64,000 nt of DNA from the NCBI RefSeq assembly GCF_000003815.2, contig NC_049980.1, forward strand, positions 16,630,021 through 16,694,020, given 5' to 3'. This document shows positions 1 through 64,000 of the stretch, piece after piece. Position numbers and translations under genes: made by a program. This DNA comes from Branchiostoma floridae (Eukaryota > Chordata > Leptocardii > Amphioxiformes > Branchiostomatidae). Under the pieces are notes generated by a model that was not told the origin of the DNA, made no database searches, and saw only the letters and a list, made by a program, of their open reading frames with translations. Numbering within the stretch: position 1 is the stretch's first letter; each line of letters begins with the position of its first letter.

Positions 1-3000
1 CCCGCACTTCCACTTTATTCCTGTTCCGAGCACATTAGCATCAAGCGCTCTCCCATCGTCCATTTGTCTCAGATTAATCCCTTAATGACATCTCGGTCAA
101 ATAATGAATTGTCTCCTTTTTTCGGAATTTTACAGTGGGCAAGAAACTAAAATGGCTGCCATGTATTCGTGAGCTGTTGCGTAAAAGTACCCTGATGGCT
201 TAGGGATACTTTAGGACTGTGTTTTAGTCGTCTGCTCAGTTTCAACGAGAGAATGACAAGTCTGTAAGAACGAGAATCGTGCTGGTGCCTCATCTTTTTT
301 ATTCACCTTCCCTATTCCATAGAATGTACCTTAGAGTGGTAGTCTGGTTGATCAGTCCTCTCTGAAAATCCCAAGCATACTGACAAGAGAATAACGAAGT
401 CGTACTATAAGATGTATGTTCATGACAAACCAGGACCCAGCAGAGTTATGACCCCCGACCCGGGTACTGTCTACAATCGTCCCAGACGGACTATCCTGGC
501 GCATGATAAACTCCTATAGCCCTTGGAAAACAAGACTTTCCTGCGGGGGAAGGTTGATGATGCCAAGGACGCAAAGTAAGGTTCATGATTAGGAATGAAA
601 AAAAATTGCATCACCAGAGGAGCTCTCCATAGAATACGACATTATTCAAAGGATAAAGTGGACACTGAATCACTTCGGTATGCCTCTCATCTACTTTTCT
701 CTATATATTTGTGCAGTCATTAGACCCGCCTATCAATATGGCCACGCGTGTTACCACGCATGTACAGTCGTTGGAATTTATATTGATTCGAATGCTTATC
801 GACGTAAACGACGATCCCCTTGAGGCGCCATATAGGTCATTATGTCTGCATGTCACAAAGGTCAAACAAATAAACCAATAACAAAAAATAATTACATTTG
901 CAGACTTCAAAATTCAAGCACTGTTTCAACTGTCGACGTGTCAAGAGGTGTGGTTTACCTTTCCATTAATTTATTTTGTATACACATACATATCACACTT
1001 GTCATAATCGTCGGTAATAAAGTCTATCATCATAAAGACTAGAGATTGGTGGAACAGACGAGTAGTTAAGGATCAGACAAAAACCGCCCAGTAGTGCTGT
1101 CCCTGGTGCTGAAACACTACTCGCTGGGTCACAGACCACAGTTGCTCCTTTTCGGAGCGTTTTTGCTTTGATAAAGATATAAAGAACTCCTGATAAAAAA
1201 AACCGAGATGTTTATATCCACACAGTTTTCTTTGTAAATTGCTTTGAAAATGATTACAACACACCCACACATGTCCTTCAAACATTTCACTGCTGAAGTA
1301 AATAGTGCACTTCACTTGTCTCCACAGGAGGTCGCCCTTTTCTCGGGGGAATAGATGGAATTTTCACGCTTTGTGCTTTTAATGAATTCTGACCTTCAGT
1401 TGGGTGAAAGTGAGCGAATGACATTTCAAAAATTATTATCCACTACGTGCCCATACCTAATTCTGTCGGCTGTGGAGCGGGCTAAGGCTCGCCAGCGGTT
1501 TTAGTCTGGTAAGGATTTGCCCGTGATTCGGCATTCTGTATGAAGACAGTGCGCCTTATTGCACATCACCGGCGCTGACATTTGAGAGCAAGCCCCAGCC
1601 TAATTTATCCGTTTGAGAAGGGGGAGAATCCGGCTGAGCGTCAGGTCTGTGTTGTTGGTGTGTCTGCCACCACCGAGGGACTCTGTGCCCGTGACCGACA
1701 CCCCCGTGTGGGACGTACAGCGGGACGGCCGGCTAAAGTGTTTCACCGCATCAACAGGCAGACCTTCCTGCCCTCCTAACTAAACTGCTTTTCAGCGGCG
1801 TCGGGAGGCGCTCGTCAGATTTCCACGCACGTCAGCTCGGAGCGGCGCGCAGATCCCGGCGCCTCGGGCGTGTGTTAACGGTGCATATGCAGGCGTACTG
1901 CTGATAGGACATCGCCACCTCCGTCAGAATGCGCTGATACTGCCGGTACGGCTCTGCTAGATGTACAGACACACACGGAGCCAGGTGCACAGGGCGGCAG
2001 TTCACTCTGCGAGGAATGCCGTCAAGACTGCTCTACACTATAACTCATACTGTAGGCGGCTTGCAAGGCAAGGAGCGCCTCCAAATGTAGAAATTGGCTG
2101 GTGCAAGAAACCTCCGTACCACCGCTGTTACCGGACCGCCCAACGTAAGTCTATGTTATAGTGCTGTCCTAGTTTCTCCCTAAAAGAGTAATAGACGAAT
2201 ATTTTACATCAATCTGCACAAACCTGTATAGCGGGGGCTGCCAGAGTTGTCCAAAGGTAAAAGGCCTTATATGATATAGTTTCAAAATGAAAACGGTTTT
2301 GTTGGCACCAAATTCATTGATGAAATCTTTTTATGGGTATGTTCTCCGTTTTCCATCTCATCTTAATAAGATGTGTAGCAGTGGACGGATTCCGTAGAGA
2401 AGTGCTTGGCGCACCTACTATTCAGTTTTTGTGTGGAGTGTAGTCTTGTTTAGAGTGAAGCTGTAAATATTATTCATATTACATTTTAACAATGCAAGGA
2501 ATCTATTTAGTCCGAAGAATGTCAGTCTCATACGATCAACTATTCCATGCGATTACCTCTGCCTTCACAAACATACTAAAACAAAACATCCATGGGCCAA
2601 TGTATCAAACAACTGTCTTAACAGTGAGTCTGCGTAATTTTTCAAAACAAAACTACCGTATGATCATCACATGTACAAGAGCGACATTACACGATTGTTC
2701 AAGCCCCTGAAAGCAGTGGCACACTATGTCTGTTAGATGCAATTCCGACGTACCGTATACTGAATATAGCGAGATTTCGCCGAGACTTGAGATCGCGTAT
2801 TGAGTGGATTCATAAATAAGCGAGAGAGCGCCTCCTCCAGAAATAACTCGTCTGTTTATCAAGCCCGTGTTGACGCTAAGTCATATCGGCGTGCGGTTAG
2901 TCACGGTTTAATTAAGGCATCACATAACGGTGTGCACACAGCTAATCCTGGTGTCTGCGCACCGACTCGCACCGGTCTGATCTGCAGGTGTGGTGCTGAT

Positions 3001-6000
3001 AGTCTGTACCAAACTAGCCTGGCTATAGACAGACTACATTGTACGAGTATTTACAGACCTGTGTGCGTCCACCACAGGGCTTCATTTGCCAGGCAAAGGG
3101 GGAAATGTGACATCCTGCAGACTGAGTGTCCTGGCCAATTTTCTACTTATATTTGCCGAATTCTACACTCCATACCCGCCGTAAAAGGCCTGGTGGCGGG
3201 TATGTTGTTGGTTTGGCAGTCGAGGCCGCAGAGGTGTCAGACGCGACAAGAGCTCCTGCACTAAACCATTTGCCGGTGCCGTGCGCTGTGGAGTTTACCT
3301 GCTGCTGAGTGGTAAAACCTTTCTCCAGGCGCAGATTTAGTGAGTCGTGTGGTAAAATGAATCGATCTCAGTATTTGTAACACGACCCACGCTTTACAGG
3401 TATTGATTTGAAAGTCGATAATTATACATATATTTAATCGCGCAAGCTGCAACAAGGTGAATAATAGAAAACATGCGTCGGTATGTTGCCTACGTCCTTT
3501 TCACCGTCTTCGCATTTCTCCAATCTTTGAGAGTTACTTTGGGAATAGTGGATTTTTCTCCTATCCCATATTGCTGTGATTTTATCCATCCATTTTGTTC
3601 TTGCACGTCCTCGATAGTTTTCCCAGAGATGAGATGCGGTCGCTTCTTCGCTTTCTCCGCCAGGAAGTGGCACCGAGTCAGCCTCCACTCGAGGGTTAAG
3701 TGCCGGGGTAATCAAGATACATCTTGCACGGAGTTGGCCCGCTAAAACAGTCTGAAATGGTTGCGTTGCGTGAAAAATTCATTTTCCGGTGGCACAGAGA
3801 CCTGTGACAGACGAGCTAGCTAGGATGTCGCTGTTGTTATGGTGCTGCCAGAATGTCTAACTCATGGCAGAAGTTTAGTCAGTATTGAACTTGATAACGA
3901 GTTGTCTGGGAGGCGTACTCAAGATAACGACAACTTGAGGTTTAAAGAGAAGGACGTTGGTTTGATGGTGCCGTTGCCATGGTGACGAGTATTCGGCTTA
4001 GGTGAAGCGATTATCTTGACAGAGCAGTCCGCGAATTGCACTGCTGGGATCAAAACAGACAAATTACTGAACTCCAGCCCAGTCCCAGTAAACACCATTA
4101 CGGCGTGCCTGGCGCGTGTCTATCACGGATAAACACAGTCAGGCAGAGGACGAATGGGAGGATTACCCATCGTGATATGCAGGCAGTGTTGCATGCTACA
4201 AATATGTCAATTTATGTACATGTAATATGCAAAATTAATTCTTCATGTGTAATTAAGAATTTCAAATCGATTTTCTTAATTCAGTGTTACTATTTACAGC
4301 CATAGTTAAAGAAGTGTATGGCTGCAGGTTTCTTGTTTTTTTTTTCAATAAACAATTTGATTGATTGATTGATTGATTGGCTGTTTGCTTGATCTATTGA
4401 TAACAATTGTTTGAGTCATTGGCAATTCAGACCCTTGCCGGATTTATTCCAATTCTCTTGTTGCGAACGTGAGAATAAAAATATGGCTGACGTTTTGATA
4501 TTCATGTACCTAATGAATATATAGTGTTGTTTTCAAATCTTATTTTTTTTAAATTAATACGATATGCTATAATTTTACTCTGAATACGCAATTCGCGTGC
4601 TTCTATATGGAAAAGGAGTGTGTTGCTTTGATGTATATATTCAGAAATAGCGTAGGAGTGATCGCCCTTCTGGAGCCGCTACATGACGTTTGCCCTTTGT
4701 GTGGGTCGGAATGTGCCAAATGTCAAAACAGGTGTTGGGCTAAAACAAACCTCAGTCACTCTCTATATATATATCATAGAATATTCTAGACTAGTATAAT
4801 AGTCTGAAGACGCTCGAGTCATTTATAAGATTTCGCGTCATGGCTCCATGGTAGAAAAGTGAGTGAGTGATCCCTGTTGGACTTACTAGTATCTATACGT
4901 TGAAGATGCTGTTATACTGTTGATAGCAATATTTAGGGACTCATTGAGTCATAACTGCACACTTGTAACCATATAGTTGGTGCTGGGCTCCAGAACCAAC
5001 CACCTTATTTTCGTTACTAAGTTGGTCCAGGCTAAATGGGGAAGCGGGAGGCATAAGAATATCGATACAGTTTAGCAATAACCAAGCTAGTTTACGGCCA
5101 ACGCCAAATACAGAACGTCGTCCCATTTCTGGGGACAAGTGCACTTCACTCAGTGCAGGCATGTACAGGGTCATTAACTGCACTTTTATAGACAGTGTTC
5201 TCCCTAGGGTGATGTAACATGTACCTTATAGACCGTTGCTATCACCAGGGAACAACTCATTGATTTTGTACGCAATGTCGTAATATTCCCACCATAACAA
5301 AATAATCCTCCCATCACCGTGAAGGTATTTCCATACCAGGTCACCGGAGACTATCAGTTTTATAACATATCTTAAGATCATTATTTTTTCCATAGCGTCA
5401 CCACTACCGTTAACCTTGAATGCCCCCTGCTTATTGTGATCTACCATGGTCATTCCCTTCGGCTACATCCAATATTCGCATTTCTTCCTCGCCATACGTT
5501 AATCTATTGTGGCTGGGTAATGAAACCACCTGAAGCGGAGCGTAAAACCGCCTTACAAGCGCCAGAGCTCGTAAATATTTCCCGCCATGGCGCGCGGCTT
5601 CTGGTTGGTTTATCGCTCTAAAAGCATTGTATCACAGACTTAAGTGCGCTTCAGCTGGCGTTCATTTTCTAATCTCCCATATAGGGTCACCTTCGGGCAG
5701 TAATAAAACGTGAAGATTCACTGGTATGACGGAAATAGCGACTTAGGGTCAACTATACGTCTCAGAGATCTCACAGGCGTTTTCTTGCAAACCTTGAAAG
5801 TTGGCGATATTGCCCCCCGTTCTTCACTACCACTGCACACCTAAGTTCGGCGGTCATTGCCCTGTTATGCGGTCTGCCTCAGCTGACCTGACTGGCATCT
5901 CACGGTCGGGGTCAGGGGATCAACGTTCAATTTCTCGCCTGTACAAGGAGCACGAGACGTGCATGTGGTGCTGCGGTACGGTAATGAGCTGTGCGACTCG

Positions 6001-8158
6001 TGTCGATAGCGGAGGGATATCCTCACACACTACTAGTAGTAATGATGTCTGATGTCTTGATTTGCTCCTTCAGTATTGATGTGTCACTTCTCCTTTTTCG
6101 TTTCTTTCCAAAACTTATCCATCATCATCATCCTCTGGTTTCTGCATCTGCAGTTGTTGAAACAGCCTGCAGCTGCAGTCAGTCTTTCTTCATCTTCTTC
6201 GACTGCGTGTTGCGTGTTGCGAGCTCCAGTAGCTCTCGGAATTTCTTTTCTGTTATAGGAGGGCTTCAGCCTCTTTGCTTTATGTCTGCTTTCAGCATGC
6301 TAAGTACAATGTTCTACTTCACATGGCGCCGTGCTGCTGCAAACGGGATACATGGCGATATTTTAGCCGTGACATATCTATTGTATTAAAACTGCCCCTT
6401 CTCCAAGTTCAAGGAATTGGAAAAGACAATAACACAACCTATCAGGGTTACACTAAGCCCCGGACTCATGACCAGGACAAGGAGAATGTCTATAGGTGTC
6501 CAGAAAGGCAAAGGGGATCCTCACCCGCCACATAATCCGGTCAACCTTGCGGATATTTGATTTGGACAACAGTCCACAATAGATCTGGCAGGGTCCCTTG
6601 GCTCCTTTTAGTCGGGCCGTAATTGTTGCACAGATTTTTCTTGACGGCCCATAACTTCATTATTTCCAATATCGGAGTCCGCCATCTTGAAACCCCAGCG
6701 ATGCCGGCGCCAACTGCCCTCTCCCATCGCTCTTGCTATACCAAATATACCATGTAGTTCTGGTGTTCATCCGTTTAGCAATCTTTTTGGTCAAGGACTC
6801 TACATGACGGATGGGAGCTGTTATCATTGCAGACCTCTCTTTGCAAAAATTCGTTAAAGGCCGTTTGTTATCTTCTGATTTTGCATATACCGAGTCTCTA
6901 TGGTCAATACCGGAGGGACCAGACAGTCTCATCACCGCACATTTAGTGTGCCATGAATACTTATCTTCTACTTAGCAATAACATAACGATTTGTAGTTGA
7001 TTAAACGGTTGCTTAGTGTTATATAATGTCTACCTTGGCTATTGCATAAATCCGTCAATATCACCGTCTCTTGTCGCTTATAGATTTCAAAACAAATGAC
7101 ATGTTGTATTCTTTCGCAAATGTGGTCCCCGTTTGCCTATTTCTAGCACTATGAGGGTATGACAATTTCTGATAATCAACATCGCCCCGCCGGTACGCCG
7201 TGACGTGTCTGGTAATACTGAAAGCAGGTCGTGGTTTGTGATGCTTGGATGTCAGCTTCAATCAGAGCAGGCATAGACTCTACCCTATGACTACGTGAGA
7301 CTCATGTTAAAGTGGGGACCACACAAAGCATCGTTTGATGATTTAAAGAGACATTTGGAGCCAACTACGAACGATCGATAGACAGTTAAGAGAAGGCCTT
7401 ATGCGCTGTATTAGTGGCGGGAAATCCCTGAACCTGGGCTGAATAAAAGATTATGGAATAATTTCCCCTCAATTTCATCCATTTTCAATAAAATGTTTTG
7501 ATTAGTTCTGTGATGCATCGTTCCTTTAAAACCGCGCACACCCACCGGTAAGCTATTAAAGGCCATAGACGACAGTCTTATCTGAAAATGAAGTATATGA
7601 ATCACGACGGCAATATTTTCACGTTACACCTGTTCAGCTAGGAGCTGCCAGTTGATGACGATGTAATTGATCTTCAAATTCGTGCGAATTTGTCGATAAT
7701 AGGCGCCATTTTTCTAAATCAAGAGGCACTACCGCGAGCAGCATACAAATCCGTCCCATGCATCTAGAAGTATTCTTCTCCTTATGTCCGGGACCAGCAA
7801 ATATCTCTGACAACGCTGTGCATTCTCACTGTTCTATCGTTTGGCACACCTGTCAATTTGAATCATTTGCAGATCAACTTTCTGGTCATTGAACTCGTGC
7901 GCAGAATGGAAGGGACTTTTCTTTCACTTAAGCTTCACTTGATTGGAATTCTTCTCATCCAGCCAGACTGCTATATCTGTCTGATCTCTTAGGAGTAGCT
8001 CAACTCGCGCAAAGAGGCGGTGCTGTGTGATAGCGTTGATGGGGAGAACAGACTTAAGCCTGGCGAGTTATTGGATGAGATGCTTTAGGAGTAGAGAAGC
8101 GCTAGCGGCATAGCGATGGGACTGGTGCACGGCGCCTTACAGTACTAGTTTAGCTTGC
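1..8158. other. Gene-poor stretch, no recognised gene
   Basis: I see no open reading frame here with a recognisable domain, and no set of exons that join in frame. All reading frames are short and look like chance. The region has a CpG-rich patch around 1,795-1,875 and a probable retroposon tail at 4,347-4,379 (separate entry). Untranslated or non-conserved exons could be missed by eye. Confidence 0.6.
4347..4379 (+). repeat. AATAAA plus (TTGA)n tail, probable retroposon 3' end
   Basis: A T-run is followed by AATAAA and then about six TTGA units. Non-LTR retrotransposons of the CR1/L2 kind often end in such short tandem tails rather than in poly(A). I find no coding remnant upstream, so the element itself is not identified. 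Confidence 0.45.
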
Positions 8159-8272
8159 CACTCACTCACTCACTCACTCACTCACTCACTCACTCACTCA
8201 CTCACTCACTCACTCACTCACACACTCACTCACTCACTCACTCACACACTCACTCACTCACTCACTCACTCA
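8159..8272. repeat. (CTCA)n tetranucleotide microsatellite
   Basis: About 114 bases of nearly uninterrupted CTCA units, with two CACA interruptions. It keeps a long reading frame open on the plus strand (a Thr-His-Ser-Leu repeat), which I treat as an artefact of the repeat. Confidence 0.97.
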
Positions 8273-10098
8273 TTTACGTTCTTGAGTTACGCTTTTCGTC
8301 AGTCAGCAGAATACCAAACCTGGTCCACCAATGCCTACTCTCCTTCATTGAGGTAATGACAATGTATCTTCAGGTTTTCCAAATAGACCACACTGCGCTG
8401 CTTTCCCGGAACAGATGCCACGCCCAGCGACCCGCTTCAGTGCCAGCGCACCGCCGGTTTATCACATTATCAGTGAAAAATGCGCCAGGATAAGATATCC
8501 AGCATGGAATAATATAAAGCTTTGTCATAATCGGCGGTGTTGAGATAACTCATGGCGGGAGAAACAACAGCGAGGCGGCATAATGGATGTGTTTGTGGGA
8601 GGCATTGGAGGGATCCAAATACCACCCATCGCATCTGAGCAGCTCTAAAGCAATGATGTATAGGCGTGTAGCAAATTAAGACGGCAGAATAAGCTTAAAA
8701 CGTTTCTGAAAAAAAAGCAAGACTCGTCTTCGGTGGGCTGCCGACCTTTCATGACAAACGAAGACGAAGGGCCTCTCTTGTGAGCTATAGAGGATGTTTC
8801 AGGGCATTACTCACAAGTACCAGTGACATAAATATCACCCTGAGGGAAAGTCCTGCAACTACCTCCTGCCAGTTAGTCGGCTGGACGCAATGTCATAGAA
8901 AAAAAGGTAAAACCTTTCTAAGCGTCTGTTCGGTGCAGTAATTCTGTACTCAGCTTGATTATTGTCAGTTACGAAATGTCCATCATCATCAACAACCCGT
9001 AGCCGAGCAGTGTATGCAGATGCCACACCCAAGGACCAGTACCTCAACAGTCCTGCATTTGCAGTGCATAGAATCAAACGTCTATTCTCAATTTAAGGTT
9101 TTCTTGGAGTTTTGTCTTCAAACATTGTCAGCCTTTCACATACACTCAGCAGAGCCAGAAAAATTACTTCAAAACGCTACCCAGAAACGAGTCCTATGGA
9201 ACTAAATCACGGCTACTCTAGAGTAAGAGATCAGCTCCCCCAAGCCAAACACACCATTAGCCATGGTACCAGGCAATCACTGGATCCATTCGTTAGCTGG
9301 GTCTCCCGATGTGCAGGAGGCACTGGAGAGCTCTAGACTTCATACTGTCAAACAAATCATCCCTCCATGTGACGTCACAGCCACAGGAAAACATCGGTTG
9401 TACCTTGCACAAGATTAGGGCTGGTACTTTGTTGAGAGTGGGGAGGTTGTCGGTGTATGGTGAAAGAAACTGGGTGTTACATATGTAAAAGAGCTTGTCT
9501 AAATATCATGTTTGTTGGCAATGTCTGCCAGTTGGAGGATAGATGGATTGTAGCTATGAGAAAACGTGTACAGAATAACGCGGATATCTATTCTCATATT
9601 ATGTGATTGCGCTTTGACAAAGTGGAGAGGTACATATAGTTTTCTGACGTGGTACTGTGACGTAAGACGTAAGGTAGATGTAGACAGCCCAGCACAGATC
9701 TTCAAGATGTCGACAGCTCGAGAGCTAACGGCAGTGGGAGGAAAATACACTTCTTGGCTCTCTTTGCTATTCGAGTTAGGAATAAAAAAAACGAGTTAGA
9801 AACAAAAGCAGTTCTCAGACTTCTCTATGCTATCTAGACAGCTCAATGTACAGTTTGACTTCCCTGTCTGAGAGAGCATGATAAATGACGTACCCTTGGG
9901 CAGACCAAATTACCATCTACATGCAGCTAAATTGTAATTACATTACGTGGCACATATTCTTCTTTATTTGTGTCACCAATATGGGATGATCTAAGGAGCG
10001 GAGGAGGAACGCGGGTCAGCGCTTAGTTTTCCGTGCACCTGACAGGTCATCTGTGTGGCATAATTCTACGTGTCACAAAATGGAAATGTGTACTAGCG
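8273..10098. other. Intergenic, nothing recognised
   Basis: Only short chance frames. I see no repeat, RNA gene or exon that I can support. Confidence 0.5.
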
Positions 10099-10268
10099 CA
10101 GTAGAAGCCGTTTAATTGCACAACCATTTTGCCAGTGTATTTCGTGCAATTATCCGGGTTGTGCAACAATGGGAAGTTATCCAGCTGAACAGCACTTGTT
10201 TGGGATTTGGGGATTCCTTGCAATAGAAGTGTGCGGTAATTCGCTGTGCAATTAACTGGCTTCTACTG
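10099..10268. mobile_element. Short inverted-repeat element (MITE), about 170 bp
   Basis: The left end reads CAGTAGAAGCC then TTAATTGCAC. The right end is the reverse complement of the same string, giving terminal inverted repeats of about 26 bases with a few mismatches. GTGCAATTA also recurs inside the element. The CAGTAGAA-type terminus resembles pogo/Tigger-class MITEs of the Tc1/mariner superfamily, but I could not define a clean target-site duplication. No coding capacity. Confidence 0.7.
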
Positions 10269-12117
10269 TAACTGTATCTCAAAAATTGGCCTCACACGGC
10301 GGAAAGCCGTTGATGAGCTTAAAGTTGAATGGCGGTGCCCATCTTATGATTAGGTCACATCTCCAAGACATGGCCCGACTGGGCTGTTTTGAGTGACGAA
10401 AAATAAAAAATACATACCTAGAAATAGACACAAATTATGTCCATGACTCGTTTTTATTACGTTCTGTGTATTTTGGCGTCTTCTATATCATTCGTTTTTG
10501 CCCGACTGGGGCCCGGTTTGGAAATATGACGCCATTGTACCAGACGGCAATTGCTGAGCAGCCATACAGCGACCAGCATTGACATTGGATTTATGTTATT
10601 TCACGGTTAGACTGGTGCACGTTGTAAAAGTATGATTTCAAAACACAATAAAACACACACAACGCGTGGATCGTTCTTTATCTACGGATTTCGTTGAATG
10701 ATCATTTTCCGGTCCTTGGGCGGTCTCAGTTCGGTTGCGGCGCCTCTTGCAACAAGGGGGTGTTACCCCTGTTCTCTGCAATAGAAGGAACATAGAATGA
10801 ACTTCTACATTTTATTACTTAGAGAGTGCTGAATGAATGTCGCTGTTGTCTGTGATGGGGAGACTTGATACCAAAGGCGGATAGCAAAATGAAGAGGTGC
10901 TTTTTTCTCGCCAACATTCTTCATTCCCACAGGCAAAGAGATTGTATTTATGTTTTATACCAAGCATTCTTTTGATTTTTAGAATTTTTCTTTGGTATTT
11001 CGATGTTATTATGCAACCCTTAGAGCATTTCAGTTCCTGTAAAAAAGATACCGAAATTCCAAAGCCCTGTCGTCTGCTGAACATTTGTCATGCAGCTCGA
11101 AAATGTACCTGGCCGCACATGAGCCATAAGTCGCATGGAGGTCTGCTGGCGTGTGTCCAAGTAGGCGCGACAAGACGTCTGGATCCGGGCCGCAACTCAG
11201 GCCCTCATCAAACAGTATAGAAGACGCACCATTCCGACCCTTAATACACGACAAAATTATACATACATGTAACCAATTGTTACAAACTGCCCATAGCTAG
11301 TAGGCTTAAGGCAATGGCAGCTGGAATTACAGCGATTCCCGCACGGTTTTATATCCCTTTTAGAAGCAGTTATATTGAGCGTCGCAACAATCGTGCATCT
11401 CCGTGGTTAAGGCAGGCACTGTAAGAATACGTGAGGATTACCCAGACAGGGGGATATTAAAGTCTTCTCAGACGAAAGAACGTTCATAGAATTTAATCTG
11501 TGTGATAGGTGTCACCACGTTTATAAGAGTACCCTGATCAGTAAAGATGAACTCTCATGCCTTTAGTACCTCTTAAGTCTGGAGAAAGCAATTTGTGTGG
11601 AGACAGGAAACAAAGCGCGTCTCCGTGTCACGGCAGACATCGGCGTCTCCGGTACCGAGAGTGCAGGATTTCCCCTCGGAGATTACCAGAACACAGCTAA
11701 TAAACTAGCTGGGTGGTTATTCCTGGTTGGGCGCTACACTTACAGGGAGATGTCATGTGGGGTGGGACGTGAACTGGTCTGAAGCAAAGAAAAACTGAAG
11801 TGGGCTAGCTTCAAAATTAAACTTGTGGAAGCAGATGTTGTCCAGTTGGGGTCGATGTATTTTGACCGTAACAAGGGTAAAAGATATGAATGTGAATATA
11901 GACGATTAAGATGGATATGCGTAGACTTGGTAGTCTTAATTTTCGATTATTTATATTTCTTATTTGCCTAAATTTGCTTAAAGACTCCAAGGAATATGAT
12001 GTCCTTCTACTATCAAGCAACCACTCTATGGTACTATTGTGGACGGGGTGGACATCGACAGTTTGTGACAGGTTTGTCCTCCTGGACACACCGATCCCAG
12101 TTAAGCTATAACGACGA

Positions 12118-12270
12118 TATAAGAATGCGTAATCCAATGGTTGGCGGCCCTGTCTCTGTGAATTCGATCCCGGCCGACATGTACGCTACTGGAAAGGGTT
12201 GCGTTCCTTACGACCAAGGACGGGATGTTGTCCACTATTCATTGTGCTTGTCGAAAATAGCTAGAGGAAT
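12118..12270 (+). mobile_element. Possible tRNA-derived SINE relic
   Basis: A stretch like a tRNA B box (GAATTCGATCCC, near 12,160) follows an A-box-like TGGTTGGCGG about 30 bases upstream. Downstream lie GCTACTGGAAAGGG and GGACGGGATGTTG, which resemble the bodies of marine invertebrate SINEs as I remember them. There is no clear 3' tail or target duplication, so this is tentative. Confidence 0.3.
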
Positions 12271-15200
12271 TTTCCTGTATGTTGAACGTAGTGTATAAGA
12301 ACTGTACATAGAGTCTGTCTTCTTTGCATCGACAAGTGGAAGGATGGCTTTTCAGTGAGCTAAAGTAGATCGATATAACATGTACCTTTAAGTTTTTCAC
12401 GTTCAATGTGGCGTACAGTCACAATTTTCCTAAGTAATTTCCTTAGAAACATATCTAGATGAAAATGATTCAGCTAAAGCTAATAATCAGCACGCAGATT
12501 AGATGATTTTAGAATCAAAATTTGTTGGGACAGCAAGACGCAGGGACAATCTTCAATTCTATGCTAATGTTGTCCCTGGTGCGTGGTATACCCATTATTG
12601 ATTAATAAAGCGGATGGACCAATAAGCGGATATTTTCAAAGTGCGTGTGGAGTGCAGACAAACTGCCCATAGACTCTGCATTAAAGGCATTCTTGAGTTA
12701 GCCTTCCTATGGGGGTACGGATCACAGAATTCGGCAAAAAGGAACATTTGGCCAAGAGATTGAGTCCAAGCTAAGATTAACATTTCCCCATCCAACGAAA
12801 CCCTTCTATGGCCAAACTTTCCTGAAAAACTATTCCCTATAGCCAGCGGAGCTAGTCTGGTAGGGACTACTATATGGAGTTAAGCGTGGCCTATCAAGGC
12901 AAAATTGATCCTGCGGCAATCAGCTAAGTAAGACCTAATGGTGACTGAAAGCTGTTTTCAATCACCCCAAAATACCTAAGTTATCCGTTGTCCTACCTTT
13001 AACACTACTCAGCTTCGTCACACAATTGAAATCACAACCAACAAGTGAATATAGTAGAATGTCCCTCTAAGAAATAGCTAAAACAACTTTATTGCTATGC
13101 AGGTCAAGTTTCTCCGTCTGCTCTAAGTGACGTCTTTACCTAATACAGCTTTGGCTCGATAGAAGCAGGGGAAATCGGATTTCCGTGGTGACAGCTATAG
13201 CGCACTGAATGTTGATTGCTTTCTTGCCGCGTGACATCCCCCCCCCCCGTATGGGCCTATGTTCAGAAGTTCTCGTCACTATTCAAGACACATGAAGAGA
13301 ACCAAAGGGCATTCACAGGCGGAGAAGTGTGTACAAATTGAATGAGACATAGATTGGCTGCTCAACGAGGATCCCCGCACGTTATAAACACATTCAAAGC
13401 CACAAACATATTTTCGGCTCTAGTGACAGGCTGGGAAAGAGTTGCGGTATTTTTCAGCCGGCTAGCCGTGCATTCGGCGTGTGATTGATCTTTTAACGAA
13501 CAGAAAATGCGATGACGATATTACACACCTGGCTGACAATCCACAGTATTGTCAGGCTTTTATGGCGCAGTCCAAACCCTGGAGGGCTACATGCACACAA
13601 ACGATAAGTATTAATGGGCAACTTGGTACACTTGTTGTCTTTACTTGTGGAGACTGACTTCGACGGATGAACTAATTAAGTGTGTAGATGCTAAAAAGAT
13701 ATCGACGTCACAACAGAGAAAGGCGTAAGTGCACTCTATCTGTATTTGCATTTGTATACACGAAGAAGAGGTATCATTCGTTGACATGGTAACGTTAACC
13801 ATCTAACGTTTTGTTTGATAGATTAACTCTGCCTTAATTAAAGTTGACTACTTTTGTAAGGAAGCCATAATCTAAACTTAGTAACCAAGCCTCCTGGTCA
13901 TATGTCTACAAAACGCAAATACTGAAAACTGTAATTGCATTAACCTGTATACATTTCAACGTAAAAGTTGATAGGATTTGGCCATGTGTTTATAAAAAAG
14001 AGTAAAACTCGATTTATTTGGCAGATTTATGTAATAGAACAACAATGTACTTGTTGGGGGTACCTACTAGGTACTTACATGAGTTTTACAGCATACTTAT
14101 AAATTAGACACACAAGGGCAGACGTTAATCTAACACGGCCAGTTAAGCATGGCACTCGACCAATACACATATGGATACTAGTGCATCAATACACTTCAAC
14201 CTGGTGAGATATGTCAAGAGATGGCCCTTTTATCCTAAGTAGTCCGCTGTCTAATTTGCATCTTCTGTATGGCTTGTTGAGCTCGGGAGACCTAATTTCG
14301 AGGCGGCACAACTTACGTACCGACATTAAGTTCCTCCGGCAAACGGAAGATGCATGGTGCTGACAGATTCTGTGAAATGGTGACCCATCACAGCTAGTGG
14401 CTATCTGCCGGCCGCGGCGATCGAAATGTTCACAAGTTACTGTCCTTTATTCGCGAAATTTTGGGGAAGGTTTGGCCTGGGTCCAAAGTTGTTCCCAAAG
14501 GCTGGCAGGAAGCAATTGGTTATGTCAATTCCTGTATGCATGGTTCAGTGGGCAAATGCATAGAAAAAATCAGTCATATAGAGATATATTAACAATAATC
14601 AACAAACAATAAATTCTCCAGCTATATTTCATGGAGCTGCGAGATCTTGTTAGAATGTAGATCACGAAGAAATGGCCAATGTAGAAATAGCCAATAGGTC
14701 GTCATTCGATAATAAGTGTGATAAACAGGTATTATGCCACTACACTGCGTCTTCCTGTTGATGCCCTCCGTTGATAACAATCAGAGTATGTTCACTTGAG
14801 ATAAAGTCAATTTTGCCTCTGATGTGTCGTACCGAGGGAAAACAACACTTTGCCTCCAAAGCTGATCAGTTCAGACGTGCGGAGTAACGTGTACTTTTAT
14901 GGCATTCGACTAAAATCGATTTTCCGAATATATATGGCCACGTCTCTCTTATGTAAGCCCCCTACACGTCATTCGAACACGATCCGGTATACATAAAACA
15001 CGTGTATTAAATATCACTGGCCCCTGATAAATGATTGTGTCAACCAGTTTGTCTGGCAGTTGTTCTAGATTACGCCCCTTCCGTCGTTGCATAACATATA
15101 TTGATTTTCCAATCAATCCAAATCCCGTTTGATAGTCATCTTTGCCAACAATCTAAAGTAGTTCTTGTATGTCTGGACTGAAGACCCTAGTGGACACACT

Positions 15201-15594
15201 GACAATGTGAAAAATGAGAGCATTTATCGTGGCATCAAATACCGCAGGCACATCAACGAACTGGTAGACTCTTGAAGTCATGTAATTGATTTTATCAAAA
15301 TTAGTCAAATGTGTATGTACAAAAACATGCCCCAAGGATATCCAAGATCAGAGTTAAGTGCACGTCTAGTCGTCTAGTACAGTATTACAGGGGTCCCTAG
15401 CTGATGAGAACTTATGTAGGAATAGAAGATTAGATGATTTCCCAGGCCCATTGCTTGAGAGTAATTCAACAGCCGGATGATTAGCCCATAGGGTCTATCC
15501 GCTGCCTCCAACGACCATGTGCACCCCAGTCACAGCCGCTCCTTTCGCGCCATGTCTGTGCCCCCCCCCCCCCCCAAGTAAATCATCATAACAT

Positions 15595-15627
15595 CAAGTA
15601 CAGCTCAAGCACAGCTCAAGTACAGCT
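15595..15627. repeat. Three 11-bp tandem repeats
   Basis: Three consecutive copies of CAAGTACAGCT, the middle one with one substitution (CAAGCACAGCT), directly after a 15-base poly-C run. Confidence 0.9.
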
Positions 15628-16334
15628 CAGAGACATACAAGTTCAATACTTGCCAACCCTGGCAGTCAGATTAATCAGTCTGGCACAACCCAGAGATGAA
15701 TTCCACTCGTTGCCCGTTAGCTGATCCGCTATCAAAAGGATTGGCTATTGATCGGACGATTCGATGAAGACATCATGACGTCACTCAAAGTCGAAGATTC
15801 ATTGGCCAATTCCTAGTCTTCGGGGAGTTAACGACTGTAGAATGTCGTAATTTCTTCGCAAGAAAGGCTTTTGAACATAATGGAATGGTTGTGAACAAAG
15901 TGCACAGAGCTTTGAGAAGGGGGTACAGTGGACGTCAAATCTCCTTGAGAATATTCGGTTGCTATGAATATCTTTGTTATCGACCATTGCTTTAAACAAC
16001 TTTGTGTCTGTTGCGATTTTCAATGAGAGACACCGGCAATAGGAAGAAATTTAAGTTCATTTTTACGTGGAACTCACGATTCAGCTACATGTGAACTAAT
16101 CGAGCTAATTGAAGATTGCACAATGCACAAATTCTCAATACACGCACCTGCTATGGCGTTCCGTGAACTTTTCCAAGAAGGTTATGTTTTTGGTGCCATT
16201 TGGATGTTTGCATGTGCCTTGTGGGCAGTATGAATTGAGAAGCTGTGCCTGTTGGTGGATCCGAGTGATATTGGTAGGTGAGCAGAGGTCTGTAAAACAA
16301 GGGGCGCTGATAATGGGTCCCCTAGTGTCTTTCT

Positions 16335-17219
16335 AAGGCCATGTTGATTTGATTATATGGATGACATCCTCCGGGAACTCCAAAACTGATGCGAGCGAGC
16401 GAATAAAAAAAAAGTTTGGCCAAAAAAAAAGTTGCCTTCAGTATGAAATCAAAGTGGCCAGGAAGGTTGAACATAGGACTAAACACACATAGTATGGTAT
16501 ACCAACATTTACAATGTAGGTGTAGGTGTAGGGACCAGTACATCATACGGGTGCAAAACATTTTTTTTCTTCTTGGACCAATCCGAAAAAAACAGACCTG
16601 AAGAAAAAAACAGAGGAACAGGTTTCGCCAATTACAAAATGGACACACTATGTCGGCAGCTATTTGGGGTCTAACCGGGGGGCCAAGAAGACAACAAGAG
16701 CGAAGTCAAGTAGAGTTTATAGTCAATTGCACCAAGTTTCTACAGTCAAAGGTACAGAGACAGTTAGCCTTTATTACAAGGAGATTGGATTTTAAAATGC
16801 AGTGGGAGTCCAATAATCCACCAAACAGATTCCTTTGTAGCAAAATTGACCAATTACCATTGTTTTGAGTATTGCCAGTTCTCAAGTTTCCACAGACATC
16901 AGGCCCAGGTTCATGTCCGGACCTGGAAATGATCCTCTGGACCTGAATTTTCTGTACTGGTACCTCCCCCAACCAACAATGGATTTTTTTTCTTTCTGTC
17001 CTTTCACATCTTATTCTTTGACTTAGATTCATTTTGGCATTCTATGGCATTAGTTATCTGTTTTCTGATACTTTTTTTTCAATCTACGGAATATTTGTGC
17101 TCATTTTACAGCTGCTTTGCACAACTTATTGTGTGGTCGAAAACTTTTTTTTTTTTGGAAATGGTCGAAAATTGGTGCGAGCGCGGATGTCATCCATATA
17201 ATCAAATCAACGTGGCCTA
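16335..17219. mobile_element. Inverted-repeat element (MITE) of about 885 bp
   Basis: The left end (about 16,335-16,370) and the reverse complement of the right end (17,184-17,219) share about 35 bases with very few mismatches, including TTGATTTGATTATATGG and GATGACATCC. The interior has several A and T runs and no intact transposase frame, so this is a non-autonomous element. A decayed relative lies near 42,250-42,712: the interior motifs GGAAGGTT, ATGGTAT and TTCTTTGAC occur in the same order in both. Confidence 0.8.
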
Positions 17220-19121
17220 AGGTATATTGCAGCTAAATTTCCGGATCCGGATTTGATATCTCTTGTTTCTGACATTATGTTCTAGTTGTAGATAGCTCTT
17301 GCTTGAGATCATTTCAATAAATTCCGCGAGAAAATAATGTTCCATTTGTGCGGTGCGGCTGATCTTACTGAACCCGTAGTTTCACACATCGTCTGTTGAT
17401 GTCGTAAGGTTGACAGCCGAATCCTTAAACATTATTTAACATTCCAAGTCGCCGCGATTTGATTTTTTTCGGTTGCGGAACGCGTCAGTAAACACGACCC
17501 GGTCGTGCAAAGCGGCGGTTGAGACGTCGGTTCCTCATAACTCACCCTAATGTGAGGTGGGCCTGGAACCAGCTGGAAGAAGCCTGATAATGGTCGTGCA
17601 TTGAAGAGCAAGCCTGACGATGCATGCATGACCTAGCGTATGTTTAACTCAAGCTGTAATGCTATAACGGTGATTAAAAATCAATCAGAAACGCTAATGA
17701 TTACTTCCAGTCGTTACAAAAAGCACCATTAACACCCACAACGGGCTTGTTTTCTGTCATTGCGTGTGTTTAAATATACAGTTACATGGTATTCCTCTGG
17801 AACTGGATCTTGCTGGCAGAATTTTGATGTCCATTGATTGCTAAGTCATTCGGAGGATAGTGCACAAAATCACCTCGCACATTAGCTCAACTTGCACGAG
17901 TCATAGTCCGAGACTCCCTAATATGTGTGTTTCCTGTGATGCGTTACCATACTGATATTAATTCATCCACAACTGACCCGTAGCCATTAACCTGCACTCT
18001 ACAGTCACACCTGGAGTTGAACACCATGAGCCGCCTCTGCGCCTGTACACAATTATTTCAGCAGAGGTGGGAGCGCCGCCTTGTCTAGCAGCCGTGCAGC
18101 TCCATCCTGACGTAGAGATACGTTTGCAAACTTGGCTGTCAAACCTGGCAACTTTAAATTTTACTGGGACGTGGAGAGCGAGAAAGAACGAAACTACCAC
18201 GACGTGCGCTGGATACATCGGAAACAGCAGCTTACACTGTGTTATTTACCGATTTGACGATTACAGTTTTCTGCCCTGTTCAAGTTTCATTTGATATGTT
18301 CGTGAAACGTTTATCACAGTCATCTCCTCGTTGTTAAACCAGTACCCTTCCACAATGTAAGTGTCTGGAAGGTGTAGGCAGCGTATATTTACGTTGCATA
18401 ATACAGTTTGACTTTATGGAAAATATCACTTCAATAAAGCTGCCATAAATACTTCATGTAGACAAAGGGCTGTTATGGTTACGTAAACCAGACGCGACAT
18501 TTACTAGAGTGACGATGTTGATATGGATAGTGTTGTCGTCTACTGCGTCTGTACAGTGAATGGAAAACAGAATATTTTAATCCGTTAAAACTTTAAATTT
18601 TCCATTTAAGGTTAAAAGGCAATGTAATTCATATCAGGGAACCATCTTTCATTTTCTGCAGAGCGTTCCTTTTGTACAACATTTTTATTTCATGTAATGT
18701 AAATTTGCACACGCAGAGACATGGTGAGATTGCTGTAATAAATATCTCCTTCTGCCCTCGGCCTTTGTATAATCCATCAGGCCATTTTCCCGCCTCCACA
18801 ATTCAGTCCATAGGATCTGCAACCTGCCTCGGAAGTATGCATCTTTTAGTACTAGTAGTAGAAGGCACTTATCGAGGCTTTTGCGCTGCCTGCAGCCCAA
18901 GATGCCCACCTCCGCACCCACCCACGTACTGGTGCAGACAGATAGGTGCGGCCTGGGGCACGTACGGTACAGTTCCAGACGAATCACTGGGGATTAAGAG
19001 AAGTTGAATATTACGGTAATTTCTTAAATGTAAATATGTGCAGTTTCTTTGACCAAACTTGCGCCTCAACTTAACTTGGTCCGAAATTGTTAATTCAAAG
19101 ATGTACCGACCTGTTCTGTGC

Positions 19122-19377
19122 NNNNNNNNNNNNNNNNNNNNNNNNNNNNNNNNNNNNNNNNNNNNNNNNNNNNNNNNNNNNNNNNNNNNNNNNNNNNNNN
19201 NNNNNNNNNNNNNNNNNNNNNNNNNNNNNNNNNNNNNNNNNNNNNNNNNNNNNNNNNNNNNNNNNNNNNNNNNNNNNNNNNNNNNNNNNNNNNNNNNNNN
19301 NNNNNNNNNNNNNNNNNNNNNNNNNNNNNNNNNNNNNNNNNNNNNNNNNNNNNNNNNNNNNNNNNNNNNNNNNNNNN
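19122..19377. other. Assembly gap, 256 N
   Basis: An unbroken run of N. Its non-round length suggests an estimated rather than a default gap size. Confidence 0.99.
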
Positions 19378-22300
19378 TTGTAATTTTCATCGACTCTGTG
19401 CCTCGTTGTATTTCGCCCGTCAAACTTAACAGTCCAATGGAACCACGATATAGCCGCGCACCCCTCAGGCACACCCAATCCTTACTGCTCGCCGTAATGG
19501 GCGAACAAAGTCTTCTCAACTGCATTAAGCGTTCCGCGAAATGGCTCTGTAGCGAGAGCAATCGGCTAGACTCAGCGGAGCGAAGGAGGCCACGTTATTC
19601 ACAACTCTGTCAGGCGAAGTAGTTGAGAAACGAGATCGTTTGTCAGAAGTGCGAAAACCGATGTTTGATGGATCTTACTGAAGTTCAAGATGATGTATAT
19701 ACAACGCGAGCTTACTGGCGCCAAACTGCACTCAAACGCAGTCAGGCAGACAGTAATAAAATGGACCTCTGTATTAGACCTCTGCGAGGCACCTGTTGGA
19801 CAGGAGATCATTAGCGACGCAGCGTAGCATGTCGCCACAGTCTAGTATCATCCTTAGTTTAGCCATTGATTAATTTTCCATTTACCTTTCCATAATGGAG
19901 AATCCGTTAAGCACTACTGAAACTCCTGGGTAGGACTGGTACACCTGGGGCGAGGCTGCGCACGCGGAGTGCATGAGAACGGAGGAGGCAGTTCTGATGA
20001 TGGGAACTCCCACGGCTTCACAGCTTTAAAGGACGCACTTTTTATTATCAACGATATAAGAGAACTATTTTATATTCCCCTACTCATACTGCCACCTCTG
20101 CTTCTTCCTTTCAATGTTGTGACGTCGCTGGAAAAAAAACCTTTATACACATTAATACTGAAATGGATGGTATCATAGGCATAACGAACTGTGGTAATGC
20201 CGTGACATGTTGAAAATCATAACCATCGTACCTAACCGACAGAACGAGAAGATAACGGCTCAATTACCTTTTGACGACCACAGAATAATCTTTATCCAAC
20301 AAAAAAGAAATCTTATAAGCACAGTTCAAGAAAAAAACAGAACGTTTCTGTCGTTGCTTGATAGTTACTCTGTATCATGTGCATTTTCATTCTCATTCTA
20401 CATTTACTTAGTCTCAGAGCATGGTCAGAAAGCAAGGCTGAAATGCACGAGCATGTATCCGTGCATTTTTCTTCTGTGCAGTTTTTCTTTTGTCATTGTT
20501 TTCTTCGTTCTTATAACTTTTCTCTTCAAAACCCTGTCCGTAAAGTTGGCTGGTGTCCCAAGTTGTCAGTGCTTATGGCCCGATGGTCCCAATATGTGGC
20601 CAGCAGTCTGCAGGCGGGGGTGGCTAACGGCATGTGACATTATCCTCGTCTTCACTCGTGCGGTATGAAATGACCACCAAATAGCTGTTAGGGGTCTTTC
20701 CTCTTCCCTTGAGGGCCTTTCAGCTCATAAAAACTGCTCCCTACTGGATGGCCGTTAAGATTCAGAATACCATGGGAATGACATTTCCGCACACTTTCAA
20801 TGCCTCTGAGAATAGCCTCTGGCTTATGAAGCTCCACATCGGCTACTTGTGACACAAAGTGTGGATTTGGCAATGTTCTGTTTGTGGGGCACGAAAGTTG
20901 CTCTGGGGGAACCGCGGTAAAAGCTTGTCTCAGTCTGATGGAAATGTAATTTACAGCGCTGGCAGGTGTGTTTGGAGAGGAGGTTGTTGTAGTTGGAGGT
21001 TGTTGTAGATGAAACGTGATAAGAGAACAAAATGAAAACTTCAATATGAATGCTATATTGCAGAAAAAAGTAAGATAACGTTAGCCATCGTATATTCAAC
21101 AGGATCTAAGAAGCTAAGTTTGAAAATCAATGACCGGCGATGTTGGATTTCTTGTTGTAGATCGAAAATTAAGTGGTTGTGTTATCAAAGGAAATGCCAA
21201 TATGTATAATCCCGCTACCGCTTCGCAATAAATGATAACGCTAACAGATAACGATAGATTTCGACAAAAGTATGTGCTATACTTTCAGGCTTACAGTCAG
21301 CTATAGATAGAAAATAGAAAATAACAAGCTGAACTGGCTAGCGCTGATAGCGGACTATTCATGCATTCTAAGAACGTCCAGTTGTTTCAAAGAACCTGGC
21401 ATGATCCAATTGACGAAAGTCCACCCACTGACGGATCTTTTATCTCAGCGAGTAACGGTTAAATCCTTCTTTGCCAAGTAGACTCTTGAGTACTTCTAAT
21501 AGCACAGAGTCAGAGAGAAAGATCTATCTTGAAACTCGACACCAGTAGGTGGTGACGTTGCATATCACAGTTGTTTTCTCAGTGTGACGTCAGAGGCTTT
21601 TGATGCTTGCGCTGTATTGCAGTCGATTATAGCCCAGTCTAATTAGCCTACGGTACTATCTGTTAGATGAGGTGTTAGGTAATCCTTCTAATAACATCAT
21701 AGACGTTAGTATTGGGCAACCCTTTTTTTCGATAAAAAAACAGTAAATTTATTGCAGAAGACGATCGCATCAAAAGGCAACTGATCATGACATTTGGACA
21801 CGATAAGGCTTTAACATGATGAGATGTAAAAATTGTGAGTATTACTTGAGGATCACCAAGCCTCTAGTGTGCCACTTGATGAGCGCGGCGCTATTTAGGT
21901 CACGTTCTACCCTGACGGTTACGTATACCCTGGGAGCTGGGGTAGCAGACTGGAATCCTGATGTCAAACAAGAGAGCGTAATTGTGATTGATATTGATAA
22001 AAGTTGCCAGTTGATGACGCAGAAAAGAGCAATTCATTACATGTACTATCAGGAGATCACGCCCTCTCCCCTCGTGTGGTCAGCTGGAGTGTCGGTGCGT
22101 CGGTGGGCACGGCTGATGATAAACTACATGATCGACATCGCGTTTTACGGGGAATGATAATAAAAGTGTGGGAGAACGTGTGTTGGACGGTTACGATGGC
22201 CGGATGCGGTACTGGGTGTGCGGGGATCAGGAAACTCGATGAATCTTTCAGCCAACAAAGTCAGTGTGATCTGAGCGTTCAATTTGGGTCACCAGATATG

Positions 22301-22672
22301 CCGTAGGAACTGCCTGACCGTCACATTTACTAGTGATAGAAGTGGACGATATCGATGTGGGATTGGTGAAAGGAAACCGATCGATGTCTTTTTATAGCCG
22401 CACTTTTAATACAAGGGTTCATCACCATGTGACAGGGGCACGTTTACGACAATGTAATTCATGCCTTTTGGGTGTTATTGGCGCAGTTCATGATCAGGCT
22501 ATATCTGGAGACGATAGCTAGGAAACAACCTTGAGATATAACCTTCCAAAGGTGAAGCTCGTTGATATTCTACAGGCTGGTGGAGATAAAACCGCAAGAC
22601 GATATTCAACAAAGCTTGTTCATCACACCCCAAAATCTGAATTTCCCCTTATTTACTGCACTGAATGATGAT

Positions 22673-22772
22673 NNNNNNNNNNNNNNNNNNNNNNNNNNNN
22701 NNNNNNNNNNNNNNNNNNNNNNNNNNNNNNNNNNNNNNNNNNNNNNNNNNNNNNNNNNNNNNNNNNNNNNNN
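22673..22772. other. Assembly gap, 100 N
   Basis: An unbroken run of exactly 100 N, the usual placeholder for a gap of unknown size. Confidence 0.99.
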
Positions 22773-23767
22773 CGTATGGTAGTTGAGTCATACCGCTTCT
22801 AGTGGATTAGCCCCCTGCCGTAGTAATTCCACAAGTTGTGTGGCGCAAGAGCTATTGAAACAGAGATAGGCGCCGCCCTAAGCACCATTTGGGGAGGGAA
22901 GGACTTTGACCAACTAACTTAGCAGTGAATCTAGATGTCATATGCGTGACGTAGCAAAAAGGGCCTGAACCCCGCACGGTAATAGATATTCAACATGCAT
23001 GGGGCAATTCGTTTGTCAAGAGGAGTTAAACAAAGGCTGATTTGAAAGAGGGTTGAAGCTGAGGGACAGAAATTACCGAGGTGGGCATGTTTTCATCTCC
23101 CTTTGCCCCGTTAACTCACAACCGGTACAAAAACGGCCCGCTCTAGTCGTTTAATCAATCCACTATCTCAGTTCGCCCCATGTACGCCCTGTGAACAAAG
23201 TCCCGATATCTGATGGTCTGCCAGTTAGCTTGGAGGCTCTGACGTTCATAGCTCGTACATCAGATTATAGACTCGCCTCTGGCAACGCTTCATAACCCAT
23301 GGAATACCCAACCCAAACAAAGATTGGCCTCATAAAGTTTTCTTTACAAGTACGAGGGCCTGGCGTGATGGGAAAATGGGAGGCAGAAGTTAATGATTCG
23401 CTATTAGGATCCCGTCATCAGCTTATGTTCTATGGGGTGTGGGGGCTTAGAACGCGCGGGAACGTGCCTATTGATGAGGCGGTAATCCTGGAGTGGAAGA
23501 CAGGGACCACGTTTGTTTTGAGAAGTGAGCGGTAATGACCACACGGAGGATTACGAGTAATCACTACCTCAATCCAACCCTAATAGGACCCGATCCCCAC
23601 GGAGCCGCGCTAACTAAGGACAGCCCTAGAATGTCCAGGCGACACGTACAGCTGGGGCTCATACGCCCCCGCTTCTCTTTCTTCGGTACTATCAATGATC
23701 TAGGGAGGCCCCGTAACGTCTGAAAGGTTTGCTTCTGTCGGTGTGGTGAGATTCAGTTGACTCACTT

Positions 23768-23888
23768 GCCATAATATGGCATAGCATAACATGCCATACG
23801 ACCACATAGCATAGCATACCTTACCATATCATATCAGATCATACCATAGCTTACTGTACCATATCATAGTATACAAGACCAGACCAGA
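23768..23888. repeat. Degenerate CATAG/CATAC/CATAT pentamer satellite
   Basis: About 120 bases built from diverged five-base units (CATAG, CATAC, CATAT, CAGAT), passing at the right end into AGACC units. This is a decayed minisatellite. Confidence 0.85.
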
Positions 23889-26800
23889 CAACAATAGCGT
23901 GCAGTGAATTCTGTTATTTTTCCATATAAAGTAACAAAATATCACATAAAAAACAATATATTTATTTGTTATGCAGATTGCTGCGTCGACTATGATACAT
24001 ATCAATTTTGAATCTGACATCTTATCTGACATCTCATCCAAATTCAAACATGTCTAACTCATGTCGTCCGTATACTTCACATTGTCCGCCCAAATGTTAC
24101 ATATGAAGACATCTAAACTCCATTGACAAACTAGTGACGAGAGCTCTTAAAGCTTCAAAAGACGCTACTGTTATAGATATCATTGGCTGGTGGTGTTAGC
24201 TAAGGATATGTGGAAAACACCTAATGCTTTTCCCTATGATAGACTGGTGGGATCAGTGCAGGTGATTAAGGAGGAAATTTCATAAACCCGCTCCGGACAA
24301 TTTATATCGTTCATGTAAATGAGAACCTTATTTGCATAATCAATGACTAAACACATCTGTAGTTATGGAGTCAAGGCTGAAATCATTTGGCGAAGTTATG
24401 GAGTCACGGATCTCTCATTACGTGTCTTTTTATCAACAATGTTGCTATTGATAGGTGTCACTGACGTTGCTCTTTGTATGAAAGCTTAAATATTTGGCGA
24501 ATACAAAGCGAATAATTAGAATGGGCCATCCATGTTCACTTGAACAATGTATCGATTATACATCTCCAACGCATTGAACTAAATTCGACAGCCAATAAAA
24601 GAAATCGTTTTTACCTTGTCTCCAAAAAGGTAGAAAGCAGAGAACGCACTTACGAATGCCGCCAGCCTCCCTACGGAAGACTGAAATGAGAATGTATTCT
24701 TCACCAATCCGTGAGAGACGCAAAGCAATGGGTTAAACCTTTCTGAAAACATATGAATTTATCGATCGAGAACTTGGAAAGGAAACGATGACATCGGCTT
24801 ATTGAGTATCACCAGGGCAATCGTTATGTTAAATAATGAATCTGGCATATATCCACGTATGTTTTAAGTGTAGCTTCGTGTTGCCGACGACGTGACGTGA
24901 ATTTATAAACGTGGTTCAGAGGGAAGATGTGAAATTGATGTGCTTAATGTGAATGTCTACGATATCACCAGTTATCATTTCTTCCATCTCTGACTGTAAA
25001 CTGCTCTGTTCGAAATTTCAAAAGGGAACTAAGATTGTGTGATAGTGGAGAATATGGGGCGAGACTTCGATGAAGACTGCGATGTGAAAGGAATTGAAAC
25101 GAAGGTGTGTGGGAGGAAATATTATAGTCCTCATTAAAAAGTTGCGATTCACGTCTTTTTCATTAAGGCTTGAAACAAGGCTTGTTTAAATGGAGTCGTA
25201 AAAAGTAGCAACAATGAAGTTTGCAGTCAGGGATTTACTGAAATCACATAAAATGAGACATAACATAGAATGCGCAGTAAAATATCACACCGTAAAGATT
25301 CACGTCCAATTTGACAGCCAATGAAAAATGAATTATATCGGATCTGAAAATCATTGTTATAATTTGACAGGCATAAAACAGTTCCATTAAGAGCAACCAT
25401 GAAAAGTTAATAACTGGAACAATTAAAGAATTTACAAGTCATACCTTCTGGGCCCCATTTGTCTTTGTTCAAGTGTCGTATACTTTATCGAAACAGGCTT
25501 TATTTCCTTAGATGTTTATAGTCGATTCATTTGGCAGTATATGCATTTATGTCGACAGAAATGGGTGGGGCAGCTGGGGGTATGTGGTACTATTACTAAT
25601 GACTGATAAGGCAAAGATTCCTTATCACTATAAATGTGGCAGGGGCGCGCTTAAAACGTTTGTGCTACCATTGATATTGCGGTCAGTGGAGGTTGTTATG
25701 ACGGTGATAGTGTCTAAGAGATGGCCATCGATCTTTATCCCGTCTTAGTTCCCAAATCTTGATAGTAGCGTCTTGCTCACTGCGTTTCACTCATTTGCCA
25801 CAGACATAAATGCAGCTCACACCGAGCGCCTTCCACTTCCAATAACAGCCAACCATTCAGCACCTGGGACCGCGCCATTCTCCGCTGCAGTCATGTGCTG
25901 TTGATTGCCGGATACCGAGCAGTCATTCGCCGCACGCTTTTAACTGGCCACTTCTGTTCCTTCTGAGGCTTATTACCACCATCGTTGTTATCAACAGCCC
26001 ACAAGACTCTCCAAGAAAGAGCCTTTTGAGCACTTCCACCTATCAGTCTGCAGCAGTGTTGACGGAGATGAGCTTAAACAGAAATGTAGACACTCTTGCC
26101 GTCACGAGTCGTGCAAGAGGACGCTTCGGCAGTACGGAACAACAACAAGCAAGCAGTATTCCTGGGTCACAGTGCCGGCACATCTTGATGAGCGGATCAT
26201 CATTTTCAGGTACCGTATGTACTTTCCGGACCGTGCTACAGCCTTCCAAATGCACGGCGACGTGTGGCGGTCTGTGCTATGTGTGGTGTTAGTTCTCTTC
26301 TGTCACATCTTTGGCCGAAATACTCAGTCTTTATTCTGTTCTTCAGTGAAGCTTGAAGAGGTAATTTTTCATATGTTCCTTTCTTCATGTATCCATCACT
26401 CATCTTCCGTGGGAAGTTAACGTTTCAATTCCAGGTGGTGCTCAAAGTGTGCAAGTATTCCGACAGCGCTTGATAAACATTGGATCTACACATTACTATC
26501 AAGATGTTAATTTTGGCAATGATGCTGTAGGATTACTTGTCTTTTAAATAGGAATCTTGTCTTGGAAGACTTGATTCTTGAAGTAAATAGTGTGTTTCTG
26601 CTGGTAAAAATCTAAGACCAAAAAGAAACTAAACATTGTGATTCCTTGAGGAAAATGTTCTGAATAGGATGTACGTTTTTGTATGTCCCGAAAGTTTAAT
26701 GTGTTTCTTGTGGTTCTACAAAAGGAATGGACTGACCAGTTTTATTATTTAGCACCAACCTGTACCAATAGGAGCTAACGTATGATATGAATCACTTCCG

Positions 26801-27549
26801 GGGTCAAGGTTAATGCTGACAGATGGGCTCGCCCCATCATGTTCACGAAATGATAATGGCGGACCGTCTGTCAGGGAGGGCGTTGGTCGTACTTGTTGCA
26901 GCCCTGTAAGACGTATGGCTGTGCCCCGCGCAGTGTGCGATTACTGGCAGCATCGATTCATCACGGCGGGAGAGGCGGGAGTTAGCGCCGCGTGGGACGG
27001 GGCTGAGGTACGGGCTGTTGGGTGATGTATGGTGCAGTGTGCCCCGATACGACCTCACCCCGGTTCTCTGTGTGTAAAATACAGACACACTCGTCTCAGA
27101 GGTCAAAGTTTCGATGTATTTATCAGTTGCGTCCCGATCGAATGGGTTTGCTGATGCTGTCGAACACCTTTTCACAGATTTTCTCTTTATTGCATAAATG
27201 CAATGGTTTTGACTATTGGCCTGTCTTTAGCTTTCTAAATTCCTTCCTTAAAGCTTCCTTCAACGAAAATACAAGAGTGTCAGAAATTACCGTATGCAAA
27301 GAGCGATGTTTTACATTGACCACATTCACAAGATCTGAGGAAGGAGAATATGGAAATCATACGCTGATGTATGATGATTATAATTTTACTGCTAATCCTA
27401 ATGATAGGAATTACGAGCACAACCAATAACTAAACTGATATTGAATCGAGAACAATACTAGCAAATAATCAAAAACTTCAGTGCATAGTGTGCAGCCATG
27501 CAATGAAGTTTTTCATCAGATTACGGGTGAAGAAACGCCTGCGTCATCT

Positions 27550-27597
27550 ACATGTACATGCCATGTACATGTGTGTGTGTATGTGTGTGTGTTGTGT
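27550..27597. repeat. Palindrome followed by GT microsatellite
   Basis: A perfect palindrome with 11-base arms (ACATGTACATG, one central C, then its reverse complement) at 27,550-27,572 runs directly into an interrupted (GT)n tract. Confidence 0.85.
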
Positions 27598-27828
27598 GAC
27601 ATTGAATTGTTAACGGCCCGAGGAAGATTCCTAACCATAAGGTTGTTTGAGATATTGGATGAAGGGTTAGCGAGACATTATCATTTAGATTGCCAATCCC
27701 TGAAGGGTACGTGACAGCGGTCGATCCCTTGAGGGAGCACCCAGCGACGTAGTCCCTGATCTTGCCGTTTATGGAAGAAATAGATTCTCGATGACTGCAC
27801 TACACCAATACTAACACTACCAGCAGCA

Positions 27829-27858
27829 GCACCGTGCCACAACTGTGTGGCACGGTGC
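27829..27858. other. Perfect GC-rich hairpin, 13-bp stem and 4-nt loop
   Basis: GCACCGTGCCACA, then the loop ACTG, then the exact reverse complement of the first arm. I see no gene nearby. It may be a foldback fragment or a structured RNA. Confidence 0.9.
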
Positions 27859-30800
27859 AACAAAAGTGTAAAATACGGGGACAGGGTTGTTATAATTCGC
27901 ACTGTGAATCAACCGTTTTGACCTGATGGTCTACAGCAAATCTTTTATGTGGAATATTTGCATTCGAGTTGTATTAGATGAAACTGTATTGAAAGAATGA
28001 AAACATTTAGAAAATCGAAATATACAGCCAGTGGCAACATTTCGACTTTTTCAAGGGCCCAATTTTTTTTATCATTCCAAAGAATACAAGATCTAGAGCT
28101 CTGACTGTTCAATTATTATACAGAGGTGCGACACACTCAAATTGTTTGAATACTCCTCACGAATCTAGGAGAAATGAGCTGGATTTATTAGCAAAGCTTG
28201 GGAATCAATGACGATCTCTGACGTGACTGCGCGATCATTCTGCTGATAATGATGTTCGTAAGAGAGAGCTATTGAATGAACACCCGCGGCTTTATGTCCC
28301 AATGAATCCTAACAGCCGGAAATGAATGTCCACACTGATATCAGATTAAGCCAATCACCCGGCTGAGAACGAGTAATGAATGACACCTATGCACCAAGGC
28401 GGGGCTCATTGCGCGGTCTATCATGGCGGGGTGTCATCATTATCAAGCGTTCTGACTTCACAACTGACAGTTTATGACGTGAATTTTCAGTCTTTTATTC
28501 ACCTATCACCGGGGTGTTTCTATCCAGACAAACATGACGCCAACATGTGGCCCCTTGGCGGATTAGCTGTAAAAGTTGATTGGAAGTTTGAAGTGGGCTG
28601 TAACGACATTTCACCTACTTCTTATAAATAAATGTATATGTTATACATTGTAAAGTAAAGTTATACATTGGCGGAAAAATCCAGACCTTTATAGCCAGTT
28701 AGAACATTTCTAGTCTGTAACGCGTTCATTAGAAAATACAGGACTAAAACTACATCTACAGCTCACCCAGACAAGCTTCTGTGCTGTAATGCCTTTTCAA
28801 ACAGTAGCTGGAAGAAAGATATCAGACTTCTTCCAACAAGGAAGCCGTGACGCACAGCTTTGATTTGGTCGTCAGAGAGATAAAGGGAGAACATGTTGGA
28901 GAAGATCAGTTCGCCATGGACATCAAATGAGTCGGCACCTGTGATCGTCTGCAGTATTGCACAGGGATGAACATCAGAAAAGTTTGATGAAGCAATAATG
29001 GAATCCCCTCCAGCATGGGGGTATTACTTGATGCTGTTATGAGATATCCTGCCCATGAATCCGTGGATCCAAACTGGCCCGTGGCAACTCTCAAGGACCA
29101 TTTAGAGAGGGAAACTGTTGCTTGACGCATGAACACGGCGCAAAGCAGAGTCCCATCGGCGCCGCGGCTATTATATCAAAAGCTCGACTGGTTGTTGGTA
29201 CTTTCTCAAATCTTACGCTGCTGTTGAGTGATCTGTCTAACTTAGGCTACAGTGAAGAGAGCGACTGACGCAAAAAGCGGATCATCTGGCCGACGCATTG
29301 ATGGGTACCCGCTAGTTCTTGGCTCGTGCATAAACACCAGATGGCTTGTTAAATCGGAGAGTACTTCCATGAGAAAGCTATGAGATCCAAGTCTCCTGGT
29401 CTCTCATGACGGCATGAGACCTGTCTATACAACTTGCACACTGTCGAACCCAATATTGAGATATTAATAATACATTATTGTGGAATGTTTCGACGAGAAT
29501 ATATTATATGTCAGTGACTCTTTAGAATTGACTGGAATGACGGCTTTAGGAGTTTATCCATTATGCTGGGAAATTCTGCATAGAGCAACGTGGTGAAAGT
29601 TGTCTTCTTGTATCTGTTTTACCATCACACAGCATCCATCATTGGTAGAGACTATCTTGAAGAAGAACGCAGGGGTATTGTCGTATTTATCATCGTGCTG
29701 CCCATGGATATGCCAATATTATAGATTGGATGACGCAAAACTCAGACGATTCTTACCGTAAATGAGTGTTCTATTCGATCCTTCATTTCGATTTTCGGGT
29801 GCCCAACTTTTACATTATGATTCTGATCTCCAATACCAAAGGTCTCCAGCCCATTAAAGTAGAAAGATACTATGAGGCGCCTTAGGGGTATCGGGAATTT
29901 TGATAAAGATCATACGACGTATACTAACGACGTATACTACTTCTTTTCAGCCTATAGTCATCTTCGGATTCAATGTCTCAAAAATGTGACTTGTTTCTAA
30001 CGTCGGGGATGTTCTGATGTATTATACAACTCTCTTTTCGCGTTTGTGTGCAGCATTTTCAAAGATACAATCCTTTTTCAAACGTAACAAAGACCGACAC
30101 ACAGAATATTTATGTCCTTTACGTTAATTGGCCTTCTACTTCAGACATCAATGTATTGATTAAGGTCAAATCCGTGTAAGTGAAAACGCTACAAGGATTC
30201 ATGTTGCAACGGCCAAATAAAAGGTATGGAAACTTCAATGGAAAATGTTGGATGGCACGGTGTTATAGGGAGAAATCAAGATTCATCAGTGGTTTAATCT
30301 ATATCGTAACCTACTCTGGCAGGAAGTGATGAATGGTGTAATAAAGAATCCTCTGTAAAGATCGTCCTTCACCAAATTAGAACAAACCATAATCCTCGGT
30401 CATTAGTCACCTGGATTCTCTCGACCAAAGGGCACAAAGATGGCGGTTTCGTTCAGAAATAATCAGGTCACCAGACCAGATGTAATCCGGCTTAAACCAG
30501 CCTTCCGGTTTATTTCAGCTTCATATCTCCAAATCCCTTCTTATGTTAACAACAATGTTTTTCTCGCCAGTCAAGCTGACTTAATTCTGCAGCTGTAGCT
30601 GACCCTTCGATAAGTAAATCAAACAATTGAAAACAGTGTCGAATGGGGGTTTTTCTTTCAGAAAATTGGCATTGTATTTAAAGAAATGTAACAAGTACTT
30701 CACAGTATATCTAGCAATAGATGACGACAATCGCCATAATGGCTTCAAGGTACAACTTGTCAGCACTGCAAAGGATACTACTATATCTAAGGCTGAATTC

Positions 30801-31098
30801 AGAATATCCCGTTGGTCCTTATCTATAATTGCCGTAGGATTTAGACAGCAATGCTTCGTACATTGGGAGCAAAAAAAAAAAAAGAAACGAATAAAAGAAT
30901 GGCGTTTAGAACTAAAGCTAAATTCTACGATAAAAAGTCCAGCATTACTTACAAAAAATCGTTTCAAAAGTTATTCATTCCAATAAATTGATTTGATAAA
31001 CGCATCTGAAGGCCACTTCGGTAACATTGCTCTATTAGAATAGCAACATTACGTCGAGATTTTGCAAGGTAACAGTTAGTTTTGAAAATTGTCTGACC

Positions 31099-31160
31099 TT
31101 TCAGGTAGCCTCCACTACCCCTTCCAGTCACTGGCGAAAGGTAGTGGGTGCTTCCTGAAA
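31099..31160. other. Hairpin, 21-nt arms and 20-nt loop
   Basis: The left arm starts TTTCAGGTAGCC and the right arm ends GCTTCCTGAAA. The arms pair at 18 of 21 positions. It lies about 580 bases upstream of the PRR16/INSYN1-like coding exon. The size would suit a precursor-microRNA-like hairpin, but a tiny foldback transposon is at least as likely. Confidence 0.7.
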
Positions 31161-31755
31161 CATCTGATAGTTTCCTAATCTAGCTGCTTGAGTCACTACC
31201 ACCTTACCTTCATCAGCGATATCAGGGTTATTACATGTACAGGTCAGAGGTTAAGAACTGCACTGCACCTAAGTACTGCATCTTGCACAAGTGATGGATG
31301 CGATTGCCTCGTGGCCTTATTAGCGAGCGACTTTATTGTCTCGTTATTGAAGACAGAATTTCTTTCTTTAGCTGCAGAGTAATTTGGCGGGATCGGGATA
31401 ACGGTACAATAAGGATTCATCACCAGCATTGCATCGAAGGTCAGACGAAAGTAGGTCATTGTGCATACGCGGATCAGTGCAAAGCCCGTGCCTCTCACAT
31501 TGCCTCAAACAATATGAACGTTTTCCTTTCTTCTTCGAAATATTATTGATTTCGTTCGTCTGTATTGTTACTGTCTTTCCATACTTTTGATTGATGGGTA
31601 ATGTTGCTTCGGAACTAATCGAAGAAGGGTGGCTAGAATACAGAGGTAAGAACATCATGCATGGGAAAGCAATATTTCATGTTTCTATATTGGTCAGCTT
31701 ACGTGATAAGATTACTGAACAGAAATCTGTCTATTTTTCAGACTTCTGAAGAACG

Positions 31756-33309
31756 ATGAAGGCCCTGAACTCATCTGAAGTAAAGGCTCAGGTCAAGACA
31801 GTCATCGATGACCTTGAGAATGTCCTTGGCGAGCTGCGGGAGGTGGTGACAGAACTGCGGGGTATCGTGGACCAAATTGACACCATCACGGCTCGGCTTG
31901 ACATCGATGGGGAGGGGGAACCGCAGGCGCAAGAGACAAATCCTTCCTCGAGCGCAAGAGAGCCCCCGAACGGCCGAGTTACGTCACCGCACCACTTCGA
32001 ACTGGGGCAAACAGAACATGCTGACCGTCGGGGGCAAACTCCGGGAGGCACGGCACACAACCAACATCTTCTCAATGGCGACTTGACTGCTGAACAAGAA
32101 CACCAGAACATTCATACCGCACAGGCATCTGCAATCCCAAACCACTCGCCTAACCCAGTTAACACACATGCACTTTCACAGACTACCACAATCCGCCAAA
32201 CTCAACATGGAAGCCTTCTCAGGCGCCATCGGGTTGGGGAAGACCACGTTATCTCACCTTCGGTCGTGCGAGCGCTGACACTGGGTAGAGGCATACCAAA
32301 CGGACACGTCAATACATACCAGCGAGGTTTCAGTGTGGACCAAGCCATTAGTCAGCGGGATAGACAGACTCACGCATCGACGCTTCCAAGGCAAAACCTC
32401 GGGCCTGGAGCTGCTGCATCGCTCAATGGTGATATCAGTGCGTCTCCCACGCGGTTTGGCACTTTCAGGGATGGATACAGCACCGGAAGCGGTCAGTCTC
32501 AAAGAAAGACGAAGCCCGCTCCTCCCCAACGAAGAAGCGCAACACTCGGTGACTACGCCGACTACATGACGTTACCGGGGCGAGCCTCGGGAGATAATAG
32601 TAGACAGGCTAGGAAAGAATCCTTTCGCAGCGCAAAATCCCAGAACCTGGGGCGGGAATTCGAAAGAAGACGGGAACGGTGTGACTCGGTGCCAGGGAGT
32701 GTTCTGAGAACTCACAGCACTAGCAGTGCCACAAGTACCAAAAAGGAAAAGAGGGTGGAGTTTAGGACAGACGACGTCGATGGTTCAGGCAGGGCAGAGT
32801 TGACACGACAACACAGTCTAAAACAGAGGGATTACGAGGCCATACAGAGAGAGCGTTACGCGGGAAGAGACGCGGGAAGGGAGACAGCGGTCAGAACAGA
32901 GAACCCCCGCACACGGTGGAAGACATGTCCACGGCCCATGTCTGTCCCGACAAGCTGGGTGCAGGACGAGGAGGGTAGCTGGCACAGAATTGCTCAGAAT
33001 TCTTTAGCCAGTGACTATGGCAGCCTAGAAAGCTTCCGGTCAGGTGGAAACTACAGCAGTATGGAAAGCTTCCGCTCCGAATCACCTGGGGTGGCGACCA
33101 AGACCATGGACAGCAGGCGGCCAGGCACCGCCCCAGGTAGAGAAGCTGCCCCACCTGGACCCAGTGCAGGAGTGGGCGGAGATCCCACTGCAACTTACGC
33201 CACCATCAACCGACAGGCAAGATCGCAGTATTCAACCGTCGCCTCTCCAAGTAAAGGTCAATCTCGACAGGGGGGAAAAGGAAAAGATATTCTGATGACA
33301 GAGCTGTGA
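31756..33309 (+). CDS. PRR16 (Largen)/INSYN1-like protein, 517 aa
   Basis: The coding region is in one exon. A splice acceptor (TTTTTCAG) ends at 31,741, so the 5' UTR continues in an upstream exon, and an in-frame TGA at 31,747-31,749 confirms the ATG. Residues about 8-50 form an acidic/Leu-rich helix (VIDDLENVLGELREVV, then VDQIDTITARLDI) that closely matches, from memory, the N-terminal helix of vertebrate PRR16/Largen and INSYN1. A second family hallmark is the basic motif KRVEF at residues 332-336, corresponding to RVRF in those proteins; it fits the RVxF consensus for binding protein phosphatase 1. The rest is Ser/Arg/Gly-rich and probably disordered. Residues 421-441 repeat Y-x-S-[LM]-E-S-F-R-S twice. 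The C terminus MTEL fits a class I PDZ ligand. Vertebrate relatives act in translation and cell-size control (PRR16) or at inhibitory synapses (INSYN1). Which role applies here is unknown. AATAAA signals lie at 33,970 and 34,074. Confidence 0.8.
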   Translation: MKALNSSEVKAQVKTVIDDLENVLGELREVVTELRGIVDQIDTITARLDIDGEGEPQAQETNPSSSAREPPNGRVTSPHHFELGQTEHADRRGQTPGGTAHNQHLLNGDLTAEQEHQNIHTAQASAIPNHSPNPVNTHALSQTTTIRQTQHGSLLRRHRVGEDHVISPSVVRALTLGRGIPNGHVNTYQRGFSVDQAISQRDRQTHASTLPRQNLGPGAAASLNGDISASPTRFGTFRDGYSTGSGQSQRKTKPAPPQRRSATLGDYADYMTLPGRASGDNSRQARKESFRSAKSQNLGREFERRRERCDSVPGSVLRTHSTSSATSTKKEKRVEFRTDDVDGSGRAELTRQHSLKQRDYEAIQRERYAGRDAGRETAVRTENPRTRWKTCPRPMSVPTSWVQDEEGSWHRIAQNSLASDYGSLESFRSGGNYSSMESFRSESPGVATKTMDSRRPGTAPGREAAPPGPSAGVGGDPTATYATINRQARSQYSTVASPSKGQSRQGGKGKDILMTEL

Positions 33310-33990
33310 GATGACAAATGGAGAGTACGCTTTAGCTTTTACAGAAAGCCTCTACCGTCTTCACATGACAAATCGGAATTCAATATCATCCAAACCGCAC
33401 GCCTATTTTCCAGAAACTGCTGCGACGGACTTTAAGTGGCCCTGTGTGCAGTTTGCTTACAATAACGAATTCAATTTCACACCTAACGCCGACAAACGTC
33501 TTTTCAATCGATCTGCGGTCAGTGGTTTTCGTCTCCCTAAATGCCTGAAATGAAGGCAAGAGTAAAAGTTGGCTTTGCAATCTATCTGGATGAACGCTGT
33601 CAATAGCGAAGCAATCTACATTCAGCGCAGTAAGAAAATTCACGAACTGCTGTCAGTCGTCAATTGCTATCATCGCCGATGCAGAACGCATACCTTCCTG
33701 TGCCCTTCATCGTTCTGCCCTCATCATTTCATCTCGGCGGACTGGCGCACTGATTCGCACGTCCACAGGGGACCCCAGAAATCGAAACGTGATTGTCACG
33801 AAAGAAGCACGATGTGCAACACAGACACCGATGTCTTTGATTTACTCCGGGATCAAATTAAAGCCCGCCCGCAAGCAAGCTCGTCCATCATGAGATGGGT
33901 CATTCACAAGATAGTACATGGCCTCTTCTGGTCAGGCAGTGGAGAAAGGATATATAACCTAGCACTTACAATAAATTAAGTCTACGCTAT
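33310..33990 (+). other. Probable 3' UTR of the PRR16/INSYN1-like gene
   Basis: There is no convincing coding sequence between the stop codon and the AATAAA at 33,970-33,975, about 660 bases downstream. A second AATAAA at 34,074-34,079 could be an alternative end. Confidence 0.5.
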
Positions 33991-35927
33991 GAAATGTATC
34001 CGTTAGATATGTTCCGCGAAGTAGATTATAGTATTTCTCTGTGTTGTGAAGCTTGCAGCTGATTATTCGGCGTAATAAATCACCATTCATCACAAGCCAA
34101 TACCGGACCTTCAATCTGATCAATGAGGCCGAGCAAAACGTTTTGCACCCGAGGAACTGACCCAGGAAATTAGGTTCTGTGCCCTAGCGTGGGTTCGATA
34201 TTAGATTATGTGTGGTGGGCAAAGTGCCCTTGGATACTTCCTCTGCTAATTTTGTGAAGTTGAACGATGGACTTCTGGGTTGTGGAAACTTTTGGGAATC
34301 GTCACATGATGAATAACTTTGTATGGAAGCATGAAGTTTTGCTTTAGCGCTGACATCAGTCAGCATTAGCAAGACAGCGGAGAAATGTGACTGGAGAAGT
34401 CAGGGTAGACTGTAGAGCATGAAATAGGTTAGCCAACAACTATGTAAGTGCCAGAATCTAGATACTTAGGGTGGAATGATCCGCGAGAGAGTGTGCAGCG
34501 TTCCTATTGATACATAACTGTTACATATTCAATATCCAGAAGGTCAGAAGCTGGCTTTTGTCTCGTCCCTTCACGCGTGGTTGAAGGCAGTTTTTGGTTG
34601 TACAGAAATCACCAGTGCCTGTGAAGGTTGTGAATTCCACGGACCTTTAAATGAATCTATCTATGGGGCTACTTGATGAAGTCATTGATGGCGGGAAAAT
34701 ATAAGACAATTTTGTAAATGAGTAAAATACGGTCCGTTTGTGACCTAGGACGAAATGCGACGGGGTCAATGAGTACATCAGAAGAAGTAGGCTTATATTG
34801 ACGTCCGTTTTGGACTGTTTACAGATGGGATGGCCCTTCGTTTGGACGTCAAAACTTTAGTAATTAATGTGACTTTGTGAATCACGTTCGTCGGACCAGT
34901 TTCACGTTCTGTACATATAGATATGGAACTCTCTTGCCAACATATATACAATTTAAAAGATATTATATAGATATCAGATGAAGTCTATCTTGTACAAGTG
35001 TAACATTAACGAGAGCACAAAAAACTTATTAAAGCGTCTTGGGGAGGAGGCATTTATCGCTGACCTTGCAGTTTTGCTGATTCGTGATGAAAAGAGTACT
35101 ACTGCATATTTCAATATGATCATAGTACAGTAAACCTTAATCAAGTGTATTGCCATTAGAAGTACATTACGAATCTCAGATATATTCTTAAGCCGATTCT
35201 AGACATAAAGCTGATGTTTTTAGCTTTTTCAATGAGCTCTAGGATAACCTATCTCTTGTCATTGTTTCAGAACGATGTTGTTTTTCTGTCATAGTGTGTC
35301 CGCAACAATGTCAATGATGTCATCAACATTCAAGGAACATTTGTGGGAAAATCACCTTCAACTGGAGCCTGGTGTTACCGGTACCGTCGTTTAAATGAAA
35401 AAAGGTCGGCTCACATACCACATTACAAGACCAGAAGGCTACTTTGAAGACCTTACTGTCTTGGGAAAACCTATTCCCATTGCGGGGGGTCACTCGATTT
35501 TCACGTCTCTTGCTTCAATCGTGTCTTTCTTGTTCACAGAATTCCTCAACAGTCCTCTACACACGAATGATGGTAAGTGCTAGCTCTGTGTCACATTTCG
35601 AATTTCTGCAGTTGTTTTCTTGGTTCCGAAAACCAGACGACACTTGTGGGCTACACATGCATCCACCTTGGCGCCGACCTCGAAATAATCCCCGGATGTT
35701 GGTAGGCCTGTCTAGAATCGTTGTGGACGGATATCACAGGGGGTCGGGGAGAATGGAAGTTTGCTTAATTGCTGATCGGTGTAGGCTGATTGGGGAGGCA
35801 GCTACTGAGTGCTGTTAATGGTGTAGTAATCACGACAGCCCTTCATTAAATATATGCCTGTGTTGTGACGAATCAGAATATGTCTAGATTAACAGGTTGA
35901 AAATCAAGCCGTGTGATTTCCTGTGTT

Positions 35928-35961
35928 GCTGAAACACACTGCGCTGCTGAAACACACTGCG
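35928..35961. repeat. Tandem 18-bp duplication
   Basis: GCTGAAACACACTGCG occurs at 35,928-35,943 and again, identical, at 35,946-35,961. Confidence 0.9.
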
Positions 35962-38959
35962 GAAATAAAACAAATACCGTTGTATGACGCCACATGTGTA
36001 CTGTGATGACTTACTATATCAGCATGATATTCCATTGATGTTATCGGGAATAAAATAATCTAAGGATTTTCCTTCTTCACCCACAAGGGCAGCGGACTCG
36101 CTGCGTTATTCGCATTGCGACCTAAAATTGGACAAATCGCTCAACGAACATGTCATAGATAAAACAAATCTTTTACTCTTTGTGTATTTTGTTGTCTTTT
36201 CGGTACATTTTGCATGATATTCCATGAAATAAAGGGTGACACAAATCCAACTAGAGTTCGGGGACCTCATACCTCCATGAAATATTCATTGCTTTTTTGT
36301 GGATGGTATGTATGTTTATAGTCGGTTGTATTTGAGAGTAATGGTTATAAATGTTATGGGAAAGTAGTGGTGTATTTATTTAATGACACAGAGGATGTCC
36401 ATCTGATTAGTAATTAATAAAATGTGACACTTAATTGTGTAATGTGCGTTTAAGAGGTCGATGGCATATAGTAGCGTGGTGTTCCTTAAGCTTGATGTTT
36501 GGCATTTAAACTGTCTAAGGTTGTCAGCATTATTGAGGTTCGACTATGTGCCTCAGAGCGGTGTGGTGGAAGGAAGTTGGGAAACTCAGAAAGAATAAGG
36601 GATGTGGCCAACTTTAGTCAGATGGTGATTTGATTTTCCACCAATATGTCATAACATCAGCTGTTCACACGGTATAAAATCGAGATGCACACTTTCCTCT
36701 GACAGCCCTACACCAACTGTAAAATGAATACTTGGTTCCAACCCTGTCTGCTAAAAAAACAAGTACCATTGGCTACGAAATAGACAACTAACAACTGTCC
36801 CTTATCGTAACGAAATCAGACCATCTGTATCGCCCATAAAACTTCTGACACCCAACCCATCTAAGATGAGAGGACCTAATGGCATTTTAATGACCATGTC
36901 ACTCAAATCAGCAGTACAGTATGTGAGACATCCATACCTGTTAAGCATTACTGTTAAATGTACCTCAACTTCTTACAATTATACTTACGCTTCACATCTC
37001 CATGATATCCTAAGCAGACATAACTAAAACTAATTATCATATTAAAAAACTCGGGGTTCCCCAAACAGCTGTCATACAAATCACCTCACTATCTGCTTGG
37101 AGCTAAGCCCATTAACAAACACTTAAAGCACGATGCCTGTTCCAATATATCGCAGATATAGGGGTGATTTCTGATATTATCACATTGATTATAACGACAG
37201 ATACGGCGCCCAAAATCTCATCGATTCGAGCTTTCATCACACCCCACCAACACAACAAGTATGAAACCAATCCATCCAGCCGTTCTGGAGTAATCTTGTA
37301 CACAGACAGAGACATATAACAGAAAATATAACGTCCATGACATTTCATGGAGGTAACTAAGGTCGCAGCGAGGTTGCTTGTGTAATGGTGGCATGAATCA
37401 CTGTGGTTCCTCTTTTTTCCTTGCCTTTGACTCCGCGGAACAGTTATCCCTTCAGGTCATCACGTGGTTTAGAATAGAGAGCCTATTCTCCTTTTTAAGA
37501 ACCGTACCGAATCCTGGAATGAAACAGGCGCCAGCATTGCACATGCTACACTTTCATCACCGTGAACTGGAGTCCCGAAGCTCTGCTCAGACCAACGTGA
37601 CGAATCGAAGATCAGAAATAGCCCTGGTAGGGAACCTATTTGATTAGCCCATGGCACGACTTGCACCGCGGCTAAATGAGAGGGAAACCCCGTGAGACTA
37701 CCAATAGATGCCATAAGATAAAGAAGAAGATGGGATCTTTTAATTACATTACGACAGTGTTTGGAAATTTGGGCCTGTCCTTTGGGGAGGGGAGTGAGCG
37801 ATGTCGGAATAAGAATCGTTTTCCATAGCTCACGGAGGCAATCGGTGAGCATTGGTGGAGAACAAATGATTAAATAGTTATTTCTGCACCACGGGAAGTG
37901 TCATGGAGATTCAGGTCAGACAACATTCAACGTTTTTGCTGGAGATAAAAAGAGAGAACTACTGGAGAGAGACATAGTCTGGACTATGGCGTATCTTAAA
38001 GTTGGTAGATCTGACTTGGATCTTTGTGCATACATATGGAATATGGACTATAAAATAACAGTCCGTACTCTAACTGAATTGAGGTGCTTTGGTAAATCTA
38101 TTCTATCGAAATTACTGACAACGTTTAGTACCTTTAACATATGTAAGAGTCATGTTTTCAAGCGAAAAGGATTTGGTTCGACTCGTCCTGACCAACTTTT
38201 TATCAGTGGGCAATTTATTCCGAAGCTGTTTAACTTCAGAAAAGCGTTTGTGATTCTCCCACGGCGTAGGTTTATGAGTTCCACAGAAGGAACAGTAAAG
38301 TTGCTAAGTTTTCTGCTGACCCATTTCTACTCAGGCGTTCAAAGCCCAGCTGAAGTCGTTGCCGCAAATCGCGACAAGACCAATAATGACACTTGTACGA
38401 ATCTGCTCCAGGCGCCAATGGTAATTACCATTCATTAACAAGAAACTCTGTCGAGCTTATTGCTGACTGTTTGACCCCGCTACAACAGCCTCTATCGACA
38501 GCACTCACTTTTGCAAATGGCCCAGTTTTGATGCTGCATTGGTGCCCTCTTGGAGCCTTTGACGTCTTTACTTTCGCACGGCGCTGAGGAAAACGATCAA
38601 TTGATAGTGGTGGAGGCAACGTGGGGGGGGGGGCACAGTTTCATCTCAGAATTCATGAATCGATAAGGCTTAAAAGATGGAATTCAGATGCCCGAAAGGA
38701 ACGGCGAGAAGGGGATCACAAAATGTCCAGGACAAACAAAATTGAAGTCCTGGCAGCTTTCCTTCTATAGCAGGAGACCTTGAACTTGACCTTTGTCGTC
38801 CAAAGACGTACTCATTAGATATCATCGCAATCCATCCATCAGCCATATCAATTCTTAAGCTTATCATAAATATCCTGAAACACAATCAGTTGCACACACA
38901 ATTGGAAAGGCCGACATTTGGTGATCACTCAGCAAATACAGCATATTTCAGCCATCTCC

Positions 38960-39280
38960 CTCCCCATGCAACAATAGACTATTCCAAAATCACCCATTTG
39001 CGAAAATGGAAAACGCCTGCTTAAAAATCAATTGGAGCAAAGTGGAGCAGTACAAAAATACATCTGCTGAAATAAGACTTTGACATAATCACCAAAGTCC
39101 AAACATGAATATAAAAGAATGCTCCCCTCCGTGCTATAATAGACTCTTCCAGCACACCTCAAAATTGCGACCAGTCCAGAAATATTCCCGCTGAATACAT
39201 GGCCTTTTGTATTAGCAACCCAGTTAGAATTGACTTAAGAAAAAAGGTCCCCCGTGCACTAATGGACTCTTCCATATAAC
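38960..39280. repeat. Degenerate repeat with three copies
   Basis: A motif close to CCCC-N-GTGC-N-ATAATAGACTCTTCCA occurs near 38,965, 39,125 and 39,250, each time after a purine-rich or C-rich run. The spacing is irregular (about 165 and 120 bases), so this is an old, eroded tandem array or three related insertions. Confidence 0.5.
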
Positions 39281-40531
39281 ACCAGGTTTGCTGATTGGCT
39301 ACGAAATCCTCCTCAGGATATTGATTCAGGCTAGGTTATTCAACACCTCCATTTTTTTCATATCCATTTCTCTGAATCCATTTCTCTACCCCGAGGCCCT
39401 GTTGTGCGAAAAACAGTCCCTCTAGCAGTGCTTTCCTTATTGTTAAGTATCACAGACTGATTGTAAGTGTTCATTAGTAGCTTAGACATACAGGACAGTG
39501 CCGGTGAACTGCAGTTGTCACAAATGTTACTTTGTCTCGTTAAGGAGTACCGAGAAACTCATTAGGCCAAGAAGGTTATTAGGGCTAATTGCTGGTTAGG
39601 GGCACGTGATGAGAAACTAGTACTGTAACTTTTTAGAGACAGCTTTTCTCTCAGCAACATGGCGTCAGGCCAAAAAATGCACCAAAGGGTCGATATGGCC
39701 GGTAAAAACAAAGGGATTTGCGGGAGAATGATTGAGAGGTGCGACACATTATTTGGTAGCTATATGAGCTGTAAGACAAGAGGCTTTCTCTTGGCAGTAT
39801 GTCCTTCCCGAGGGAGTCATCTGCAGTGCATGTACCCGGTGCTGGCTGGTCTCCAAGTCAGGCAAATGGACAAAGTAAGTCGGATCAGTGGCAGGAAAAA
39901 TCTGTCTTACAGTCTGTTGACAAGCCAAGTAGCTGGTGTTCGCAACAACAAAGCTGACTGCTGAGTGTTGCTCCGAAGAATTTTTCAAGGGATAAAGACG
40001 CGATTTAGGAGTGGAAGCTGATGTGTTGATGAAGAAGAAACGGCACATGCACACGGTCCAGCCAAAGACATCCGGCAAAGCATGTCTTGTTCAACCAAAT
40101 ACATCCCCTGGCGTGTAATATGACAAGCAGCACAAACTTCATCTCGACCTGGTAAATTAGTCTCCGCAGAACGTGCAGGAGCAAATTTTTTCAGGATTAC
40201 GTAGACTTGGTGAAGAAATCCTGCCAGAACGAAGCCCAAAGCTGCTATCCGTGCTCAATTATCTGCTCTCCCGCTGCAGGTCTGGGCGGTCAGCACGGCG
40301 ACTCCTGACCGTAACTCGATTGTTAGCTATCGATCGGTTGGGAAAGGCCGACAGGGGTCAAATCATGTCCAGGAAGCATTGCCCTCTGGATGCTGGGTAC
40401 GAGATGTCCCCAAGGCGCTGGGAACGTACATGGATTTGAACGTTGCAACAGAGTAAACTTGGCAAACAGCAGTGTTTGCAAAAAATATGCTTGGACTTGC
40501 CTGCAGTTTGAAACAGTCCAATCATTCAACA

Positions 40532-40805
40532 TGGCGTAAGGTCGTGGTTAGGTTAGGGTGTTTTCCCAATAATCCAGAGACCCTGCGTTCGAATGTCCTG
40601 ACATGACCCGATATAATGACATTGGGAGAAGCACTTTACATGACTTCATTCAGATTATTGGAAATACGTACCTAGCTTCTGTAAGGGACGTTCCTCGGAT
40701 AGTAGGCTGAATGAAAAAGAGGAGAACCACACCTCGAGCACGTTAAAGAACACACAACCTATATAGAAACGAGTCGGGACCTTCCCGGTTTGAGGAGATA
40801 AGAAA
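40532..40805 (+). mobile_element. tRNA-derived SINE
   Basis: The head resembles a tRNA: TGGCGTAAGG, an A-box-like GTGGTTAGGTTAGGG, then a B-box-like GCGTTCGAATGTCC about 30 bases on. The body carries AAGCACTTTACATGACTT and GAGCACGTTAAAGAACACAC, which resemble the conserved bodies of SINEs in marine invertebrates (recalled, not searched). A head-only relative lies reversed at 52,880-52,975. Confidence 0.65.
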
Positions 40806-41362
40806 ATATAGGTACATGTGTGATTATGATCAGCAACAAGATCATGGGCGTTAAAAGAAATATAAGAGATTTTTAAAGATCAGTCTACTTTCACCATTCC
40901 AGAGCAGTGTGCCACAAACATTGATATTGCTTGAACGTCTGATCAAAGTTAAACTATAACTCCCAACAATAAGAAATAGACTTACCCAAATATTCGACTG
41001 GCCAGATCCAGTCTTATAAGTCCGTTTTTGTACATGTGTTGGAAGTCAAGCTCCAGTATGACTATAATATACGATGGCCTTTACTAAATTGAATGCAGAT
41101 GAAGCTACATGTATACGAATTGTCGAGTTGATATTACTTGAACTTGTTCACCTTCAAAAGAGTCCAATGTTTAAATGAAGGTGAAATCATGTTTTTCGTG
41201 GTCGATATGTTCTATCGACTTGAACACCTGATGACAAAGACAGGGATTGTAAACTCCATAAATGTTGTGTCGATATCTTGAGGCGATGTGATTCCTACAC
41301 AATCGTTGCGTCGCCATAACGTTTTGACTACATCAGGGCCACGTTCGTCTCATTTCCCTTTA

Positions 41363-41473
41363 GTGGCCGTGGCCTCTAACAAGCTGTCAGCCAATCAGAG
41401 AATCAGCTTTACGTAAAGAAATCATTTAGGCGATTCTCTTGTTGGCTGACAGCTGGTTAGAGGATATGGCCAC
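41363..41473. mobile_element. Foldback hairpin element, about 111 bp
   Basis: Two arms of about 45 bases pair with few mismatches. The left arm contains CTCTAACAAGCTGTCAGCC and the right arm GGCTGACAGCTGGTTAGAG. The small centre includes the palindrome TTTACGTAAA. The ends are GTGGCC and GGCCAC. It looks like a small foldback MITE with no coding capacity. Confidence 0.8.
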
Positions 41474-42249
41474 AAAAGTGTTTTGCAGAGCCTCCTCGAG
41501 GTATGTTGTGTAGACCGTCGGTCAGGATTTGCTCAGGAGAAGTATGTATAGGCTTCCATCTAAGTGTTTTCCTCGGGCGCACTCTGCTTCACGGCGTTTT
41601 ATGGAGACGTGAATCCAAACAACCCCCCGTCCAGTAAGGCCTACGTCACGTTTCCAATGCCGGGCAGCTTTCGGGAACGAAAAGTATGCTACAAAAGTAC
41701 ACAAGACGTAGAAAAAATAGTCATGGGCATTATTTGTGTATATCTTTACGTATACAATTCTATTTTTCGTTTCACAAACAGAGGTTTGGAAATGTGACGT
41801 TAGCCTTACGGTAACTTGCCGATACATTTATGTATCAGGTAATGTTGAACACACGAGGCTCAAGATATGACAGAATCAATGCCATCTTAAAACCGTCATT
41901 GCTGAGCATGGAATCGATTGACGCAACCCCGCAGTACTTTGAACTATGCTTATTTTCGGATTCTTTATCGCCGAATGAATGCCTTCACAGTTTCAACTCG
42001 AATCTAGATCAAAGTGCTCTCCAATAGCAGGGCTTGTGGTCATTTGGGGACACGTTAGGTCTATGATTAATTCAAGTGGGATGGCTCTGGGCTCGGCCAG
42101 GCCGGTCGATGGCTCATCTTTGGGAAATGAAAATACCGCCATATTGGTTAATCGATAGTTGCAAAATGAACACAGGGTGACAGTAAACGATTTGGACACC
42201 AATCAAAAATGTAATTGTAATTTCAGGAGTTCTTTCTTTCATTTATGGA

Positions 42250-42712
42250 TACGTATAGTCGATTTCATTTGAATTACGGCTGACATTTGGTCTCGTCAAG
42301 CTATTGACAGCCATAACAAATTTGCCACTGTAAATAAAAACCAACATTGTCTAATTGCACAAAAAGTGCAAGAAAATACGTTGGCCTAAAGACCAAAATC
42401 ATGCCATCATAAACTGATAATAACAAACTTTGGCCAAAAGAAGGAATCCCTAGAGGCTAACAGAGACGTACATCCTTTATCATGGAGTAAAAGTGGTCAG
42501 GAAGGTTCAACAATGACACAACTTTTTTCCTTTTTTCTAATACACAGAATATGGTATGCTAAACAATAATTTTAACTCTTTTGCATCTTTCTTCTTTGAC
42601 ATTAGAATCGACGGTGACATTCTATGATAATGATATTAATTTTTCGATATAATTCTTTAGAAAAATTGATGAGCATGTGGATGTCATCCACATTATGAAA
42701 TCAACATGGCAT
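42250..42712. mobile_element. Decayed MITE related to the element at 16,335
   Basis: The right end (GGATGTCATCCACATTATG, then AAATCAACATGGCA) matches the right terminus of the 16,335-17,219 element with a few substitutions. Interior motifs (GGTCAGGAAGGTT, ATATGGTATGCTAAAC, CTTTGACATTAGAATC) occur in the same order. The left terminus is badly eroded, so the left boundary is approximate. Confidence 0.6.
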
Positions 42713-42949
42713 TATTTGTCAATACAAGAATATTGAAACACCCCATGTGACATCATGCAATGTTGGCGGCGTGCAAAACAAAAGTACGAGGAGAAAAATA
42801 CTATGCAACATAAAAACTATCTAAAGTTACGATGAAAGTCATATCTGACAACGAAATTGTCGAGGGCAAAAGCAAGACAAAAAAAAACGTATAAGCAAGG
42901 CCCTTGTCTGACCCTCCACATCCTGGACTCGGGAAGAAAGCGTCCTCTA

Positions 42950-43980
42950 CCGATTTTCACTCGATGTGCTGACCGAAAGCTGAGTGTGATTTACTACTTT
43001 GTTATATGGATCTGAAATTTGGAGCTAATTCAAAAGTCCTAAATTTTGTCCTACTGAAAGGGTGCACTTGAAATTTTGTAAACACTCACTTAATGTTCCG
43101 AAAACTGCATCTAACCTTGCTGTACTCGCTGAATTAGGGAGGTACCCTATCCAACTGGAAGCCTCTCTAAACGCCATCAAATATTTCATTAAAATTTAAC
43201 AAAATGTGTCAGCTGAGAGTCTGCAGGCAGACGCTCTCTTATATCAGCTTAATCTAGATTCATCAGGTACTAAATGTTGGGCATCTGGTGTTCGCAAAAC
43301 TTTGGAGGAGTGTGGTTACCCTTTTGTTTGGTAAGCCCGTAAGTCAACAGATCCAAACATATCCCATCTAATTTCTGCAATCCACCAACGACTGAAGGAT
43401 ATTTATTTCCAGAATTTTCTAACCAACATTCATAATGATAATAAAGGTTTACGTGCGAAAAACAAACTCCGAACATACAGACTACTGAAATCCATATACA
43501 ATGAAGAGCAGTATTTGAAAATTACAAACATTCGGCACAAAACTACCATTGCTAAACTAAGAATCAGTTGCCACCGACTGCGAATTGAATCAGGAAGGCA
43601 CAACCGCACTCCTCTAGAACAAAGAGTCTGCCAATTTTGTACCTCAAACATGGTAGAAGATGAAGTGCACTTCATTGTTGATTGCGATGTGTATGCCAAT
43701 GATAGAAATACTCTATTTAGCTATGTAGAAAGTAGATTCCCTCATTTTAGACACATGAGTAGCACTGACAAGTTAATATTTCTTATGCGTTTTGACAAAC
43801 CGACAATAGCGAAACCCATACAGTCCTACATTTTCACCATTACCAAGAAGCGAGAAGAAGCCGAACTTTCGTATGTTAGACTAGATTTGTGATACTTTTA
43901 TATGTATATATCCTGACTTGTTCTGACCTGTACTTAGCTCGGTTGGGCAAAATTGTACAATTAAAGTCTTCATTCATTCA
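42950..43980 (+). pseudogene. LINE remnant: C-terminal end of a reverse transcriptase ORF
   Basis: In one frame from about 42,990 the translation contains LLYGSEIWS, HLKFCKHSLNVPK and NLAVLAELGRYP, the region after the reverse transcriptase palm in CR1/L2-like and related non-LTR retrotransposons. In-frame stops interrupt it, for example just after LLYGSEIWS, near 43,197 and near 43,333. From 43,515 to 43,892 it stays open and includes a Cys-Cys-His-Cys zinc-finger-like motif (CQFC, then H and C within about 16 residues). The 3' end is AATTAAAG followed by an ATTC tandem tail. The insertion is 5'-truncated and dead. Confidence 0.85.
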
Positions 43981-44236
43981 CTAATGCGCAAGCCTTGGAA
44001 CGATTGGTGTTGTGCTGCTCACGGAAATCATGTCTACTGGAATTTAACTTCTAACGCTCTATGTTTCCCAGTTATTAATATCTTCTTCAAATGTCAGTAT
44101 CTTTTCATCTATCATTACAAGGTCAACTATCCAAGAGAAATTCTGGCTGTATATCTTATATGTTGCACACAAGAAAAGAAAGGGTCCATGTGCACTCAAA
44201 ATCAAACAGACAACACCCTTAGTATTTTTTTCAAAG

Positions 44237-44242
44237 TTTATT
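44237..44242 (-). terminator. Poly(A) signal of gene A
   Basis: AATAAA on the minus strand, 45 bases after the predicted TAA of gene A. Confidence 0.7.
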
Positions 44243-44287
44243 GGGTGAGGAATGATGCTGAGTATCATCTCCAAATGATGATCCTGA

Positions 44288-47200
44288 TTAGATCTTTTTT
44301 GTGGTGGGGGCGGGGTGGAGAGCCTTGTAATGATCCAAAGCCTTCTGCGCGATCTCGCGCCCTGCCTGGGTCATGTCGAACATGGTGAGCGGGCTGTCCA
44401 GCGAGAAGGCGTAGGTCTCCCCGAACAGAGTGGCCGTCACCGTGGCGCTGGTGTAACCTCCGACCGTCGCGTCGAAGGAGCTTCCGTCCACCAGAACCTG
44501 GAAAGGACAAGCGCTCAACATGTTGATTTGTAGATTCGGGATAGTGTAACAACAACAAAAAAGTTACATGTACAAAATTGTATATTATGTTTTCTTTGTG
44601 GCAGGGGATACGTCAAATTCCATCTGTATTGTCGTTGTTTTTATGAGCAGGGCTAGCCACAGTAATAGCCACAGGGTAGTTGGACAACCCTTGCCATGAA
44701 CAGCCAAACCAGTAAATAGAATAAAAAAAGCTACACGACACAACACATCAGTTTCAGCTGCGCGACACCCTAGATCTACCTTCGCAATACCCCAGATCTA
44801 TCATCGCCACACCCCAGATATAGCTGCGTGACACCCTTGCTTGGCAAGCGCTAGCACATCCCTGCTTCAGGTCAATGAAATCCCAACGACAACCACCACC
44901 AGCTTTGGTACATGAATAATATACCTTCCATGTGATCTTACCTGGTTAATGGCATAGTTCTGGTTATCCGTGGGCATGGTGGTTACCCAGTAGTTCTGTT
45001 GCATTGAGCCTTGGTAGTCAGCCATGGCCGCCTGGAACGCGCTACAGTCTGGTGAAAGAAAACACATAACTGTCACATAAAAAGAAAATTGCCGAAGAAC
45101 CAAACTCGTTACGAATACTACGACTGACACGACACGAAAAATAAAAAAATTATGTACACTTTGCGCCAAAAGCACGGGCCATTGACACTGTTTAACTACT
45201 TTGCCAGCACTGCAAAGCGGCAACGATGATGATGATGATGATGTCACTAGTACGGACTACTTACACTGTTCCTCCAGGTACTTGGTGTCACAAACGTTTC
45301 CACAGGACGAGGCGTACAGCAGACAGGCGTTGCCACCCTCATTCTGGAGCTGAGAACAAGTTGGTTCACTGCGCACCTGGCGTTTGACGTGGTGCTGCAG
45401 AATGGCATTCCTCAGTCGACGGTCTGCATGGACACCATAATACAAAAATGTAAACACTTCCTTTCCGTACTTAACCCAATTTTCTTATCCCACAGTCCAA
45501 GACTCAATCAAGCCAATCCAGGCCGGCAGCACAACTCGGACACTTCACGAGTGGCGAATATCCGTGGCTGTACTAAAACATCTGTTTCTGCAACAATGTA
45601 TTGAAAAAAAGGGCATGAGCCGCCCTCGTGACGAATTCTTCTTCTAATGGGTCAGTTAGTGAAAAAATTCTAAATCTTGCTGTTCCAATGAGGCGCTAAT
45701 CAGAAAATCAAGACATATCAGACGTACTGAAAAGGCCGCCAAAAAGGTCTCCGATGCCTTGTATAGCGCCTCCGATGGTTCCGAAGACGCCGTCGACGAG
45801 AGCACCACCAACGTCCCCGATGCCACCGAGGATGCTGCCGCCAACACCGAGAACAGCCTCGCCCAACGAACCAGCAACGTCCTTTAGTACAACACAAAGT
45901 TGTTGATTGGTTATAACGTTAACCAGCAATGCAGGTGAGGGATATTGTTATATCCTCAATCTAGACGGTAACAGATTCCTCATTACTTAATCATCAGGCA
46001 TATTGATTGTCATCGAAGCAGCCTGTATCACACCTCGATGTAGACAACAAAGAAGTATGTTGGCCTTACGATAGGACACAACCGAACACAACTATTAGTA
46101 TTTTAATGCCAAGGCAAAAGCTAAGTAGTGTGAAACAGAAAAAAAACATCGGCGTACCGTAACTCCGTCCCAGATGCCTGTGCCTGCTTCGATAGCGTCT
46201 CCGCCAATTTGTCCGAACACGTTGCCGACCGTTTGAAATGTGTCCAAGACGTCGGTTCCCGCCTCTACAAAGAGGCTGCCCAGCTCATCGAGGTGGAAGA
46301 CATCGGCCACGAAGCCAGGTACGCCAGCGGCCACATTGAAGGCCGAAAAGAGTTGGTCGATCTGGCTGCTGAAGAAACCTTCCACCTGGAACAACGTGAA
46401 CACGGCTGTGGTGAGTGTGATGTCATGTTTAGAGAAGTCCTGTACACTTGAATGACAGTGCGTTTGACCGGCACCGGCCTCTATTTCTGCAAGCAACGTG
46501 TTTCGCTAGTAGTACCAATAGCTATATCCAAAAGTGTCTTTTACTGATTTGGTGGGTTTGAGTATATATATACAATGCAAAAATGTTGGAAGCATGGGAT
46601 GATACAACTCTACAATCAACACAAAATAGCTAAAACATTAAACCGTGGTCGATGAATGCAAGTCTACAACACTCTGACAGTGTACCACCCCTCCTTATCT
46701 AGCTGCGTGCCACACCCACCTGTTGGAGGAGGAAAGCCCACAGACCCGGGCTGCAACTCTCGGCCTTTTCCTGACATTTGGTCTCCACACAAGTCTTACA
46801 GGGGCCCTGAAGGTAGGTCTCGATTGTACTGGTGCATACGGCCTGTGTCTCGTTCACCTAGACGTTAACAAAGCGATCGTGAGAAATCAACTCAAAACGA
46901 GAAATTGAAGATCTTATACCTAAAGTTATGACATAATTAGAGTTTTTTTTTAATTCCTTGACAAAAGATGCCACACTCATGTCCATTTAATGCAGAAATG
47001 CAATTCTCTCAGCTGAACCGTTCCAACTATAATGTTATACATAAAGCGAAGAACAGATTAGCCTAGGGAGACGAGGCCTCGAGCTCAATGAAGCGGTCTT
47101 GCAACTTTATACACCGCCTTTCTTTATGTCACATATGTCTCTTACCAGTTTTGCGGCATCAACAAGCGTATTTCCCGCGGTCATGATTTCATCTTGAAGG

Positions 47201-47614
47201 AGACCAAGGCCAGCATCTCGGAGAACTGTAGGAAGACATTATTCTGTCACACAAGACATATTAGAGTATATAATATTCGGCAAGCTGAGAGAAACATTTT
47301 AGAGACGTTTTGGATTCCCTTGTAGGCTTCTATCTCTGATAATTCTCATTTGAAATGCAGAAGTAGTTTGGAAAACTTGACCAGGCACAGTTCATGTAGG
47401 CAGTGTGTGGTGTATTCAACCATTAGAGAGCTGAGCTCCTTTAAATCATCTTTAGATTCCTTATCCAATATATGCTCAGATTGTGCGGAAGTTTGTGTGG
47501 GTACTTACGCTTAATGTTGGAGTCCGGCAGCGATATGAGCCCGGCCTGTCTGCGGACGGAGTGCACCCCGAACACCGAGCACACCAGCAGGGTCAGAGCC
47601 AGTAACTTGAACAT
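44288..47614 (-). CDS. Gene A: secreted clusterin-like protein, 393 aa
   Basis: Eight exons join in frame with GT-AG borders: 47509-47614, 47146-47225, 46720-46857, 46158-46385, 45728-45881, 45265-45423, 44942-45048, 44288-44497. Residues 1-18 are a signal peptide (MFKLLALTLLVCSVFG), followed by RR. Block one has C70, C82, C85, C90 and C97 (C-x11-C-x2-C-x4-C-x6-C), preceded by the glycosylation sequon NET. Residues 109-184 are probably helical. Residues 185-235 are a hydrophobic Gly/Asp-rich repeat. VKRQ (248-251) is a basic cleavage site. Block two has C258, C269, C276, C280 and C290. YWVTT and then a strand/helix end (LFGETY, REIAQKALDHYK) follow. Vertebrate clusterin has the same order: signal peptide, five Cys, cut site, five Cys, and a C-terminal strand and AEKAL helix. 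I infer an extracellular disulfide-linked two-chain chaperone-like protein. The model is firm; the family name is an inference. Confidence 0.85.
44764..44836. repeat. 22-bp tandem repeat, about 3.3 copies
   Basis: Three 22-base units and a partial fourth in the last intron of gene A, each with an (A/C)CACCC(C/T)AGAT core. They lie inside a stretch (44,646-44,876) whose ends, CAGGGCTAGC and GCTAGCACATCCCTG, are loosely inverted, so the array may be the inside of a small MITE. Confidence 0.75.
45225..45243. repeat. (GAT)n microsatellite
   Basis: Six GAT units in intron 6 of gene A. Confidence 0.9.
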
Positions 47615-47655
47615 CGTGCTTGCCAGTGGATGTGGCCGAACATTAGAGCACGACC

Positions 47656-47663
47656 TATTTATG
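47656..47663 (-). promoter_or_regulatory. TATA-like box of gene A
   Basis: CATAAATA on the minus strand, about 42 bases upstream of the ATG at 47,614. A start site about 30 bases downstream would leave a very short 5' UTR. Genes B and C have comparable boxes. Confidence 0.5.
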
Positions 47664-48114
47664 CCTTGCGTGGTGTCAAAGGTGAGCCTTTTGGTATTTG
47701 CACTGTGGGAGGAACAAACGTGCGTAAACCTTGGAGGTATGACTGATTAGTTAGTTATCGATAACTTTATTTAACCCTAGTTCTCGGGCGGTAGGGAACA
47801 TTGTCACCTGTTACCACACCCTCCACGCAATTCGCACTCATTCATACAAACACATTCCCTATTTTGGTTTTTGCAAAATACAGCATCGTATCGCATTTTT
47901 TTACAAAGAAATCGCCGATTCACCCGTCCTCTTTGAAATATTTACCATCATCGTCTTTTGAATGGTAAATTTTATAGTCAACATGCCCGGGGCACTCTGT
48001 TTATGCATTGGCATAAAGAGAAAGCCTCGCTCGACTTGTAGCAGAATTTTCAAGCAGCCACATACAATATATACGACAACCCGTCCGGTAGCAAGCCAGC
48101 TGAATTTTTTAGGT

Positions 48115-48450
48115 TAATTACCTTCGACAAGAAGGTTATATTTGGGGTAGTGTCTGTATGTCTGTGTGTGTGTGTGTTTGTAGAAGATCAGCATAACTGG
48201 AGAACGCCTTAATGGATTGTCTTGATATGTGGTATGTGGGTAGATCTTGATGAAACCTCCAAACGATTAGATTTTAAGCTCCCTAGCGGCATGCTATGGT
48301 ACTGCAGCGGAACTTTCGGGTTTGATATCTCGCGTTCTGGACATGCTGCGGTGATGTTTTTGAGTGGTACCGTCTGGAGGCGAAAAGTAAGTGGTGAATC
48401 TTTGGGCCCCCTAGCGGGGAACTGCAGGAGCCGGTTTAGTTTCAGGCTTT
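48115..48450 (+). repeat. Probable interspersed repeat
   Basis: It starts with a small stem (ACCTTC, five bases, GAAGGT), has a (TG)n tract, and continues with GAGAACGCCTTAATGGATTG and the motif CTCCCTAGCGG, which recurs as CCCCCTAGCGGGGAACTG. I recall similar text as a dispersed repeat in lancelet-like genomes. I did not search for it, and the class is unknown. Confidence 0.4.
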
Positions 48451-48874
48451 GATGGAGAATAACTCAAGAAGGGATTAACGGATCAATGTGCTTTTTGGCA
48501 TGCAGATAGCTTAAGTGATGCTTATACAAATCAGAATCTACTTTGCATGATTATTGAATTTTATAAACCTATTCTGCTCCATTATAGGACTATTGCAACA
48601 TGTGGTATTTGTAGTTGAGCAAGAGAAAATGTTGATAGATAAATATCATGCAACAAAATACCTAGTTTGTATATTTAATGAGAAAATGCTATAATCACAC
48701 TGTGGTAAATGACTGGAATTCTTCCCTGGAAGATGTGTACAGAAGGACATCATTGAACATTAACTATGTAAATGAGGACCTCATTTGCATGAAATATCAG
48801 AAAATGCGATTAAAGCCTTCTTTCTGAACATAGATTGTGTACATCTGTTATTTGGGTGTACTTCATCCATGCAT

Positions 48875-48974
48875 NNNNNNNNNNNNNNNNNNNNNNNNNN
48901 NNNNNNNNNNNNNNNNNNNNNNNNNNNNNNNNNNNNNNNNNNNNNNNNNNNNNNNNNNNNNNNNNNNNNNNNNN
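48875..48974. other. Assembly gap, 100 N
   Basis: A run of exactly 100 N, about 390 bases beyond the predicted stop of gene B. Confidence 0.99.
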
Positions 48975-49103
48975 AGGTGTAATCATCACCTGTTGTACAA
49001 GTATAAAAAATCATTATGTTACTGAAACAACTATGTAGTTCATTTGACACATAGTCTTTAGGTAGCTGTAGGATTCTTGAGCAATGTATACCTTTGGTCA
49101 TGG

Positions 49104-49174
49104 TTTATTTTAAAGAAAGGATCTGTTTTCATTCAAGTTACATGCATTGCATACACTTTCATGGAGGTTTTATT
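49104..49174 (-). terminator. Candidate poly(A) signals of gene B
   Basis: AATAAA on the minus strand at 49,169-49,174 and again at 49,104-49,109, about 195 and 260 bases after the predicted TAA at 49,367-49,369. Their position argues that the transcript ends before the N gap and that the short C terminus of gene B is real. Confidence 0.5.
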
Positions 49175-49366
49175 TCGCGGGTGAATCATTAGTACAGTAA
49201 AAGCACACATCAGATATTGACGATGTTAAAATTAATTTGTTGTCACTGCGAGCACTCATGGAAGGTTGCAAATATGTGAGGTAGACGTGAGTAGCAAATT
49301 CATTTAGCTGGTGTGTCACGCCGAACGGCGGTTATACCGGCAATATAGATACAGATTTAAGCCAAT

Positions 49367-52300
49367 TTATATAATCTCACCAAACAGTCGCACTTTCACC
49401 GCCGCATTGGTATAAGAGCCAGCACTGTTCACGTTGTTGGTGTCCACCGCGATCTGGAAGGTAAACATGCCGGTATAGTTAAAGACCAACAATCAAATTT
49501 CAATTTATATCAGAACAATCCCTCGTTTATGGCAGTTCAGATGGTTTTCTTCTGTACAGGTCCAACAAGAATTGACAAAGAAGCAAAACATTACAGGTGA
49601 ACATCAGATATGCTCAACAGTATGTTCGGTATCTCCATAATAATTGCATCGTTGCCTCTTTATTAACGTTTTGTGAATAATGATCTGGCAAAATGATGTA
49701 GAAAGGTTCGTTATATACTTGTTGGATGATGAAGTCCTGGTTTTGAGGGACATTTGTTATCCAGCCATTCTGCTGTTGTGAGGTTTGGAGAGCGCTCACA
49801 GCAGAGTTGTAGGTCGGACAATCTGGGAGAAGATACACATGTATGGGTTACTACATTTTCTGGTCATTGTGTATCATACGATTCTGACAGAAAAAAATAT
49901 CACTTTACACAGTCATAGATAGTACTATCAAAACAAAGTGGACAAAACCTTGGTGGGTTGGAAAACACACAGCATGACATGTTTTCAGACAATGTCAGAA
50001 CGCCATATATTACAAACAAAAACAGCTGAATTTCAAGAATGCTCACATGCGCTTTGCAAATACGACACATCGCATGATGTGCGGCAAGCAGACGAGTCGG
50101 CATATTTCAGGCACGCCTGTTCACGCTGACTCTCCAGTTCGCTGCAGGTCGGATCCGAACGGCGAGCACGTGGTCGGACAGCTCTCTTCCTCCGTCCCCA
50201 TCCTCCTAAGTAAGTAAGGAAAATAAAGGTGACCATTGAGTAAAAAAAAAAAAAAAAGAACCCAACATTTTTGCAACCGTGACATCGTCGACTTCTCGGG
50301 GCAAGCTGCCGTGGACATGATAGTTTTGCCTATGTAAAATACCTACATTTGACATTTTACAGGCAGTTGTCATCATCCAATTTTCTTGTAAAGATATCAG
50401 CTAATTTTAGCATAGGTACAAGCAAATGTCTATGTTTTTACTTTTGAGTCCGAGCAGTGTTAGTCCTACCCGCATAAACACTGACGATGGCGTAAGAATA
50501 GTAAAAGGTACCCACATATTCAGATGAAAAAATGTTTATCCGTTTAAAGCGGGTATCTCACATGATTGCGGCGTCACTGTGTTCTATTATATACTTCTAA
50601 ATTGGATTTTTTGTTGCACTTGACTTCATAATGCCTTAATGGAAACAATATGCAAAAAGTTTTTTATCGATGAAATTCGTCGAGCGCTCTGTAGACGCTC
50701 AGCAGCTTCAGTGAAATACCCGCTTTTAAAGTGGTGTTAACCTTACCGCCAAAAACACCACCGATAGCGTCCCCGATACTGTCGATAGCACCTCCGATGG
50801 CGTCGCCGACATCGCTTATCAGGTTCCCTGCGGCGTCCACGACGTCACCAGCGGCGTTCAGAAGATCCTCGCCAGCGTCAACTATCACGTTAGCTGCACT
50901 CTGTCAAGGACGTACAAATTCAAAATCTCTTCATTTGAATCACGTGCGTTTAGTTGCGTACCCATAATATTGTAGTGATGAAAGAATTCAAGGGGAAAGC
51001 TTTTGCATGTTTGGCTTCATATCTACGTTATGAAATGTTGTCAGACACAAAAAAGGGAAGGGTAAGAAAGAGACACATGAAATCTTAGTATAGTATCTGG
51101 GAAATGTATTTCCATGTGACGAAGCCCATGAAACAAGTTGGTTTTCAGCAAAAATCATTAATATATCTGCATCTACGTGGTTATCTATCACTGGCTGATA
51201 TTCATTATCCCCCACCTGCACGCCTGACCAGACAGTTCCTGCCGCTTGATTGATGGCAGTGGACACCGAAGACAAGGCGCCGTCAGCAAAATCTTCCACA
51301 GCCGAGGCGACGTCTTCAACATGGAGGACGTCGTTCCAAACAAAACTGGCAGCATCATTGAACGCAGACTCCAGCTGATTACGGAAGGAAATACCATATA
51401 TATGATATATACCACTTACAATGGGGATTAGGGATGTTGCTGTAACATGTTTGCATCATTCTAGGATTACTTTTAAACGAGATGACATGTGCAAAGATGT
51501 CACAAGTCATGAAATTCACATATTTTACCACTAAGGAATTATGATACATGTACTTAATATGCAAACATATATGTGGAAAAACGCCTGCATGGACAGACAG
51601 ACAGACAAACAAACAAACAAAATATACATTCCTTTTTGATAAAGCTTTTGATTAACATTAACACTAACCATCTGACCGATAGCCTCCCACAGATCCGGTC
51701 GACAGGAGTCAGCCTTGTTCTTGCACTGTTGTCTCACACAGGAGGCACAGTTCGTCTGGAGTTTGGACGTAACTGTCTGCTCACAGCCTGGAAGAGCGGC
51801 CCTGGCAGCGTCGGATTTAGCCTTCAGGTCATTGTAGGCTGCTGTCATTTCATCCCGCAAGTAGGCAGCACCACTTGGCTGGAAAGCTGAGTAAAAGGCA
51901 GTTATGTTCATTTTGTTTGCATGTTTAGGATTGATACCCGATTTTATAGATTTCATACTTTTGTTTATTGGCGCATATAAAAGTTAGGATGAAAATAGAA
52001 TAAGTTGGTCAGTGATAGATATAAAAGAAAAAAATAAATATAGTCTTGGGATAATGTAAAATAGTATTCATAACTCCGTAGAGATCACCCTCTTGACTTG
52101 TGTGCATGCAATGATAGTGATTCTAACAAGGATGCAAAAGTGAAGTCAGTAACAGATCAAAACGTGTTTGGCTGGTAGAATTTGCCACGATGGTTGTTGC
52201 CTATTACTGATATCGTATGGATTAGATAACTTTCTTCTGTACTTGTTATCACCATATGCATGTATATAGATCAGTAAATTTAAGTGATACAGATTGCAAT

Positions 52301-53598
52301 GCGCAAAAATTGAAATTGCATCATACTGTGTCATTTGGTTGTATAATACCTAATTGTGCATTTACGTGCATATCTAAGATTGGCACAAAAACCTGGATAG
52401 GAGCACAGACAAACCTTCGACTGACTACCCGAAGCTAACAACAGTGAGAGTTACATGTAATGATATCGATACATACCAACCACAACCGAGGAGTGGAAGC
52501 TCTGGGTTGCACGCACTGCACGAGCCTTGTTGGACGAACCTTGTAGGCGCCAATACACAAAACAAGACGTAAGTCGTTTTTTCTTAAAGTCCTTGGCATG
52601 CAAGTTGTTGAATTATGCAGCTCCGAGCTTGAAATAATATCATAACGTGAAAATGGAAATGGCGCGCTCACAAAAAAGTACCAACCTTTCAGGGGACGGC
52701 GAAGTCGGCCGTGGCCTCCTGCTAGAACGGCGCCTGCCAACAGCACCAGCAGGAATGCCTGTCATTGAGAAGAAAACATTTGACTAGTAAGCAATATAAT
52801 TGCTTTCAATGCTTGGAAGGCTATATTGTGATGGTCGTTGAGGAATGTCGTCGTTTCAAGCGGCCTTTCCAAGGGCACAACATCGATGGCATATCAGGGA
52901 ATTCTAACCCAGAACTTCTGGGTTCTGGGCCAAACACCCTAACTGTTACGCCAAAGCGACACCACGTTTCATCCTATAGGGAACGCCAGGAAAGACCCAG
53001 GCAGCTTTGATCACAGCTCTAGCTTCTTTCTCACCTATCTTTTACCCACACCCACCTACCCAACCACCTAGCCTGTGTTGACACAATCTCTCGCTGGCTG
53101 GGGCAGCGGCGATTGTAGGGCCGGCCGCTAGGGGTGCGATTTTAGTCAGGCTACCCAGCCACGCACTAATGTTCAAAAGGTCGTCCCTGATTCTTAATTC
53201 AATGGACACTAATATAAGGTAGCATGCAAGTGAAACTATACAAACGACAACGGGTGGCCTAGGATTTTTAAAATTTTTTCTATCAGATAACTTACAAAGC
53301 TAAGTAACCAGAGACACTTCTTACAGTCATTGTCGGGTCCTAGTTCACTTATTTCAACCATGACGAAAACTATGTTTCTATCTACATGTATTAGATAATT
53401 TAAGCCACTTATCACTATCAAATAATGCAAAGCGAGGGGCATTTCAGTTTCTAAAGCTGCCAATCCCAACAATACCGAAGAGTAGACTACGACTTTCTCT
53501 ATGCAGGTTTACACTTAACTCGTTCGCTTTCAGGCATAGCTTTGTAATAACGTTACAGGTAATACAGATAAATTAGAAAAAGTCAATACCTTGTACAT
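49367..53598 (-). CDS. Gene B: shortened secreted clusterin-like protein, 341 aa
   Basis: Nine exons join in frame: 53590-53598, 52686-52758, 52477-52539, 51669-51886, 51216-51374, 50747-50900, 50047-50205, 49719-49822, 49367-49453. A 9-base coding exon supplies MYK, so an intron splits the signal peptide (MYKAFLLVLLAGAVLAGG). Exon 3 (63 bases, phase 1-1) has no counterpart in A or C and could be an optional cassette. Block one is C83, C95, C98, C103, C110 (C-x11-C-x2-C-x4-C-x6-C). The middle exon is 69-84 bases shorter than in A and C. RRKR (230-233) is a classic furin site and RARR follows. Block two is C246, C257, C266, C270, C280. The last exon follows A and C as far as LFGE and then stops (II, TAA), so about 40 residues, including the C-terminal helix, are missing. 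Function is inferred as for gene A; loss of the C-terminal helix may alter it. Confidence 0.8.
52880..52975 (-). mobile_element. SINE head fragment in intron 2/exon 2 spacer upstream of gene B body
   Basis: Read on the minus strand it gives TTTGGCGTAACAGTTAGGG, TGTTTGGCCC and GGGTTAGAATTCC, matching the order of the tRNA-like head at 40,532 (TGGCGTAA, TTAGGGTGTTT, CCC, B box). At its centre is a perfect 19-base palindrome, 52,906-52,924 (AACCCAGAA, C, TTCTGGGTT). It lies in the first intron of gene B. No SINE body follows. Confidence 0.5.
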
Positions 53599-53685
53599 CG
53601 TGCTCGTCTTGTAACTGGTGTGTATCAGTCAAGCACGAAGTTTGAAGATAGACCTATGCTAATCCTTTGCGAGGTTGCTGCGTGC

Positions 53686-53692
53686 TTTTATG
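53686..53692 (-). promoter_or_regulatory. TATA-like box of gene B
   Basis: CATAAAA on the minus strand, about 90 bases upstream of the ATG at 53,598. A start site about 30 bases downstream would give a 5' UTR of about 60 bases. Confidence 0.5.
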
Positions 53693-54984
53693 CTGTTAGG
53701 TTGTATCTGTTTGTCCTGCGTTAAGGCACATAGGGATGTTCAACAGGATGTCGGAACATTGCTTATCAACAAGGATTGCCTCAATTTGCCGTCTCATCCG
53801 ATTCAGTCAAACAAGCTTGTGTTGACAATTTGCAAGCAATGATAGATAAGAGTAGTGACTTTTACTGATCGTGGGCATTCTTGGACTTGTTTTGAATAAA
53901 ATAATTGAGTAAAATCATTAACACTAAATACAATATTTTTACATTCGAGATGTGATCTAACATCATAGGGAAATCCAGTACTTTACGTGTTAGAGTGGGC
54001 CGGGAGGGACAGAGAGGCAGAAGTTTGCTGACAATGTCAATGGGGCATTAGGAACAAAATGGATGTTTCGTAGTATCCAACATGGGCAAATCATAGTGTT
54101 CCAAGATGATGAAGCATAATGTTCCACGATGAGACGAACAGTTTCCAATTTCGGCGTGTTAGTATGCAAGATTGGGAAAGCTTCTTAGACAGTGTTTTGA
54201 ACAGTTGAGTTTTTCAATTTTGCTATTCTGAAAGTATTACTAGTGTTATATATCAGTGGTTTGAAAAACATATACGTCGATTTGGTTCTTAAAAATGTGC
54301 ATTTTCACGCATTGGCCAGCGTTATTAAGGACTCTTGCTTTCGGAATAGAGTGTAGATGAATTTTCGTTACCTTTTTAAACTACAACGCTGTAATTGCTA
54401 GAACGAGGCGTTACTCGAAGTCCAAAACATTCAAAATACAAAAAGGAAAACAGTTCATCAACAACGCCCGACTTATATTGCTAGATGATAATATGATGAA
54501 GTAACCTAGCTACATAACTTATCTTAGCTACGTGTAGGCAGGTTATTTTTTCAGAGCTAAGCATTTTGTGCACGTGCGCTCAGCTTTACATTGCTTTTTT
54601 GATGTAGGTGCTACATGTAGGTACATGTAGACCTGTGACCCAGAAAAAAATTTCACATTTTTGACCTAGCAGGAACCTCTTTTCAAAGAGGTTGGCGGGG
54701 AAGATTGTGATTCTATCATATCTCCCGTGTTCTGTCTGCACTTCCCTCCAGGTGATCACAATCTTTCCCACCTACATCTGCTTGGAGAGTGATATAGACC
54801 CATGAGCATGCACCTCTCATAACTTAAACCGAGCGATCGAGCAAAAATGCGGCATTTGATGAGTGTTTGTTCCCTTTGCAAATAAAAAAGGCATTAATGT
54901 GAGAACCCTACACATGTCGATCTAATGGCATGCAAATGCAGTCACTGTGTCAATTCGGACGACACCAGGCGCCTGTTCCGTGGG
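53693..54984. other. Head-to-head spacer between genes B and C
   Basis: About 1.3 kb separate the two TATA-like boxes. I see no coding exon. An imperfect inverted repeat lies around 54,675-54,775 (AAGATTGTGAT and ATCACAATCTT). The spacer must hold both promoters, so shared enhancers are possible but not visible by eye. Confidence 0.5.
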
Positions 54985-54993
54985 TTTTAAAAA
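54985..54993 (+). promoter_or_regulatory. TATA-like box of gene C
   Basis: TTTTAAAAA. A start site about 30 bases downstream falls at about 55,015-55,020, at or after the ATG at 55,017. This favours the second ATG (55,044) as the translation start. Confidence 0.5.
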
Positions 54994-55043
54994 GCGTGTA
55001 AGAAGGACCTCTTCAGATGCACTCGCTGCCCATCGTGCCAGCA

Positions 55044-58000
55044 ATGTGGAAGCTGCTGTGCCTGACGATCCTGGTGTGCGCGGTGTCCGGGGGACCCCAG
55101 GTCCGCAGACAGGCTGGTTATTTTCCTATCCAGGGACCCAGTCTTCAGGGTAAGGTTGCCTTGAGGTGTTTGCAATATCATGCGCAGGTGGCCATCCAAA
55201 CTTTTGTAGCTTCTTAAATAATGATCTCGCGTGCGTTCTGTCAACGGCCTTTTTGTCAGCGTAGGATTTTGATTCATCTTTCACTCTTTTTATGGTGAAG
55301 TTGCACCAGTCGACGTCTTTTTTATCTCTGCCTTTGCCATTAGCTAGGTTCTGGATGCTGTCTTAGTTTGTTGAGACATACACGTACAAATATACCATTT
55401 GTCACCACAGTGCTACGCCAAGCCAGTCTTCCCATCCTCCAAGACGCCATCAAAGTCGCCGGAGAAAGTCTCGTCTCTGCCGCCGAACAGGTGGGGCTGT
55501 AATGTTAATGGCAGTGGAATAGAAAATATGTTTGTGCTATGCATATTTGACAGTACTACTAGGACATTTTTTGTGCTATGCATATTTGACGGTACGTAGG
55601 ACACGTAGATTTTCTAGACTTTGCTCTATTTCTCGGGATAACCCATATGACTAGGCAGTTGTAATGTTGACTTGAAAAGCTAATTTTTCAAACAGAAATT
55701 ATGCACATTCTAAAATATCATATCGTTGCTTGGACACATCCTCAAATATCATTACAAAGCCAGAGAAACGTATACTTCAACGTCATCCCTAAGCAACAAG
55801 ATGTGTCGATGGGCTGAATTAAGAACGTAAAGAAACAGCTTAAGAGTCTGAACAAGATCACCCAAAAAATTATGATCCTCATTTGCGAAACCTTTCTTTG
55901 CTCCTTTACAATACTTAGGTGAATACAACAAAGCCAGACTGCATCACCATCATAGAGAGCCAGATCGGAGGTGCATGCAAGGCATGTGTGGAGTCACGAT
56001 GTAAGAGTAAAGCAGACAGCTGTGCTCCGAACCTGTGGGAAGCCATCGCCCAGAAGGTAATGTTTTCTTATTTAGGGTTGCTCAACACTTATTTTGACAA
56101 TGTGATTATGAAAGTCTCATCATTAAACCAAGAAATCAGAGCTTGTGTGTGTATATTACAGTACCAAGGACAGTACTAACCAAGAAGTGCAAAAAGAAAC
56201 AAAACAGACAGAAAGCATTATAACATTAAAAGAGTCCCCTGCAATGTCAAGCAATAAATGAATAAAACCATGTTTACCATAGAGCAAATCACATTATGAT
56301 CACCCTCCAATGTTGACCCATCATAATATTACATGACATGAAAATTTTCTAATTTTTAGGTAGAGGAGTTTTTCACAGATAAGATTCCAGAGTTGTTCAA
56401 CTCAGCTGTGGATGCTGTCCTTGATGCTCCCGATGCCATCATTGATGCCCTTCACCTGAACGAATTGGATGACTTCATACTTGACATTGGGACTGAGCTT
56501 CTGAACACTGTCTTGGATGTTGGCAATGTGTTTGCGAACATTGGTGATGAGGCGCTAGATACACTTGGCAACCTTGGGACCAGCATTTGGGATGGCATAG
56601 AGGTACCTCTAAATATCCCATTTATTTCACAGCATATTAGCCCTATACATGTACATCAAGATTTAACCACATTCAATACAAAATATTTCCATGATGTCGA
56701 TATACCTCACCCATCCTAACTGCACTATGAACTGTATGAAAGGGGTGCTGTAAAAAGAGGAAATACAGCAACTGTTGCCACTAACAGACCATTGGTATGG
56801 TCCTATTTTGTACTGTAATCTACATTGAGAAAAGGTAATGCCTCTATGTAATGTATACATCCTGAATATGAGCAAAATGAACATAGCAAACTTTAACCCT
56901 GTATCATTGGACAGGATGTAGGTGGCTTCCTGGGAGATACAGTCCTGGATGTAGGTAACTTCCTGGTGGATGGCATTGGAGACATTGGAAACATTGCTGT
57001 CGACCTGGGAGACTCCATAGTGGGAGCCATTGGGGACCTTGGAGATCTCTTTGGTGGCCTGTTGGGTGAGTCGTAACATACACATGAGTCAATGTATAAC
57101 GTTGGTTCACCTTTATCCACATGGTAACCTATATCCGTCGTACATAAAATAGGTTATTTGGGGATTGTTAAGTCGATAGAAGGTAGTTTCACAATGCAAT
57201 ATCTTGAAAATTTTAACATTTGAAACCCACGTCGTTGACCTAAAATCTCTAAATACTCAATATTTTAAAACAACGAATTTAGGTTACCCATGGATTAAGG
57301 TGAACTGTTGTTACATGCCTGCTTTTTCATGAAAATGCAAATCAACAAGCAAGGAAGAATCAACTGCTACAGACCCAATCAGCAGGGAAAATTGAGAGCA
57401 AAATAGACAAATATTATAAAATGACAAAGGCAACGATCTGCATATTCATGCCCCATGCCGAATAAACTATGCCATTTGTTTGTAGGCATCAGGTTCATGC
57501 CTCCTCGTAATTTAGAGCTCGCTGACAACTCGGCCGATCTAAATTCTTGATTTGTAAAGGGAGCTTAAGGAATTACACCATGTTGTATTCAATATGTAAC
57601 ACTATGTGAACATTTTGTCTTTTATTACATGCATATCAATTTCATGGCCTTGTTGAAGGGAACTTCCAAGATATTTGTGCATATCTGTGCCTAGTTAACA
57701 GTCTAAAACAAATACACTGTATAACGTTACATTTTGTTCTTCATTCTTTGATTAACAAAATTCACATATCCTGTCCCATGGAGGAGCTATTAACTGACAA
57801 ATAGAGCTCTACAAATGGGTAGTTTTGAAGCTATAACGTTACTTACATGTCTCAGACAATATCCCTTTTAAGTGTCTGAATGTTTGAATGTACATGTGTG
57901 TAGCTCCAAGCTGTCCATACTTTAGAGATGTGTTGAAGACTGTACCACCGTACTGTTTCCATACAGGCAAGAAGAAGAGGGATGTTGTTTTGGCATATTA

Positions 58001-59311
58001 CGTGAAGCGCCAAGTGAGACGCCGACGTGAGGCCCAAAGTCAAGTGCGTAGTGAGCCATCTTGTTCTCAGCTGCAGAATGAAGGAGGCAGTGCCTGTATG
58101 GGCTTCATGTCATCCTGTGGTAGCATCTGTGACTCCACATGGCTGCAGCAGCAATGTAAGGACCCACATGTACTGACATGTTGTATATTATTACAGCATG
58201 GAAGTTAATGTTCTCTAGTTGCTATTACTTAAAAATTGATTTTATGGAAATTAAACTTTTCTCATTATCCATCTTAATATTCTTATGCCATTCGGCCATG
58301 TAAGATTGCTGACAAAATAACAAGTTGTAGGATTGTGCAGTCTGTATTTGATGAGGTAACCTCTTCTGACTGCCTCTAATATTTCTTCACTTTGGTGTCA
58401 TGAAGCAACAGTCCTTCTGATAAACAATCATGTACTTACTCTTCTATCGGCAGACTGTACCACATTCAACACGGCTCTAAATGTGTACCAAGCAGCTCTT
58501 CAGGACCACTACTGGGTCACCACGATCCCTGCTCAGAATCAGGACTTTGTCATAGACCAGGTATGGTGTAGCTGTTGCTTCTGAAGTGAACACTAACAAT
58601 CCTGTAGGCCTTCCAAAGAACATTTGACAAACATAATAATCATAACAGTTCACATAATAATCATAATTACTTACCTTCTATGATGATATACACCTTAATG
58701 GGAGCTTCCTCCTATTTGCTAAGTCAATACAGAATATGAAATAAACGCTGCACTATCCTTCAATAATACCACTAATTGAGAGATTCAATGAGTCAACTGA
58801 AGGTAAAATACTTCAGCAAAAATATTGGGTCATCACAATAATGCTACACATTTGATGATCGAAAACTATACAAAACACTGCAAACAGTAATGCATGAGGG
58901 CATTAGTCAATATACAATTTGTTTTTATTTCAAACAAATTCAATATTTTTCCTGCAAAACATATGTTGAGCATCACCTTCTTTCTCTACAAGTCAAAGCT
59001 CATAAAAGAAAGAAATCCGCCACCTGCAAATGTAAAAGGGAACTCTGCATTCCGATCAATTTCTCATCATATCTTTCTTACTGCAGCTGATGGTGGATGG
59101 AACCTCCATGGACTTCACCACTGGAGCTTACAGCCGTGTTGACGTGACAGTTACAATGTTCGGGGAGACCTACACCTTCCCCTTGGACAACAGCCTCAGC
59201 CCGTTTAACCTGGCCCCTGCTGGACCAGAGATAGCCCAGAAAGCACTTGACCACTACAAGGCTAACCACCCTCCTCCTTCCACTAAGGTGTACGCATATT
59301 CACACAGTTAG
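55044..59311 (+). CDS. Gene C: secreted clusterin-like protein, 412 aa
   Basis: Eight exons join in frame: 55044-55149, 55411-55490, 55919-56056, 56360-56602, 56915-57065, 57967-58155, 58454-58560, 59087-59311. Exons 1, 2, 3 and 7 have exactly the lengths seen in gene A (106, 80, 138, 107). I start at 55,044 (MWKLLCLTILVCAVSG) rather than 55,017, because this gives a normal signal peptide aligned with A and fits the TATA position. Block one is C70, C82, C85, C90, C97, the same residue numbers as A, with the sequon NTT before it. Residues 109-189 are acidic and helical, starting VEEFF. Residues 190-239 are a GD/GN repeat. Basic sites are KKKR (241-244), KR (253-254) and RRRR (257-260). Block two is C272, C283, C290, C294, C304. 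YWVTT, LFGETY-like MFGETY and EIAQKALDHYKANH follow. The order matches clusterin. The 3' signal AATAAA is at 59,339. Confidence 0.85.
55531..55590. repeat. Direct repeat in intron 2 of gene C
   Basis: TTTGTGCTATGCATATTTGA occurs at 55,531 and again at 55,570, 39 bases apart. Confidence 0.85.
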
Positions 59312-59338
59312 TCGAGGTGCAGGATCTTGTGCTCCTGC

Positions 59339-59344
59339 AAATAA
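59339..59344 (+). terminator. Poly(A) signal of gene C
   Basis: AATAAA 28 bases after the TAG of gene C. The predicted cleavage site near 59,360 is only about 100 bases from the convergent end of POLG. Confidence 0.75.
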
Positions 59345-59469
59345 AGCTTCACCTTCAAGGGTTCTGTCATACATTCAATGTCTTTGATTTCTTCTTCTTT
59401 TATACAATTAAAAAATGTTGTACAAAAACTAGTTACTTCCTTACTTCCTTAAAAATTAACGAAAAGGAT

Positions 59470-59475
59470 TTTATT
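59470..59475 (-). terminator. Poly(A) signal of POLG overlapping its stop codon
   Basis: The last codons read CAA TAA followed by A on the minus strand, so AATAAA contains the stop codon. I see no other AATAAA on this strand before the end of gene C. Confidence 0.55.
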
Positions 59476-62400
59476 GTCCTACAGAAACCCTTTTGTTTGG
59501 TTTCTTCTCTTTTTGCTGATCCTCTTTTCTCAAGCTGCTGTTCGTTTTCTCCAGGATTTGGTAGATGTCCAGAGCATCTCCTGTGAGGAACAAAACATGC
59601 CTAAATTACAATTTGCACTCAATGAAATCAATGTTTTGTCAAAATTTATCTACAGTTAGATGATGTACATCTTCTTAATGAGGGGTGCGTATGACAAATA
59701 GAGAAATATAGCTTTGCCAAAGCTACATGTTTTGCAAAACACAATGGTACAGACCACTTCTCAATATACTAACATGTATTATGCCTAGGTTACACATAGC
59801 CGACTTTGGCTCCCGAACACTAGCCGACTCTTAGCCGACCCAAGTCGGCAGTAGTTCGGGAGTAGTCTGACCAGTTTAGGCCACGCCTATTTTTTAGTGC
59901 CGAACATGTCCCGAACACCTCCCGACCAGTAAATGACTTACTCCCGACTGTGTCTCAAATGCTAACTAACCTATCACCAACCATCCCGACCTCTAGCCGC
60001 AGACTGCCGAATCACTCCTGACTGATCCCCAACCGATTGCCGACCCTTTTTCGACTTGAAATAGACATAATCAGCGATTTTCAAAAGAGTGCTCATTTTC
60101 ATTTTTAATCAAGAATGTCCTTTGTTCTATTTGTAAACATCACCAAGAGATCAAATTTAGATCACATATAGCTCCAGTGCGGCATTTATGGGTCTTTTTG
60201 CTTTTGGCTGGATGTCGGTCGTGTGAAGTTCGGGAGTGATTCGTCTACGTTCTGGCAATAGTCTTTTTGCTTGGGAATGAGTTAGCAGAGATTTGTCTAA
60301 GGTCTTGGGGTGAATCATTGGTAAGTTGGAAACAATCTGGTAGTAAATCAGCAATGTTTATGGCGTGGTTAAGATTTAATTTGACTGCTGACTTACTCCC
60401 GAACACCAACCGAACACTAGCCGACAGTGCCGACCACCAGCCGACCACCAACCGACCCATTCCAGAGTTGCCATTCAGAGCCGAATGTTTTGAACAATTC
60501 AAAACATTCGGATGGAGCAGCCGAACACCAGCCGACTCAGCCCAACGCCAGCCCAACGCCAGCCGACTCAGACGGACGCCAGCCGACTACAGCCGACTAG
60601 CTCCCAAATCACTCCTAAACCATAGTCGGGAGAGAGTCGGGAGCCAAATTCGGCTATGTGTAACCTAGGCATTAGATTCTTTAGCATGCAGAAATTTAAT
60701 GCCAGTGGCCCCCCAATGCAGACCCTAAATTTGCCCTCAAAAGGACGAATGCAACCCTTAGATGTACACATATATTACAACTAAAGACATGTTGTTAGCA
60801 ACTCCTGTGCAGGGAGAAAATGTATGCGTGACCACTGCAACTGATTCAATTTCATTACTATCAGTTTCCCCACCTGGTGGAATGCCATACCCCCGGGTGA
60901 GTCCATGTGGGTTGGAGGGGGTTTTACAGTCCATGTTCACCTCTTTCCTCATGACGGTGTCCACATCCACAGCACTGAAGAAGGCTACAGACTGAGCATC
61001 AAAAGAACAAACTTTGAATTTTGCATTGCTGGGGTTGCACAAAACTGGGTGGGATGTCAATAGACACTTAACTCAGTAGCCTTTCTTTCTGACACTGTTC
61101 TACTCGGAAGGTTTTTTTGCACCCTGCAACATAAGAAATATCTATAATGTATTCTCTACAGTTCTATCACTTCAAGAAATAGTAATCACTTAACACATAT
61201 CATGTATCTTCTGAAAGCTTGCATAATTATCTATTTTGATATACATTTGTATGCAGCAGTATCAGTCTATTCTAGAGGACTCATGACAAATGAAGAAAAC
61301 AGCTACATGTATAGAATAAGCACATTTTCTGTCCTTCCAGATACATGTAGCCTTACCTGAGGTAGATCATTCATGCCCAGTCTGTAGGCAAACATGCTCC
61401 GTGTCAGCAGGTTGGTGATTTGTAGGGCCAGGGCTGCCCGATACCTGTCCTCACTCTGCACAAGGTAGCGTACCTGGACAGGTAACAGTAGTCTTGTCAA
61501 CATAATACTTGATGTCTTTTGACAGTGATAAGGAAAGATGCATGGGCATGGTGATTCCTTGCTTAAAGTCACTAACATAAGAGATTGTACATATCACTCC
61601 TCTGTTTCATAACTATTTAAGGGTTTTAAACAGTATGTACATTAAGCAAATACAAAAGCCTCATAAATCATTCCTGATTACTCCTGTAACAACTGTACCT
61701 GATGACATTGGGTTTTACCATGAAATGTTAAGACTGAGTACCTCATCATGGATGCTGATGCAGAAGCGCCCATCAATGTTGTACTTGTCGAAGAGCCAGC
61801 GCATACACACCAGCATGAGGTGCAGGTAGTCCACAGCTGAACTCTGGACAACCCAGTTTACACGACTGGTGACAAACTACAAAAAAACACAACAGGGACA
61901 TGAAAACAAAAAATTATCAAAGTGATGTCACCATTCTGAATATTTCAGATGCAATTGTTGTGAGTTTTATAAAAAAATGTGTTGGAAGAGTGAATCAAAT
62001 GCATCACTACAAGGAGATATAGAATTAGACAAGCCATTCAGTATGTCTTCTTTTATGTTTTTGTTAGCTCACCAGCATGTTTCAACAGTAAAAAGGTACA
62101 CCTTACCTCACCCTTAACATAGGCAGGTTCCAGGGCTCTACTGATGCGGCAGTCCAGAACAGGCGTACGCGGTTCTGCAGAGTTTGCGATGCTTTCCAAC
62201 TTGTTGAACATTTCCGACTCAGTCCCACCTACCCAACGTCTACCAGCAATGATGTCCAACTGGCCTGAAATGTTTACTAGTAATGTGCTATCTTCAATAC
62301 AAAGTACAATTGTGTACATGCAGGGCTCGAAATACCCACATGCCCACTTGAAAATGCCACCACATTTTGCTTTGCGCAACTTAATTTTAAACCCAGGTTG

Positions 62401-63812
62401 CACACTGAGTAACCTGAAATTTTGCCATTGGAACACTGCTTTTTCCCCACCTACATGCATAAGCTTTTGTATTTATTTTTTGATAACATAAAACATATTA
62501 CATAGTTACATATAACTGGAAGAAAAGATAATGGATAAGTAGCTGATTTGAAGAAAGTAGCAATTTGAAAGTGGGGCAACCTGAAATGTTGATGGCGCAA
62601 CCTGGCTTTTGACTCAGGTTGCCACTTGGACAACCTGGCTGAAAAAAGTATTTCGGGCCCTGGTACATGTCAAAAGGTTTGAGTTACAATTAAATTTTGC
62701 AACCTTAAAATTCAATTTAAAAAGATAAAAAATCACCTCTATATGTCTGAATGCTTTATAACCCCAAGTCAACTTTTGTATTAGAACAGATGTTCGTCTT
62801 GTATGCTAGAATAAGATTGAACTTAAGAAAGGGAGATGCACAATAAACAATTACCAGGCAGATATCAAAGAGAACTCACTACATGGGAAATCCCCATGTC
62901 AAATAGACCTACCTGAACCCAGGAACAGCTTCTTCTTGACAGTCCTGGACAAGCTGCGCACCTCAGCCAGGGAGACCCACTCTGTCCCTGACTGTGTCAC
63001 TCCTCCCAGCTCTGACAAGGCCTGTTGGGCTGCTTCTGTTAGTTTATATCTGCAACAACCAAACAAAGAAACTTTGGAGGATCACAACTTGCTACACACT
63101 AAACAAGAGGCTGATAAAATTGGCTGAACACTATTGTGACAAGCTCTATGTTGGTAGTACATGTACTTGGTACCCCTAATAATCTGACATTATTGCATGA
63201 ATGTAGCAATCGACAACACCATTGGACCTGAGACAAATCATTCTCCAAATCCCACTGCCTTACATGCTGCCACTCTGCAATATTCAAGAAGCTATTGGAT
63301 GTACACCAAGAAAAAACAAACAAACAAATATACCAACTGATTAAAATACCTACATTTTACTGAGGTAATGAGTTTCATACAAGTTTTGATTAATTATTCG
63401 TCATATCCCATTGAGTGCACTTACTCCCGAACCCCCTTGGTGGCAGCGTACATCTGCTTGGCCTTCTCCCCAGCCTCCTCCTGGGTCATACGGTGGTTGA
63501 ACTGAAGCAGCAGCCTCTCAGCAAACGGTTGCCCTGCTCCGTAGATGCGGCCATAGTTGAACACCTGGACAGAGTGAAACAGCACCTAACTGATAAATAT
63601 ACCTGCCTTGCATTTATGTCATTGCATGCAGTTTGTTGTAAAGCCATCCTGACTATGAAGGAAGATTTGCAAGTACAGTACTTGTACTGAAGAAGTACTA
63701 CATACCTTTGCATGGTCTCTACTTATACCGATGGTGGAGGCTGTCTTGCTGTGCAGGTCTGTTCCACTGCTCTTCTTCCCCTGTAGAGTCATCCAGCCAA
63801 AGGAAGTGCAAC
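59471..63812 (-). CDS. POLG: Mitochondrial DNA polymerase gamma catalytic subunit, C-terminal part
   Basis: Eight in-frame exons: 63706-63812, 63425-63564, 62913-63049, 62107-62264, 61742-61876, 61357-61473, 60874-60991, 59471-59580. The gene continues past the right edge of the window. The product copies mitochondrial DNA. The window covers about 340 residues of the polymerase domain. Motif B spans the first two exons (RDHAK, then [11 protein letters not shown]), keeping the Arg, Lys and two Tyr of the O helix. Motif C is HDE at the end of the fifth exon (ISIHDE). Other matches to human POLG are [39 protein letters not shown] and [16 protein letters not shown]. The last exon ([19 protein letters not shown] onward) aligns with the human C terminus but is longer and Lys-rich. 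Exonuclease and motif A regions lie outside the window. The linker exon at 62,913 is poorly conserved, as expected for this part. Confidence 0.97.
59782..60671. mobile_element. PIF/Harbinger-like MITE, 890 bp, in the last POLG intron
   Basis: Terminal inverted repeats begin TGCCTAGGTTACACATAG and match for about 35 bases (one or two differences). A TTA flanks both ends (59,779-59,781 and 60,672-60,674), a 3-bp target duplication typical of PIF/Harbinger. The inside is rich in repeated CCGAACACC, CCGACCACC and AGCCGACT modules on both strands and codes for no protein. Confidence 0.9.
62321..62662. mobile_element. hAT-like MITE, 342 bp, in a POLG intron
   Basis: The ends are CAGGGCTCGAAATAC and its inverted partner (GTATTTCGGGCCCTG), 14 of 15 paired. 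GTACATG is duplicated on both sides (62,314-62,320 and 62,663-62,669). CAGGG ends with a 7-8-base duplication are the hallmark of hAT elements. Short CAACCTG/CAGGTTG repeats fill the inside. It sits between the exons at 62,107-62,264 and 62,913-63,049. Confidence 0.85.
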
Positions 63813-64000
63813 CTGTACAGTCAGACAAACATGTTCAAAACACATTTGCTGGCCTACCTCTGAGAACAGATGAGGCAACATTGATTGCAAGCTAGAAAGC
63901 AAACCCAACACTAGTGTTGCATGCCCAGGGTGTGTATACATCTGCTTTTGGACTGTAATCTCACCTTTAAGGTCTGGGTTTCTTCTTCCCATAGACTTCT
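63813..64000 (-). other. POLG intron reaching the window edge
   Basis: The exon at 63,812 starts in phase 1 and needs an upstream exon ending in the equivalent of the human GMHG segment. I do not find that in the remaining 188 bases, so it must lie beyond 64,000. Confidence 0.6.

Follow-up and report, generated by a model that had tools for sequence, protein, structure and literature searches.

Clusterin (apolipoprotein J) is a chaperone and lipid carrier in vertebrate blood, and it is encoded by a major risk gene for Alzheimer's disease. The human protein (PDB 7zet, 7zeu) is made as a secretory precursor with two five-Cys blocks, a basic motif between them and a W-V segment, and contains a long (~85 A) coiled-coil bundle. 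In the 2025 crystal-structure paper, clusterin is introduced as a conserved vertebrate glycoprotein, and the hydrophobic tails of the human protein together with its amphipathic helix alpha7 are given as required for lipid particles and chaperoning (PMC12527946). Regarding gene structure, human CLU has 8 coding exons, its reading frame starting at the ATG of exon 2 and running through exons 2–9 (PMC10488069). In the accessible text of the open-access literature on clusterin and amphioxus or Branchiostoma, we found no description of clusterin-like genes in lancelets, and the portions of PMC12313776 and PMC12939704 available to us contain nothing on lancelet clusterin.

In a window of 64,000 nucleotides from the lancelet Branchiostoma floridae, whose positions are used throughout, we have analysed three neighbouring genes, A, B and C, and their products are very probably distant homologues of clusterin, judging from their sequences. 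Gene A (47614..44288, minus strand) encodes 393 aa, with AATAAA 45 bases past the stop; gene B (53598..49367, minus strand) encodes 320 aa without the C-terminal helix; and gene C (55044..59311, plus strand) encodes 412 aa, with AATAAA 28 bases past the stop. Each has 8 coding exons, as has human CLU. In the models rebuilt from sequence, all 21 introns are GT..AG, the reading frames are intact after splicing, and the N-termini of the three products are signal-peptide-like. A and C have all seven intron phases in common (1,0,0,0,1,1,0), and their exons 1, 2, 3 and 7 are of the same length (106, 80, 138 and 107). B has an additional first exon of 9 bases (53590-53598), and its exon 3 (218) corresponds to exons 2 and 3 of A and C fused (80+138). 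A and C differ by a dN of 0.38 and a dS of 1.98, the latter being close to saturation, while B is the most diverged (dN 0.67 from A, 0.66 from C). A sequence-only reading had described three complete genes. All three indeed splice cleanly, but the completeness of B is doubtful, because LFGEII closes its last exon and, ~390 bases downstream, there is a run of 100 N. The C-terminal helix of B is either missing or concealed by this assembly gap, which occupies 48875-48974.

Past the signal peptide, each of the three proteins has ten cysteines and no more, five in each of two blocks. A and C have gaps of 11,2,4,6 // 10,6,3,9 and B of 11,2,4,6 // 10,8,3,9, which is nearly the same spacing as in the human clusterin chain (7zet: 10,2,4,7 // 9,6,2,7). 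The first block is encoded by exon 3, which in A (46720..46857, minus strand) gives the first half of the disulfide domain, in C lies at 55919..56056 (plus strand), and in B (51669..51886, minus strand) includes the N-terminal helix as well. Exon 6 encodes cysteines 6-9 (A: 45265..45423, minus strand; B: 50047..50205, minus strand; C: 57967..58155, plus strand), and exon 7 encodes the tenth cysteine, a short arm and the segment YWVTT in A (44942..45048, minus strand) and C (58454..58560, plus strand) or WIT in B (49719..49822, minus strand). At the end, the 3'-most coding part of A (44288..44497, minus strand) matches residues 356-399 of 7zet weakly and collinearly, exon 8 of C (59087..59311, plus strand) encodes the C-terminal strand(s) and helix, and exon 8 of B (49367..49453, minus strand) encodes the strand part only, with LFGEII followed by a stop. 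The cysteine spacing reported earlier for both blocks is confirmed in the rebuilt proteins, and the YWVTT (WIT in B), LFGETY and EIAQKALDHYK segments are found where they had been placed. For the basic cleavage site that had been proposed between the blocks, a motif scan gives canonical furin motifs in B (RRKR and RARR) and C (RRRR, besides the basic KKKR and KR), whereas A has only RRLR, which starts at the exon 5/6 join, or the dibasic KR, both read from the sequence; in each case the cut is putative. N-glycosylation motifs are few, with one in A, one in C and zero in B, in contrast to the six N-glycans of human clusterin.

Sequence similarity to clusterin is weak but not random, and it extends past the cysteines. 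Clusterin is the best Pfam family both of A (21.3 bits, E=1.5e-4, residues 57-122) and of C (13.6 bits, E=0.034, residues 61-118), but these scores lie below the curated cut-off of PF01093 (23.6 bits) and B has no Clusterin match in Pfam; the three proteins are not formal members of the Pfam Clusterin family. The consensus of A, B and C reaches 23.1 bits (E 4.6e-5) against that cut-off. The N-terminal part of A alone scores 20.6 bits with Clusterin, and none of nine shuffles with the cysteines fixed matched any family. In addition, the A/B/C profile scores 10.6 bits on human clusterin (7zet), a value reached by 0/3000 full shuffles, 2/3000 with fixed cysteines, 0/3000 within 20-residue windows and 3/3000 within 10-residue windows. 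The profile matches fall in three collinear stretches, namely the N-terminal helix, the first Cys block and the C-terminal strand-helix; beyond the first Cys block the similarity is weak. The parts that would form an alpha/beta-roll-like domain show weak collinear matches in A and C, in which, as in human clusterin, the N-terminal helix and the C-terminal strand-helix come in the same order; the C-terminal helix is absent from the model of B. Global alignments to human clusterin give z values of 2.7-4.5, with the observed score reached by 0-3 of 300 shuffles, and BLASTP gives E 0.36-0.55 at best. When exons were tested singly against Pfam, those of the second block gave no family, and exon 8 gave other families at chance level (DUF1810, E=0.015 in A; Protocadherin, E=0.08 in C). 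For C without its middle, the best family is Csx1_CARF (E=0.084), with Clusterin third (0.25). Sequence searches of the PDB with C or with the A/B/C profile did not retrieve clusterin. Whole-genome searches with PF01093 and human clusterin were empty as well, but we discount them because family searches are insensitive in this intron-rich genome; the GFP and dUTPase controls were also empty, and GFP is known from lancelets. Taken together, the sub-threshold best family of A and C, the consensus score and the collinear profile match that 0 to 3 in 3000 shuffles equal support clusterin homology and, with it, the earlier proposal of a local expansion outside vertebrates. Two further candidates were rejected: a fourth gene on C16 (L018, E=0.3), which has an in-frame stop and is without a Cys block, and a B-like match at 38094-38360 (E=0.002, window search), whose reading frame is without a Cys block.

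The arms of A, B and C are too short for a bundle as long as that of human clusterin. With anchors picked by eye, the two arm distances are 23 against 58 in human and 19 against 55 in human in all three proteins, i.e., shorter by 35 and 36 residues. Such a near-equal loss in two distances is what the shortening of both arms of a single antiparallel coiled coil would be expected to give. This shortening of the arms by 35-36 residues was missed in the earlier reading.

Another difference lies before the cleavage site, where each protein has an acidic amphipathic segment of ~100 residues with helical periodicity, encoded by exons 4-5 (A: 46158-46385 and 45728-45881, minus strand; B: 51216-51374 and 50747-50900, minus strand; C: 56360-56602 and 56915-57065, plus strand). 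The mean moment is 0.33-0.40, compared with 0.18-0.19 after shuffling (0/500 shuffles for each gene), the best periodicity angle is 98.5-99.0 degrees, and autocorrelation appears at lags 11, 18 and 22. The tested stretches carry net charges of -13, -15 and -23, are Gly-rich (13-21%), and contain 9, 3 and 5% Phe in A, B and C, respectively. The helical middle noted earlier corresponds to this segment with its period of ~99 degrees; its long acidic amphipathic character had been overlooked. Human clusterin has short Phe-rich tails at the cut; Phe-biased disordered hydrophobic tails were not found there in A, B or C, which have the acidic amphipathic segment instead. The cut also lies much nearer the second Cys block than in human clusterin, so that there is no alpha-tail plus alpha7 after it. 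A long amphipathic segment in place of the short disordered tails of human clusterin is a new feature. With their ~100 residues of surface-helix periodicity, the segments of A, B and C resemble exchangeable apolipoproteins of the ApoA1/ApoE type and similar amphipathic helices with an 11-residue period; they differ in being acidic, Gly-rich and set between disulfide blocks, and no apolipoprotein family is found among the Pfam matches of the three proteins at E up to 10. The resemblance is one of working, not of descent.

Given homology, we lean towards the following mechanism. The product would enter the secretory pathway, its two Cys blocks would pair in antiparallel fashion, and a furin-type protease would cut between them to give two disulfide-linked chains, each arm of the antiparallel coiled-coil stalk being ~35 residues shorter than its human counterpart. 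The acidic amphipathic segment would then be left as a free tail at the C-terminus of the first chain, and may lie on lipid surfaces or over hydrophobic protein that is exposed, a task that in human clusterin falls to the hydrophobic tails and the amphipathic helix alpha7 (PMC12527946). The most likely role would then be to act as an extracellular holdase and as an exchangeable lipid-particle protein. The explanation as a whole, clusterin homologues with this two-chain lipid and chaperone mechanism, seems to us probable.

On the other hand, A, B and C might belong to an unrelated secreted ten-Cys family that converged on two five-Cys blocks and a basic site, with a membrane-active or coating peptide in the middle. 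All three genes falling below the Pfam cut-off, single exons matching nothing outside the first Cys block, PDB searches without a clusterin match and a middle unlike that of clusterin would fit such a family. Yet the similarity outlasts shuffling with fixed cysteines (2/3000 and 0/9), the N-terminal, Cys-block and C-terminal matches are collinear, and both arms are shortened equally, and we regard convergence as unlikely. Even among clusterin homologues, the middle could be a secreted membrane-active (e.g. antimicrobial) peptide freed by processing: it is Gly-rich, strongly amphipathic and adjacent to basic cleavage motifs, and in B and C the tail ends at the cut. Its strongly negative charge in all three proteins is unlike that of membrane-killing peptides, which are typically cationic, and there is one conserved site region only, so that the segment would stay tethered via the first Cys block; a released peptide appears quite improbable.

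B alone may be a decaying copy, that is, a truncated clusterin-like gene from which a stable protein is no longer made, as its stop at LFGEII without the C-terminal helix and its greater divergence suggest. We consider this rather doubtful, given an open frame over 8 exons that retains ten cysteines and two canonical furin motifs, good splice sites throughout the cluster and a nearby 100-N gap that may conceal the last exon.

Under the preferred reading as clusterin homologues, a lancelet relative would date the clusterin fold to before vertebrates, and would serve as an outgroup for sorting the essential parts of clusterin. The natural variants, i.e., a short stalk, a long amphipathic tail and a copy without the C-terminal helix, would allow separate tests of tail, stalk and disulfide core. 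More tentatively, the last ancestor shared by lancelets and vertebrates may already have had a clusterin-fold protein whose client- and lipid-binding part was swappable while the disulfide core was kept, with an apolipoprotein-like segment of ~100 residues in lancelets and short hydrophobic tails plus helix alpha7 in vertebrates. If so, clusterin would have been a lipid-surface protein first, and the three lancelet copies would be subfunctional.

The chromosomal location of the cluster is in accord with orthology, though chance alone would give this at 7%. The TYMS, THOC1, Radical_SAM_C and Focal_AT families all have matches on C2, the chromosome of the cluster, megabases away from it; we take the Radical_SAM_C match to be ELP3 and the Focal_AT match to be PTK2/PTK2B. 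These markers come from both human clusterin-gene neighbourhoods, TYMS and THOC1 being human neighbours of CLUL1, the vertebrate paralogue in the clusterin family. We did not accept them as independent proof, since they are linked to one another, and the relevant chance is therefore the C2 share of the assembly (35,136,500 / 513,431,437 = 6.8%). DHFR, the only control with a match, is on C3. The ALO family (GULO), which adjoins CLU in vertebrates, has its best match on C2 and further matches on C10, C3 and C236.

We have found that the three neighbouring genes A, B and C (window 44288..59311; strands -, - and +) very likely encode distant clusterin homologues that score outside Pfam's formal family, and that, as far as can be read from their sequences, the stalk and the tail are remodelled relative to clusterin. 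The sequence-only reading had proposed this kinship, and the Pfam Clusterin profile (cut-off 23.6 bits) bears it out in part: A (21.3 bits, E 1.5e-4) and C (13.6 bits, E 0.034) match, but below the cut-off, and B does not match. All three proteins contain ten cysteines past the signal peptide, with one more in A and two extra in C within the signal peptide itself. The consensus of the three proteins reaches 23.1 bits (E 4.6e-5). When the exons are searched one by one, Clusterin is indicated by exon 3 of A only (E 0.63), and exon 8 of A alone gives a weak DUF1810 match (E 0.015). After removal of the middle segment, A scores 20.7 bits to Clusterin, the family ranks only third for C, and B has no Clusterin match. 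The stretch of residues 20-130 in A alone scores 20.6 bits to Clusterin, and none of nine Cys-fixed shuffles of it matches any Pfam family.

We have also compared the proteins with human clusterin directly. The A/B/C profile matches it with 10.6 bits in three collinear stretches, of which the first and third are negligible alone (0.1 and -2.5 bits). This score is reached by 0/3000 full shuffles and 2/3000 Cys-fixed shuffles; for Cys-fixed windowed shuffles, the counts are 0/3000 (20-residue windows) and 3/3000 (10-residue windows). Global alignments of each protein to human clusterin yield z values of 4.0-4.5 (full shuffles) and 2.7-3.9 (Cys fixed), with 0 to 3 of 300 shuffles scoring at least as high as observed. 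With hhalign, the probability for the A/B/C alignment against the single human sequence is as low as 10.5% (E 0.003, with one template), and PDB sequence searches with C and with the profile did not retrieve clusterin.

For the two arms, we measured distances between anchors picked by eye. Human clusterin has 58 residues between KEI/DEI in its first helix and the first Cys, against 23 in A, B and C; between the last Cys and the tryptophan (W) of NWV/YWVTT, the counts are 55 and 19. The HMMER local alignment contains the same 35-residue jump between the first two stretches. A loss of 35 and 36 residues from the two antiparallel arms is what would be expected of one shortened stalk. The part between this W and the C-terminus numbers 82 residues in human clusterin; A has 85, B 43 and C 90.

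The tested stretches from the first Cys block to the cut span 122 to 155 residues, with net charges of -13, -15 and -23 (A, B and C, in this order below) and 13-21% Gly. Their mean helical moments are 0.33, 0.40 and 0.40, versus 0.18, 0.19 and 0.19 for shuffled sequences (0/500 each). Over ~100 residues, the best angles are 98.5, 99.0 and 99.0 degrees, and hydrophobicity is more strongly autocorrelated at lag 22 (0.28, 0.41, 0.41) than at lag 21 (-0.02, 0.10, 0.08); together, these values give the period of a surface helix (3.6-3.7 residues) rather than of a heptad coil (3.5). The lag-11 autocorrelation is equalled by 2, 0 and 0 of 1000 shuffles; for three human segments, these counts are 29, 97 and 213, and the best angles 102, 101 and 107.5.

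According to PMC12527946, lipid-particle formation by human clusterin drops by ~80-90% upon tail deletion or change, and is abolished when the amphipathic helix alpha7 is deleted. The chaperone activity of human clusterin is described as critically dependent on its tails as well. In the lancelet proteins, only a short stretch separates the cut from the second Cys block, which leaves no room for an alpha7 there; instead, a far longer amphipathic segment precedes the cut. Judging from this anatomy, that segment may be the binder of both lipid and clients.

The chromosomal location lends mild support to clusterin homology. We take the families thymidylate synthase, efThoc1, Radical_SAM_C and Focal_AT as lancelet orthologues of TYMS, THOC1, ELP3 and PTK2B. 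In genome profile searches (513,431,437 bases, 431 contigs), all their matches (6/6, 4/4, 1/1 and 2/2) fall on the contig of the cluster, C2, at 29.8, 21.1, 11.4 and 24.8 Mb, and the cluster lies at 16.7 Mb. The window itself spans C2:16,630,021-16,694,020. TYMS and THOC1 are human neighbours of CLUL1 in the gene list of the 18p interval (PMC4483272), and PTK2B and ELP3 are neighbours of CLU by the coordinates in PMC9169259. These markers are mutually linked, and the chance of an unrelated cluster falling on the chromosome that carries them is therefore ~6.8%. Among control families, DHFR matches on C3, while dUTPase and GFP have no match genome-wide, the GFP search being apparently insensitive. 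The ALO family has 4/9 matches on C2, including the best one (GULO-type), which lies less than about 0.4 Mb from Radical_SAM_C (C2:11.36-11.73 Mb), ~5 Mb from the cluster.

The gene models were rebuilt manually and then checked by script, and 21/21 introns are GT..AG. A and C have all intron phases and four exon lengths in common; in B, the first exon is an additional one of 9 bases, and one exon is a fusion. Identity over the aligned extent is 51% for A-C and 36% for B-C, and dN/dS is 0.38/1.98 (A-C), 0.67/3.35 (A-B) and 0.66/saturated (B-C). When the whole genome was searched, C gave 18 and B 12 matches among the best candidates, which are the ones scored; all belong to the cluster apart from one C16 match, which we rejected as noise. 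AATAAA occurs 45 (A) and 28 (C) bases past the stop, and in B only at 192. A run of 100 N (48875-48974) follows the 3' end of B (minus strand) at a distance of ~390 bases, and a putative donor GTGAGA follows LFG inside its last exon; it is therefore possible that this run hides a further last exon of B.

Elsewhere in the window, 59800-60640 holds many degenerate 11-base repeats (CCGAACACCAG, CAGCCGAACGC), with TRF arrays at 60399-60455 and 60518-60598. Two open frames on the plus strand have Pfam matches at chance level only: 519 aa at 31750-33309 (E=0.2), with a helical N-terminus followed by a Ser/Arg-rich part, and 185 aa at 43335-43892 (E=0.058), which ends in a C-x2-C-x12-H-x5-C pattern and, we presume, resembles a retroelement. 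The first 8,000 bases of the 15,083-base contig C431 look like mitochondrial genes when translated with code 5, with open frames that we take to be COX2, ATP6, COX3 and ND4; ARAGORN (bacterial setting) finds no tRNA in these bases.
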